Positions 1-44,394 of a DNA stretch of 44,394 nucleotides are shown here, one piece after another. Within the stretch, counting starts at the first letter, position 1. The number at the start of each line of letters is the position of its first letter. A model generated the notes under the pieces. It did no database searches and had not been told where the DNA came from. It saw only the letters and a program-made list of their open reading frames with translations. The stretch is from IMG/VR virus record IMGVR_UViG_3300034105_000115, positions 1 through 44,394 of that record, one strand, 5' to 3'. The position numbers and the translations under genes are program-made. This DNA is from a virus.

Positions 1-253
1 TCTTTTCGTTTACTACAGCACTTGCTTGTTGGGCAATAGCTAATTTAGCTTCTACTTCTGCTACTTTTTCTTTCCATTCTTTATCTTTAGCAATGCCACC
101 TGAGTACCACGTGCCCATAATTATTAGCGCAACACCTGCGGGATAGGCGTATAGCCTAAGGGGAACAAGTATTTTACCAATTACTAAAGCTAGAACTCCT
201 GTGAAAAACATTACATAGAAAAGCCAGTCAGGTAACCAGTTTAGGATCCACAT
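1..253 (-). CDS. Partial small membrane protein, spanin-like (5' part only)
   Basis: The reading frame opens with ATG at 253 (MWILNWLPDWLF...) and runs off the left edge without a stop, giving 84 visible residues. Two hydrophobic segments lie at about residues 9-30 and 36-50. They are followed by a charged, heptad-like helix (KDKEWKEKVAEVEAKLAIAQQ) that looks like a coiled coil. This layout resembles small phage membrane proteins annotated as Rz/i-spanin-like or as unknown membrane proteins next to lysis genes, which would place it in the host inner membrane and periplasm. It follows the last glycine-rich adhesin by 4 bases, with no convincing Shine-Dalgarno sequence, so translational coupling is likely. 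A holin or a simple membrane protein of unknown role is also possible. The function is inference; the membrane plus coiled-coil layout is seen directly. Confidence 0.6.
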   Translation of the reverse strand, partial: MWILNWLPDWLFYVMFFTGVLALVIGKILVPLRLYAYPAGVALIIMGTWYSGGIAKDKEWKEKVAEVEAKLAIAQQASAVVNEK

Positions 254-257
254 AATA

Positions 258-1328
258 TTAAGTAATCGTAAAAGTACCAGAAGCGGTAAAAGTATGATAA
301 TAATAACCGCTAGCTGATATAACTGTTCCGCCGGTTGCTCTTTGTGTAGCAGATTGATAACGAATGATTACGATACCAGATCCTCCATTGCCGGCTACTG
401 CAAGACGTACAGCACCACCACCACCACCACGATTACTAGTAGCATTTAAGGTGCCGGCACTACCTCCACCTGCATTAGCTCCAGGTGTTCCATAACCAGA
501 TTCTCCCCAAGCAGCACCTCCACCTGCATAACTTATCGAAGTACCTGAAATGCTACTAATAAAAGCAGCACCGCCATTGATTCCGGACCCTGCACCACCA
601 GCACCACCACCACCAGCACCATCATATGGAGAAACATTACTACCAGCACCACTTGCATTACCCTGTCCAGCAGTACCTGCTACACTAGGAAATCCGTTTG
701 AACCCCCGCCACCTGACCCACCTGTGCCGCCGGCATACCCAGTATTAGCCGGTGAACCTGAACCACCTGTATGACCAGCACCGTATCCACCGCCTAAAGC
801 AATAATTGATCCAAATATCGAGGAGGTACCTGCAATACCACTCACACCCGCTTGAGTCTGCGCATTAGGAGCACCTACACCTCCTGCACCTACAGTTATA
901 GTAATAGGTGCAGATCCATATGCAATTGAATATGCTGAACCAGTCAGTAATCCACCACCACCACCACCACCAGCACCGCGTGCTGATGACCAGCCATCCA
1001 TGCCCCCGCCGCCCCCGCCTGCAACAACTAAATAATCTACAGTGAAAGCATAGGTATAATAAGCTGCCCAAGTACCTCCAGTCCATATTTCTGCCGCACC
1101 TAGCGAAGTATTCCAACGTGACATGCCTACAGTAGGAGTGCTGGGGCGCTGTGCCGTAGTACCAGAAGGCAATGAGAAATATCCAGTACTAGTAGTTGCA
1201 GTATCATATACTGAAGCTGCTGAAGAAGTTACTAAAGCTTTCCAAGATGTTCCATTCCAAGTCCAAGTTTTTGTACCTAATGCATAGGTCTGACCAACAG
1301 TTGGACTTGCGGGTAAAGTTAGTGCCAT
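258..1328 (-). CDS. Glycine-rich tail fibre tip / adhesin (copy 3 of 3)
   Basis: A 356-aa protein that probably sits at the tip of a tail fibre and contacts the host surface. Residues 1-30 carry the N-terminal motif shared with neighbouring genes (FPxSPTVxQTY...TWxWNGTxWK). At about 55-90 is the short module LPSGTTAQRPxxPxxGxxRxN, also found in the next two genes. From about 95 the protein becomes a long glycine-rich domain that starts with DYLVVAGGGGGG and contains GSGIVIIRYQ near its end. Such domains are known from phage adhesins, including the polyglycine-sandwich tip adhesins of T4-like phages, where the loops between Gly stretches decide receptor choice. Unlike the other two copies, it continues past IIRYQ with a 'GGTVISASGYYYHTFTASGTFTIT' type ending, which in its siblings precedes the Gly domain. 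It lies one base after the upstream gene, whose 3' end contains its ribosome binding site. Confidence 0.8.
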   Translation of the reverse strand: MALTLPASPTVGQTYALGTKTWTWNGTSWKALVTSSAASVYDTATTSTGYFSLPSGTTAQRPSTPTVGMSRWNTSLGAAEIWTGGTWAAYYTYAFTVDYLVVAGGGGGGMDGWSSARGAGGGGGGGLLTGSAYSIAYGSAPITITVGAGGVGAPNAQTQAGVSGIAGTSSIFGSIIALGGGYGAGHTGGSGSPANTGYAGGTGGSGGGGSNGFPSVAGTAGQGNASGAGSNVSPYDGAGGGGAGGAGSGINGGAAFISSISGTSISYAGGGAAWGESGYGTPGANAGGGSAGTLNATSNRGGGGGAVRLAVAGNGGSGIVIIRYQSATQRATGGTVISASGYYYHTFTASGTFTIT

Positions 1329-1329
1329 T

Positions 1330-1365
1330 TTATTGATACCTATATCTAATTATTACTACACCAGA
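1330..1365. repeat. 36-bp direct repeat, copy A (adhesin junction)
   Basis: The 36 bases at 1330-1365 are identical to those at 2508-2543 on the plus strand. On the coding strand the repeat contains the last codons (IIRYRYQ), the stop codon and the AGG ribosome-binding sequence for the next gene. It therefore forms a ready-made cassette junction between glycine-rich adhesin genes. Confidence 0.9.
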
Positions 1366-2505
1366 ACCGCCAGTACCACCGAATGAGGTACCTGGACCGT
1401 ATCCTCCGCCTCCTGTATTTGCTATAGGATTTTTAGAAGCATTAGTACTAGCATTGCCCTTTCCACTTGCACCAAAATAGGTTGTTGCTGAATCGTCCGC
1501 TGCTCCCCCTCCACCAGCTACCCAATATGATCCGGTTATCAACTCACCAATAGTTGAACCTACTATTGGATTTACAATACCTACACCTCCCACACCAATT
1601 GTTGCACCTACACCTCCAGCACCCCCGCCGCCGCCTGGTACACCATATGTGGCTAAAGCACCCGTACCAGCACCACCAGCATAGCCTTGTCCCGCAGTTC
1701 CAGCACCTCCAGCACCACCTGAACTAGTAGTGGATCCTCCACCACCACCCGAACCTCCACTGGAGCCCGCAGTAGGTGTTGAGTATGCCCCTCCTCCACC
1801 TCCACCTATTGATGTATTACCAAATGCAGTAGAATTGTTACCATTACTTCCATTAGTATTCTGAGTAGCAGAGTATGCACCGCCGGCACCTACTACAATT
1901 GAATAAGCAGTTCCTTGGTTTGCAGTTACTGCCAAATTATATAGTAGGCCGCCAGCGCCGCCGCCGCCGCCTAGATCCCAGCCGCCCCCTCCTCCACCCG
2001 CTATAGTTAAAACTTCTACAGTACTTCCACTCGGTACAAAACTGGGGGTAAAAGTACCACTAGTAGTAAAAGTATGAATAGCATAATTACCACTATATGT
2101 TATTGTACCGCCTGTAGCAGACATATAAGAAATAGTACTTACAGCGTACCAGTTAGTTTTATAGTAAAGTTCAAGAACATTTAACTCAGTATTAATTCTC
2201 ATATTACCTATTACTGGTGAACTTGGACGCTGCGCTGTAGTTCCGCTAGGTAACGGATTAGCAGGAAGACCTGCGGAAGTAGCGACTGATTCTAGCCAAA
2301 CACCGCCAGTTCTAATATATAAAGTACCATCAGTTGTATCATACCATAACTGACCCTCAACTGGAGAAATTGGAGCAGTAGTACCTAAGGTAGTAGCTGC
2401 AGAAGTTACATTTGATTTCCAAGTCGTGCCATTCCAAATCCAAGTTTTTGAACCTGATGTATAGGTTTGATTAACAGTTGGACTTGCGGGAAATGATAGT
2501 GCCAT
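1330..2505 (-). CDS. Glycine-rich tail fibre tip / adhesin (copy 2 of 3)
   Basis: A 391-aa probable receptor-binding protein. In order: the N-terminal FPASPTVNQTYTSGSKTWIWNGTTWK-type module (residues 3-30), a linker module (SPVEGQLWYDTTDGTLYIRTGGVW, about 47-70), the GTTAQRPSSPVIGNMRIN module (about 87-105), a short beta segment (GGTITYSGNYAIHTFTTSGTF, about 132-153), then a glycine-rich domain from about 165 to the C terminus GGSGVVIIRYRYQ. The order matches the next upstream gene, so these are paralogues. The very 3' end (codons for RYRYQ and the stop) contains the AGG that serves the following gene as a ribosome binding site. The glycine-rich architecture is seen directly; the adhesin role follows from known glycine-rich phage proteins. 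Confidence 0.8.
   Translation of the reverse strand: MALSFPASPTVNQTYTSGSKTWIWNGTTWKSNVTSAATTLGTTAPISPVEGQLWYDTTDGTLYIRTGGVWLESVATSAGLPANPLPSGTTAQRPSSPVIGNMRINTELNVLELYYKTNWYAVSTISYMSATGGTITYSGNYAIHTFTTSGTFTPSFVPSGSTVEVLTIAGGGGGGWDLGGGGGAGGLLYNLAVTANQGTAYSIVVGAGGAYSATQNTNGSNGNNSTAFGNTSIGGGGGGAYSTPTAGSSGGSGGGGGSTTSSGGAGGAGTAGQGYAGGAGTGALATYGVPGGGGGAGGVGATIGVGGVGIVNPIVGSTIGELITGSYWVAGGGGAADDSATTYFGASGKGNASTNASKNPIANTGGGGYGPGTSFGGTGGSGVVIIRYRYQ
2064..2100. repeat. 37-bp dispersed repeat inside adhesin genes, copy A
   Basis: The 37 bases at 2064-2100 are identical to 3218-3254, with near-identity continuing on both sides. They encode the YSGNYAIHTFTSSGTF-type segment just before the glycine-rich domain. 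Together with the end repeat they bracket the variable Gly-rich half of copies 1 and 2, so this half could be swapped by homologous recombination. Confidence 0.85.
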
Positions 2506-2507
2506 GA

Positions 2508-2543
2508 TTATTGATACCTATATCTAATTATTACTACACCAGA
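2508..2543. repeat. 36-bp direct repeat, copy B (adhesin junction)
   Basis: Second copy of the repeat at 1330-1365, at the 3' end of the first glycine-rich adhesin gene. The distance between copies is 1178 bp, which is one adhesin gene plus its junction. Recombination between the copies would delete or duplicate exactly one cassette. Confidence 0.9.
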
Positions 2544-3620
2544 GCCGCCAGAGCCAGACGTTAATCCACCGCCACCGCCACCGCCAGTATTTGCTGTGCC
2601 TGATACACCTGCAATAGTATAATAAGACCCAGCACCACCACCACCAGCACCGCCGGCACCGCCGGCACTACCACTATAATTAGTACCACCACCACCACCA
2701 CCTGCATAAGTAACGGATGTGCCTGTAATTGTTGAAGCTAGTCCCGCACCTCCTGCACCGCCCACAGTATTAGCAGTACTTGCACCTACTGCCCCTGCCC
2801 CACCGCCACCGCCACCTGAAGTATATGAGGTTACTCCATCACCTCCCGTACCGCCATTATTACCTTGACCTGGCGTGCCTGATCCACCTACACCATTATT
2901 TGCAACAGAAAATCCTACTCCTGATCCACTTCCTCCTGCTCCACCAACTCTCCCAGTACTTGGTGTGCCGCCACCACCATACGCAATTAAACTAAATGCA
3001 GTAGAATTTACACCAGTAGTATTTGCACCGCCTCCTGCTCCTACTACAATTGCATATGCGCTAACTGCCAGACTAGTTGAACTAGCTAGTAGCCCCCCGG
3101 CACCCCCTCCGCCATAAGCTCCGCCAGTGTTACTCCCGCTTCCACCACCTCCACCAACAATTAGATAATCAGCAGTATTTCCACTTGGCGCAGTAGTTAC
3201 AGTAAAAGTACCGCTACTAGTAAAAGTATGAATAGCATAATTACCACTATATGTAATTGTTCCGCCTGTAGCAACTGCATATCCAAATGAGGCTAAAGGG
3301 AACCAAGTAGTTCCATAGTATACTTCAGCAACATTAGTATCGCTATTAAGTCGCATATTGCCTGCTACAGGGGATCCTGGACGTTGTGCAGTAGTACCAA
3401 CAGGTAATGGATTAGCTGCTGCACCTGCTGCACCTGCTGCACCTGCAGCACCTGCTGCAGCTACTATAGCCTCGATCCAAAGTGCACCAGTTCTAATATA
3501 CAAAGTACCGTCAGTTGTATCATACCACATTTGACCCTCAATTGGAGAGGCTGGAGGAGTTACCCCTATGATAGTAGCTGCTGCACTACCAGTTGCTAAT
3601 AACTTAGCCTTGGTTGCCAT
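2508..3620 (-). CDS. Glycine-rich tail fibre tip / adhesin (copy 1 of 3)
   Basis: Start chosen at ATG 3620 (MATKAKLLATGS), giving 370 aa. The frame is open further upstream, but that part overlaps the preceding gene almost entirely and does not look like protein of this family. The protein lacks the TWxWNGTxWK head of its siblings and begins with a short Ala-rich segment. It then has SPIEGQMWYDTTDGTLYIRTG, a GAA collagen-like run (about residues 55-68), the GTTAQRP module, the GGTITYSGNYAIHTFTSSGTF segment and a long glycine-rich domain ending GGSGVVIIRYRYQ. It overlaps the upstream gene by 17 bases, so translation is probably coupled. A likely distal fibre protein or adhesin with fast-evolving Gly-rich loops. 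Confidence 0.78.
   Translation of the reverse strand: MATKAKLLATGSAAATIIGVTPPASPIEGQMWYDTTDGTLYIRTGALWIEAIVAAAGAAGAAGAAGAAANPLPVGTTAQRPGSPVAGNMRLNSDTNVAEVYYGTTWFPLASFGYAVATGGTITYSGNYAIHTFTSSGTFTVTTAPSGNTADYLIVGGGGGSGSNTGGAYGGGGAGGLLASSTSLAVSAYAIVVGAGGGANTTGVNSTAFSLIAYGGGGTPSTGRVGGAGGSGSGVGFSVANNGVGGSGTPGQGNNGGTGGDGVTSYTSGGGGGGAGAVGASTANTVGGAGGAGLASTITGTSVTYAGGGGGGTNYSGSAGGAGGAGGGGAGSYYTIAGVSGTANTGGGGGGGLTSGSGGSGVVIIRYRYQ
3218..3254. repeat. 37-bp dispersed repeat inside adhesin genes, copy B
   Basis: Identical to 2064-2100 and in the equivalent place of the neighbouring paralogue, just upstream (coding sense) of its glycine-rich domain. Confidence 0.85.
3418..3459 (-). repeat. 9-bp tandem repeat encoding Gly-Ala-Ala
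   Basis: On the plus strand the unit gctgcacct occurs three times in a row at 3418-3444, followed by a one-base variant and a partial unit. On the coding strand it encodes a GAA collagen-like linker in the first glycine-rich adhesin. Because the unit is a multiple of three, copy-number change would lengthen or shorten the linker without breaking the frame. Confidence 0.85.
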
Positions 3621-3954
3621 CAGACTCTTTCCAAGATGTAGTACCTTCGTCCCAAGAATATTTCTTGCCGTCTGTAGGCATAGGGGTAGGCGCATCCCAT
3701 AGACAGGAATCTTCCACGAGTACCCAACTTGCGAAAGGTTTTGGGGGAATGAAAGCATCACGCTGTGCGTCATATGTGTAGCCAATACCTGCGTAGTTCT
3801 TACGCAGTGGGCGACCCTCAGGATGCGTTCCACCTAAGGTATTGTAGCTAGTTTGAATCCAACCTGTACCGAAAAGACCCGTGTCAATGACATCCTGTTC
3901 GGCTACGATTACTTGAGTGACGACGCCGTCTACTACTTGTGCAAAATGTGACAT
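3604..3954 (-). CDS. Small tail-associated protein of the MSHFAQ / KNYAGIGYTYD type
   Basis: Start taken at ATG 3954 (MSHFAQVVDGVV), giving 116 aa. An alternative ATG at 3969 would overlap the preceding gene and has no ribosome binding site, whereas GAAAGA precedes 3954. The sequence has the pattern of a small protein common in T4-like phages of aquatic bacteria: an N-terminal 'HFAQ...VVTQVIV' strand, then WIQTSYN, RKNYAGIGYTYD, RDAFIPPKPF, CLWDAPTPMP and a final YSWDEGTTSWK. Its biochemical role is not firmly known. Its place among fibre genes suggests a minor virion or fibre-associated protein. It overlaps the first Gly-rich adhesin gene by 17 bases. Confidence 0.7.
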   Translation of the reverse strand: MSHFAQVVDGVVTQVIVAEQDVIDTGLFGTGWIQTSYNTLGGTHPEGRPLRKNYAGIGYTYDAQRDAFIPPKPFASWVLVEDSCLWDAPTPMPTDGKKYSWDEGTTSWKESDGNQG

Positions 3955-3958
3955 GTTT

Positions 3959-4378
3959 TTATCTTTCATTAGGTTGTATGGGGGCGGTCAGAATAGTAGT
4001 AGCCCGCTCTTGGGTTAGTAGACCTTTTGTCACTAACATTGGGAATCCTACTACTACTTTGCTACCGTCGTTTAGGTCAATTGAGGTAGCGTTGTCGAAC
4101 CTAGTTTTCCACAATTCTACTTCCGCATCCGTTTTAGCTGCATTGATAATACCAATAAATTCAGCATCAGTCATGCGATTTAGGAGGGCTAGTTTAGTAA
4201 TAATACTAGGTAGTACTACAACAGGGCCGTCAACGAATACACCGTTCTCGTACTTTTTACCTAGTAGAGTAGTATCATACTCGGCAATTTCTATCATATT
4301 AGCAGCGTCTATTGTGCTGGTAGTTTGAGTGACGCCGGTGACAATATTATTATCGTTTAATTGTACATAATTTGGCAT
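3959..4378 (-). CDS. Small fibre-associated protein, possible fibre-assembly chaperone
   Basis: A 139-aa protein starting at ATG 4378 with AAAGGA 6 bases upstream; the ribosome binding site overlaps the stop region of the gene before. The N terminus (NYVQLNDNNIVTGVTQT) has the 'protein of variable output' pattern seen at the start of many phage fibre accessory or assembly proteins, as does the next gene. The C-terminal half is helical and contains LLNRMTDAEFIGI, a WKTRFDNATSIDLND stretch and GLLTQERATTILTAP. A similar arrangement occurs in small phage proteins of unknown function encoded beside fibres. A role in fibre folding is inference from position and shape only. Confidence 0.55.
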   Translation of the reverse strand: MPNYVQLNDNNIVTGVTQTTSTIDAANMIEIAEYDTTLLGKKYENGVFVDGPVVVLPSIITKLALLNRMTDAEFIGIINAAKTDAEVELWKTRFDNATSIDLNDGSKVVVGFPMLVTKGLLTQERATTILTAPIQPNER

Positions 4379-4387
4379 ATCTATCCT

Positions 4388-4711
4388 TTAATAATATTCA
4401 ACTACTTGCCAACTGCAATCATAACCGTACCACGGACCTGCAGAATAAGTAGTATAAAAGGGACCAAAAACAGTAAGGGTAGTAGCAGTTATTGATATAA
4501 GCTCATATAGAATAGTAATACCTGTGCCTCCCCAATGAAGCCCACCAGCTAAGGTTACCACTGCTTTGGCTGGATTGACTGCGCTAATAGTTATAGCTGT
4601 AGAGTTTGCGCCGGTTGTTGGTGTGGTGGTGGTGTAGGTACCAACTGCACTAAAAATACCACGTTGTACCGACTTCACCCCACCTGTTGTAAATTGAGTT
4701 ATATTACTCAT
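4388..4711 (-). CDS. Small tail fibre accessory protein, unknown function
   Basis: Start placed at ATG 4711 (MSNITQFTTGGVKSVQRG), giving 107 aa. The ATGA at 4708-4711 overlaps the stop of the upstream fibre gene, a typical coupled start; a GTG at 4723 is less likely. The N-terminal GGVKSVQRGIF motif is recurrent in phage tail proteins. The rest is Thr/Ser/Ala-rich beta sequence (AITISAVNPAKAVVTLAGG...) ending in aromatic residues (GPWYGYDCSWQVVEYY). It has no membrane segment or signal peptide. It is probably a structural add-on of the adjacent fibre. Confidence 0.5.
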   Translation of the reverse strand: MSNITQFTTGGVKSVQRGIFSAVGTYTTTTPTTGANSTAITISAVNPAKAVVTLAGGLHWGGTGITILYELISITATTLTVFGPFYTTYSAGPWYGYDCSWQVVEYY

Positions 4712-5304
4712 AGTGTTACCCACCCTATAGTTGCATTAATATACCGGAGTTGTATCGTGATGTAATTAGCGGTGTCGATGGTAAGGTTTTGCATCAACCC
4801 CATGATTGCATTACCATTGAAGGCAATCACGTTAGTCGCTATTAAGTTGCCAGACGTTACGTAGACTATGTCACCAACAGTTGGTGAAGCAGGTAATGTT
4901 AACGTAGTAGTTGTTGCATGGGTTAATACGTAATGGTTGCCCTTGATAGCAGTCTGAGTAGTTGCACTAACTATTACTAGGGTAGGAGTACCACCACCGG
5001 GAGTAGCACTAGTCCAAGTAGTACCGTTACTAGTTAAAACATTTCCTGAAGTTCCGGGACTTGATAGACTTGTGCCACCATTAGCTGCTGGTAAAACCCC
5101 CGTAACTCCTGTAGTTAGTGGTAACCCGGTAGCATTGGCGAGTGTAATTGTAGGTCCTACGCTAAGTACTGCATTACCTGTACCGGTTACACCGGTTAAT
5201 GCAGTACTAGGTAGCTTCCAAGCGGTACCATTCCATGTCCAGGTTCTAGTACCTGAAGTGTAGGTTTGGTTAACCGTTGGGCTTGAAGGGAAAGCTAATG
5301 CCAT
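4708..5304 (-). CDS. Short tail fibre protein with TWxWNGTxWK head module
   Basis: A 198-aa protein starting at ATG 5304; the ribosome binding site TAAGGA overlaps the stop codon of the upstream gene. Residues 1-31 share the FPSSPTVNQTYTSGTRTWTWNGTAWK-type module with the Gly-rich adhesins. The middle has the LPAANGGTSLSSPGTSGNVLTSNGTTW segment, a common phage fibre stretch. The C-terminal 90 residues (VSATTQTAIKGNHYVLTHATTTTLTLPASPTVGD...) are a divergent copy of the TLPASPxxGDYVYF module of the fibres at 16198-17535 and 18037-19458. This indicates a modular fibre built from the same parts list; which end attaches to the virion is not known. Confidence 0.7.
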   Translation of the reverse strand: MALAFPSSPTVNQTYTSGTRTWTWNGTAWKLPSTALTGVTGTGNAVLSVGPTITLANATGLPLTTGVTGVLPAANGGTSLSSPGTSGNVLTSNGTTWTSATPGGGTPTLVIVSATTQTAIKGNHYVLTHATTTTLTLPASPTVGDIVYVTSGNLIATNVIAFNGNAIMGLMQNLTIDTANYITIQLRYINATIGWVTL

Positions 5305-5313
5305 AATTATTCC

Positions 5314-8300
5314 TTAGCGTGCAGTAGCAAAATTGAATGCAGTTTCGGCGAAAGCTGCGTAGATCATAGTGTTACCAGAACCATTTTGTGCTGCGCCAAG
5401 ATCTCGTAATTTGAATCCATTAGATAGAATATCAACAGCATTCCAACTTGATGATTCAACATTTGAAAGGTTTGCTGCAAGTTCTGCATTAGCTACATTG
5501 TTTATACTACGTGAGGCGTCTATTACTTCCCAATCATACCCCGCTGTACCCACACTTGTGTTCTTTAACAGTATATATCGTGGCTTAAATCCAGTATAAA
5601 CAAACGGTCCGTCATTACTACCATTACCCGTATATTTCCCGAAGGCACTATATCCTGCGACTGGTGCCCAGCAGTAAGCTATATAAGTCCAGGCAGTCTG
5701 AGATGGTACAGTACCAATACTAAATACAGATGCTGTTGGAGTTGTGCTATTCCAGTACAGTGCACTACTATATGCTGAACTAGTAAGGTTAGGATTTAGT
5801 CCTAATGTATTACCAAGGGAGGTATGATAAGCGTACCAATTATCTGCATTATTTCTAGATTTTATAATCATAAAAGAGGGGGCTACACCAAGCCCATGGC
5901 CTATTGTAGCATTCGCCCCAGTACCCGTATATCCCACAACAGAGAATCCAGCAGCTTGATTAGCACTTACAGTTGATGTGATTGTACCGGCAGTATTATT
6001 GTTAGCACTTACTGCACCTCCAGCTTTCCATTGCCAAGCAACGTAGGTAGTTGCATTGTAATTTCCGCCACTGTCACTACCATACCCATATCCATTTGAA
6101 TTGAATGAAGTAAGGCGTTGTGCGCTATATTGTTCTGCGTTTGTTGCATCAGAAAAAAGAGTATTTCCAATTCCACGAACTGAGTCATATAACGTATTGT
6201 TATAGGCATTATTTCTTGATTTTGTCCAAACCAAATCAGGCTGAAACGATATTCCATTGATTGCGTTATTGATATTTTGTGTTGAACCATTACCAGTATA
6301 CGTCGTAGCAGCCATAGCTGTTGCAGGATTAAGAACTGCGGAAGCTGGCAAGTTATAAGTATTTAGTGCTAGGAAGCCTGTGGGTGGTGTATACGTGAAA
6401 GGGCGTTGACCGAAGTTAACACTTGCTCCAGTATTACCGCCACCATTGCCAGGAGTGTTACTATACGTGGAAGCAAATGGGATTGTGTTAGAAGTTATGC
6501 CAGTAAAACTAGGCCCTGTCCCTGCGGAAGGATTACCCGCAATCCATGTGCCGTTTACGCCAAGCCAAATTTGCCCAACAACCGCATCAAAAGCTACCAT
6601 TAAAGTATCGTTAACAGCAGGCGTTATAGAGGTTGCAGTAGTCGCACTATTGCCAAATATAGAATAAACGCCAACAACAGGCCAATATATACCCCAAGCT
6701 TGCGCGTTACTTGGAGGGTTTATACCTGCGCTTGTTAAAGACAATAGTAAGATACCAAACTCAGCTCCCGCAGAAGCAGACAAACCCCCAAGAACCCCTT
6801 CCCAATAAAACTTAGCACTTCCATATGCTGGCGCAATAGTTGCGATTGTAGTGTGCCATGCGCCAGTAGTGCTTGCATCTTGAAAAGTAAGGTTTGCTTG
6901 GCTTAGATATGCTCCCGAGTTGTTTACGTTATACAGGGGGTTCCAAGTAGCATAATTACCCACAGTAGCACTTGATGGAACTGGGCTGTCTAACATAGAA
7001 TCGTAATTTGATCCGGCAGTAAGACTGACGTAGTTCGGTGTCCAATTATTATTGTTACCAGATGAGTCTTTACCGATTGAAACTACAAAGGGATTCTGTA
7101 CAGACATTACTACAGAACCTCCGTTGGTAATAGCATAACTATTGCCACTGTTGTCTACAAGAGAGGCACCTTGCAATGTCAATACTGTAGTATTAGTTAC
7201 TGCAGTAAGTGGCGCTATAGTCGGGGAAAAGTTAGAAGTATAAACTGCAGTTCCATTGACTGATCTAAAGTTAGAAATGTAACCTTGGAAGAATCCTGAT
7301 GTGGCATCATATGATCCAATGTACCCAACACCTCCTGCAAGACTATCACTACGTGTAATAGTTACTTTTGAAATACCATCTACATATACATTTACAGTAG
7401 TACCGCTTCTGACAACTGCAACATGATGCCAAGTACTAAGTGTAAGTTCACTAGCTGAAGTTATATATTGTGCAGCAGATACCCCAAGATCCAACCTTAA
7501 TTGTGATACACTTGCTTCATATATTAAGTTAATACCTTGTAGGGACCACAATCTTGCATTAGCCCCATTGGTAATAGCAGCGCCAGTAATATATACCCAT
7601 GCTTCTTGTGTAAAACTAGAAGTACCAAAGGCTGGTAAAGAGGCTGTTGCTACGTATTGACTACTGCCATTAAATAATCCTGCATATGTTGTTGTAGAGG
7701 ATACATTTGTAAAGGGTAAATAGAAACCATTTATACCATAAGTACTGGCGTAAGCCTTAGGAATCCATGCTCCTGAAGTTACACTAACTTCGCCGAAACT
7801 TGCTGGAGTTAACGCCTGACCGTCAATGAAATTGACTTCTGTCATTTCACCATCATGGTATTCCCATGCCCCACTATATGCAGCTGAAAAATAGTGTCTT
7901 GAAGCACTATTTATGTATTCAACTTGACTAGACGTAGGTTGAGTCCCAGTAACCGTTTGTATGGCACCATTAACGTATAGAATCAATCTGTTACCTGCAG
8001 TTGCGTTTGCGCTATCATACACACAGACAATGTGATACCAAGCTGCTGGGTCACGAAATACTGCGGTTGTTGTTGCTGTTGCAACAGACCCGTTAAAAAG
8101 TAGTTGATCTGATGAGTTAAATTGAATAGCAGTCCTGACAGATATAGAAGAGTAGCCTTGGAATAAACCTCCTCCTGCACCAAGTCTTCCGCGCTTAACC
8201 CAAGCACTCCAAGTCCATTTAAGTGGGTTAGTAGCTGTTGTAAGTGTCCTGTTCAAATACGAACCGCCAGCAGCTCTAAATCTCAACGACTTAGCAACTA

Positions 8301-9279
8301 CATATAAAACTGTAATAGTAATAGAGAAAGCTTTAGGGCTATCTTGTAATTCAGCATCAGTAGCGACTACTGTAAAGTTATATGTAGTTTCTACACTGAT
8401 ACCAGTTACAGTGCCTGATAGTAGACCACCACTGGATAGTGTTAAACCCGCGGGTAATGTGCTACCACTTTGCAGCGCATAGACAACTGCGCTATCGCTG
8501 GTACCGGATAACTGTATAGAGATAGCGGTATTAAGTTTACCATTAGCTAATGGTGATGTAGATACCCAAGTTGGAAGCGCACTAAAGGTAATTGCATTAA
8601 CCCTGATTGCTACTGCTCCACTGGGATTACTAACGTACAAGATATAAGTGCCAGCAGCTAGGGCTGGTAGTTGAGCACGCACTTCAGTAGAACTTATAAA
8701 AGTTACTGAAGTTGCGATTACATTGCCAACTACTATGGTACATCCGCTAACAAAACCTGTACCTGTGACCTTGATATATCCGCCAGTTAAACTAACTGCG
8801 GTATCATCAGTATTATTGTAGCTAGCATCAGTAACTGTGATACCACTAATAACTACTCCGTCACCTGGCGGGCCTTGAATACCTTGAATACCTTGGGTAG
8901 CACCTGCTTGAGATGCTTCTACCCAAACTCCGGTAGTACGTACATAAAGTGATCCATCTGTAGTATCATACCACATCATGCCTTCAATAGGAACTGCAGG
9001 TGCTGTAGAACCACTATAGCTAGCTGTGATTGATGCGTCGCTAGAAAAGCCAATTACTTCGATCTCATCATTAACTGCAGCACCTACCGCTAACGTGATT
9101 GAAGTTCCTGAAGTTGCAGTATAGTCAACAACGTTCAAGCGTACACCATTCTGATATACGTCTACATATGGAGGGGAGTACACCACCGCGAAGGCGGTCT
9201 GCCCAGACGTTGCAATGTAACTTCTTTTATCTATGGCGTTTTTGCCGCTGCCCTGGATTAAAGTACTTAATTGTGTCAT
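5314..9279 (-). CDS. Giant multidomain tail protein: IPT/TIG, Ig-like, LamG x2, SPRY-like, DUF7483-like
   Basis: A 1321-aa protein, probably a long appendage that binds host surface glycans. An N-terminal fibre module (GQTAFAVVYSPPYVDVYQNGVRLNVVDYTATSG, about 27-75) is followed by the PIEGMMWYDTTDGSLYVRTTGVW module and a short collagen-like IQGIQGPPGDG. Then come an IPT/TIG-like domain (about 145-235) and an Ig-like domain ending SGGLLSGTVTG. A LamG/concanavalin-type domain (about 328-526, WTWSAWVKRG...RDPAAWYHIV...NGFYLPF) is followed by a second, unrelated-looking LamG (about 527-725) placed between NGFYLPF and GKDSSGNNNNWTPN. A SPRY-like domain follows (about 755-980, FYWEGVLG...IWLGVNGTWI). 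The C-terminal third (about 985-1321) is paralogous to the whole protein at 9286-10317. Domain calls are by eye. A start at ATG 9279 is supported by AAGG 8 bases upstream. Confidence 0.8.
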   Translation of the reverse strand: MTQLSTLIQGSGKNAIDKRSYIATSGQTAFAVVYSPPYVDVYQNGVRLNVVDYTATSGTSITLAVGAAVNDEIEVIGFSSDASITASYSGSTAPAVPIEGMMWYDTTDGSLYVRTTGVWVEASQAGATQGIQGIQGPPGDGVVISGITVTDASYNNTDDTAVSLTGGYIKVTGTGFVSGCTIVVGNVIATSVTFISSTEVRAQLPALAAGTYILYVSNPSGAVAIRVNAITFSALPTWVSTSPLANGKLNTAISIQLSGTSDSAVVYALQSGSTLPAGLTLSSGGLLSGTVTGISVETTYNFTVVATDAELQDSPKAFSITITVLYVVAKSLRFRAAGGSYLNRTLTTATNPLKWTWSAWVKRGRLGAGGGLFQGYSSISVRTAIQFNSSDQLLFNGSVATATTTAVFRDPAAWYHIVCVYDSANATAGNRLILYVNGAIQTVTGTQPTSSQVEYINSASRHYFSAAYSGAWEYHDGEMTEVNFIDGQALTPASFGEVSVTSGAWIPKAYASTYGINGFYLPFTNVSSTTTYAGLFNGSSQYVATASLPAFGTSSFTQEAWVYITGAAITNGANARLWSLQGINLIYEASVSQLRLDLGVSAAQYITSASELTLSTWHHVAVVRSGTTVNVYVDGISKVTITRSDSLAGGVGYIGSYDATSGFFQGYISNFRSVNGTAVYTSNFSPTIAPLTAVTNTTVLTLQGASLVDNSGNSYAITNGGSVVMSVQNPFVVSIGKDSSGNNNNWTPNYVSLTAGSNYDSMLDSPVPSSATVGNYATWNPLYNVNNSGAYLSQANLTFQDASTTGAWHTTIATIAPAYGSAKFYWEGVLGGLSASAGAEFGILLLSLTSAGINPPSNAQAWGIYWPVVGVYSIFGNSATTATSITPAVNDTLMVAFDAVVGQIWLGVNGTWIAGNPSAGTGPSFTGITSNTIPFASTYSNTPGNGGGNTGASVNFGQRPFTYTPPTGFLALNTYNLPASAVLNPATAMAATTYTGNGSTQNINNAINGISFQPDLVWTKSRNNAYNNTLYDSVRGIGNTLFSDATNAEQYSAQRLTSFNSNGYGYGSDSGGNYNATTYVAWQWKAGGAVSANNNTAGTITSTVSANQAAGFSVVGYTGTGANATIGHGLGVAPSFMIIKSRNNADNWYAYHTSLGNTLGLNPNLTSSAYSSALYWNSTTPTASVFSIGTVPSQTAWTYIAYCWAPVAGYSAFGKYTGNGSNDGPFVYTGFKPRYILLKNTSVGTAGYDWEVIDASRSINNVANAELAANLSNVESSSWNAVDILSNGFKLRDLGAAQNGSGNTMIYAAFAETAFNFATAR

Positions 9280-9285
9280 ATTTTA

Positions 9286-10317
9286 TTACCTTGCATTAGA
9301 GTACTTTAAAGGGTTTTCAGCGAAGGCTGCGTAGATATATGTTGCGGCAGAGTTATTGTTCCCATAACCAGCGGGTGCTCTAATCTTAAAACCATTAGAC
9401 AAATAATCTATGCCGTAGGGTTCTAAATACTCAGCAGAAGAACTGTTTGGGTACAGTACATTCTTTTCTTCGTTAGCTGTATTCCTAGAACTATCTGTGA
9501 CGTACCAATTAGTAGCCACCGTACTAGACTTAATCATCAACCACCGTGGTCTAAACCCAGTGTAAATAAACGGACCATCCGCACTACCATTGCCCGTGTA
9601 TGACCCAAATGCGCTGTAACCTGCTATCGGCGCCCAGCAGTATGCGACGTAGGTAGCAGAGGCGGTGCCAGTCCAAGAAGATAAACTAGAGTAGGAAATC
9701 GTTGTTGAAGTTGATGAAATCCATTGCCCAGCTTGCGCTGCATCAGCAATGTTTAAGACTATGTATTGCGTTGGAATTGACACATGATATACAGCCCAAC
9801 TTGGGCCAGCAGCGGACCTATTCTTTACAATTATTAAGCTAGGCGCAACACCAAGACCATGCCCTACAGTAGCACTTGCAGAGCCATTCCCCGTATACGT
9901 CACCACACTGAACCCAGCAGTGGTGTTAGCACTCACCGACGATGTGATAGTCCCCGCAGTGTTGCTGACCGCTGTGCCACCGGCTTTCCATTGCCAACCG
10001 ACGTAGGTCGCTGCACTAGCATTTAATCCAGACTCTCCACCATTAAATGCAAAACCATTAGTATTTAATGCTGTAGTAGTAGTAGTAAGTGTATACTCAG
10101 AATCTGTAGTATTTGAATACAGTGCTTTGTTTACACCTACGACTGAATTTTGTATATAGTGGTATGCACCTGAGCTTCTAGATTTCGTCCATAAGAGATC
10201 CGGCTGTAGTCCCACACCATTAATTACATTGCTAATGGTATTAACTCCACCACTACCCACATAAGTTGTAGCAGCCATCGCCACTCGTCCATCAGGTACT
10301 GCAAATGTAGTTGCCAT
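9286..10317 (-). CDS. DUF7483-like tail protein, detached C-terminal partner of the 1832-aa protein
   Basis: A 343-aa protein paralogous over nearly its whole length to residues about 985-1321 of the 1321-aa protein: AMAATTYxGxGxxxxIxNxINGxxxQPDLxWTKSR, TYVGWQWKAGG, VGHGLGVAPSxxIxK, AYCWAPxxGYSAFGxYTGNGSxDGPFxYTGFxPR, and IYAAFAENPLKYSNAR at the end. Domains of this type are widespread in phage tail appendages, usually at the end of LamG/SPRY proteins, but their function is not established. The gene lies in the same frame as the 1832-aa gene and is separated from it by a single TAA followed by GGAGCAATC and ATG. The AAGGAG ribosome binding site overlaps that stop. It may therefore be made as a separate subunit that reassembles with its upstream partner. 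Confidence 0.75.
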   Translation of the reverse strand: MATTFAVPDGRVAMAATTYVGSGGVNTISNVINGVGLQPDLLWTKSRSSGAYHYIQNSVVGVNKALYSNTTDSEYTLTTTTTALNTNGFAFNGGESGLNASAATYVGWQWKAGGTAVSNTAGTITSSVSANTTAGFSVVTYTGNGSASATVGHGLGVAPSLIIVKNRSAAGPSWAVYHVSIPTQYIVLNIADAAQAGQWISSTSTTISYSSLSSWTGTASATYVAYCWAPIAGYSAFGSYTGNGSADGPFIYTGFRPRWLMIKSSTVATNWYVTDSSRNTANEEKNVLYPNSSSAEYLEPYGIDYLSNGFKIRAPAGYGNNNSAATYIYAAFAENPLKYSNAR

Positions 10318-10326
10318 GATTGCTCC

Positions 10327-13300
10327 TTAGATGTTGAAAGTGTTGAGGGCTAAGAAATTAGCGGGAGGTGTGTAGACAAATGGGCGTTGACCAAAGTTAA
10401 AATCAATCTTCGATCTATTAGACCCGCCACCATTCAAACTAGCAAATATGTTAGTTGCTGTAAGTGGTACTGAAGTTAATACTGCACCAGTTCCTGCAAC
10501 AGGATTACCACTATTAAACCATGTACCGTTAGCACCTACCCATATCTTACCATTAGCAATATCAAATGCGTATTGTGCCGTCTGCCCATTAGTTACAGCA
10601 GTATATGTTGTAGTACTACTTTGGTTGTACGCAACACCACTGTATAAATTATAAGACCATAGATTAGTACCGGTTGTTATTAATGCACCAGTATCGCCTA
10701 CTGAACTAACACCTACATAACTATTATTACCAAGCCCTAAGTCTATGCTATAGAATAGTTCGAAGTATATTAAATTGTTTGAAGGTACTGCCATCGTCAT
10801 AAATATAGAAGAATCATTAGCAGCCGCTGCAGTATAAGTAAGGTTGCCGTTGGTGGATGCTGCTGATCCTCTGGCTGTTAGTGTGTTAATTACACAGTAG
10901 TTCGCCGCAGTAGCACTTGTGAGTGTTGGCACATCAGTGAGTAGGTCGTAAGTAGGACCAACTGTGCTGACGTTGATGTTATTGGGGGTCCAGTTGTTGT
11001 TGTTTCCGCTTTGGTCGCCGAATACACCAGTCAATGAACCTGAGGTCGTGAACGTGTGTATCGTGTTACCACCAACAGAAGTAACGTTGCCACCATAGAA
11101 TTTCTGTGTACCAGAGTAGGAGATGATGACTACGCCTGAACCGCCTGCTCCGCCACCAGTGATACCACCAGCGTACATACCGCCCCCGCCACCCCCGCCA
11201 CCTAGATTAGTAGTTCCAGCTATACCCCTGGAATTAACCATAGTTCCATTACCGCCACCGCCAGCACCTCCAGTACCTGCTGTGACATAGTAACTATTTG
11301 GATAAGCGGCACCTGTACTAGCACCGCCACCGCCACCGCCACCAGCATAGGTTACTGAAGTTCCAGATATAGAACTTACTGCACCTGCACCACCATTACC
11401 AGATGTTCCGTACCCGCCATTTCCGTATCCACCACCAGCTGCAACAATAGATCCTGTAGTTCCAGCAGCACTAGCACCGCCACCGCCACCTGATGCATTA
11501 TAGAAGGAACCGCCCGAAGCGGTAGTACCTGCACCAGCATATCCCTGCACGGGAGATGTTACTGGACTAGCAGCACCACCGGCATAAGTTGTGTTATATG
11601 AAAGAGCTGCACCGCCACCTGAACCACCAGCTGTACCGGCGTTTAAGTTATCAGTACCGCCGCCACCGCCGCCAGTAGAAGTTAGAGCATTGAAGCTAGA
11701 GTCTCCACCTAAACCACCTCTTACGTTCAACGCTGACGGTCCAGTACCTCCAGCACCTACAGTTACAGCATACACAGTGGTAGGATCAAGAGTAACACCT
11801 GTAGCAGTACGAAATCCGCCACCCCCGCCACCGCCACCGCCATATGTGCCGCCGCCACCACCGCCAGCAACAACAAGATAGTTTGCAGACGTTGTTGCGG
11901 TTGCAGCATTAAACGGCAAGTAGAACCCATTCGCTCCCATGTAACCTGAATAGGAAACTGGTAGCCACTGGTTGTATGCGCTGTATGCACCGAACATCGT
12001 AGGGTCTAAGGCTAAACCGTCTACGAAGTTGACTTCAGCCATTTCGCCGTCGAAAGTATAATTTGGGCTAGCTGCAAATCGATCAGATCCAATATTATGA
12101 ACGTCTGCACTATTCACCCTTGTGCTACTGTTTTGACTTGGATAAGTTGCAGTGCTAAACGAAGTTATTTGCACTCCATTGACATACAACTTAACACGAT
12201 TTGTTGATGCAGCCTGAGTAGTATCTACAGATAAGACAATATGATACCAAGCTGCGGGATCTCGGAAAACTTGTGTAGTACGTAAATCTAATGATGATGC
12301 ACCGGGGTAGTCAAGTATAACGAGTTTATCTGCGGCACCAGAATACTCAAAACCAAAATAGAAAAAATCAGTATTTGATGAAGGTCCTGCTCCAAATAGG
12401 GTAAGTGAAGTTGCTCCTAGTATTCCACGTTTGACCCACCCACTCCAAGTCCAGGTAGTACGATTTCCTGCAACAGCAAAAGTCTTAGATAGATATGCAC
12501 TCGCTGACTTACGAAACCTCAGCGACTTAGAGGGCAACACTGAAGTTCCAAAGGGTGCTGAAGCTGAGAAAGCACCGGTGGACGGAGTGAACGCTGCAGT
12601 GTACCTGGCGTAGCCTTTGGTGATTCTTAGTTCGTCGATGTAGCCGTCCCAATAGCCCGCACCAGCAACCGAACCACCAACAGTTATAGCAGATGCGGGG
12701 CTGTTCAATGTTTGGGTAATTGATACAGTTGTTCCTAAAACGCCATTTTTGAAAGGGTACAAAGTGTTGCCACTTCTGCAAATAGCGTAATGAATCCATA
12801 CACCAGTTGTGATTGTACCAAGTGTTGCAGGTCCGTACAGTGTTACCCCCGAAACCCAGTAAAAATTCATACTTGAACCAACTGATTCTAAAACATAAGA
12901 GTTAGTTGCATCCCCATTACCAGCAGGCCATTGTGCAATTACTGCGTTATATGAACCAAGTGCATTAGCGTAAACCCATCCTTCAACAGTAAAGTCCCCG
13001 GCCCCAAAAGCAAGTGTAGGTTTAGCAGGTATGGATAAATAATCTGTAGAACCATTAAACTTCAAACTACCAGTACCATATTTAAACACACTAGTATTTA
13101 CCTGAACATTACCAACTGTCTCCAGGTTACTGAGCATGGTGTTGTCGTAGACTGCGGCGTTTGTGAACGGCATTAGGAGGACTGTACCGGATACTGCAGT
13201 TAGTGGCGCTGTAGAAGGTGTGAAGTTGCTGGTGTATAGTGCGGTGCCTTTGACGATTCTATAATTTGATACATATCCCGTAAAATATCCGGGATATGTA

Positions 13301-15825
13301 TTAGACATTCCAATACGCAATGGTTGAGAAGGAGCATATAAAGTTATACTAGAACTCCCCGTGCCTCTAGCGATACCATCAACATACGTAGTGAATGTAT
13401 TACCACTTCTAACCAGTGCTATATGATGCCAGGTACCATCAGTAATAGTAACACCAGAAGTAGAATAATCTAAGGAAGTGGTTACAGCAGCCGATGAGAT
13501 TTGCATCCGTATATTACTAGTATCTACAGTTAATATCCAAGCATAACCATAATCTTGACCGCTATTAAAATAACCAATGCCTGTAGTATTACCATTAACC
13601 GTTGTGTTTATCCAGTATTCTATTGTGAAATTTCCAGCACCAAAATCTAAAGGACCTCCTGCAGTAAATGGCACAGTAAGATGATCCCCCGTACCATCAA
13701 AGTAAGCAGATCCTCCAACCGTAGCAGTTGAGTAAGGATACTGCTTGGTGAATGGTGAGAACGAACCTTGTGTGGTATTACCGTTGCGTGTGATTAAGGC
13801 GTTGTTAGTGCTTGTGTCCCTGAACTGCGAGTTGTTGTGTGGTACGTTGGTTTGTAAGGTTAGTAAACTTGTGTTAGTGATTGCAGTTAAGGGAGCTGTT
13901 GGAGGCGTGAAATTAGTTGTATAAACTGCTGTGCCTTTGACCATACGCAAGTTAGAGATATAACCTGGAAAATATGAATTAACCGAACTAGTTCCTGCGT
14001 ATCTACCGCCGGCAATAATTGCATCTGAATTAGTACAATTTGACATAGATACTGATGTACCTACACTAACACCATTAATATATAATGTGGTAGTACCAGA
14101 GTAACGAGCAACAGCAATATGAGTCCATATATTAAGATAAACTGTGCCCGAACTTGCTATAATTGCAGAATTTGTATATATTCTGATAACACTGCTACTA
14201 AATGCGGTTAATGTAAACCCATCATTTGATCCAACAGATCTATTTTCAAAAATACCATTGTCACTCGCACTTAGAGCATATATCCAGCATTCTAATGTAA
14301 AGTCACCTGTACCCACAGCAAGCGCTGCATTACTAGGAGTACTTAAATAAGAACTACCATTAAAATACCCCGCACCATACGCAGATAATCCCGAGGGTAA
14401 GTTGAAAGGATTGCTTGAGACTACCTTAGGTGTGCCAGCTACTGTGATAGTTGCAGGTGCAGCACTGTTATCGATGAAACGAGCAGACTGACAGGTTAGT
14501 AAACTTGTGTTAGTGATTGCTGTTAGCGGAGTTGCTGAAGGTGTGAAGTTAGCGGTGTAAAGACCAACGCCTTTAACTGCACGAAGATTAGATATATAAC
14601 CCTTAAAGAAATATATTGGAGTTGATGATTCAGCACCTATACTAACGATAGTACCAACTGATGATATAGTATAAGCAGCATTGGTTGTTGCACGCGATAT
14701 ACCATCAACAAACATAGTAGTTAGATTGCCAGTTCTAGAAACAGCAAAGTGATGCCAACGAGAATCGTCCGAACTTACATTATAATTTAGAAGAATAAAT
14801 GCACCTGGTTGTGTGTACCAAGCAAATCCTCGTGTAGAAGATGCTTCCATTGTAAAACCATAGTACCCAGAGCCGCCTGTACCGGTTTGAATAATAGTGT
14901 CATACCCAGCCGAACTACTACCGGACTTATAAATCCAGCATTCGACCGTAAAGTCACCAGCCCCAAAGTCCATCGCACTAGTTTTTGGTGTAGTTAAATA
15001 ATCACTACTACCATTGAAACTATTTCCGTAGTATCCAGCCTTCAATGGGCTAAAGATGGTAGATTGAGGAGCACCTGTAGAAGTAACTGCCAGTGCATTA
15101 GTACTAGCGTCAGTGATCCAAGTTGGATTGCTATCACCTGAGATGTGTAGACTTGTGTACCTATAAAATGCATCTGACACAACTAATGTATACACAATGC
15201 TTTGTGATACGTTCTGGTTCTGTGCATCGGTGACTGCCACAGTGAACGTGTAAATTGTGTTTGTGCTTACACCGGTTACAGTGCCACTCAGTAAACCTGA
15301 ACTACTAATCGTACAATTAGGTGGCAGTGTACCACTAACGAACGTATACACGAGAGGTGCGTCACCGACTGCTACCAACTGTGTACTAACAACGACACCT
15401 AGATTAGTCGCTGCTGTAGTCGTCCAGCTTGGGAAACCTGAGTAGGAGATACCCGCAGCCCAGATGGAACCAACTGTGGAGCCATTGAATACCATCAAGG
15501 AAGCAGTAGTACCCGCAGTTGCAGCAGGTACTACAGCAACTATTGTAGTATTATTTAGATAATATTTAGTTACACTTATGCCATTGATATAAACTATGGT
15601 AGCACTAGTAAAACCACTGCCCGTAAGTTTTACGAAACCACCAGCAGTATTAATTGCGGTATCATCGTTCAGACCATTAGCATTGCCAGAACTATCAGCA
15701 CAAAAATTAACTGCAGTAATAGCTAAAGCAGTTAGGTTCTGTAACTGTTCGGCAGCATTATAGATACCAGCAGTATTAGCCGCGGGTACTACAGAGGAAA
15801 TTAGTTTTTTACTAAACTTTGACAT
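10327..15825 (-). CDS. Giant multidomain tail protein: IPT/TIG, Ig-like, five LamG, Gly-rich insert, SPRY-like
   Basis: An 1832-aa appendage protein, probably for host surface or polysaccharide binding. An IPT/TIG-like domain (about 35-130) and Ig-like domain (LPPNCTISSSGLLSGTVTGVS, about 135-215) match those of the 1321-aa paralogue. Four LamG domains in series follow (about 265-455, 475-665, 695-885, 900-1095), each with FGAGDFTVECWIY-like and YISNLRxVKGxxxYTxNFTP signatures. A fifth LamG of a different subfamily (about 1100-1310) carries WTWSGWVKRGILG, FRDPAAWYHIV and NGFYLPF. A glycine-rich domain (about 1312-1575) then interrupts the usual path to SGNNNNWTPNN, before a SPRY-like domain up to FGQRPFVYTPPANFLALNTFNI. 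The start ATG at 15825 overlaps the previous stop as TAATG. The many similar LamG units suggest tandem duplication. Confidence 0.8.
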   Translation of the reverse strand: MSKFSKKLISSVVPAANTAGIYNAAEQLQNLTALAITAVNFCADSSGNANGLNDDTAINTAGGFVKLTGSGFTSATIVYINGISVTKYYLNNTTIVAVVPAATAGTTASLMVFNGSTVGSIWAAGISYSGFPSWTTTAATNLGVVVSTQLVAVGDAPLVYTFVSGTLPPNCTISSSGLLSGTVTGVSTNTIYTFTVAVTDAQNQNVSQSIVYTLVVSDAFYRYTSLHISGDSNPTWITDASTNALAVTSTGAPQSTIFSPLKAGYYGNSFNGSSDYLTTPKTSAMDFGAGDFTVECWIYKSGSSSAGYDTIIQTGTGGSGYYGFTMEASSTRGFAWYTQPGAFILLNYNVSSDDSRWHHFAVSRTGNLTTMFVDGISRATTNAAYTISSVGTIVSIGAESSTPIYFFKGYISNLRAVKGVGLYTANFTPSATPLTAITNTSLLTCQSARFIDNSAAPATITVAGTPKVVSSNPFNLPSGLSAYGAGYFNGSSYLSTPSNAALAVGTGDFTLECWIYALSASDNGIFENRSVGSNDGFTLTAFSSSVIRIYTNSAIIASSGTVYLNIWTHIAVARYSGTTTLYINGVSVGTSVSMSNCTNSDAIIAGGRYAGTSSVNSYFPGYISNLRMVKGTAVYTTNFTPPTAPLTAITNTSLLTLQTNVPHNNSQFRDTSTNNALITRNGNTTQGSFSPFTKQYPYSTATVGGSAYFDGTGDHLTVPFTAGGPLDFGAGNFTIEYWINTTVNGNTTGIGYFNSGQDYGYAWILTVDTSNIRMQISSAAVTTSLDYSTSGVTITDGTWHHIALVRSGNTFTTYVDGIARGTGSSSITLYAPSQPLRIGMSNTYPGYFTGYVSNYRIVKGTALYTSNFTPSTAPLTAVSGTVLLMPFTNAAVYDNTMLSNLETVGNVQVNTSVFKYGTGSLKFNGSTDYLSIPAKPTLAFGAGDFTVEGWVYANALGSYNAVIAQWPAGNGDATNSYVLESVGSSMNFYWVSGVTLYGPATLGTITTGVWIHYAICRSGNTLYPFKNGVLGTTVSITQTLNSPASAITVGGSVAGAGYWDGYIDELRITKGYARYTAAFTPSTGAFSASAPFGTSVLPSKSLRFRKSASAYLSKTFAVAGNRTTWTWSGWVKRGILGATSLTLFGAGPSSNTDFFYFGFEYSGAADKLVILDYPGASSLDLRTTQVFRDPAAWYHIVLSVDTTQAASTNRVKLYVNGVQITSFSTATYPSQNSSTRVNSADVHNIGSDRFAASPNYTFDGEMAEVNFVDGLALDPTMFGAYSAYNQWLPVSYSGYMGANGFYLPFNAATATTSANYLVVAGGGGGGTYGGGGGGGGGFRTATGVTLDPTTVYAVTVGAGGTGPSALNVRGGLGGDSSFNALTSTGGGGGGTDNLNAGTAGGSGGGAALSYNTTYAGGAASPVTSPVQGYAGAGTTASGGSFYNASGGGGGASAAGTTGSIVAAGGGYGNGGYGTSGNGGAGAVSSISGTSVTYAGGGGGGGASTGAAYPNSYYVTAGTGGAGGGGNGTMVNSRGIAGTTNLGGGGGGGGMYAGGITGGGAGGSGVVIISYSGTQKFYGGNVTSVGGNTIHTFTTSGSLTGVFGDQSGNNNNWTPNNINVSTVGPTYDLLTDVPTLTSATAANYCVINTLTARGSAASTNGNLTYTAAAANDSSIFMTMAVPSNNLIYFELFYSIDLGLGNNSYVGVSSVGDTGALITTGTNLWSYNLYSGVAYNQSSTTTYTAVTNGQTAQYAFDIANGKIWVGANGTWFNSGNPVAGTGAVLTSVPLTATNIFASLNGGGSNRSKIDFNFGQRPFVYTPPANFLALNTFNI

Positions 15826-16196
15826 TAGCTGATAGTCTCGTAACTTGTTACATATTCAATGGCACTACTAGTACCGCTGGTTACTACAAGGCTCTTATCC
15901 TCCGTTAAATATACAAAGTTACCCTTATCAATAAGCTGTAACGAACTATTTGCAGGTATTGAAATTTGAAATGCTAATCTATAAGCAGTACCAGCTCCTG
16001 CTGCACTGCTGGTAATCGAAACTGTTGTAGTAGCTGAAGTACCTGTTACATTAGTACAAGTTAGCGAATTAATCTTGATGACTGCAGCAGAAGATGCGGC
16101 ATTTGATACTACTACGTTGGCAGTTGTATTGGCAGGTGCTGAAACAGCTAAACCTGCGATAATCGTTGTAACATTTACAATATTTGGTGCTGCCAT
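15825..16196 (-). CDS. Small beta-rich virion protein, unknown function
   Basis: A 123-aa protein with one of the best ribosome binding sites of the cluster, GGAGG 6 bases before ATG 16196. The sequence is Thr/Ser/Ala/Val-rich and looks like an all-beta domain: MAAPNIVNVTTIIAGLAVSA..., alternating hydrophobic strands, then LQLIDKGNFVYLTEDKSLVV and a C terminus SAIEYVTSYETIS. I recognise the general type as a small phage structural protein found beside tail fibres, but not a defined function. It shares a 1-base TAATG overlap with the 1832-aa gene and may decorate or cap that appendage (inference). Confidence 0.55.
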   Translation of the reverse strand: MAAPNIVNVTTIIAGLAVSAPANTTANVVVSNAASSAAVIKINSLTCTNVTGTSATTTVSITSSAAGAGTAYRLAFQISIPANSSLQLIDKGNFVYLTEDKSLVVTSGTSSAIEYVTSYETIS

Positions 16197-16197
16197 A

Positions 16198-17535
16198 TTA
16201 ACCTCCGAATATCATTGCCATAGCAATGACTTTACCAACACCCTGAGCGGGACCTATAGGACCCTGTGGCCCAATATTTGACATAACCTGCCAAGTAGTT
16301 CCATCAAAGATCAATTGTACCATCAAGCCTCTAACATCAAGCACTAAATCTGTTGTAGATGCTTCAATTGTGGATCCATTGCGGGCTACAGTTAAGTTAT
16401 TGACTGCCCAGTTACCTGCATCCATGAAGTAGACGTAGTCGCCTGCTGCTGGGCTAGCTGGTAGAGTAACTATGAATGCTCCTGCAGTAGTATCTGTTAC
16501 GTACTGTTTCTTAGTAGTTGCAGTAGTATTAGCAGTGATCTTGGTCCAAGCTCCGCCACCTGTGGCTGCAGTTGCTTGCGTTGTGCCGTCTGGGAACTTG
16601 AAACCAGTTAGTGTGGATTCTATTTGGCCGGCTACTGCCATATTACCAGAAGAATCAATACGTAGCCGTTCAGTAGTACCCGCAGCAATGATAACCGTGT
16701 TTGCTAAACCAGCAGTGCCCGGTACGGAACCAATAATAGTATTGTTGCTGCCTGTGGTTAATGCATTTCCTGCGTTATATCCTATACCTATATTAGCACT
16801 GCCAGAGGTATTAGCATTTAATGAATACGCACCAACTCCTGTGTTTTGTGCACCTCCAACATTATTATATAGTGCACTTGCACCTACTCCTGAATTATTA
16901 GCACCTGTAGTATTATAAAAAAGTGAATATGCACCTATTGTTGAATTATTAGCACCTGTATTATTTAATCTAAGTGCCGTGACACCTACAGCTGAATTAC
17001 CGGCACCGCTTAAAGCAGCGCTACCTAATGCACTAGCACCAAGAACAGTATTTCCACCTACAGCATTAGCACCGAGTCCTACAGTAAGCCCTTGAATAGT
17101 TGCACCACTAGAGAAAGTTGGAACTACTGTAGTAGTTGCTCCACGAGCAGTAACTGTAGCTAGGGTATCAGTTTCGGTATAAGAACCTAACTTACCATTA
17201 AACGTAGTCCAGTCAGCCGAACTTAAAGCACCTCTATTAGTTGCAGAAGCTGTGGGTAAATTTAAAGTAATAACTGGAGTAGTGGTACCAGTAGCTACAG
17301 TAGATGTAACATCTGTACCTGTAGTGCCTAGAGTTAAGGCAGCAACACTTGTTACGGTACCAGTGTTAGTAGTATAGCCACTAGGGTTACTAGATGCATA
17401 AGCACCTAAATTAGTAAGAGCAGACGCAGCAGTTGTAGCACCGGTACCGCCCTTCAGTACAGGAATCGTACCTGTAATATTGGTAACGTCTACTGCTAGG
17501 GTATTTTGAACCAAAGAACTTAATTGTTGTGCCAT
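16198..17535 (-). CDS. Tail fibre with adhesin-head-like repeats and a shared TLPASP/LTVARNG module
   Basis: A 445-aa fibre. The N-terminal segment (VLKGGTGATTAASALTNLGA) is the widespread GGTGA-type fibre element. It is followed by a Thr-rich stalk with WTTFNGKLG. Residues about 165-275 contain four to five degenerate repeats of the form NTGxxNSxxGxxALxxNT (for example GNSAVGVTALRLNN, NNSGVGASALYNN, QNTGVGAYSLNAN). They resemble the left-handed roll repeats of YadA-type adhesin heads and some phage fibres. About 325-435 is a module (AWTKI...TLPASPAAGDYVYFMDAGNW..LTVARNGSTIE...) nearly the same as one in the 18037-19458 protein. It ends with GPQGPIGPAQG and a hydrophobic tail. Probably a trimeric fibre; the trimer assignment is inference. 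Confidence 0.75.
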   Translation of the reverse strand: MAQQLSSLVQNTLAVDVTNITGTIPVLKGGTGATTAASALTNLGAYASSNPSGYTTNTGTVTSVAALTLGTTGTDVTSTVATGTTTPVITLNLPTASATNRGALSSADWTTFNGKLGSYTETDTLATVTARGATTTVVPTFSSGATIQGLTVGLGANAVGGNTVLGASALGSAALSGAGNSAVGVTALRLNNTGANNSTIGAYSLFYNTTGANNSGVGASALYNNVGGAQNTGVGAYSLNANTSGSANIGIGYNAGNALTTGSNNTIIGSVPGTAGLANTVIIAAGTTERLRIDSSGNMAVAGQIESTLTGFKFPDGTTQATAATGGGAWTKITANTTATTKKQYVTDTTAGAFIVTLPASPAAGDYVYFMDAGNWAVNNLTVARNGSTIEASTTDLVLDVRGLMVQLIFDGTTWQVMSNIGPQGPIGPAQGVGKVIAMAMIFGG

Positions 17536-17546
17536 ATTTTATCCAA

Positions 17547-18026
17547 CTATGTTGTAAGAACTGGCCACTGAACATTAAAGGGCCAATCTTTTTGAGCGGA
17601 TATATCAGCGAGAGCTTGTACATAAGTATCGAGCTTTGCTATATCATCTATCTGAGGCTGGCCCATACGTTGTAGACGTGCGTAGCGTTCAAAACGCCAC
17701 TGAACTTCTTTGATCAAGTATTCTCTTGTAGCACGTTGACTACGAGCTACATTTTGTGTACGTATTGATATAATATCTTCAGGAGTTTGTAGATCTTTTT
17801 GCCAAGTTACTTGCCATTGATTATCTATTAGTTGAGGCGTTTGCGCAATATAGTCGTATGCATCTGTTATACGTCTATCAGGAACTACAACTGAAACCAG
17901 ATTAAATTCTGCTAATTGTTCTGTGGTAGCGGGCAAAACTAGCCCAGCTACTACAGCTTCCTGATACGAGGTACTAGTTAAAGGATATTCTGTGATAACA
18001 CCATTATTTATTTTAGCTAAGTGCAT
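17547..18026 (-). CDS. Tail fibre assembly chaperone-like protein
   Basis: Start set at ATG 18026 (MHLAKINNGVITEYPL), giving 159 aa, with AAAGGA 6 bases upstream that overlaps the previous stop codon. The longer open frame reads into the preceding fibre gene and is not credible. The N-terminal part has the short strand pattern AKINNGVITEYP seen in fibre assembly proteins. The C-terminal half is helical with RSQRATREYLIKEVQWRFERYARLQRMG, and ends DTYVQALADISAQKDWPFNVQWP. That resembles the RDxLL...YRQALRDI...WPxxP signature of phage tail assembly chaperones encoded next to fibres. It would help fold or attach the neighbouring fibre in the host cytoplasm. It lies between two fibre genes, which fits. 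Confidence 0.7.
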   Translation of the reverse strand: MHLAKINNGVITEYPLTSTSYQEAVVAGLVLPATTEQLAEFNLVSVVVPDRRITDAYDYIAQTPQLIDNQWQVTWQKDLQTPEDIISIRTQNVARSQRATREYLIKEVQWRFERYARLQRMGQPQIDDIAKLDTYVQALADISAQKDWPFNVQWPVLTT

Positions 18027-18036
18027 ATTGTTTCCT

Positions 18037-19458
18037 TTAACCGTACCTGTAGAAACCAAATACTCTAAAAGTATAAGTTCCACTAAATGTACATACATTA
18101 GCATATGTATTACTAACTGTACTACACTGAGCATCTGTCATAGATATTGCTATATAGGTTTTAGAACTGCTGCTTTTTGTTTCTACGATAGTGCAATTAA
18201 CTGCAGTTGCTGTTACACCTGCAGAGTCCAAAACTACTATACCGTACCATACTTTACTAGAATTATATGAAGGGGGGCCAGACCATCCATTACTTAGATT
18301 AAATACTGCATTGTAATTACTACTAGGTGTATAGAACACAGTAGCCATTTGCGTCATTGTAGATTTAGGTGCAATAGCAAATCTAACACCGCCCGATCCA
18401 GTACTGATACTCATTGCTCCACTTTGAGGAGTGCCGCTTGTGTAAGTATATACATTAAATGAGCCAGATACAGCATAACTATTCCACGTTCCGCCCGGTG
18501 AACTACCAGAAGAGTTGAAACTATCTTCTCCACCCACAAATAACTTGGTAGGTGCGTAATTACTACCACTACCATCATAGTCTGAAGGTAGTGGTAGACT
18601 AGTAGTCCCCATAGAAGTAGCAACCATACTATACCAACCAGAACCTCCTCCGGCAGCTGCTGCAACAACAGCCCAGCTTACTGTACTTCCGTTAGTTGTT
18701 AAGTACTTGCCGCTATTGCCAGTTTGATTTGGCAGTTCTGGTGCACCACCTAAGCCAACGTAATTGGAAGTTACACCAGTTATACGTCCATAAGTGTCAA
18801 TGGTAATTATTGGCATATAGATATAACCACTATTATAGTAGTTATCGCCATAGGTACCAGCTGACACACCAGATGTTGCTAACGAAATAGTTTTAGCTGC
18901 ACTCCCGTCAAAAGTAGTTCCGGAATTAAGTACCAGACCAGTACCAACAGTAAGTGCATTAGTGGTAGTTCCACCACCACCTGAACCTGCAGGTCCTTGC
19001 GCACCTTGAGGACCAATATTACAAGCAAGTTGCCAAGTAGTACCGTCATAAATCAACTGTACTAACACACCTTTTAGGTTTAGTAATAGATCGTCTGCTA
19101 CACCTTCGATTGTCTTACCGTTACGTGCAACTGTTAAATTGTTAGTTACCCAGTTGCCTGCATCCATGAAATATACATAGTCACCTGCCACGGGACTTGC
19201 AGGCAAAGTAACTGTAAATGCTGCTGCAGTAGTATCTACTAAATATTGTTTTCCAGCAATAGCAGGGTTAAGGGTCGTACTAATTTTAGTCCAAGTCCCT
19301 CCACCGCCCCCACTAATACTTTGCACAGTATTATCAGATTTTTTATAGTAAATCTTACCATCTGCATAGTTTAAAGCAATTTCTCCATACGCTAAATCTC
19401 CCACTACGGGTACTTTAAGCGCTACTGAGGAATTCTTAATTTTTATCGTTTGTGCCAT
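18037..19458 (-). CDS. Tail fibre with MAQTIKIKNSS head and shared TLPASP/LTVARNG module
   Basis: A 473-aa fibre starting at ATG 19458 with AGGAA 7 bases upstream. The N terminus (IKIKNSSVALKVPVVGDLAYGEIALNYADGKIYYKK) matches the widespread phage fibre head IxxKRS....P.....GELAxNxxDxxLYY. It is followed by the WTKI...TLPASPVAGDYVYFMDAGNW...NNLTVARNGKTIE module (about 55-150) and a collagen-like GPQGAQGPAG. Then come a long beta-rich shaft and a C-terminal domain (about 270-473) with Tyr/Ser-rich sequence ending TYTFRVFGFYRYG. The C-terminal domain shows no similarity that I recognise and is a good candidate for receptor binding. The module order differs from the neighbouring fibre at 16198-17535, which carries the same module at its C-terminal end. 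Confidence 0.75.
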   Translation of the reverse strand: MAQTIKIKNSSVALKVPVVGDLAYGEIALNYADGKIYYKKSDNTVQSISGGGGGTWTKISTTLNPAIAGKQYLVDTTAAAFTVTLPASPVAGDYVYFMDAGNWVTNNLTVARNGKTIEGVADDLLLNLKGVLVQLIYDGTTWQLACNIGPQGAQGPAGSGGGGTTTNALTVGTGLVLNSGTTFDGSAAKTISLATSGVSAGTYGDNYYNSGYIYMPIITIDTYGRITGVTSNYVGLGGAPELPNQTGNSGKYLTTNGSTVSWAVVAAAAGGGSGWYSMVATSMGTTSLPLPSDYDGSGSNYAPTKLFVGGEDSFNSSGSSPGGTWNSYAVSGSFNVYTYTSGTPQSGAMSISTGSGGVRFAIAPKSTMTQMATVFYTPSSNYNAVFNLSNGWSGPPSYNSSKVWYGIVVLDSAGVTATAVNCTIVETKSSSSKTYIAISMTDAQCSTVSNTYANVCTFSGTYTFRVFGFYRYG

Positions 19459-19499
19459 AGTAAGTTCCTAAAAAGGAGAAATCTGATAAACTAAAAAGT

Positions 19500-20999
19500 T
19501 TAGTAAGTGCCGCCGTTAATTTCATTAGTCCAAGTTGGAACTCCTGAAGAATTAACAGATAATATTGTGCCGATTAAATTTGTAGCATCCCAAGTGCCTG
19601 CAGTAGTAACTCCTACTGCAGAAGTACCGTTACCAAATACTACACCTAGAGAAGTTAAAGTTGTATTACCTGTGCCGCCGTTAGCTACAGCAATTGTAGT
19701 GCCATTCCAAGTACCTGTTCCGATAGTACCTAATGTGGTAATCGAAGTTTGTCCTACATAGGTAGAAGCAATATCAACAGTATCTGCATTAATTGTAATA
19801 CGAGCAGCAGTACCGCCTATATCAATAGTATTACCATTTTTGGTAAGACCTGCGCCTGCAACAACCATACCAGCACCGGAGAACTGAGTAAAAGTTAGAG
19901 CAGTAGTGCCTAGAGTAACAGCACCGTCGTTAGTACAAACCCACCCTGAATCAGCATTTACAGCACCTTCTTGTACGAATACAAAAGATCCGCCCGCTAA
20001 TTCACCAGTAGTTGCATCCGAATCAGCAGTACGAGTCCATAAACCAGAAGCTACATTATACAAACCATTCTGTGAGCCAGTAGTTTGATCTTTAACTAAG
20101 ATTCTATCGTTAGTTACTAGTACTATGCCATCAACTGTTTGATTACCTGAAAGAGTAATATTCGTTGTAGTTGTTGCGCGAACTGCGTCTTTTACTGTTA
20201 AGCCTTGACGCGTAGCGTCAACATACTGTTTAGTTGCCGCGTCTTGCGCTGCTGTAGGGTCTGCTAAGCCTGTAATTTTCTGACTATTGAAAGATACTGC
20301 AGCACTAGGTGCAGTCATCTGATCTAGTCTATTAGTTCTTACCTGAGTATCAAAGTCACTAATTTTACTAGCTGCAAGAGTAGGAATATCGGTAGCACTA
20401 AGAGTAGTTCCGGAAGTTATTCTGCCTTTGGCATCTGTCGTTACTTTAGTGTATGTTCCAGCAGTTCCTACAGATGCTAAGGTAAGAGTAATAGCAGTAT
20501 TACCGGAACCTGTAGCATCACCACTAACCGTAATACTTTGATTAGCTGAAATTTTACCATTAAAGGTAGTCCAGTCAGTACTAGTTAAATATCCATTTAC
20601 GCTAGTAGTTGCTGCAGACATACTAACAGTGGCAGTATTACCTGATACTGATGCAGATACTGGAGTAGTACCTACTACTGTTGTAAGGTAGTTTTGGCCT
20701 TTAACATACGCAGTAGTTGCTACTAAGGTACTATTATCAGTAATTGTCTGTGTTATGGCATTTAACGTACCAGTATAAGTTTTATTACCGCTAATAGTTT
20801 GATTAGCTGTAAGCGAGGAGAAAGCCCCAGATCCGCCAATAGCGTCTATAGTTGTAGCAGTACCGCCTGCTCCGCCAGTGCCTTTACCATAATAAAGGGT
20901 GTTATCTACTTCATTGAATGCTAGTTCAGCATTGGCTAGACCTACAGGAGCACCTACAGCCCCTGTAGCTCTACGTTTAATACGAATTGTATTTGCCAT
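19500..20999 (-). CDS. Tail fibre with IRIKRRATG head and long beta shaft
   Basis: A 499-aa protein. ATG 20999 is chosen (MANTIRIKRRATG) because AAGGAG lies 7 bases upstream. The head (GLANAELAFNEVDNTLYYGKG, about 20-42) is the common phage fibre start, probably for joining to the tail tip. The shaft has repeats typical of phage fibres: NQTISGNKTYTG, TSTDWTTFNGKIS, TASKISDFDTQVRTNRLDQMTAP, ITGLADPTAAQDAATKQYVDAT, and DGIVLVTNDRILVKDQTTGSQNGLYNVASGLWTRTADSD. The C terminus is short (VNSSGVPTWTNEINGGTY) and has no separate adhesin domain, so receptor binding may lie with a partner protein. Gene order suggests one operon with the following fibres. Confidence 0.78.
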   Translation of the reverse strand: MANTIRIKRRATGAVGAPVGLANAELAFNEVDNTLYYGKGTGGAGGTATTIDAIGGSGAFSSLTANQTISGNKTYTGTLNAITQTITDNSTLVATTAYVKGQNYLTTVVGTTPVSASVSGNTATVSMSAATTSVNGYLTSTDWTTFNGKISANQSITVSGDATGSGNTAITLTLASVGTAGTYTKVTTDAKGRITSGTTLSATDIPTLAASKISDFDTQVRTNRLDQMTAPSAAVSFNSQKITGLADPTAAQDAATKQYVDATRQGLTVKDAVRATTTTNITLSGNQTVDGIVLVTNDRILVKDQTTGSQNGLYNVASGLWTRTADSDATTGELAGGSFVFVQEGAVNADSGWVCTNDGAVTLGTTALTFTQFSGAGMVVAGAGLTKNGNTIDIGGTAARITINADTVDIASTYVGQTSITTLGTIGTGTWNGTTIAVANGGTGNTTLTSLGVVFGNGTSAVGVTTAGTWDATNLIGTILSVNSSGVPTWTNEINGGTY

Positions 21000-21011
21000 C
21001 AAAGGCTCCTT

Positions 21012-21266
21012 TTAAAAATTGCCGCCTTCGGTCAATAGGTCTTGTGGTTTATTAGTCCAATTATTTCCATTAAACGATAGTAGATCATTAGCTGATAAAT
21101 TACTTATAGATATAGCAGTGCCAGATATAGTACTTTCTCCACTTGGGCCTCTAGGGCCTGGAGCACCGGCAGAAATAATATTACTGGAAGGTTTATCTAC
21201 GATTACATTACCATAGGTTCCTAAACTAATAATATTACTTTCTTCAATAATATTAATTATGTCCAT
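21012..21266 (-). CDS. Small protein with short collagen-like segment
   Basis: An 84-aa protein starting at ATG 21266 (MDIINIIEESNIIS) with GAGG 8 bases upstream; it starts 3 bases after the preceding stop. It contains GAPGPRGPSGE (about residues 33-43), a Gly-X-Y stretch, followed by LSANDLLSFNGNNWTNKPQDLL, a motif common in phage fibres. It probably forms a small trimeric connector or a minor fibre. The C-terminal LLTEGGNF is close in style to the end of the next fibre protein (NEINGGTY), suggesting related origins. The function is inference. Confidence 0.6.
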   Translation of the reverse strand: MDIINIIEESNIISLGTYGNVIVDKPSSNIISAGAPGPRGPSGESTISGTAISISNLSANDLLSFNGNNWTNKPQDLLTEGGNF

Positions 21267-21269
21267 TAG

Positions 21270-21851
21270 TTACCTCGTAATCTCTGTTTCTAGACTAACG
21301 CTACCATATACAAAAGGTATGACTGTGCCAGCAGTAACTAACTCTAGGCTATATACTGCTGATTTAAAAGTAAGTGCCGCGGTGTCTGTGGCTGACATAA
21401 AGATAGTAATAGTCTTAGTAGCATTATCAATTAATATTCCGCCATTATCAGTAGTTAGTTCTTTGATAACAGTAGTGCTAGTAATCTTTTCACGAATCTG
21501 CATACGCGCAGTATACCCTGCTAAATCTACTGGTTGATTATACTCTAGTACTCCGCCGCTAGTATACGCGGTATATGCCAATGCATTTACATCGTTAAGG
21601 GTGACTGAATTACTAGTTACTGCTGTAACTACATAATAATCAGTAGAGTTGATTTCCTTCATACCTACCACATTAGTTACTCTTGTACGCCAATTTACGG
21701 GTATACCGTGAGTTGGCGCAGTTATGACAACTGGAGCAGTTTTAGTAATTCCTGTAATGGGAATATATGTTTTAGTACTAGATTCCCAACGAAGTACTTC
21801 TGCGAAGGTGCTTCCCTGGAATATTTTTAGGTTTAGCTTTGATGGTGCCAT
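21270..21851 (-). CDS. Tail tip/baseplate protein with FCCH-like domain (BppU N-terminal type)
   Basis: Start at ATG 21851 (MAPSKLNLKIFQGSTFAEVLRWES), giving 193 aa, with AAGGG about 6 bases upstream. The open frame extends further, but only through the promoter and near the terminator. The opening LKIFQGSTFAEVLRW is typical of phage proteins that resemble the N-terminal part of lactococcal BppU baseplate subunits. A central insert (ITKTAPVVITAPTHGIPVNWRTRVTNV..., about 35-110) has the ubiquitin-activating-enzyme FCCH-like pattern annotated in many phage tail proteins. After it the fold resumes (PVDLAGYTARMQIREKI...SLELVT...YGSVSLETEITR). It is the first gene after a strong promoter and probably anchors the fibres that follow. 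Confidence 0.7.
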   Translation of the reverse strand: MAPSKLNLKIFQGSTFAEVLRWESSTKTYIPITGITKTAPVVITAPTHGIPVNWRTRVTNVVGMKEINSTDYYVVTAVTSNSVTLNDVNALAYTAYTSGGVLEYNQPVDLAGYTARMQIREKITSTTVIKELTTDNGGILIDNATKTITIFMSATDTAALTFKSAVYSLELVTAGTVIPFVYGSVSLETEITR

Positions 21852-21897
21852 GATCGCCCTTGGAAGTAAAATTGTGGATGCTTCTATAATTTTGTCT

Positions 21898-21926
21898 ATT
21901 ATATCATGCAGGCATAGTGTAGTCAA
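21898..21926 (-). promoter_or_regulatory. Sigma-70 promoter for the fibre/adhesin operon
   Basis: On the minus strand TTGACT (21926-21921) is followed after exactly 17 bases by TATAAT (21903-21898). A TG just upstream of the -10 box makes it an extended -10. It sits between the terminator at 21932-21961 and ATG 21851, which leaves a leader of about 40 bases. It matches 11 of 12 consensus positions. Confidence 0.88.
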
Positions 21927-21931
21927 ACCAA

Positions 21932-21961
21932 AAAAATTCCAACCCGAGAGTTGGAATTTTT
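21932..21961 (-). terminator. Intrinsic terminator, possibly bidirectional
   Basis: A perfect 12-bp inverted repeat (AAAAATTCCAAC / GTTGGAATTTTT) with a 6-base loop lies 6 bases beyond the stop of the gene at 21967. The AT-rich arm ends give a U tract on both strands. On the minus strand it ends the tail-tip operon directly before the fibre promoter. Confidence 0.92.
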
Positions 21962-21966
21962 AAAAT

Positions 21967-22341
21967 TTAAGGTAGCGGTGGGATAACTGCTGGCGGTACT
22001 TCTGGCATAGGCGTTGGCGGTTCATAAGGTTTTAATACTAGCGCATTAGCAATATCTAAGTCTCCGGTATACGATGACTGAGCACCTGCTAAGTAAGAGT
22101 TTACATAAGTTTCTAGTAAGGGATAAAAAGCTTGTCTAGGGTCGCTTTTAAACTGTGCGAAAGGTATAGCAACGTATTCATTCCATATAGGATTACTACC
22201 TGCAGTATACGCAGCTTGCGTAGCGTATACTGCAACCATGATATTAACAGTAGAATTGCTAACTAAGAATTCAATCTTAGTTATTTTATGATAGTTTGCA
22301 GTTACCCCAAATTGTGTGGGATAGTCTTTGATTAAAGCCAT
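21967..22341 (-). CDS. Small conserved phage tail protein, unknown function
   Basis: A 124-aa protein starting at ATG 22341 with AAGGAA 5 bases upstream. The N terminus (MALIKDYPTQFGVTANYHKITKIEFLVSNSTVNIMVAVYATQAAY) has the pattern of a small protein frequent near tail tips: 'LI...G...YHKI..........V.V..Y'. The middle contains FAQFKSDPRQAFYPLLETYVNSYLAG, a helical segment. The C terminus is Pro-rich (PYEPPTPMPEVPPAVIPPLP), unusual for this window and perhaps a flexible connector. It is the last gene of the operon that begins with the tape measure, and the terminator follows at once. Confidence 0.6.
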   Translation of the reverse strand: MALIKDYPTQFGVTANYHKITKIEFLVSNSTVNIMVAVYATQAAYTAGSNPIWNEYVAIPFAQFKSDPRQAFYPLLETYVNSYLAGAQSSYTGDLDIANALVLKPYEPPTPMPEVPPAVIPPLP

Positions 22342-22353
22342 TTTGTTCCTTTA

Positions 22354-23487
22354 TTATAAATTATTACCGTTAACTATTATTGTACTTGTTTTAGCTCCCG
22401 TGTACAAAGACATGCTGTCTGTATTTGAATCAAAGGTATTGTCGCCTTTGTTTTTCATATATGGTATGCGAATACAATAACCAGATGAATCTAAACTTAA
22501 TCCAAAAGCCATAGTAAACTGAATTTGGCCGCTACCGGCTCTAGTGCCTTGAACATATCCTCCGGCTGAATTACCCAATAATGCAATAGGTACTACTGTA
22601 GAGGCTGTAACAGGCCCAGTACTATAATTATTAGTACTAGAATTATACTGTAATGAATACGCAGTTTGACCATTATCGTATAAACTAGCACCGTAATCTG
22701 TCCAAGCAGATGTAGTAGCTTTAGTTGCAGATAAAGCAGGAAAAAATTCTGCTATTGTAGCAACTACCATCGGTGTCTGATTGGAGCTAAATGTTAGATC
22801 ACCAGTAGAAGAGTATAGATTTAATCCGTACCCTGAGGCACCATCTGAGTTAACATAGGGACAAAACATATATAATATAGGAGCAGTAAAAGTAACATTA
22901 GAGAATACTTTTGGATCGGGAGATCTTAGTACTGACTCTACAAATATAAATGCGGTAGTTAAGTTACTAGTCATAGGAATCATAGTTACAGATGCCCCAT
23001 CTTGATTTGTACCATTTAAATAGCATGCTTTATAGCCAGAACCGGTATCGTATAATCTTAGTTGAAGTTTTTCTCCTTCATATATACCCATATTTCTAAC
23101 ATATAATAAACCATAATTCTGCCCTATGAGTCTAGCTCCAGTAGGTGTATATGCATCTAAATAAATGGCTCCAGTAGCTGTATCTACTGAACGTCTAACT
23201 CCTCCTAATCCAATAATAAAAGTAAGAGTATTAGGCTGAGATTGAGTAACAATATGGCTAAGACTAACTATAGTACTATTGTATAACCGTACTCCTACGA
23301 TAGGATAAGATACGCCTGCAGGAATTGTCATACTATAAATATAAGGATTAATACTACCCCCAGACCCAATTGCGATTTTATATCCAGCACTAATCAGGGT
23401 AGGAGTACCCAAATATTTATACCCTAAAGCTTCTGAGGATAGTGTCAATCTGCCTGAGGGGTTAGATACAGATAAGCCGTATGTCAT
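22354..23487 (-). CDS. Tail tip accessory protein with repeated YGLxxxNxxG motif
   Basis: A 377-aa protein whose ATG at 23487 overlaps the previous stop (ATGA). It starts MTYGLSVSNPSGRLTLSSE, and a second version of the same motif occurs inside it (GYGLNLYSSTGDLTFSSN, about residue 217). The MTYGL motif also begins the preceding 110-aa protein. This N-terminal signature is common in phage tail proteins and I read it as a domain that docks to the tail tip. The rest is beta-rich with no catalytic motif. It may be two tandem copies of one domain, with the second binding a ligand. The exact role is not known. Confidence 0.6.
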   Translation of the reverse strand: MTYGLSVSNPSGRLTLSSEALGYKYLGTPTLISAGYKIAIGSGGSINPYIYSMTIPAGVSYPIVGVRLYNSTIVSLSHIVTQSQPNTLTFIIGLGGVRRSVDTATGAIYLDAYTPTGARLIGQNYGLLYVRNMGIYEGEKLQLRLYDTGSGYKACYLNGTNQDGASVTMIPMTSNLTTAFIFVESVLRSPDPKVFSNVTFTAPILYMFCPYVNSDGASGYGLNLYSSTGDLTFSSNQTPMVVATIAEFFPALSATKATTSAWTDYGASLYDNGQTAYSLQYNSSTNNYSTGPVTASTVVPIALLGNSAGGYVQGTRAGSGQIQFTMAFGLSLDSSGYCIRIPYMKNKGDNTFDSNTDSMSLYTGAKTSTIIVNGNNL

Positions 23488-23816
23488 GTTGCAATTACCA
23501 AGTAAACTTCTGGAGGAGCATCAGATGTGAAATGATCTAAAGGCGGGAAAGTGACAGTAGTGCCGTTGATAGTAATATTAGAAGGGCTACTAGTGCTAAG
23601 GTTACTAGGAGTTCCAGAAAATAGCACAATCTGAATAATATTAGCTGTAGGATAGCTCTTGACTTGATACCCTGTCTGAGTTCCTGTATTATATACATTC
23701 ACTGAGCCGCTATTTGGTATAAGTGTAACTATATCAACTATACAACCGCCATAGGCGGTTGTAGAATCGAAAGTTTTAGTACCTACAGAGTTGAATGTCT
23801 GTAATCCGTATGTCAT
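23484..23816 (-). CDS. Small MTYGL-type tail tip protein
   Basis: A 110-aa protein coupled by ATGA overlaps on both sides. It opens with MTYGLQTFNSVGTKTFDSTTAYGG, a clear paralogue of the start of the next gene, and continues as a small beta domain (VDIVTLIPNSGSVNVYN..., TVTFPPLDHFTSDAPPEVYLVIAT). Proteins starting this way are frequent after the J-like tip gene in phages. It probably attaches to the tip. No enzymatic motif is visible. Confidence 0.6.
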   Translation of the reverse strand: MTYGLQTFNSVGTKTFDSTTAYGGCIVDIVTLIPNSGSVNVYNTGTQTGYQVKSYPTANIIQIVLFSGTPSNLSTSSPSNITINGTTVTFPPLDHFTSDAPPEVYLVIAT

Positions 23817-26800
23817 CCTAAATTTCCTAATTTAACTCTATATTGATTAGTACTGTCGTATACAGTAATAAGATTATCTGTTATAACTACACGTTGACCG
23901 CTTGTAGCACCTGTTCCAGTAATATCAATCTTACTTGCAGTAACTGCATTGGGTTTAATATTTGAATTACCTACTACAGATCCATTTAATGTAATTCCGC
24001 TACCAGTAGCAGCAGTTGTAACACTAGAAGCACCATCTCCTAAGGTTAAAACTCCATTTACAATACTAAATTTAGGGGCATAAATATTACCGCCAGCTTC
24101 AACGTTAAAGTATCCGGAATTGGGATAGGTACCGGGAGAAGCTTGATTAGCTGCCCAAGCATTATTATTTCCTAATAGTAATCCTTGAGAACCTAGGTAA
24201 AATCCGCCCTCTGTAGATGCTACGGGCCATGCATACGCAGTATATAATCCTCCATATACTGCACCTTTGAAGTAGCCTGCATTAGCATTTACAGTTCCTG
24301 TAAATGTTCCTGAAGTAGCGTATATAGCACCTGTTACAGTTACGTTACCTGCTCTAGTTATACTAAAATTAGGAGAATTTACTACGCCTTCGTTAGTTAT
24401 TTGAAAGAATCCTCTACCACCGCCCGGATTTGCTGCATACGCAGTATAATTACCTATTAAAAGGCCTCCAGAAGTTAGGGCAAACCCCTCACCCACTGTA
24501 GTATTAAGATTTGTTGCAGGATCTATAGGCCAATTATTTCCATATTGAGGTAAGTAAGCTCCTCCATACACGCCCCCAGTAAACGAACCTGTAGCTGCAC
24601 TTAAAGATCCAGCAAAAGAACCAGTAGCTGCACTTAGAGAACCAGCAAATGAACCAGTAGCTGCACTTAGAGAACCAGCAAATGAACCAGTAGCTGCACT
24701 TAAAGACCCAGCAAATGTACCAGTAACAGCATTCAAAGATCCAGCAAAAGAACCATTAGAGCCCGATATATCTCCCTTAAATGTAGCATTACCCGTGGTA
24801 GCATCAATATTGAAAGTATTTGTACCTAAAGAATTATACCCTACTAATCCTGCTGCTGTCAGAGCTATGCCTGAACCAGAAATTCTAGACCCTGCAGTAT
24901 TCCATCTCAAGTTACCCGCTACAAAGCCAGCATTATTGGTTGCAGTATCGATACTTACCGTAGCCGCTAATATTGAATCTGATGATTTAGATAGTTTAGT
25001 AGCTAAACCAGTAGTGGCATTAGTAACTGCTAATGCATTAGCCGCTACAGTTTCAGCAAGTGTACCCCCTACGTAGGTTCCACTAGGGGCACCTTTAGTA
25101 GCATCTAGATCACCCGTGTAGCTATAGTCTTTAAGTGTAAGAGGAACATAAGAATTAGATACTCCAGTTAACATTCCACCAACAATAGAGAACCCTATAG
25201 CACACCAAGCATTAACGTCACCATCAGTAGTACCTTGATATGCCTCAGCTCCATTACCTTCGCCACATCCGCCTATACCTACTAGTATATATGAAGCCCT
25301 GTATTTAAAGTTCGCAGACCCATATACTACTCTACTTGCACCACAGCGATACATTGCAGTGTCTAGCCCACTAGTTAATCTATTACCTTGAGGCTCGTCA
25401 AATCCTATTACTACTATAATGCTGTCTACGTATGCAGCATTGAGATCAGCTGCTAGAGTGGCTGCGGTATACCCACCTACTGCACCTGCACCATAAACAT
25501 CATAGGTTCTTGTAAAAGTTATCTCTCCAGATGCTCTAGCTATTTTTATAAGAGTATAACTACGCCCATATGTACCTGATATATAGGTTCCATTTTTATA
25601 TAATCCAGCACTAACTAGTGAAGTTGTAGCTGCGCTACCATTAGACCCAACTATAAAAGAGTTCTGACCTATTCCAGGTAAAGTTGTATTTCCTGTACCC
25701 GCATTATTTAAACTACCGTTTGCATTAACAGTAATAATACCATTATCTACTATTTTATTAGCAGTACCAATCCCTGTTAAGACTCCCGTAGAACTAATAG
25801 TAATAGCAGGTACAGTTAAGCTACTACCATCATATAGTAATCCAGTACTACCACCTACACTGAATTTATACGCAGTAGTATCATATCCTAAGAAGAAACC
25901 TGCCTGTGCATAACCAGTATTTCCAAAATTCCTAATACTACCAGTTGTAGATACTGTTAAATTACCAGTATCTACTGCTAGAGCACTAAGACTGCCAACT
26001 TTAAGATTACTTAAATAAGGGTTGCCCCAAGTAATTATACCAGGACTAGGATTAGGGTTGTAAATTCCATCTACTTGATACATATACTGACCAGCAGTCA
26101 GTGTACTTGTAGCTGTAAAACTCCATGTTCCTGCAGTAGAGGTAGGGACTACATCTCCAGTACCTGCAGTTACTGAACCTGGAACAGTACCACTAGTATT
26201 AACTACATATGCAGTTCTAGCTGAAGCACCTGTTAGACCAATACTTCCATCCTCTCTATATCCAATACTGTTAGATACAGCACTTGACCAGTTAAACGCT
26301 GTACTAGTGGCACTTGCTACGTCAGATATAACCAAACCAATCTGGTATAGCACATAGCCCGTAGTAGCAGGGGCTGCTCCTGCTGAAGCTACCCAACTAC
26401 CTGGATACGCTGATATTGCTCCGTTACTCCAAGTATAAGTAGCAGCTTGAGTATATGCAGGAGTACCACTATTAGACCATTGGGAAGCATATATAGTTGT
26501 AGTCTTATTACCGTCAGCACCTACTTCACCTTTGATCTTAGACCACGTATACGCAGTATACGTTGTACCCCCGGGAGGGTTTTCCGTAGTTTTATTGGTA
26601 GCTATACCTATATAAGTACGAGTACCAGCACTAGTACTAAAATTAGTTCCTACAGCATCATCTGCGTATGCAATCCAAGTATAGGTAGTAATACCATTAG
26701 TACCATCAGCACCTCCAATAACTAAAGATATTGGAGTAAAATATGAGCTAACTACAGATGGCCCGGATATGGCAATCTTTTCGACGCCTTGACCTTTTAA

Positions 26801-29800
26801 CAAACCTACAGCACCTATAAAAGCGTGTGAAACTTCCGAATAGTTAGTATCTCCAGTAATCCAAGTATTAGGTAATCCACCGCCTTTATTATTAATAGCT
26901 GCACGTAGATTAGGTGTACATTGACATGCATCCGCTGAAATAAGTACTATTATATAATTAGTATTTGTAATACTATTAAGATATGACGCTAAATCATCTG
27001 CAGTACCTGCAGAAGTTACTCCACTTCCATGGTTATATGTATCATAATTAATATCGTATACTAGAGTATTTGTACTACGATCATACAATTTTAGTCTATG
27101 CCCGCGAGTAGCTGAATCTCCCTGTGCTACATTATCTATTTTAAAGTAAGAATTGGTACTTCCACTATAATCTGTATTACCAGAAGCTACAATAAGCTTA
27201 GCACCTGGTTCACCGGTAGCACCAGTATCACCTTTAATCTTAGACCAAGTATAGTCAGTATATGTTACAGAAGGCGTTGAAGTAGTCTTATTACTAGCTA
27301 TACCTACATAAGTGCGAGTACCTGCAGTAGTACTGAAATTAGTTCCACTCGCGTCATCTGCATACGCAATCCAAGTATAACTAGGAGCACCAGCCTTAGC
27401 TTTAGTAAATTTTTGTTCTACTGTTCTACTAATTGCGAACCCTAGACTAGTTTTACCCGTTATAGTATATGTAACTGTACCGGATGTAGAATCTGTAAAA
27501 CTTTGCAGTGCACCTACAGTAGCGTAGTCCCCCGAATCTGTGATAGTAGTAGCAACAGAATTTAGCCCTGCAGAATCTGCTTTAGTAAAACGCCAGAACC
27601 CGTTTGCAGTAGAAATTGCATCATATATTAAAGGCGTATTACCTTCATAAACTCTAATCTGTGTTCCAGAAGTAGAATTTGTTAATACTGGATTACTACC
27701 ATCGTATGCCGCAGCTATTGTAGGATTAGGGTTTGATAGCTCAACTCTAATAGTAGCTAATTCAATTTGTTTATAATCTATACTTACAGTAGTAACAGTA
27801 ATACTTAAATTACCACTAGTATCTTTATGACGAATTAAAATAGTATAGTTATTAGTTACTGGGCGTACCCAATCATACGTATTTGCAATGCCTTCAAATA
27901 GATCAAGTGCAGTATCCCATGTATTATGTGCAGTATCTCCTGTAACATAATACTTGATTATTGTTGAAGCATAATCAACTTCTGGACAAGGGCTCCAAGA
28001 TAAATTAATTGCACTTTCATTAATTTTAGGACTGCCGGATACTAGGGTAACATTACTAGGTGGGTTAGACTTACCTACTACTGTATGACTAAAAGGGCTG
28101 GTCCATAGACCAGTACGTCCATCTTTACCAATATATCGTAACTTTATATCATATGAGGCTGCTTGTTGTACATCAGTAAATCCAATAATTCCATCATTGA
28201 AATTTACTAGTACATTACTAATATTAGCACTATCTCCATTAGTTAATTTTATCTGTCCTTCAACTGATGCAACTGTAGTAGGCATCCCAATAGGATTAGT
28301 ATAAGGTACTTTAATCTTGTATCTAAATACTCCTGCAGAAATTAGTTCCATTACCGATTCATCACTACGTACTAAGGCATCATCTATGCCAGGTACAAAA
28401 GTACCTAAATTATCTATCTGTAATACAGGAGCCAACGTAATATTAGATTCAAATACTAATGCTGCAGTTTTATCTGCGTAGCTATTAAATATATTATATC
28501 CGCCATTAGGTACTACACCATAATCTACAAGGGTTAATCTTGCTGATTTTGCAGAGCCCGTAGGTTCTATACTTAGTACAATTAAATCTTGAGATTCATG
28601 ATTTAAAGTACCGAATAAGAATAGATCTCCATCAGTCTGTGTTATAGCAGTATTTACTTTTATAAAGGTATAATACCCATCATTTAAAGCTGCTGTTCCT
28701 GTTAGTGCTGTGGTACCAATATCTGATACCCCGCCTTTACTATAAGTTATAGTAGTTGGAGATATTGCGGTTACTTGAGCTGTTGCTGTATTTAGTCCAG
28801 ATATCGAAGTATTAATAGTTAGGAAATCGCCTATCCGTATTGCATGAGTATCGATAGTAAGAGTTACTGTAGAACTTAGTATAGAATAAGCACTGACAGT
28901 GTAATTAATTACTAATCCTGCTGTGTTACTAGCACCTGTATCAGTACGAAATCTTAGAGTATAACTACCAGTACGACTAATAGCTAAAGGTTCGTCTAAT
29001 TCAAATGTAGTAGTACTTAGTACATTTTTAATACGTCCACTACCAAGACCCCACATAGGTACATCGTGATTTACCTTTACGCGATCTCCTCGATTGCATA
29101 CTAAATACTCAACGTCAGTATTCAATGTATAAATTTCTGGACGTAGTTTAATCTGTGCCATGTGCCAGCGCGCATGGTCTACTACGGAAGCAGCTTTAGT
29201 AACACCAGGTAAACTAATAGTTTCAAATAAAACTGCGGTGGTTGGTCCTTGGCCCGTTGCATATACGATAATTTCTTTTTGTGTATAGTTATTTTGTTCA
29301 TCATAGAACTGTACTTTTAAACCGTCAGGATACTTAGGTAGTAGTTTAGTAGACTCAAAACCCCAACTATTATGTGTGCTGAAGTGTTGAATTATATCTG
29401 GTTTTTCTCTATCAATAACTACAGTCCACTTACCATCTACTAAAGCCGGAGATGCCCTACCTGCTGCACAAATGTCGCGTAGTACCTCTAGTACACTACG
29501 TTGATTACCTAATACTGAATTATATTCAAATCCTTTAGTAGTGCAGTAAGCACTCCACTCTTGCAAACTAACCAAGTTAATTTTAGTATCTATATCTGAA
29601 TCTACAACTCTTTGTGGGTTTGCTGGATGTTGCAGAATATATCTAAATAAATCTGCAGGATTACTAGTAACGCGCGATACCCAGGCTGCTCCGGTCCAAG
29701 ATAGGCAATAGGTTTGTACTATTGCATTAATACCTTGAATCTGACTATTTAATTGACCGGTGGCTTTAATATTTATTGCAGTTTTAGCTATTGAACAATT

Positions 29801-32317
29801 AATAGGATCATTAGTTATTGTTGCTGAATTTCTATATACTGTAACGCTCTGAAGAATAGATTTAGAATATTCTTCATAATTTAAATCTTGGTTCTGTCCA
29901 GTTTCATCAGTATGGTGACCTTCATTAGGAACTGCTCTGCGTATTCTAATTTCAAAGGGTAAACTAGCCTGAGATATAGTAATAGGGATAACGGCGGTAA
30001 ATCCATCTACTACAGGAGCCGAAGAAGTAGGATCAATAGTATTAAGAACAGACCAATCAGTCCAACCTATAAAAGTAGTAGAAGAAGCAGTAATATCAGA
30101 ATTATACCTTACTTGGTATTGTATTTTATGTACAGCTGGGAAAGTAGTTCCTGCATGGTTACCGAGACTATATACTCTTCTGAGACCATTAGGGTACTGA
30201 ATATTTATAGTTACTTTCTGTATCGGTATAATAATTCCAGCATTATCCACGGAAGGTGCAATAAATTTAGTAGTCCATAGATTGCCACCAGCACCATTCA
30301 CTATAGCTTGTGCAAATATTGGCTCATTTTGCGCATTTGTTACTTGTGTAGTAGTAGTAGTAGTAACCTCTTGTTGTCCAACGTAACTAACAGACGTACT
30401 AGTAACATAAGATGCATCACCTTTACCAGATCCTACTACTACATTAGTATATCCTGGAAATAATAGTTCTACTCCTATAGGCTCTTGTTGTACTAAACTA
30501 CTATAAATTGATTTAAATTCTTTAAGTTTAGTTTCACTAGGGGTGGTTAGATAATTAATAGTAGACTGGGCTACATCATGATAGTTTGTTAGAGGAGTAG
30601 TGCCAATACATAAAGAATTTTCATCAATAGCTAAAGGTCCATAACCCCAACCTAACATCATGGTTAGGTAAGATTCTGAGTAGTTGTAACTAGTAGCATC
30701 TTCATAGATGCAATTAGGTTCGGTCCATCCTTGCCAGGGAATACTAACTACTGCATCGAATGAACAGGGAGTAGCTACCATAGACCATAGTAATTCACCT
30801 GTAGAATTAGTAGGATCGGGATTAGTAGTCCATAGGCTATTAGAAGGGATTCCTGTTAATGTTTTGCTAGAAAAATTGTACTGTGTATCTATGTAAGTAA
30901 TAAGGCTTGGGGATACTCCTAAAGCAGTACGTTGATATAATATTACTGTGGCTGCTTGTAATCCTTCAACAGGAGATATAGTAGATAATGAGCCAGTCCT
31001 GGGTAATACCTCTATTGGAGTAGACCATACATTCCCAGCAAATACAGCATCTGGATTACCTTTTGATGCTACTGTTTCTGCTATACCTTCTGAATTTAGG
31101 GGGACATTAACCGCTGAAGTTGCAACAACCCATATCTTACCTACTACTCCTGTTGGTGGATTTCTGAACCATTCCGAACCATTTTCAAAATATGAAAGAT
31201 CCCGCATGTATACACCAGTACTAAAAGTATATACGAAGGATCCAGGGGTATCTCCTGGAATAGTAGGACTGGCTTTGAATGCGTAGACTACTGCAGTTTT
31301 ACTACGTAGTCCACCATACGTCATGAAGGATGCCGCAGCTACAGGTGGAGTTATACGCATTTTACCTAAAACTACAGGTATTGCACCATATTGATTAATC
31401 TGATTAGCTGCTCCAGTAATCATTAGCTGGGAAGTACCCTGTGCAGGATTAATCTGTGTAGGGGGCCTAATAGGTGCTATTGCATTAATTAATGCTCCGC
31501 CTACCATCATTGCGCCCATATTTGCTGCTGCAGTGGCCGCAGCAAGGGAGACTCCTGTTAGTCCAAGACCTACAGTGGATCCAACAGCTCCTGCAACACC
31601 TACACTAGGACCTAGTGTAGATAGTAACCATGCTTGTCCCGATGCAATAGCAACTACTAATGCTAAAGTCATTAGTAGACGTCCGGTACTTCCACCTTCT
31701 GGAACCGCACGATACTCTACTACGTCAGTATCTTTTAGAATTGTAGTATCCCACTGATCTTTAGGGATTACTCTGGTATTTACAATGATATGTACAATTT
31801 TAGCCAATTCGGGACTAATATTACATTCTTTATTAACCCAGTCATATAACTGTGTTAAAGTAGTACCTTCTGGAATAGGTACAGTTATGCGTTCTGTTTT
31901 TAAAGGATGTGGAATTGCATTTAGAGTAGCTCCAGTAGAGTACTTATAGTAACCACCAATACGTTTTGCCCACTTTACAGAACTAAAACTTTCAATAGCT
32001 ACATCCATGCCTTCACGTACATGAATGAAATGAGTATTAGATATTGCGATACCAATATGTGTTTCAGCCCCTAAGATTCTAAATAGTACTACACATCCTT
32101 CTTCGGGGGTAGTTTCTTCTTTCCAGCCTTCACGATATTGATCAATTAACTCCTCAATACGTGCATTATCAGATATACTGTATTCAGTAGAAAAACTAGG
32201 TAAGTTAATATTAAATTGTTCTGAATAAACAAGACGTGCCAATCCCCAACAGTCTAGACCTGTTTCATCTCTACCATTAGCTTTGTATGGGATACCTACA
32301 TATTTATTTGACCACAT
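23813..32317 (-). CDS. Tail tip fusion protein: NlpC/P60 peptidase (K) + I-like + J-like host specificity protein
   Basis: A 2834-aa protein that combines three lambda tail-tip functions. Residues 1-130 form an NlpC/P60-like peptidase with the Cys motif DCWGL (C23), a His in ETHIGI (H87) and a third His (H99), probably cutting peptidoglycan or used in tip assembly. About 149-272 is gpI-like, with a ubiquitin/MoaD-type strand (ITVPIPEGTTLTQLYDWV) and then a hydrophobic segment. From about 292 it is J-like (ITGAANQINQYGAIPVVLGKMRITPP). A fibronectin III-like domain lies at about 1409-1512. The pair TYTWIAYADD...YTWSKIKG occurs twice. ILEI/PANDER-like domains lie at about 1709-1859 and 2219-2392. 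Tandem GSFAGSLSAAT repeats lie at about 2523-2577. The end (SGQRVVITDNLITVYDSTNQYRVKLG) is typical of J-like proteins. The start overlaps the previous stop as TAATG. Confidence 0.88.
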   Translation of the reverse strand: MWSNKYVGIPYKANGRDETGLDCWGLARLVYSEQFNINLPSFSTEYSISDNARIEELIDQYREGWKEETTPEEGCVVLFRILGAETHIGIAISNTHFIHVREGMDVAIESFSSVKWAKRIGGYYKYSTGATLNAIPHPLKTERITVPIPEGTTLTQLYDWVNKECNISPELAKIVHIIVNTRVIPKDQWDTTILKDTDVVEYRAVPEGGSTGRLLMTLALVVAIASGQAWLLSTLGPSVGVAGAVGSTVGLGLTGVSLAAATAAANMGAMMVGGALINAIAPIRPPTQINPAQGTSQLMITGAANQINQYGAIPVVLGKMRITPPVAAASFMTYGGLRSKTAVVYAFKASPTIPGDTPGSFVYTFSTGVYMRDLSYFENGSEWFRNPPTGVVGKIWVVATSAVNVPLNSEGIAETVASKGNPDAVFAGNVWSTPIEVLPRTGSLSTISPVEGLQAATVILYQRTALGVSPSLITYIDTQYNFSSKTLTGIPSNSLWTTNPDPTNSTGELLWSMVATPCSFDAVVSIPWQGWTEPNCIYEDATSYNYSESYLTMMLGWGYGPLAIDENSLCIGTTPLTNYHDVAQSTINYLTTPSETKLKEFKSIYSSLVQQEPIGVELLFPGYTNVVVGSGKGDASYVTSTSVSYVGQQEVTTTTTTQVTNAQNEPIFAQAIVNGAGGNLWTTKFIAPSVDNAGIIIPIQKVTINIQYPNGLRRVYSLGNHAGTTFPAVHKIQYQVRYNSDITASSTTFIGWTDWSVLNTIDPTSSAPVVDGFTAVIPITISQASLPFEIRIRRAVPNEGHHTDETGQNQDLNYEEYSKSILQSVTVYRNSATITNDPINCSIAKTAINIKATGQLNSQIQGINAIVQTYCLSWTGAAWVSRVTSNPADLFRYILQHPANPQRVVDSDIDTKINLVSLQEWSAYCTTKGFEYNSVLGNQRSVLEVLRDICAAGRASPALVDGKWTVVIDREKPDIIQHFSTHNSWGFESTKLLPKYPDGLKVQFYDEQNNYTQKEIIVYATGQGPTTAVLFETISLPGVTKAASVVDHARWHMAQIKLRPEIYTLNTDVEYLVCNRGDRVKVNHDVPMWGLGSGRIKNVLSTTTFELDEPLAISRTGSYTLRFRTDTGASNTAGLVINYTVSAYSILSSTVTLTIDTHAIRIGDFLTINTSISGLNTATAQVTAISPTTITYSKGGVSDIGTTALTGTAALNDGYYTFIKVNTAITQTDGDLFLFGTLNHESQDLIVLSIEPTGSAKSARLTLVDYGVVPNGGYNIFNSYADKTAALVFESNITLAPVLQIDNLGTFVPGIDDALVRSDESVMELISAGVFRYKIKVPYTNPIGMPTTVASVEGQIKLTNGDSANISNVLVNFNDGIIGFTDVQQAASYDIKLRYIGKDGRTGLWTSPFSHTVVGKSNPPSNVTLVSGSPKINESAINLSWSPCPEVDYASTIIKYYVTGDTAHNTWDTALDLFEGIANTYDWVRPVTNNYTILIRHKDTSGNLSITVTTVSIDYKQIELATIRVELSNPNPTIAAAYDGSNPVLTNSTSGTQIRVYEGNTPLIYDAISTANGFWRFTKADSAGLNSVATTITDSGDYATVGALQSFTDSTSGTVTYTITGKTSLGFAISRTVEQKFTKAKAGAPSYTWIAYADDASGTNFSTTAGTRTYVGIASNKTTSTPSVTYTDYTWSKIKGDTGATGEPGAKLIVASGNTDYSGSTNSYFKIDNVAQGDSATRGHRLKLYDRSTNTLVYDINYDTYNHGSGVTSAGTADDLASYLNSITNTNYIIVLISADACQCTPNLRAAINNKGGGLPNTWITGDTNYSEVSHAFIGAVGLLKGQGVEKIAISGPSVVSSYFTPISLVIGGADGTNGITTYTWIAYADDAVGTNFSTSAGTRTYIGIATNKTTENPPGGTTYTAYTWSKIKGEVGADGNKTTTIYASQWSNSGTPAYTQAATYTWSNGAISAYPGSWVASAGAAPATTGYVLYQIGLVISDVASATSTAFNWSSAVSNSIGYREDGSIGLTGASARTAYVVNTSGTVPGSVTAGTGDVVPTSTAGTWSFTATSTLTAGQYMYQVDGIYNPNPSPGIITWGNPYLSNLKVGSLSALAVDTGNLTVSTTGSIRNFGNTGYAQAGFFLGYDTTAYKFSVGGSTGLLYDGSSLTVPAITISSTGVLTGIGTANKIVDNGIITVNANGSLNNAGTGNTTLPGIGQNSFIVGSNGSAATTSLVSAGLYKNGTYISGTYGRSYTLIKIARASGEITFTRTYDVYGAGAVGGYTAATLAADLNAAYVDSIIVVIGFDEPQGNRLTSGLDTAMYRCGASRVVYGSANFKYRASYILVGIGGCGEGNGAEAYQGTTDGDVNAWCAIGFSIVGGMLTGVSNSYVPLTLKDYSYTGDLDATKGAPSGTYVGGTLAETVAANALAVTNATTGLATKLSKSSDSILAATVSIDTATNNAGFVAGNLRWNTAGSRISGSGIALTAAGLVGYNSLGTNTFNIDATTGNATFKGDISGSNGSFAGSLNAVTGTFAGSLSAATGSFAGSLSAATGSFAGSLSAATGSFAGSLSAATGSFTGGVYGGAYLPQYGNNWPIDPATNLNTTVGEGFALTSGGLLIGNYTAYAANPGGGRGFFQITNEGVVNSPNFSITRAGNVTVTGAIYATSGTFTGTVNANAGYFKGAVYGGLYTAYAWPVASTEGGFYLGSQGLLLGNNNAWAANQASPGTYPNSGYFNVEAGGNIYAPKFSIVNGVLTLGDGASSVTTAATGSGITLNGSVVGNSNIKPNAVTASKIDITGTGATSGQRVVITDNLITVYDSTNQYRVKLGNLG
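24585..24749 (-). repeat. 33-bp tandem repeat in the tip protein (about five units)
   Basis: Units begin at 24585, 24618, 24651, 24684 and 24717, each exactly 33 bp; the last is degenerate and a partial unit follows. They encode the 11-residue repeat GSFAGSLSAAT near the C-terminal end of the J-like protein. The third unit differs from its neighbours by few bases, which suggests recent duplication. It probably forms an extendable beta stalk. Confidence 0.9.
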
Positions 32318-32982
32318 TAGAATATTCCTGGAAAGTATTTAGGAGAAAATGTATGCATTGGAAAGGGTTCCCGTTCGTAATCAGTCATTGCTAAAGTAGC
32401 TACGACTGAATCTGCATTGTATGTAAAGTTAGTTATATATAATCCCGAAAAAGATACTTCAACTCTATCCGGGGTCTTAGATAATACTAGTTCCAGTAAT
32501 ACTTTCGGGGAGGATGTTAGAGATCTGATTAATGGAGTAACAGATCTGGTAACATCATTTAAAGTTATAGTACACTTAGGAGCTTGAGCTTCATCTTCTT
32601 GTGGTAAAGTAACTTGTATAGGTAAAAAGGTAAACTTATTACCTCTACTTGTGACTCCGTAAATAACTTCATCTGCAGTTTCAGATATACGTTCAGTGTA
32701 CCCATCACATAATCTCATTGGTGTATCAGAAGCCGTACCAGTGCCAGATCCGGAACCTGTAGCTATAAATTCAGTACCAATATTATTATCAGTAGCACCT
32801 ACATTAATAAAGTTAGTAGAGCCTACGGTTAAAATACTATACGCTCTACCTACTAGGAAATTACCTGCCGTAGTAGAAATTTGAGGGTCATAAATAGTAA
32901 CTAACATGAATAAATCACTATCCGCATCAGGAGAGAAAATAGCACGAATAGCTTCTGGCGACATTGAGGTCAAACGACTCAT
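32317..32982 (-). CDS. DUF1833 / lambda gpL-like tail tip protein with an inserted GTGTA module
   Basis: Start at ATG 32982 (MSRLTSMSPEAIRAIF), where ATGA overlaps the previous stop; 221 aa. The flanks match the DUF1833 pattern of minor tail proteins: an N-terminal helix, LFMLVTIYDP, then GNKFTFLPIQVTLPQEDEAQAPKCTITLNDV, VLLELVLSK, and the closing FxYxxxxxxxTLAMTDYEREPFPMHTFSPKYFPGIF. This family occupies the place of lambda gpL in the tip initiator. Residues about 39-84 are an insertion of a widespread phage module (VGRAYSILTVGSTNFINVGATDNNIGTEFIATGSGSGTGTA) that splits the expected IYDP...PIR strand. The usual Cys ligands of gpL are not obvious. Confidence 0.82.
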   Translation of the reverse strand: MSRLTSMSPEAIRAIFSPDADSDLFMLVTIYDPQISTTAGNFLVGRAYSILTVGSTNFINVGATDNNIGTEFIATGSGSGTGTASDTPMRLCDGYTERISETADEVIYGVTSRGNKFTFLPIQVTLPQEDEAQAPKCTITLNDVTRSVTPLIRSLTSSPKVLLELVLSKTPDRVEVSFSGLYITNFTYNADSVVATLAMTDYEREPFPMHTFSPKYFPGIF

Positions 32983-33347
32983 GGTAGTACTTCCAATTGT
33001 AATGCTACATTCCAATAACCTGGAGCTGTATATGTTAAAGTATAATAGTCTCCACTACCCTGTGGAATCATTCTTACTTCCACCATAGTATATAACCTAG
33101 GATGTAGGAAACCAAAACGTGCAGTACCTTTAATAGTATTTTTTACAAAACTTTCTAAAATAGATACTTGTGCACTGGACATTAAAAAACTTAGGTTTAA
33201 TACCTGCGGTTTTGCACCTCTATAACGCATTTTTGCAGGGCCCTGATCAGTAGGAGTTCTAATTACTAAAACTCCTCCTGTTTCCGAAAACCCTTTCTGA
33301 GGGTTTTGCGGTAGTCCAATTCCTGCCCATGTATACGTATACGCCAT
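32979..33347 (-). CDS. Lambda gpM-like minor tail protein
   Basis: A 122-aa protein starting at ATG 33347 with AGGAG 6 bases upstream; that ribosome binding site overlaps the tape measure stop. The order of elements follows gpM of lambda: a short N terminus, a strand with MRYRGAKPQVLNLSF, the helix SSAQVSILESFVKNTIKGTARFGF (compare the VLESFLEEHGG..FLW region of gpM), then LHPRLYTMVEVRM and a final strand YWNVALQLEVLP. Such proteins form the ring joining the tube to the tip. Its place between the tape measure and the gpL-like gene is exactly that expected of gpM. Confidence 0.75.
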   Translation of the reverse strand: MAYTYTWAGIGLPQNPQKGFSETGGVLVIRTPTDQGPAKMRYRGAKPQVLNLSFLMSSAQVSILESFVKNTIKGTARFGFLHPRLYTMVEVRMIPQGSGDYYTLTYTAPGYWNVALQLEVLP

Positions 33348-33348
33348 A

Positions 33349-36300
33349 TTATCTCCTAATTAGTGCTGGTTGTAATCCATAAGTACTTTGAATTGATTTC
33401 TGTGAACTACTTCCACTACGGTTAATTTCTCCCGCAGCCATATCACCAACCATGATTTCCACTTTTCTATTGCCCCTACTATCCGTAGACTCTTTAGTAG
33501 TTGCTTTCTCACTACCATAGTTATTGACTACGACTTCTACGCTTCCACTATTACTGCCGCCACGTACACCTAAATTGCCCTGCATGTCGCGCTTTAACGG
33601 CATGATCGCTTCAGGGCCTGCTTCACCCATGAGACCGGTGCCACTGGCAAACTTGAATAGCGTAGGTGAGGAAACAATTGAATTAGCGAATGCTCCGCCC
33701 ATTGCGAATCTAGTGGCCCCGTCGAAGGCGCCGCCTGTGGCATATGGAAAAGGGACGGAGGAGGGATAATTTCCAATAGTACCGACAGGAGCCATTGGAA
33801 CATCGCTACCACTGATATTCCCACCAAACATATTACTGATCATGTTCATTAAACCAGGTTTTGCCATTCTATATAAACTAGAAGTTTGCTCTTTTAATTC
33901 CCAACGTACTAGATCTGTGATCATACTATTAACTAGATCTTTAAAATTCAGTTTCCCTGTTTTAGCAAATTCTACGATAGCATCCGCCATACCTTGGAAA
34001 GTATCCTCGAATACTTTACCATATTCTATCTGTCTATCCGTTAAACTACCTAATGCTTTTGTAGCTTCGTCGCTAGCGGTTCTAGTGGCTTGGATTCCCC
34101 CTAAAGCTGCACTCTTATTTTCATTTAATATTTTAATTCTATCTAATATAAGTGCAGCTGCCTGTGGGTCTGACACAGCAGGTATACCATGTTCATCCGT
34201 TTTTACTAACTGTTGATATTTATCATTTAAACCAGTTATTTCAGAGTCATATTTAGTAACTACTGATAAACTTTTCTCATCTGCATTTTTCTTAGAATTA
34301 GCTAAATCTAATATCATTTTTCTAGTTCTATATTCATCATTAGTAAGCCGATTCATATTCTTTTGGTTTTCTAACAATATACCGGTAACTTCTAAATCTG
34401 AAGTACGTTGCTCTAATGCAAAGGTTTGCTGCATTGAAGTAGTTTCCATTAAGAATTTTGCGTTAGCTATTTTGATTTCATTGATTTTCTTATCATTAGC
34501 TTCGGCATCTAAGAACTGTTTATTAAGCTGTACACCTTTATCTGTAGTATACTTAGTATCAAGATTTGTTTTTCTTTTCAGGATTTCTTGATAGGAATTC
34601 CAGGCTTCTTCTGCTAAATCTTGTTCTTTTTTTCCTTTTTTATCAAAATTTTCGTTATAAACTCGTTCTAATTTAATACGTTCTTTTTCTATATCTAGAG
34701 AATCTATAGTATATTTGTTTTGTAAAATTTGCTGCTCTAGAGAATTCTTTTCTTGCATTAAAGAATCGCTTAGAAAAGATAGAGTTCCTGTATTGGCGTC
34801 AAATATAGATTTACGTGCTGTAAGTTGATCTTGTATTACACCTAGTCGTTCTTTCTCTATATTTGTTTCTTTTTCTAATACGCTAACTCCGGTAGCGATA
34901 TCAGTTGCCTTATTTTGGGCACCTATTTGTGCTCGCTGACTTTGCAGGAATGCTTTTGAAGCTACTGCAGGGGCTCTAGCTCTGGCTGCTGCTCTATCTT
35001 CTTCTGTACCTGTTTTTTGAGCTGCAGCATTGGTAGCTATAGTTTCGCCTTTTAATGCGTCGGGTCTTAGTAGAGCTGCTTCTCTCTCATCTAATTTTTT
35101 CTCTTTTAATTTTTTCTCTTCTCTATTTCCTGTCGTGGCATCTGTCCATAGACTTGCTCTCTGTAAAGTAATTGTATTTTCTTCTACCGCGAGTCTTAGA
35201 TTTTCCTGAGCGTCTATAACACCTTCTTTAGCATTTAATTCTAGCAATTGTAAGTTATTAGATTCTTTTTGCAACTCACCGCGTAATTTAATACCAGATA
35301 TAGTATCTCCAATTGCGGTAGCATATGCCTGTCTTATGCTAAGATTAGCTTTAGCAAATCCTAATGCAATAGAATTTTCTAAATTTTTGGAAGCTCTAGT
35401 GAACATCTCTGCACTAGCGTCATCTAATGCTGTGCGTGCTTTCACGGCGATCTTAGTAGCATCTTCTATTTGAATTTTATTATACTCTAGATTTAGCGCA
35501 GATATATTTGCTGCATTTTTAGCAGGCTCGAGTTTAAGACCTACATTGAACCCCGCAGCTTTCTGCCTATTTATATTATCTAGATCTTTTTTGGCTTTAG
35601 CACTAACTTTAACTAAATCAATCTGCTCATTTTTTAATCTAGTAAGATCTGCTACAGCTTTATTTACTTCGGGGGCAAGCTTAAGAATATTTTTAGCTAG
35701 AGCAGGATCAAATATTCTTAATTTACTCACATCTTTAGAAATTATAGCTAATTGGTTAAGACTACTAATAGGATCTTTAAAAGCTGCGGACATTTTATTA
35801 GACACATCCATCATTTCTATACTTAATTTTGCTATAGGATCTGTAGGAATTGCAGAAGTTAAAATACCTTGTATAGATTTACCTGCTGTTTCAAAAGCTA
35901 TATCCAGTTCTTTGGCTTTAGAAGCTACATTGGATGCTTCTAAAGCTAATTCTTTTAATTCTTTTATAGCTTCTTTTTGAGTACTAAATTTTAGGTCTAT
36001 TTTACGAACTGCTTCTATATCCTCTGGGTCAACCCCTAAAATCTTTTTTAATTTTTCTACTTTATCTGTCTTTAGGTCACCAGGTTCGATACTTTTTAAT
36101 ACTTTTACCATATTAATACCGAATAGATCGGCATTTTTACTTACTTCATCGAATCCTACATCAATAATACCAAAAAACTTTAAAAACTCTCCTGTAACTA
36201 ACTGAACGCCTTCTACGGGATAATTAAAGATATTCATTTTTTCTACGGAAGCTTTTGTAGCCTCTGAAGCAGTTTTCATGCTAGCAACTAGACCATCCAC

Positions 36301-38331
36301 TGCATTAGCCTTAGCTATAATAGATTCTGTAGAGATTTGTTTTAAAGGTTCTTTTTCGCTAATATCTTTGAATACTTTATCTAGTAGTTCGCTAGCACTC
36401 GTTAAAGCGCTGAAAGATGCTTTAACTTCCTCCGCTTGTTTAGTATTTCCAGCAAGTGCCGTATATAGTAAATTACCTATTTCATATACTCCTACTGCCG
36501 CTAGCCCCCATGCGCCTAATTTACTTACTAATCCGCCTACTGCACTAGCTGCAGCTGTGGCCCCGGCACTTACTAATCCGATTGTTGCTGCGGTTCTAGA
36601 TACTGGATCTACTTTTACGTCTTGTTTAACGGGCACCTTTTCTCCGCCTGGGCCTTTAGTAAACTGACCTGGTACCTCAATAGATATAGTAGAGCCTTTT
36701 TGTCTTATTTCATTATACTGTATCCAAGATGCTTTAAGCGCAGCAACAAAACCTAATTCTTTAGTATTGGCTGCAGCTTTAGCTACCATTTCACGTTGAA
36801 CTGCTTGTATAGACAGTTCTTTAAACTCTTTATCTGCAATCATCTGTGCTTTAGAAGCAGTAGTTATACCTTGTTGTACACGTATTAATTTTTCATTAAT
36901 AGCTATATGCGCTCTTTCTGCAATTTGTTGCTTCTCAATAGCAACGCGTATAGTATCGTAACTATTAGCTAGAGCTAAATTACCTCTAGCTCTAGCTTTA
37001 GTTGCTTGTTCTGCTAGATACATTTTTTCCGCGTCTGTAACATCGAGAACATCTGGCTTATCTAAAATAGCTGTAACAGCTTTAGTTTTGCCCGCTCTGG
37101 AACCCTTAGCAGTTTCTAATGTCGCCAAGGCATCTTCTTTAGCTTTAATTTGTACTTCTGCTATTAACTCTGCCTCGCTTTTAGCTTGTGCTAATTTTGC
37201 TGCTAAACCTTTATTATACGGGGTACTTTTAACGGCTACGGCACTTAGCGCACTTTCTGAAGCTTCTTGCAATTTTTCTTTAAACTGACCTATTATGGGG
37301 ATGGTTTTTCGTAATAACATAGTACCTAAACCGGCTACTACTAGAGCCAATGCCGTAGGACTAGAGGCTAATAAACTAACTATTGGACCTATTACTTTAT
37401 TTACTAATTCTAGGCCTGACTGCATTAAATCTTTAAATGTTGCGGTTAGTTTTACAAAAGGATTTACATCTATTTCTATTTTACCAAACTTGTCTTTTGC
37501 TTCTTTTAATACTGCATTAGCAAACGCTTGACGCTTTTCAAAGTCAGTTAATTGAGCTGCGCTTTTACCAACAGATCTAGCATACTCTTCTGTAGCAGGT
37601 CCAATTTTAGTAAATAAACCTAGTTCATCTAATAGTTCGGGTTCTAGTTTAGTTACACCTCTACTAATACGGCTAAAAGCATCGGGTAGGTTAACACCAA
37701 GTACCTGAGAAGCTTTAGCTGCAGCTACGCCCATCCTAGTAATTTGATCGGCATTTAATCCTGCAGCACTAGATGCTGCTACAGATGCCATACTATCTTT
37801 CATAGATATCGCACCTCCTGTAACCTTAGCTAAAGATTTAGATAAGGTTAATAGATCTCTACCGGATGCTACACCTAATTGATCCAAACCTTTGATCATA
37901 TTAGTAGTATCCATAGCTGAGGATAAAACACTAAAAGCAGCACTTAGAGCATAAATATTAGCAGCAAAAGTAGCGTACACACGTACTAATCCACCAATAC
38001 CTTCAGCTTCTTTTGCAAAATCTCTAGCAGAGGCTCCGGTAGCGCTTGCTACTCCTCGTTGAGTGCCGTAAGTCGCGGATGCGCTAGGGCCTCCAGTAGC
38101 TTGAGTAATGCGCCCTAAAGTCGCAATACCACCACCACCACCTCCACCACCACCACCACCTCCACCTCCTCCACCTCCTCCACCTCCTCCACCGCCCAAA
38201 TTAAATTTAGCAGCTACGGCAACAGTATTGGCCAATAGATCATGCAGGCTTTTTACTAACTTTATAGTTCTATTAATTGATTCGCCAGAGGATACCTCTA
38301 CGCCTATCTCTACTGTATTCTTTTTTGCCAT
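33349..38331 (-). CDS. Tape measure protein
   Basis: A 1660-aa protein; ATG 38331 (MAKKNTVEIGVEVSS) is chosen because AGGAG lies 6 bases upstream and a promoter sits just behind it. It sets tail length and is ejected with the DNA. An N-terminal amphipathic segment is followed by a run of 23 glycines (46-68). About 80-340 carries the usual helical start and a hydrophobic segment (PIVSLLASSPTALALVVAGLGTMLL, about 312-345), with a second at about 577-624. Long Lys/Glu-rich coiled-coil stretches fill about 780-1370. The C terminus has the lambda-type end FKDLVNSMITDLVRWELKEQ, GGAF repeats and GLMGEAGPEAIMPL (about 1567-1579). Length is well above T5 pb2 (about 1219 aa), so a longer tail would be expected if length scales in the usual way. 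Confidence 0.95.
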   Translation of the reverse strand: MAKKNTVEIGVEVSSGESINRTIKLVKSLHDLLANTVAVAAKFNLGGGGGGGGGGGGGGGGGGGGGGGIATLGRITQATGGPSASATYGTQRGVASATGASARDFAKEAEGIGGLVRVYATFAANIYALSAAFSVLSSAMDTTNMIKGLDQLGVASGRDLLTLSKSLAKVTGGAISMKDSMASVAASSAAGLNADQITRMGVAAAKASQVLGVNLPDAFSRISRGVTKLEPELLDELGLFTKIGPATEEYARSVGKSAAQLTDFEKRQAFANAVLKEAKDKFGKIEIDVNPFVKLTATFKDLMQSGLELVNKVIGPIVSLLASSPTALALVVAGLGTMLLRKTIPIIGQFKEKLQEASESALSAVAVKSTPYNKGLAAKLAQAKSEAELIAEVQIKAKEDALATLETAKGSRAGKTKAVTAILDKPDVLDVTDAEKMYLAEQATKARARGNLALANSYDTIRVAIEKQQIAERAHIAINEKLIRVQQGITTASKAQMIADKEFKELSIQAVQREMVAKAAANTKELGFVAALKASWIQYNEIRQKGSTISIEVPGQFTKGPGGEKVPVKQDVKVDPVSRTAATIGLVSAGATAAASAVGGLVSKLGAWGLAAVGVYEIGNLLYTALAGNTKQAEEVKASFSALTSASELLDKVFKDISEKEPLKQISTESIIAKANAVDGLVASMKTASEATKASVEKMNIFNYPVEGVQLVTGEFLKFFGIIDVGFDEVSKNADLFGINMVKVLKSIEPGDLKTDKVEKLKKILGVDPEDIEAVRKIDLKFSTQKEAIKELKELALEASNVASKAKELDIAFETAGKSIQGILTSAIPTDPIAKLSIEMMDVSNKMSAAFKDPISSLNQLAIISKDVSKLRIFDPALAKNILKLAPEVNKAVADLTRLKNEQIDLVKVSAKAKKDLDNINRQKAAGFNVGLKLEPAKNAANISALNLEYNKIQIEDATKIAVKARTALDDASAEMFTRASKNLENSIALGFAKANLSIRQAYATAIGDTISGIKLRGELQKESNNLQLLELNAKEGVIDAQENLRLAVEENTITLQRASLWTDATTGNREEKKLKEKKLDEREAALLRPDALKGETIATNAAAQKTGTEEDRAAARARAPAVASKAFLQSQRAQIGAQNKATDIATGVSVLEKETNIEKERLGVIQDQLTARKSIFDANTGTLSFLSDSLMQEKNSLEQQILQNKYTIDSLDIEKERIKLERVYNENFDKKGKKEQDLAEEAWNSYQEILKRKTNLDTKYTTDKGVQLNKQFLDAEANDKKINEIKIANAKFLMETTSMQQTFALEQRTSDLEVTGILLENQKNMNRLTNDEYRTRKMILDLANSKKNADEKSLSVVTKYDSEITGLNDKYQQLVKTDEHGIPAVSDPQAAALILDRIKILNENKSAALGGIQATRTASDEATKALGSLTDRQIEYGKVFEDTFQGMADAIVEFAKTGKLNFKDLVNSMITDLVRWELKEQTSSLYRMAKPGLMNMISNMFGGNISGSDVPMAPVGTIGNYPSSVPFPYATGGAFDGATRFAMGGAFANSIVSSPTLFKFASGTGLMGEAGPEAIMPLKRDMQGNLGVRGGSNSGSVEVVVNNYGSEKATTKESTDSRGNRKVEIMVGDMAAGEINRSGSSSQKSIQSTYGLQPALIRR
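38128..38196 (-). repeat. GGN triplet repeat encoding polyglycine in the tape measure
   Basis: Twenty-three consecutive glycine codons, read on the minus strand as GGT or GGA with one GGC, with a regular GGA GGA GGT pattern in the first half. It is a microsatellite-like triplet tract, so slippage would change length without changing frame. Confidence 0.95.
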
Positions 38332-38385
38332 ATGTACTCCTGGTATTGCCAGTATAAAATTATGTGTCGAATCACATTTCGTACA

Positions 38386-38414
38386 ATTATAACATTGAGG
38401 GTACGTAATGTCAA
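38386..38414 (-). promoter_or_regulatory. Perfect-consensus sigma-70 promoter for the tape measure / tail tip operon
   Basis: On the minus strand TTGACA (38414-38409) and TATAAT (38391-38386) are separated by exactly 17 bases, with TG before the -10 box. This is a full match to the consensus and lies between the terminator at 38439-38467 and the tape measure start at 38331, leaving a leader of about 48 bases. Confidence 0.92.
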
Positions 38415-38438
38415 GCATGTATTTTTTTGAGAGACGTA

Positions 38439-38467
38439 AAAAAGCCCCCTACTAGAGGAGGCTTTTT
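38439..38467 (-). terminator. Intrinsic terminator after the tail chaperone genes, possibly bidirectional
   Basis: AAAAAGCC (38439-38446) pairs with GGCTTTTT (38460-38467), with an inner CCT/AGG pairing and a short ACTAG loop. It directly abuts the TGA of the chaperone extension and on the minus strand ends in a T tract (CTTTTTT). The plus strand also carries a T tract. Confidence 0.9.
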
Positions 38468-38841
38468 CAGGTCTTAGGTTTAGTATCTTGTATTTGTTTA
38501 GCTCTAACTCTATCAATAAGTAGAATTAGTTCATATACTGTTCTATGATCTTCCTTAGCTATTTCATAAATATCTAAAATATCGCGTAATCCTGCGATAT
38601 TTTTACCTATGTAATTTCCACCCATATAATCCCAGTTATCTTGTAGGATATTATATATGCGGAATGCTTCCTGTACCTCTAGGGGAAAATCATCAAACTC
38701 CACAGGAATCTCAGACTCCGTGGGTTCAGTACCCAGCATTTCACACATTTCAAAATATTGATCTCTAGTCATATTCACAGAGCTATTTTGAAAGTATGAT
38801 TCCAGTTGTAAATTTACTTGCTGGTACTGGATTTCTGAAAG
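38467..38841 (-). CDS. Tail assembly chaperone T extension, made by -1 frameshift as a G-T fusion
   Basis: This frame is open from 38862 to the TGA at 38467 and lies in the -1 frame relative to the upstream chaperone gene. If ribosomes slip at 38841-38847, the 138-residue shared N-terminal part is joined to 124 residues from this frame, giving about 262 aa. Visible sequence includes MTRDQYFEMCEMLGTEPTESEIPVEFDDFPLEVQEAFRIYNILQDNWDYMGGNYIGKN and a helical C terminus. The acidic and aromatic middle fits the T domain that binds tube subunits. An internal ATG at 38772 exists but has no convincing ribosome binding site, which supports expression only as the fusion. The position between tail tube and tape measure is diagnostic of gpG/gpGT-type chaperones. 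Confidence 0.88.
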   Translation of the reverse strand, partial: LSEIQYQQVNLQLESYFQNSSVNMTRDQYFEMCEMLGTEPTESEIPVEFDDFPLEVQEAFRIYNILQDNWDYMGGNYIGKNIAGLRDILDIYEIAKEDHRTVYELILLIDRVRAKQIQDTKPKT

Positions 38842-39254
38842 TTTCCCAATTCCGAAACATTTTCACTAACCCATGAATCAAAATTGCTGCTAGACTTCAT
38901 TAAGAATAGTGCATTTTCTTCACTATATTCTAACTCAGCATCCATATCTTGTCCTGTTAGATCAACAGGAGCCAATTGCTCTAGGTAAGTTAACTTAAAG
39001 CCAGACCACCCTTTAATAGATGCAGCTACATATAGCTGCAAGAATAGATCATCATTTAATTCTTCTGTAGGTTGGCGATTCTTAAAAGTGATTTTAGTGG
39101 CTTTCTTACGAATACCTACTAGAGTTTCACGCGATAAGAAATTAAGTTGAATTTTAAACCCGGCAAAACCAGGAAATTCTACTTCGACTTGTTTACTAGG
39201 AACTAATAATGATTTTAGTGATAGACTAGAAACTGAAACTTTGTCAATTGACAT
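38814..39254 (-). CDS. Tail assembly chaperone (gpG-like, zero-frame product)
   Basis: A 146-aa protein starting at ATG 39254 with AAAGGA 8 bases upstream. It has the features of the short chaperone: VEVEFPGFAGFKIQLNFLSRETLVGIRKKATKITF, then ELNDDLFLQLYVAASIKGWSGFKL and a helical end with ENALFLMKSSSNFDSWVSENVSELGN. The pattern 'RxxLxxIRKKAT...DxxLxxxYVxxxIKGWxGL' is common to chaperones of T5-like and other long-tailed phages. It keeps the tape measure soluble while tube subunits add. The slippery site lies 8 codons before the stop and yields a minor longer product. A terminator lies upstream, before its start. Confidence 0.9.
   Translation of the reverse strand: MSIDKVSVSSLSLKSLLVPSKQVEVEFPGFAGFKIQLNFLSRETLVGIRKKATKITFKNRQPTEELNDDLFLQLYVAASIKGWSGFKLTYLEQLAPVDLTGQDMDAELEYSEENALFLMKSSSNFDSWVSENVSELGNFQKSSTSK
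38841..38847 (-). other. Programmed -1 frameshift slippery site GGGAAAC
   Basis: On the minus strand the zero frame reads TTG GGA AAC TTT, so the heptamer G GGA AAC fits the X XXY YYZ rule exactly and in the right phase. The zero frame ends after eight more codons and the -1 frame is open for 124 codons. A possible 5-bp stem (38826-38830 with 38802-38806) starts 10 bases downstream and could help, but it is weak. Confidence 0.9.
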
Positions 39255-39280
39255 GGATTATATCCTTTGTTATATTATGG

Positions 39281-39310
39281 AAAAAGAGAGACGGTGATCA
39301 AGCCGTCTCT
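39281..39310 (-). terminator. Intrinsic terminator after the tail tube gene
   Basis: AGAGACGG (39287-39294) and CCGTCTCT (39303-39310) form a perfect 8-bp stem with an 8-base loop, followed on the minus strand by CTTTTTCC. It lies 12 bases past the tail tube stop codon, so it would limit read-through from the very abundant tube transcript to the chaperones. Confidence 0.92.
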
Positions 39311-39321
39311 TATGAAACTAT

Positions 39322-40788
39322 TTAAGCTGTGTAGTACCGTAGAGCAATTTCGTTAGTTTGTTCTAGATCGAAACCACGTGTTGTAGTAGCCCCAGAAGCA
39401 GATTGTGCTGTAAAGTTAATTACTGTTGATACTACTTGTTCGGTATTAACTGTTGGGATAGTTAATACGGCTGTAGGCATATCCACCTCTATACGTGTAG
39501 TGGCAGCAGTACTACCCCCAATAGTAACAACTAATGCAAACATTGGTGCAATTTCTACACTAGCTACATCAAGCATATCTTGTAGTAGCTGGCCTGTACC
39601 TGCTGTAATAGCTCCTGATAATGTACCTGTTTTTAGGTATGCATTTAAAGATCCGCTGATAGCTCTAGTTCCAGTAAAGTACGCGATAGGTAAGTTTACA
39701 GTACCTAGATTACTAGGGGTGATATATGTAATATTATTATTAATAGTAATATTACCACCAGTTAATGCTACAGCATATTCTTTTCCAGCAGCAACTTTAG
39801 TAGAACCTGCCGAGTCTTTCAGAATATTAACTGCCTTTAATGTTACAGTAGATAGTTTATTAGTTAAATACTTAGCATCAGTAACTTTAGCTTTATAGGT
39901 ACCTGTAACGCCTGTTCCAGTGAACGTGCCGGATGTAGCTGCTAGATCCGTAGAAATTTGTTTCATTTCTGTAGCTTGACCTGTCCAAGCGATAGTAGCA
40001 ATTCCATCTAAACCAAAATCAATGGTTGCTTGATTTAAAGTACAGTTATTGATAGTATAAGCAACTTTATCAATAAGGACTACTAAACCAAATTTCTGTA
40101 GGTTATTAGTGTTAGATCCATGACTACCTACAGTAGAATAAGTAGCACCTACTGGGGCCCACGCAGACTTATAGAATTTAATATCTGCGATTGCCATAGT
40201 AATACCAGTGATAGCTGTAGCACTAGGTTTATTTAAAGATACTGCGATGCTTGTAGCAGATGCTACAGTTACTCTGCCGGGAGCATTAATATATTCCAGT
40301 TCAGCTGCTGTAGCTCCAGCAAAACCTGCTAAAATAACATTGTCACCGGCTGTAATATCTGAGTCTGCGATACCCGTTCCGGCAATAGTCAAAACACCTG
40401 TAGTTTCAGAATACGTTACAACTGGTGCAGTTGCCGCTGTAATTGTTCCAGTTGTACCGATAGCTGTGCTGCCTAGTAGTGCATTCCATAGAACTGATTC
40501 TTCAGCATCAATAGTAGTTGAACCTTTCTTCGGGCGCATATACGTAGAGAATGAAAAATCTACAGGGGCTAGAGCAGTATTGAAACTACGCTGTCCACGG
40601 ACAGGCTCTGAACCAGCTTCGTTAAGAGTAACAGTTTCACTGTTAGTGTTTTGACTAAATGATAAACCATCTAGTACTTGGATTTCGAAAGTATTTGTAT
40701 TCAGTTTAGCTGGAGTATTTACACCAGTGGTAGCGTCTACCGCGGTGCTAAAAAATACTCTACTATTTCTAATTAGATTTAATGCCAT
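39322..40788 (-). CDS. Tail tube (major tail) protein, T5 pb6-like
   Basis: A 488-aa protein starting at ATG 40788 with AGGAG 5 bases upstream. The N terminus is strikingly close to T5 pb6: MxLxLxRNxRxFxST at the start, then a VxDxxSxxQxxNSxxxTxNEAGxxPxRG stretch followed by FSTYxxPxK. Later GGNITINNNITYITPSNLG and the IPxxxFTGxxxxSGSLNAYL pattern match the second half of pb6. T5 pb6 carries duplicated tube domains that form trimeric rings, so the same is likely here. Residues about 112-200 (GTITAATAPVVTYSETTGVLTIAGTG...KPSATAITGITM) look like an inserted domain. The C-terminal Ig-like domain known in pb6 is absent, since the protein stops at LEQTNEIALRYYTA. Confidence 0.93.
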   Translation of the reverse strand: MALNLIRNSRVFFSTAVDATTGVNTPAKLNTNTFEIQVLDGLSFSQNTNSETVTLNEAGSEPVRGQRSFNTALAPVDFSFSTYMRPKKGSTTIDAEESVLWNALLGSTAIGTTGTITAATAPVVTYSETTGVLTIAGTGIADSDITAGDNVILAGFAGATAAELEYINAPGRVTVASATSIAVSLNKPSATAITGITMAIADIKFYKSAWAPVGATYSTVGSHGSNTNNLQKFGLVVLIDKVAYTINNCTLNQATIDFGLDGIATIAWTGQATEMKQISTDLAATSGTFTGTGVTGTYKAKVTDAKYLTNKLSTVTLKAVNILKDSAGSTKVAAGKEYAVALTGGNITINNNITYITPSNLGTVNLPIAYFTGTRAISGSLNAYLKTGTLSGAITAGTGQLLQDMLDVASVEIAPMFALVVTIGGSTAATTRIEVDMPTAVLTIPTVNTEQVVSTVINFTAQSASGATTTRGFDLEQTNEIALRYYTA

Positions 40789-40878
40789 GACTTCTCCTAT
40801 TTAATAGAAATCCATTACAATTTTGCTAGACATTTATCTGCTTAATTGATTTGGGATTTTTTGGCTGATATAGCCTTA

Positions 40879-41316
40879 TTACATAATTGCATATCGCACT
40901 TGAAGATTGATTTCTCCAATTGCATAAGGGGCTAGAAGGCCTTCATCAGTAGTTATAGAAGTTATTAGAATTTCTGTGGTTTCATAGCCGTTAGTAGTAT
41001 CATATACTAGTACTCGATTATTATCAATAACGTTCTCTACATCTTCTAAAAGATCCTCTAGTAATTGTTGTGAGTCTTCACCTTTACAGTATAGCTTAAG
41101 ACTAATACCTAAATATCCCCAAGTAAAGTCACTTGGCATATATTCTCTGGCTTCTGAACCAGCTACTACGAAGACCGAAGGAAAATCGCTGGTCTCATCC
41201 CAAAACTTTAACTTTGCGAATGAGTTATTAAAAAGATTAGTTTTGTATCCTGTAGAACCGTCAATAATTTTAAGCTTTTCAGCGAGGGCTTTAACTATGG
41301 AATTTCTTCTGCTCAT
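40879..41316 (-). CDS. Tail terminator protein
   Basis: A 145-aa protein with its ATG overlapping the previous stop (ATGA at 41316-41313). It has the short-helix and strand order of tail terminator proteins of T5 p142 / lambda gpU type: an N-terminal helix (VKALAEKLKII), KFWDETSDFPSVFVVAGSEAREYMPS, then WGYLGISLKLYCKGEDSQQLLEDLLEDVENVIDNN and closing strands with LAPYAIGEINLQVRYAIM. It would cap the finished tube and join it to the neck. It sits directly before the tube gene, as in T5. About 90 bases follow before the tube gene, where I see no clear promoter. Confidence 0.82.
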   Translation of the reverse strand: MSRRNSIVKALAEKLKIIDGSTGYKTNLFNNSFAKLKFWDETSDFPSVFVVAGSEAREYMPSDFTWGYLGISLKLYCKGEDSQQLLEDLLEDVENVIDNNRVLVYDTTNGYETTEILITSITTDEGLLAPYAIGEINLQVRYAIM

Positions 41317-43121
41317 ACTAACACCGCCCTCATTCTATTATTAACCATTGCGGCTCCGATTTCTCTAATTGACTTAGATATTAACAGTTTAGGGTCTCTG
41401 CTAGCAGGCGAAGACTGTTGTCCGCCAAATGAGAATGTTGCATAAGGATTACGCATATAACTATAGAAAGCGGTAATCATACCCTCCCTAGACTGGCTCA
41501 TCTTCTCTACCTTAACAGATTCTGCAAAACGCCCTGTACGATAGTTTAAAATATCCCTACGACTTCCAGTACCCATGTTCTGTTGAATCTGAGTATGTAA
41601 GTTCTGATTAAGAAGATTCTGTAAAGAAACTAAGCTAGTAAATTGGCCTCCTAGAGTACGTAACTTCATAGGAGTTGAACTAATGGCAGGAACTTTAATT
41701 TGTTCTACAGTTTTATTAGGCCCTGAAACTCCTCCGGTCTTAAAACCAGTTTTTGGTGGTAGTACTTTAACACTACCAGTTACAGGACTATGTTTTTTTA
41801 TTGGTGCAGATTTTATACCAAGTATTTTTAGAATCTTGTTATGTACTAGACTAACTATATCCTGTTTTATAGTTTTACTACCAGGTATATCTATAATTTC
41901 TGCAGTTAAAGCGTCTATAAGCTCTTTTCTAATTTTAGATTCAAATACTGCTAAAGCATTGTTTGCTCTATAATTTTGGATAGTTAGAATTATATAACTC
42001 TTATCTGTACTTTCTAAGAACTTTTCTACACTAACATCCCCATCTTTTGTAGTAGTAGTGCTATTATAAATAGTATAATTAATAGCACTATGTAAATTAT
42101 CTAAGCTTTTAATAGATTCCTTTATCAGCCTATCTGCTTCGGGGGATACAGAAGTATATTCTAGGGATTTAGTAAACTTTTGACCTAAGGGGGTATTGCC
42201 GAATCTACTACTCTGTTGAAAAGCATGTCCAATATCTAATACTGATAAATATGTCTTTCTAACAATAGGGTATTTTTTACCTCTTACGTTAACAAAAGAT
42301 AAAGTATTAGTTCCCGTTGTAGTAACTTCCGCATTGGCGTACTCTTCTTTTGGACTTAATTTGTATGTTACTTTACCAATAGTAACATAGTCAGGATTTC
42401 CATCGTTATTGAAAATACTGTACTCATATTTATCAGTTGTTATAACTGCTACCATAGTATACGCTAATCTACCTACCTGTTTTATACCGTATCTATCAGG
42501 AAAAATTATTTCTCCAGTTTTTTTATTTAGTACTTTTTTATGTGTTTTAGCAACTCTCCAAATAGTACCATTTTGAAATATGTACGTTTTATGAAGTAGT
42601 TTCTTACCTGTAATCTCGTCTATATTTTTGGAATTAGATATCCCATGTTCATCTGAAACTTCAGTCCAAGTATACTCTCTTAGTTTCTTACCAAAGTGAT
42701 CGTTATCCTGTAAAAGAGGAGAGGCAGATATTTTAGATATGGTACTTCTAGCTATTCCAAAATTACGACATACTAATAACAATGTCTTTCCGTTAGACAC
42801 ATAACGAGAGGTACTTTGAAAATTAGCAGGTAGTTGACATTCATCTATGGCTTGTTGTAAAGTATTTGCTCTTGTTACTACATTTTCTAATACTTGTACA
42901 AATACATCGTAAGAATCCTGTGTAAGAATAGGTCTATTACGTCTACCAAATTTTTGATTTTGTATAGCTTCCACAGGAGGTTTATTAGCCATTTCTATTG
43001 TATGAAATGATAGATCTAATATATGTATAGTATTATCTAGAGTTTCTCTAACAGCAGGGTTATTTTGTAGTACTGTTTCTATAATCTTTGTTACGGCGGC
43101 TTTAGCTGCTTCCGAAGACAT
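41313..43121 (-). CDS. Large neck protein, unknown family; head-tail joining likely
   Basis: A 602-aa protein between the connector and the tail terminator, where a head-closure or tail-completion protein of about 100-200 aa is normally found. The C-terminal part (about 519-602: RRDILNYRTGRFAESVKVEKM...YSYMRNPYATFSFGGQQSSPASRDPKLLISKSIREIGAAMVNNRMRAVLV) has the style of HK97 gp10-type or other neck proteins, including the recurrent RTGRFAESV and ISKSIREI elements. The first 500 residues are of mixed alpha/beta sequence that I cannot assign, with a basic middle (about 195-215) and a Thr-rich region. Start at ATG 43121 is 2 bases past the previous stop, with no good ribosome binding site, so translation is probably coupled. 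Confidence 0.65.
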   Translation of the reverse strand: MSSEAAKAAVTKIIETVLQNNPAVRETLDNTIHILDLSFHTIEMANKPPVEAIQNQKFGRRNRPILTQDSYDVFVQVLENVVTRANTLQQAIDECQLPANFQSTSRYVSNGKTLLLVCRNFGIARSTISKISASPLLQDNDHFGKKLREYTWTEVSDEHGISNSKNIDEITGKKLLHKTYIFQNGTIWRVAKTHKKVLNKKTGEIIFPDRYGIKQVGRLAYTMVAVITTDKYEYSIFNNDGNPDYVTIGKVTYKLSPKEEYANAEVTTTGTNTLSFVNVRGKKYPIVRKTYLSVLDIGHAFQQSSRFGNTPLGQKFTKSLEYTSVSPEADRLIKESIKSLDNLHSAINYTIYNSTTTTKDGDVSVEKFLESTDKSYIILTIQNYRANNALAVFESKIRKELIDALTAEIIDIPGSKTIKQDIVSLVHNKILKILGIKSAPIKKHSPVTGSVKVLPPKTGFKTGGVSGPNKTVEQIKVPAISSTPMKLRTLGGQFTSLVSLQNLLNQNLHTQIQQNMGTGSRRDILNYRTGRFAESVKVEKMSQSREGMITAFYSYMRNPYATFSFGGQQSSPASRDPKLLISKSIREIGAAMVNNRMRAVLV

Positions 43122-43123
43122 AA

Positions 43124-43753
43124 TTAATTATAACTCTCAGTATACAGATCTAGCACACGCTTAATATTAGCAGGTAGATCAGTATTCATAATGTAATCAA
43201 TCTGCGTAGTACTACTACCAACGGCTTTGCTAGTTTTAATTGCCCACTCTTGCTTGAAGTAGTAAGTAATTAGGTCTAGTACAGCTAATCTAAGGTCGTA
43301 TGGTAAACTCTCGTAGCCTGCAGTATAGGTAACACGATAACCATTAATACGTCTAGGAAACTCTGGTTCCGGATTATACCGCATAGTAGTACTAGTTCCT
43401 GCATAATAGTCAGGATAGTAATTTAATGAACGGATTGGAACAATTTGACTAGTTTCTTGATCTACAGCGTAATCGGTAAATTCTACTAGCTCAGTATAAG
43501 TGTTACCATAATCTAAAGAATACTCCATACTGCTAACAGCTAATAAAGGGGTTTCGACTACATTTAATGCAGGCCCGCCTTTAAATACTTCAGTCTTATT
43601 ATCATTAACATAATCTACAAAACTTCTACGGCAGATTTGTTTTACTAAGCTACTGGTTCCAGTAATGATAGTATTAAGTTGGGCATCCGACGTAGTACTA
43701 GTAATTCCTGCGTAGGCTTTGTATTCTGCGAGTGTTACTAGATTTAGTCCCAT
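43124..43753 (-). CDS. Head-tail connector, gp6-like
   Basis: A 209-aa protein starting at ATG 43753 with AAAGGA 7 bases upstream. The N-terminal helix pattern (NLVTLAEYKAYAGITSTTSDAQLNTIITGTSSLVKQICRRSF) is that of HK97 gp6 / phage connector proteins, which begin LxxxKxxLxIxxxxxDxxLxxLIxxAxxxxExxxxR. It is followed by a beta insert (TPLLAVSSMEYSLDYGN...) and a C-terminal helix (LPYDLRLAVLDLITYYFKQEWAI). Twelve to thirteen copies typically bind under the portal and accept the head closure protein. Position after the capsid gene fits. The last 20 residues are a helix that may bind the portal. Confidence 0.85.
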   Translation of the reverse strand: MGLNLVTLAEYKAYAGITSTTSDAQLNTIITGTSSLVKQICRRSFVDYVNDNKTEVFKGGPALNVVETPLLAVSSMEYSLDYGNTYTELVEFTDYAVDQETSQIVPIRSLNYYPDYYAGTSTTMRYNPEPEFPRRINGYRVTYTAGYESLPYDLRLAVLDLITYYFKQEWAIKTSKAVGSSTTQIDYIMNTDLPANIKRVLDLYTESYN

Positions 43754-43765
43754 ATGTTTTCCTTT

Positions 43766-43797
43766 ATCTTTTCTAAAGCTCAGGCCTTAGAAAAGAT
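43766..43797 (-). other. Hairpin overlapping the capsid terminator and close to the connector start
   Basis: ATCTTTTCTAA (43766-43776) pairs perfectly with TTAGAAAAGAT (43787-43797), an 11-bp stem with a 10-base loop. It shares the bases 43795-43797 with the terminator stem at 43795-43818, so the two cannot both form fully. It also includes the U tract of that terminator and ends 2-3 bases before the AAAGGA ribosome binding site of the connector gene. Confidence 0.75.
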
Positions 43798-43818
43798 AGG
43801 GAACCGAAATTCCCTATC
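43795..43818 (-). terminator. Intrinsic terminator after the major capsid gene
   Basis: GATAGGGAA (43795-43803) and TTCCCTATC (43810-43818) form a perfect 9-bp stem with a 6-base loop; on the minus strand the loop is TTTCGG and TTTTCT follows. It lies 15 bases beyond the capsid stop codon and would give partial termination between the abundant capsid and the connector. Confidence 0.9.
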
Positions 43819-43833
43819 CTTAAGTTTTAGCTA

Positions 43834-44394
43834 TTAAGCTGTATGAAGTAGCTTAGAAACGCCATTACCTAGATTGGTAGTGACTTGAGTCATACCAGTA
43901 CGTAGGCTAGCAACTAGGACACGACGTTGAGTCTCAACTAGTTCTTGAGTATCAAAACGTAGACCACGCTGATTACCAGCTAGGAAGTTACCAGGAGCGA
44001 AACAGATAGCACCTAGACTGCCGGTAGCCTTAGTAGCGAATTCGCCGCTTACTAAGACTGGTGAGTTGCCGATAGAACCGATTTGACCAGTTAGTAAGGT
44101 AGCTTGTACGCCAACTTGGTTCATGGTTTGGAAGGTTGTATCTTCTAGTAGCTGATAGTAAATGTCGGTAGAAACTGCGAATACGATTTCAGCAGGATCA
44201 AGACCCCAAGCACCTAGATCTTTACGTAGTGTACGTAAAGCAGCAACATTAACAATACCTGTAACAGCACTGGTAACAGCAGTAGTACCTGTGAAAACGC
44301 TACCAGCTGAAGCCCATGAGGCTAGACCCTTGACAGGATCGCCACCAGAGCCAACACCGTATAGATATGCACGGTCAACAGCACGAGCAACACG
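43834..44394 (-). CDS. Major capsid protein, C-terminal part (partial at window edge)
   Basis: The frame is open from the right edge to TAA at 43834, giving the last 186 residues. It starts within RVARAVDRAYLYGVGSGGDPVKGLASW and contains DLGAWGLDPAEIVFAVSTDIYYQLLEDTTFQTMNQVG, SPVLVSGEFATKATGSLGAICFAPGNFLAGNQRGLRFDTQELVETQRRVLVASLRTGM. The arrangement (an 'xxDxxAYxGGGxGxPxGI' element, an S-x-x-xYYxLL element, a Pro/Gly loop, then FxxxNRRGLRxxxQxxxxxxxxxLVAxxR) is that of HK97-fold capsid proteins, specifically the A-domain and P-domain end. Any ATG inside, such as at 44124, is internal. A terminator follows 15 bases later. Confidence 0.9.
   Translation of the reverse strand, partial: RVARAVDRAYLYGVGSGGDPVKGLASWASAGSVFTGTTAVTSAVTGIVNVAALRTLRKDLGAWGLDPAEIVFAVSTDIYYQLLEDTTFQTMNQVGVQATLLTGQIGSIGNSPVLVSGEFATKATGSLGAICFAPGNFLAGNQRGLRFDTQELVETQRRVLVASLRTGMTQVTTNLGNGVSKLLHTA

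Follow-up and report, generated by a model that had tools for sequence, protein, structure and literature searches.

Does the tail-tip protein of this virus carry two domains of the ILEI family, and if so, what might they do at the end of a phage tail? To address this, we analysed a virus record of 44,394 bases (IMG/VR record IMGVR_UViG_3300034105_000115), the whole of which is referred to here as the window. Its main genes lie on the minus strand, and in addition to the tip protein they encode a protein of tape-measure size (1689 aa), a T5-like major tail protein, a tail completion protein and several fibre or lectin-like proteins. The tip protein joins an NlpC/P60 domain, a ThiS-like or gpI-like domain and a J core to a C-terminal extension (Table 1). 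The closest tail-tip relative found is that of Curvibacter phage P26059A, which is 52% identical in the J core and whose alignment spans residues 4 to 1513 of the tip. This alignment covers the NlpC/P60 domain, the J core and all that lies between them, and we therefore rejected the idea that the K-I-J fusion is unusual. Because homology to P26059A stops at residue 1513, both ILEI copies lie past the conserved core, in a C-terminal extension that is missing from P26059A; when we examined the P26059A tip protein, the ILEI domain was absent from it. Extensions past the core of phage tail-tip proteins are a common place for host-recognition modules.

Table 1. Features of the tail-tip protein, given in window coordinates and in order from the N-terminus; aa, residues counted from the ATG.
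Feature	Position	Strand	Basis
Tail-tip protein, 2834 aa: NlpC/P60, ThiS/gpI-like, J core and C-terminal extension	23813..32317	-	ORF; Pfam and PHROG domains
NlpC/P60 domain, aa 8-120	31958..32296	-	PF00877 E=1.8e-12
ThiS-like / gpI-like domain, aa 132-201	31715..31924	-	PF02597 E=4.2e-7
J (central tail fibre) core, aa 697-1264	28526..30229	-	phrog_31 E=1.2e-49, phrog_469, PF13550
Three-strand and collagen-like module before copy 1, aa 1639-1712	27182..27403	-	Homologous to TP-778L Tal 1253-1315 and 1551-1700, CAP, O1205
ILEI copy 1, aa 1713-1860; Pfam core 26804-27106	26738..27181	-	PF15711 21.9 bits; POMGnT1 stem / FAM3 fold (predicted); homologous to TP-778L CBM_1, AD45 Pb4
R1738, POMGnT1 R129 position, copy 1	27104..27106	-	Alignment
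D1796, POMGnT1 D179 position, copy 1	26930..26932	-	Alignment
E1828 (GAA), POMGnT1 R207 position, copy 1	26834..26836	-	Alignment; R in 7/7 copy-1-type relatives
Collagen-like and three-strand module after copy 1, aa 1861-1945	26483..26737	-	Homologous to TP-778L Tal and CAP
ILEI copy 2, aa 2236-2392; Pfam core 25268-25552	25142..25612	-	PF15711 25.6 bits; FAM3A/B/C fold (predicted); 56 relatives
R2252, POMGnT1 R129 position, copy 2	25562..25564	-	Alignment
D2307, POMGnT1 D179 position, copy 2, DEP motif	25397..25399	-	Alignment
R2340, POMGnT1 R207 position, copy 2	25298..25300	-	Alignment

The first-pass annotation of this DNA, made by reading the letters, had assigned two segments of the protein to the ILEI/FAM3 family and suggested a profile search and a structure prediction as checks. 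Both segments were found letter for letter within positions 25140-27190 on the minus strand, inside the open reading frame at 23813-32317. Only the residue numbers given for them needed correction, being about 32-35 too low: counted from the ATG at 32317, the segment beginning RLKLYD starts at residue 1741 (formerly 1709) and the one beginning YTLIK at residue 2254 (formerly 2219). The Pfam ILEI profile, PF15711, which has a curated cut-off of 27 bits, matched the whole tip protein with 36.7 bits (E=6e-9) over two stretches, residues ~1738-1838 and 2256-2350. Taken by itself, each copy fell under the cut-off (21.9 bits, E=2.6e-4 for copy 1; 25.6 bits, E=1.8e-5 for copy 2), so the family call rests on the summed score, on relatives that are individually over the cut-off (9/10 of those of copy 2) and on the two predicted folds. 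When a profile of 18 phage domains was compared by sequence with all PDB chains, it matched FAM3B (1e-7), FAM3A (1e-5), TMEM2 (5e-5), FAM3C (3e-4) and POMGnT1 (6e-4). The suggested profile search, run in this equivalent form against Pfam and PDB, was thus positive for the family. A profile was needed here, as single-sequence searches of PDB with either copy as query returned nothing relevant. A smaller profile, A1, matched antibody scFv chains; these matches were spurious, arising from a DTAMYxC motif, and were not relied on.

AlphaFold2 gave a model of copy 2 with pLDDT 83 and pTM 0.82, and a model of copy 1 of moderate confidence (pLDDT 74, pTM 0.75). In Foldseek searches against PDB, the top 21 matches of copy 2 and the top 17 of copy 1 were all FAM3 (FAM3A/B/C), POMGnT1 (its stem) or TMEM2 structures with a probability of 1.00, and the remaining ones among the matches listed had probabilities <=0.09 for both copies. 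The TM-scores of the models to the PDB structures were only about 0.4-0.6. Both copies are therefore best modelled as ILEI domains of the FAM3/POMGnT1-stem type, and the assignment to the family stood, with neither model adopting a different fold. They are not FAM3 proteins proper, which are stand-alone secreted proteins: the domains are internal to a tail protein of 2834 residues, and among the relatives of copy 2 (referred to as type 2) there is no invariant or nearly invariant Cys column to match the conserved cysteines of FAM3. The first-pass annotation had also noted that a CGEGNG segment occurs only in copy 2. This is literally so, but GLLKGQGVE occupies the same loop in copy 1, and the Cys is not conserved among copy-2 relatives.

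Copy 1 lies within a cassette. The order of modules around it (collagen-like linker, ILEI domain, collagen-like linker, three-strand module) is that of the TP-778L type, and copy 1 with its flanks (tip residues 1694-1936) is collinear with residues 1064-1312 of TP-778L Tal at 33% identity over ~240 aa (E=3e-15). By tblastn, copy 1 itself matched Alteromonas phage AD45 Pb4 (E=3e-11), O1205 ORF45 (E=1e-4) and TP-778L (E=0.01), in a set that includes Streptococcus and Lactococcus phages, the tie to streptococcal phages being found only with lenient tblastn. The matching part of TP-778L Tal, residues 1094-1207, falls within CBM_1 (aa 1085-1252), for which a carbohydrate-binding module resembling the POMGnT1 stem has been modelled and published (PMC9437275); R1119 of the published protein apparently equals R1118 of the GenBank record. 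Searches of viral_contigs and genome_contigs found no close relatives of copy 1. The copy-2 subfamily, type 2, is present in 56 viral contigs, whereas genome_contigs, when searched with the alignment of copy 2, yielded no relatives. Copy 2 is related to domains of Bacillus phage G gp431 and Dickeya JA phages at about 37% identity, and its relatives combine ILEI with GDSL esterase, LamG (laminin-G), a CBM_5_12-like stretch that is just under its cut-off, or an endosialidase chaperone.

The two copies belong to different subfamilies and probably did not arise from one another. A tree built from 40 domains placed copy 1 with AD45/TP-778L-type domains (support 94/90) and copy 2 with a phage G/Dickeya JA-type group (support 93/90), and the streptococcal-type cassette found around copy 1 has no counterpart around copy 2. 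We consider it very improbable that duplication inside this gene, followed by divergence, gave the two copies, even though they are separated by about 500 residues within one protein and an AU test in which they were constrained to one clade was only borderline (p=0.056; disfavoured, not formally rejected). Paired copies also occur elsewhere, two per ORF in the scanned sequences L065, L066/L067 and L095, which is in keeping with duplication and led us to reject the idea that the pairing is unique to this tip.

The POMGnT1 stem contacts sugar through R129, D179 and R207; sugar binding is found for the stem of human POMGnT1, for FAM3C and for nematode Fam3L2, but not for nematode Fam3L1, which is without D179 and R207 (PMC9802357). 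In an hmmsearch with a copy-1-type profile, these three POMGnT1 residues (chain positions 43, 93 and 121, a spacing consistent with an offset of 86) fell on the R-D-R columns of the phage domains. The triad is complete in copy 2 (R2252, D2307, R2340) and incomplete in copy 1, which reads R-D-E with a charge reversal at the third position. All copy-1-type relatives (7/7) and all animal proteins compared (5/5) have R-D-R, and a change of the E1828 type was seen in no other sequence examined outside gp35. In 71 sequences without gp35, the triad columns were conserved at 91%, 89% and 82% (ranks 6, 8 and 14 of 140), the value for the D179 column being inflated since this residue was part of a scan pattern; other features of the phage ILEI family are more conserved than the triad. 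All three residues were present in only 31 of the 48 unique domains of the type-2 set in the widest scan. The most tolerant of the three is R207, where H, K, S and others occur. Since the wider family tolerates substitutions at this position, E1828 may not abolish binding, and we dropped it as proof that binding was lost.

T4 gp35, the hinge connector of the long tail fibre, likewise contains an ILEI domain, with a PF15711 match over the cut-off (35.9 bits, E=1.1e-8). Two or three triad residues are gone in 6/7 gp35 proteins, that of Cronobacter GAP161 retaining the triad, and the R207 position is acidic in T4, RB69 and JS98; the triad eroded in T4 gp35 is intact in copy 2 of the window. This pattern would fit a triad that persists in ILEI domains with a binding role and disappears from structural ones. 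The annotation of gp35 as a connector, together with the acidic residue that copy 1 shares with the T4, RB69 and JS98 proteins, lends some weight to the view that both domains, like that of gp35, are structural, acting as spacers in a long tip fibre or organising its trimer, and make no contact with the host. We regard this as unlikely, since copy 2 and most type-2 relatives keep the triad that was lost in those 6/7 gp35 proteins, and since the domains lie in a variable extension and, in relatives, adjoin carbohydrate-active modules. Closer to an even chance, though still short of it, is the possibility that copy 1 is a lectin with shifted specificity and that the tip recognises two surface glycans, which would refine the explanation that we prefer and does not exclude it. 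Copy 1 appears maintained, not decayed, as it retains R1738 and D1796 together with the subfamily motifs RGH and HAFIG, and the placement of the copies in separate subfamilies (94/90 and 93/90) points the same way. However, charge reversal at a contact residue might simply abolish binding, and nematode Fam3L1, from which D179 and R207 have been lost, shows no binding (PMC9802357).

Considering the fold, homology, cassette structure, place in the variable extension and state of the contact residues, all computed here, we think it likely that the extension of this K-I-J-fused tip carries ILEI modules of two subfamilies, copy 2 being a putative lectin and copy 1 derived from a cassette. The extension would display these modules for host recognition, possibly in trimeric form by analogy with J/Tal homologues. 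We infer that in adsorption copy 2 may attach through its R-D-R site to a saccharide on the surface of a Gram-negative host, and that it would also use residues specific to its family, namely the DEPxxxR motif, MYRCGAS helix, GxGxG loop and a nearly invariant Glu. Copy 1 may have been acquired as a cassette of the type that functions as CBM_1 in phages of streptococci and lactococci; its third contact being Glu, it could recognise a different ligand, have weak affinity or function as a spacer. Binding to surface glycans, as suggested in the first-pass annotation, is still something that we infer, though the idea is strengthened by the location in a variable extension, by the description of the copy-1 homologue as a carbohydrate-binding module (PMC9437275) and by the triad of copy 2. 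Its proposal that the two copies have different ligands is plausible, because they belong to separate subfamilies and E1828 replaces R207 in copy 1. At the level of residues, the prediction is that copy 2 binds a saccharide and that copy 1 binds none or another. More tentatively still, a single tip may combine two FAM3/POMGnT1-type lectins that come from different phage lineages and recognise different glycans, and the state of R-D-R might then predict which phage ILEI modules bind sugar and which, such as that of T4 gp35, are structural.

The finding would tie an adhesion module that is widespread in phages to a fold known mainly from cytokine-like proteins of animals and an enzyme linked to muscular dystrophy. 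Phage tails with ILEI domains have been recorded before, and the window protein adds another: the domain is on record in the tails of Basilisk-like phages (PMC6145125) and, as CBM_1, in TP-778L, and ILEI annotations are already present in Dickeya and Erwinia phages and Lactobacillus LfeInf. The ILEI tail proteins of Bacillus phage G (gp431), Dickeya JA phages, Erwinia Y3, Basilisk-like phages and LfeInf differ from that of the window in carrier protein and phage type. Three details are less expected: one tip combines two subfamilies, copy 1 has changed to E1828, and the site has eroded in T4 gp35. The adhesion cassette, moreover, is common to phages of Gram-positive dairy bacteria and to a phage most of whose tip and tail-tube relatives have Gram-negative hosts.

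Among known systems, the Tal CBM_1 of Streptococcus thermophilus TP-778L and 9851 (PMC9437275) resembles copy 1 in its fold, its flanking modules, its place in a tail-tip protein and its equivalents of R129 and D179. Unlike these Tal proteins, the tip protein of the window is of the lambda-J type, includes NlpC/P60 and gpI by fusion and has relatives in Gram-negative phages; its copy 1 has E at the R207 position, and it adds a second, different ILEI domain. The POMGnT1 stem lectin domain (PDB 5ggj, 5ggf) matches the fold of both copies with a probability of 1.00, and its triad aligns with that of copy 2, but identity in the structural alignments is 13-21%, the stem is part of a human glycosyltransferase, and sugar binding is demonstrated for POMGnT1 and predicted for copy 2. 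FAM3A/B/C (PANDER, ILEI) and the TMEM2 N-terminal domain share the ILEI fold and the R-D-R residues; they are secreted animal proteins or an ectodomain, whereas the phage copies have neither such a context nor the conserved cysteines. Like the tip, C. elegans FAMP-1 (PMC9802357) has two ILEI domains, of which only the second retains all three triad residues. FAMP-1 is an animal protein, however, and Fam3L1 lost two triad residues along with sugar binding, whereas copy 1 of the window lost one.

The tail-tip protein that carries both ILEI domains (Pfam PF15711) is a single 2834-residue fusion of NlpC/P60, ThiS/gpI-like and J domains, and the tail component of Curvibacter phage P26059A can be aligned with its N-terminal domains and also with its J core. 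The first ILEI domain, copy 1, is flanked by two similar three-strand plus collagen-like modules with the sequence pattern TYTWIAYADD...KIKG, which also occur in tail proteins of streptococcal and lactococcal phages.

Two ILEI domains per protein were also seen in other viral ORFs (L065, L066/L067 and L095). In the records of L008 and L011 (G005, G007), two ILEI matches fall in different ORFs of one viral contig. The T4 long-tail-fibre hinge connector gp35 (gene 35, L029:4688-5806) contains an ILEI domain above the Pfam cut-off. We found no paper on this domain of gp35 or on the state of its sugar triad (equivalent to POMGnT1 R129, D179 and R207), which is lost in six of the seven gp35 ILEI domains (L029, L030-L035) and intact in gp35 of Cronobacter phage GAP161.

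Tail-tip and putative fibre and decoration features of the window
Feature	Position	Matches
Three consecutive ORFs	258-3833	C-terminal Gly_rich_2 (PF21722)
Two adjoining ORFs	5314-10317	DUF7483 in each (E about 1e-104 and 1e-107)
Several ORFs	16198-21002	PHROG: tail, tail-spike, head-decoration
Tail-tip protein	23813-32317 (-)	
Module beside copy 1	26483-26737	
Module beside copy 1	27182-27403	

Elsewhere in the window, the Gly_rich_2 ORFs are possibly alternative fibre tips, and one of the two DUF7483 ORFs also has laminin-G domains. The PHROG matches suggest a large further set of putative fibre or decoration proteins.

Follow-up and report, generated by a model that had tools for sequence, protein, structure and literature searches.

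A T5-type tail-tube protein with a beta module in a loop that is empty, filled or differently filled among its relatives

The tube protein of phage T5, pb6, bears an Ig domain at its C-terminus (residues 375–462; PMC5717097). The locus described here lies in a window of 44,394 bases, the whole stretch of viral DNA that was analysed, and encodes a relative of pb6 for which the original prediction claimed that this domain is lacking and that about 90 extra residues, at about 112–200, lie instead inside the first tube domain. The locus therefore raises the question of what these residues are, whether they are a decoration domain moved from the end of pb6, a part of the tube fold or something else, and whether they are peculiar to this protein. 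The features referred to below are, in reading direction:

41313..43121, minus strand: T5 p143-like tail completion protein, 602 aa (Pfam T5_p143 over residues 485–564 only)
40879..41316, minus strand: tail terminator (phrog_3907; profile match)
40794..40798, minus strand: AGGAG, likely ribosome-binding site, found by eye upstream of the tube gene
39322..40788, minus strand: tail-tube protein gene, pb6-like (phrog_3575), 488 aa (open reading frame, phrog_3575 and T5 pb6 matches, structural match)
40447..40788, minus strand: first tube subdomain, N-terminal part, residues 1–114 (pb6 alignment, model, T5 superposition)
40474..40497, minus strand: helix alpha1 of subdomain 1, residues 98–105, directly ahead of the slot (DSSP on the model)
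40168..40446, minus strand: inserted beta domain, residues 115–207, 93 aa, missing from core-only relatives (alignments, models)
39895..40167, minus strand: remainder of the first tube subdomain, residues 208–298 (model, T5 superposition; boundary with subdomain 2 approximate)
39325..39894, minus strand: second tube subdomain, residues 299–488 (model, T5 superposition)
38814..39254, minus strand: tail assembly chaperone (phrog_313; profile match)
38467..38778, minus strand: tail assembly chaperone (phrog_3914; profile match)
33349..38418, minus strand: tape measure protein, 1689 aa (N part phrog_3779, C part Tape_meas_lam_C)

The tube open reading frame (39322–40788, minus strand) begins with ATG and encodes 488 residues. 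Its assignment as a pb6-like tube protein was borne out: its matches are phrog_3575 (major tail protein, 4.6e-57), the tube protein 8hqz_p (by profile, 3.9e-68) and T5 pb6 (7qg9_F, 2.2e-37), the last in two stretches with an unmatched block between them (query 1–120 on pb6 1–117 and query 224–462 on pb6 125–339), and the homology to pb6-type tube proteins covers both tube subdomains. An AlphaFold2 model of the full protein, built from 77 sequences (pLDDT 88.4, pTM 0.88), has a tube core that superposes on the T5 tube (9iny_A) with a Z of 34.1 and an rmsd of 2.5 over 345/375 residues. The structural match stops at T5 residue 356; the protein ends with the core and, as had been predicted, has no C-terminal Ig domain.

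In reading direction, the tube gene is preceded by a head-tail adaptor, the p143-like completion protein and the tail terminator, and followed by the two tail chaperones, the tape-measure protein, minor tail proteins and a lambda-J-type protein; the upper-tail genes are T5-like, and the tail tip and the C part of the tape-measure protein are lambda-like. No record in the phage collection was matched by megablast with the final 11.4 kb of the 44,394-base window. Several neighbours have features of their own. Within the p143-like protein (41313–43121, 602 aa), residues 485–564 alone fit the 255-position p143 model, and the protein seems to bear a large N-terminal addition. A 2834-aa protein (23813–32317, minus strand) unites NlpC/P60, ThiS-like and J-like central tail fibre regions in one chain; in lambda, the NlpC/P60-, ThiS-like and J-type functions are split among separate genes. 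Towards its C-terminus this protein becomes repetitive (33-base tandem repeat at 24576–24759), and the tape-measure protein contains, near its N-terminus, an unbroken polyglycine run arising from a 66-base tandem repeat at 38128–38193.

The limits of the insert are given by pairwise alignment with four hand-picked core-only relatives (L110, L014, L015 and L206), which have one large gap in common, at residues 115–207 (93 residues), their other gaps being of at most 10 residues. In the AlphaFold2 model, helix alpha1 stops at residue 105 and the insert comes next, as a separate beta domain with strands at 113–115, 123–127, 132–136, 150–154, 170–176, 180–185 and 204–206 and a helix at 161–167; ten-residue means of pLDDT over residues 111–210 are 84–94, and the insert modelled in isolation (69 sequences) reaches a pLDDT of 87.5 and a pTM of 0.82. 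The long core strand at 233–239 comes after the slot, as we call the loop that receives the insert. The counterpart loop of subdomain 2, between helix 398–408 and strand 416–423, consists of seven residues (409–415) and holds no insert. The size, position and beta character foreseen for the extra block are all recovered here. We conclude from the alignments and models that the tube protein consists of a duplicated T5-type core with one beta module, predicted to fold separately, after alpha1 of subdomain 1.

One could still regard residues 115–207 as a lineage-specific extension of the core fold, or as a block facing the lumen, as the insertion lies within a core subdomain and three window inserts would fit a T5-size lumen (0.74 of its volume). 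We give this hardly any credence: the core aligns to T5 without the block, which is modelled as a separate unit, the four core-only relatives lack these residues, the block is modelled confidently by itself, and tandem versions of the insert in other relatives exceed the lumen volume. The block is hence, as originally proposed, unlikely in the extreme to be part of the core tube fold.

Where the module comes from is a separate matter. The original prediction had the domain move from the C-terminus of pb6, and of such a move we find no sign. The window insert matched nothing in Pfam at 0.01, Ig and Big families included, nothing in PHROG at 0.001 (for a 100-residue version, nothing at 5) and nothing by tblastn in 50,697 phage records at E 1. 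A Pfam match to ADDB_N at 0.21 was judged to be chance. Among the window's own open reading frames, the tube protein was the sole convincing match to the insert profile; a short open reading frame at 21015–21269 reached 0.0085 in max mode. The clearest similarity is to T1: against an external-domain profile of nine T1-type tube proteins, the insert profile gave an hhalign E of 1.3e-4 (score 28.4, probability 54%), with 100 column shuffles reaching at most 18.7 and the T1 tube core 9.7 as controls. Whole T1-type proteins matched the insert profile at E 4.6e-4, and a single T1 protein at E 0.075.

Structural comparison gives a less specific picture. The isolated module matches residues 14–97 of the T1 tail-tube chain 9l0f_G with a Z of 5.7 (rmsd 3.0, 83 aligned), with helicase and E1 domains comparable; its best matches are Sf11 9occ_E (Z 6.2) and the phi92 endosialidase (Z 5.8), followed by the FCWL1 head-to-tail interface protein (Z 5.6) and the K1F endosialidase (Z 5.4), and non-phage proteins stand near the same level (helicases at Z 5.0–5.7, ubiquitin-E1 domains up to 5.4). 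Every fold match of the isolated module lies below Z 8, the best being 6.2. Foldseek against the PDB returned nothing at E 0.001, with ubiquitin-E1, V-ATPase and Dna2 chains on top, and against a viral library 1 of 658 reached E 0.001, phage fibres being frequent among the 50 rows listed. The YSD1 and Chi chains, whose domain 2 has a DE-variant Ig fold, do not appear in the 50 rows listed for the Z-scored comparison of the isolated module, which says nothing on a shared fold. Pfam E1_FCCH and End_beta_barrel match the L007 and L010 inserts at 15.8 and 18 bits, below the curated cut-offs of 29.5 and 35, and neither matches the window insert at E 0.01. Of the 69 inserts of this type, that of L010 also matches a tail-fibre family (1.2e-5), and one matches the Pfam TIG domain (0.0014). 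Given the T1 profile match, the reading we prefer for the window module is a relative of the T1 domain set in a T5-type tube, the nearest relative found being, by profile and model, the external domain of the T1 tail tube rather than the Ig domain of pb6.

Relocation of the pb6 Ig domain into subdomain 1 would account at a stroke for a missing Ig domain and for a beta domain of similar size elsewhere in the protein, and it can draw on the name given to the T1 domain, whose residues 16–94 are called by the T1 authors an Ig-like domain reaching outside the tube (PMC11945409), as well as on the TIG match in 1 of 69 inserts. We nevertheless consider it very improbable. Pfam gives no Ig or Big match for the window module, which by profile and fold comes closest to the T1 external domain and to FCCH or endosialidase-barrel folds, and core-only relatives are numerous (117 of 222 among the matches listed). 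What survives of the proposed Ig-like kinship is a loose sense of the term, by way of the T1 domain named so by its authors (PMC11945409), with no Ig match for the window module itself at the Pfam threshold given above.

Is the insert peculiar to this protein? Relatives were collected in five similarity scans of viral contigs, three of them giving the best 80 each and some contigs being repeated, and the proportions with and without an insert describe these similarity-selected relatives, not population frequencies. At least 277 loci were gathered, the window's own being skipped and three being named phages, and 269 open reading frames contained both core blocks; the 222 distinct sequences include that of the window, three from cultured phages, two versions of a single second-paralog protein and three that are contained in longer ones. 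Among the matches listed, the alpha1–beta4 interval is sharply bimodal, with fewer than 60 residues in 117 of 222, at least 80 in 105 of 222 and nothing between; with contained copies removed, 116 of the 219 sequences listed are empty and 103 filled. On this count, too, the original prediction was overstated: the insert is no single peculiarity of this protein, since across the 222 distinct sequences among the matches listed the loop is empty, filled or otherwise filled.

The 105 long intervals cluster into groups of 72 (the window type), 27, 3, 2 and 1. For tree labels, the singleton (L099) was joined to the group of 27 by a motif, although the profiles gave no significant match (E 0.064). 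The 213 rows of the tree described below comprise 113 without a module, 72 of the window type, 24 of a GxGY group, 2 of a GTGT type and 2 with the insert before alpha1; clustered at 90% identity within each label, 155 rows remain (77, 61 and 13 for the first three, and 2 for each of the small types). In the group of two (L094 and L101), the insert lies ahead of helix alpha1 and the helix motif follows it, so that this region has an insertion site besides the slot. Four proteins (L011–L013 and L017) carry extra sequence beside a window-type module, in tandem. Of 28 comparisons between module profiles, two stand out as clear, that of the window type with T1 and that of L094 with L101, and the best of the remainder has an E of 0.014; the profiles of some groups are weak tests, because they hold only one or two sequences. 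By alignment and model, then, the slot is empty, holds modules without detectable profile similarity to that of the window, or holds several in tandem. A minor tail protein of the window itself (phrog_396; 32317–33015, minus strand) includes a stretch weakly like the GTGT-type slot module of L146 (E 0.0018, small database).

Elsewhere in the core, large additions are rare. With the slot and C-terminal tails removed, 1 of 213 rows has at least 40 extra residues at another single site and 7 of 213 have 20–21 at one site; length spread over several smaller gaps also occurs, as in the L121-type C blocks of 301–322 residues against mostly 240–259. Five rows extend more than 30 residues past the core block, and all have an empty slot (two second-paralog rows, one T5-like phage, L188 and L193); mutual exclusion of a C-terminal Ig domain and a slot module was considered, and five rows are too few to claim it. 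The core-only proteins L188 and L193 extend 105 and 54 residues past the core block, and these extensions may be beta domains, as in the T5 arrangement. The L002 contig has, downstream of its main tube gene, a second tube-type open reading frame (555 aa, from base 5354, plus strand) with an empty slot and about 178 residues past the aligned core block, seemingly ahead of the last strand when judged by eye; we take it to be possibly a counterpart of the T5 baseplate tube protein with a surface domain of its own. Among cultured T5-like phages, 899 of 903 records matched by a core-only protein cover at least 80% of it, and 59 of the 60 cultured phage records listed are full-length with spans of 1011–1119 bases, too short for the module, the other being a fragment. 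A scan of bacterial genome contigs gave one relative (L278), matched over 72 residues on a contig of 3.9 kb that is filed under a Verrucomicrobia metagenome-assembled genome, from which we make no host claim.

The history of the slot was followed on a FastTree core tree of 213 rows, nine rows having been dropped, two as paralogs and seven for incomplete core blocks. On this tree, presence or absence of an insert changes 8 times, 7 of the changes being forced by starred branches; FastTree flags long branches, that of the window row (L001) included. An IQ-TREE analysis of 77 representatives, obtained by thinning each label at 72% identity and adding 12 rows by hand, has no long end branches and also gives 8 changes, 8/8 forced. 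The window-type module, which is found in 72 of the 213 rows, changes only 3 times, and this breadth places the insert beyond chance.

Differences of a whole module occur between close pairs: L146/L161 (360/428 aligned positions identical), L099/L253 (295/388) and L120/L143 (309/418). In L017/L005, with 341/470 aligned positions identical, the intervals are 312 against 123 residues, and L005, L011 and L017 have cores 78–82% identical with intervals of 123, 225 and 312 residues. All four pairs involve modules of another type or tandem versions; where the window-type module is concerned, the nearest empty core is 74.1% identical (L029/L110), and for the window itself 59.7%. Where the window-type module is present, it is more divergent than the core around it, with a median identity of 31.0% against 59.4% and the lower value in 99.9% of 2346 pairs (69 rows).

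Such a record could be that of a passenger, a loop that tolerates inserts and in which common phage beta modules come and go under little selection. The at least eight state changes on the core tree, the whole-module differences in close relatives and the low conservation of the module would all fit. We find this reading quite unlikely, because the window-type module persists in those 72 of 213 rows with 3 changes and is still foldable at a median identity of 31%, and large inserts are almost missing from other single internal sites of the core. Retention of a module that remains foldable, in models, at 31% identity suggests purifying selection.

If the module is kept for a purpose, its position on the tube bears on what that purpose may be. 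A review places domain 2 of YSD1_22 outside the tube, at the junction of alpha1 with beta4, where it folds against the adjacent subunit (PMC8718954); in the numbering of the original paper, its flanks are strands 4 and 5 (PMC7385642). The T5 tube has a lumen of 40 Å and a ring of 40.6 Å (PMC5717097); in a lumen of that size, three L017 inserts would take up 2.2 times the volume available, three L011 inserts 1.55 times and three window inserts 0.74 of it. The volume argument rests on the relatives, since the window insert alone fills only 0.74. Because the tandem versions exceed a T5-size lumen and the YSD1 domain at the corresponding junction is external, the module probably lies outside the tube; three copies per ring would stand outside a trimeric (pseudo-hexameric) tube, an arrangement that we infer, as we do the radius and face that the module occupies. 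The claim of decoration in a new place stands in that the site differs from the T5 C-terminus, and falls in that YSD1 domain 2, as its published description has it, is a precedent (PMC8718954).

The same precedent supplies the main rival to a role in surface contact. As in YSD1, the insert might fold against the outer sheet of its neighbour in the ring, which it would stabilise in place of contacting the host; YSD1 domain 2, at its alpha1–beta4 junction, buries 950 Å2 per subunit on its neighbour (PMC8718954, PMC7385642), and the confidence with which the module is modelled together with the core (pTM 0.88) fits a fixed placement. What speaks against the latch is that close relatives can do without a module: L161, L253 and L143 lack one and are 84%, 76% and 74% identical to bearers of the GTGT or GxGY modules. 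A slot whose occupants share no profile similarity, or differ greatly in length, is also poorly compatible with a specific latch interface. For the window type this argument is weaker, because its nearest empty core is 74.1% identical and that of the window itself 59.7%. On balance, we think a latch unlikely, if the most serious of the alternatives.

The explanation towards which we lean, by a modest measure, is a tube with a T5-type core and an exchangeable external module for surface contact in the slot. The tube core would be kept constant and the slot modules gained, lost and replaced; they would act as exchangeable surface-contact domains exposed on the tail and, repeated along it, would most likely be weak binders of cell-surface or environmental glycans. 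An exposed accessory module with a varying target is suggested because the slot is empty, filled, refilled and stacked on a conserved core. A role in binding glycans or the host is put forward less firmly than the outside position. Glycan contact is deemed the likeliest role because the module resembles the beta-barrel of endosialidases, which houses one of the enzyme's polysialic-acid sites (PMC12632334), a resemblance that is weak and common to unrelated enzymes; with Z below 8 throughout and no PDB Foldseek match at E 0.001, the glycan idea is a weak analogy. More doubtful, and offered tentatively as something that may well prove wrong, is the extended form of this proposal, in which the slot would be an outside socket, one per protein and three per ring, whose swapped or stacked unrelated domains would re-equip T5-type tails for glycans independently of the tail-tip receptor-binding proteins.

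Should that be true, phages that come from metagenomes only would re-equip the tail surface apart from their tail-tip receptor-binding proteins. The function of decoration domains on siphophage tail tubes has been called unclear in a review (PMC9022992), and a loop that can have no module, a single one, an unrelated one or several in tandem, at times among near relatives, amounts to a natural experiment on that function. T5-type tubes, as this case shows, are enlargeable at places besides the C-terminus, and the slot loop is a candidate site at which domains might be inserted for display on a tube.

Decorated tail tubes, internal tube inserts (YSD1, T1) and T5-like tubes without an Ig domain are already known, the last having been reported before (PMC5717097). 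The apparently new part is the pattern of the family at one loop, which looks new: in the full-text tail-tube literature, largely outside subscription journals and covered by titles and the starts of abstracts, we found no recurrent loop with unrelated modules in T5-like tubes. The closest systems are T5 pb6 (9iny, 7qg9 and 5ngj) and the DT57C tube (8hqz and 8hrg), which share the duplicated core throughout (29–32% identity, Z 30.9–34.1) and in which, as in the window, the tail terminator, p143-like completion protein and chaperones adjoin. The window differs from them in having no C-terminal Ig domain, in the 93-residue module after alpha1, and in a tail tip and tape-measure C part that are lambda-like. 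Vibrio phages PG07 and D239 have a pb6-type core without Ig (379 and 383 aa), like the window core, whereas their slot is empty, with 31 residues separating the end of the helix block from the block that follows, and that of the window is filled. T1 gp41 has an internal, external tube domain (PMC11945409) that resembles that of the window by profile (E 1.3e-4) and in a weak structural alignment (Z 5.7), in hexameric rings as its report describes them; that domain is near the N-terminus, at residues 16–94 (PMC11945409), and that of the window comes after alpha1, so that the insertion sites differ. For the site, the likeness is to YSD1_22 and Chi, whose domain 2 is an external beta-sandwich between alpha1 and beta4 in the numbering of the review (PMC8718954), compared here by description: the window order of helix 98–105, insert 115–207 and strand 233–239 places its module between alpha1 and beta4 in the same numbering. 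The YSD1 structural match falls on subdomain 2 of the window protein, and the likeness of site rests on numbering. YSD1_22 and Chi, as described, form hexameric rings, carry an extra C-terminal Big_1 domain and latch the neighbouring subunit through domain 2, whereas the window protein ends with the core. Finally, P74-26 (8ed0) and SH-Ab15497 (8xan) match both subdomains of the core throughout (Z 24.7 and 25.0) at 12–13% identity; as far as its description goes, the P74-26 protein has two domains and forms trimeric rings with a smooth surface without added domains, and to such a core the window protein adds its module.
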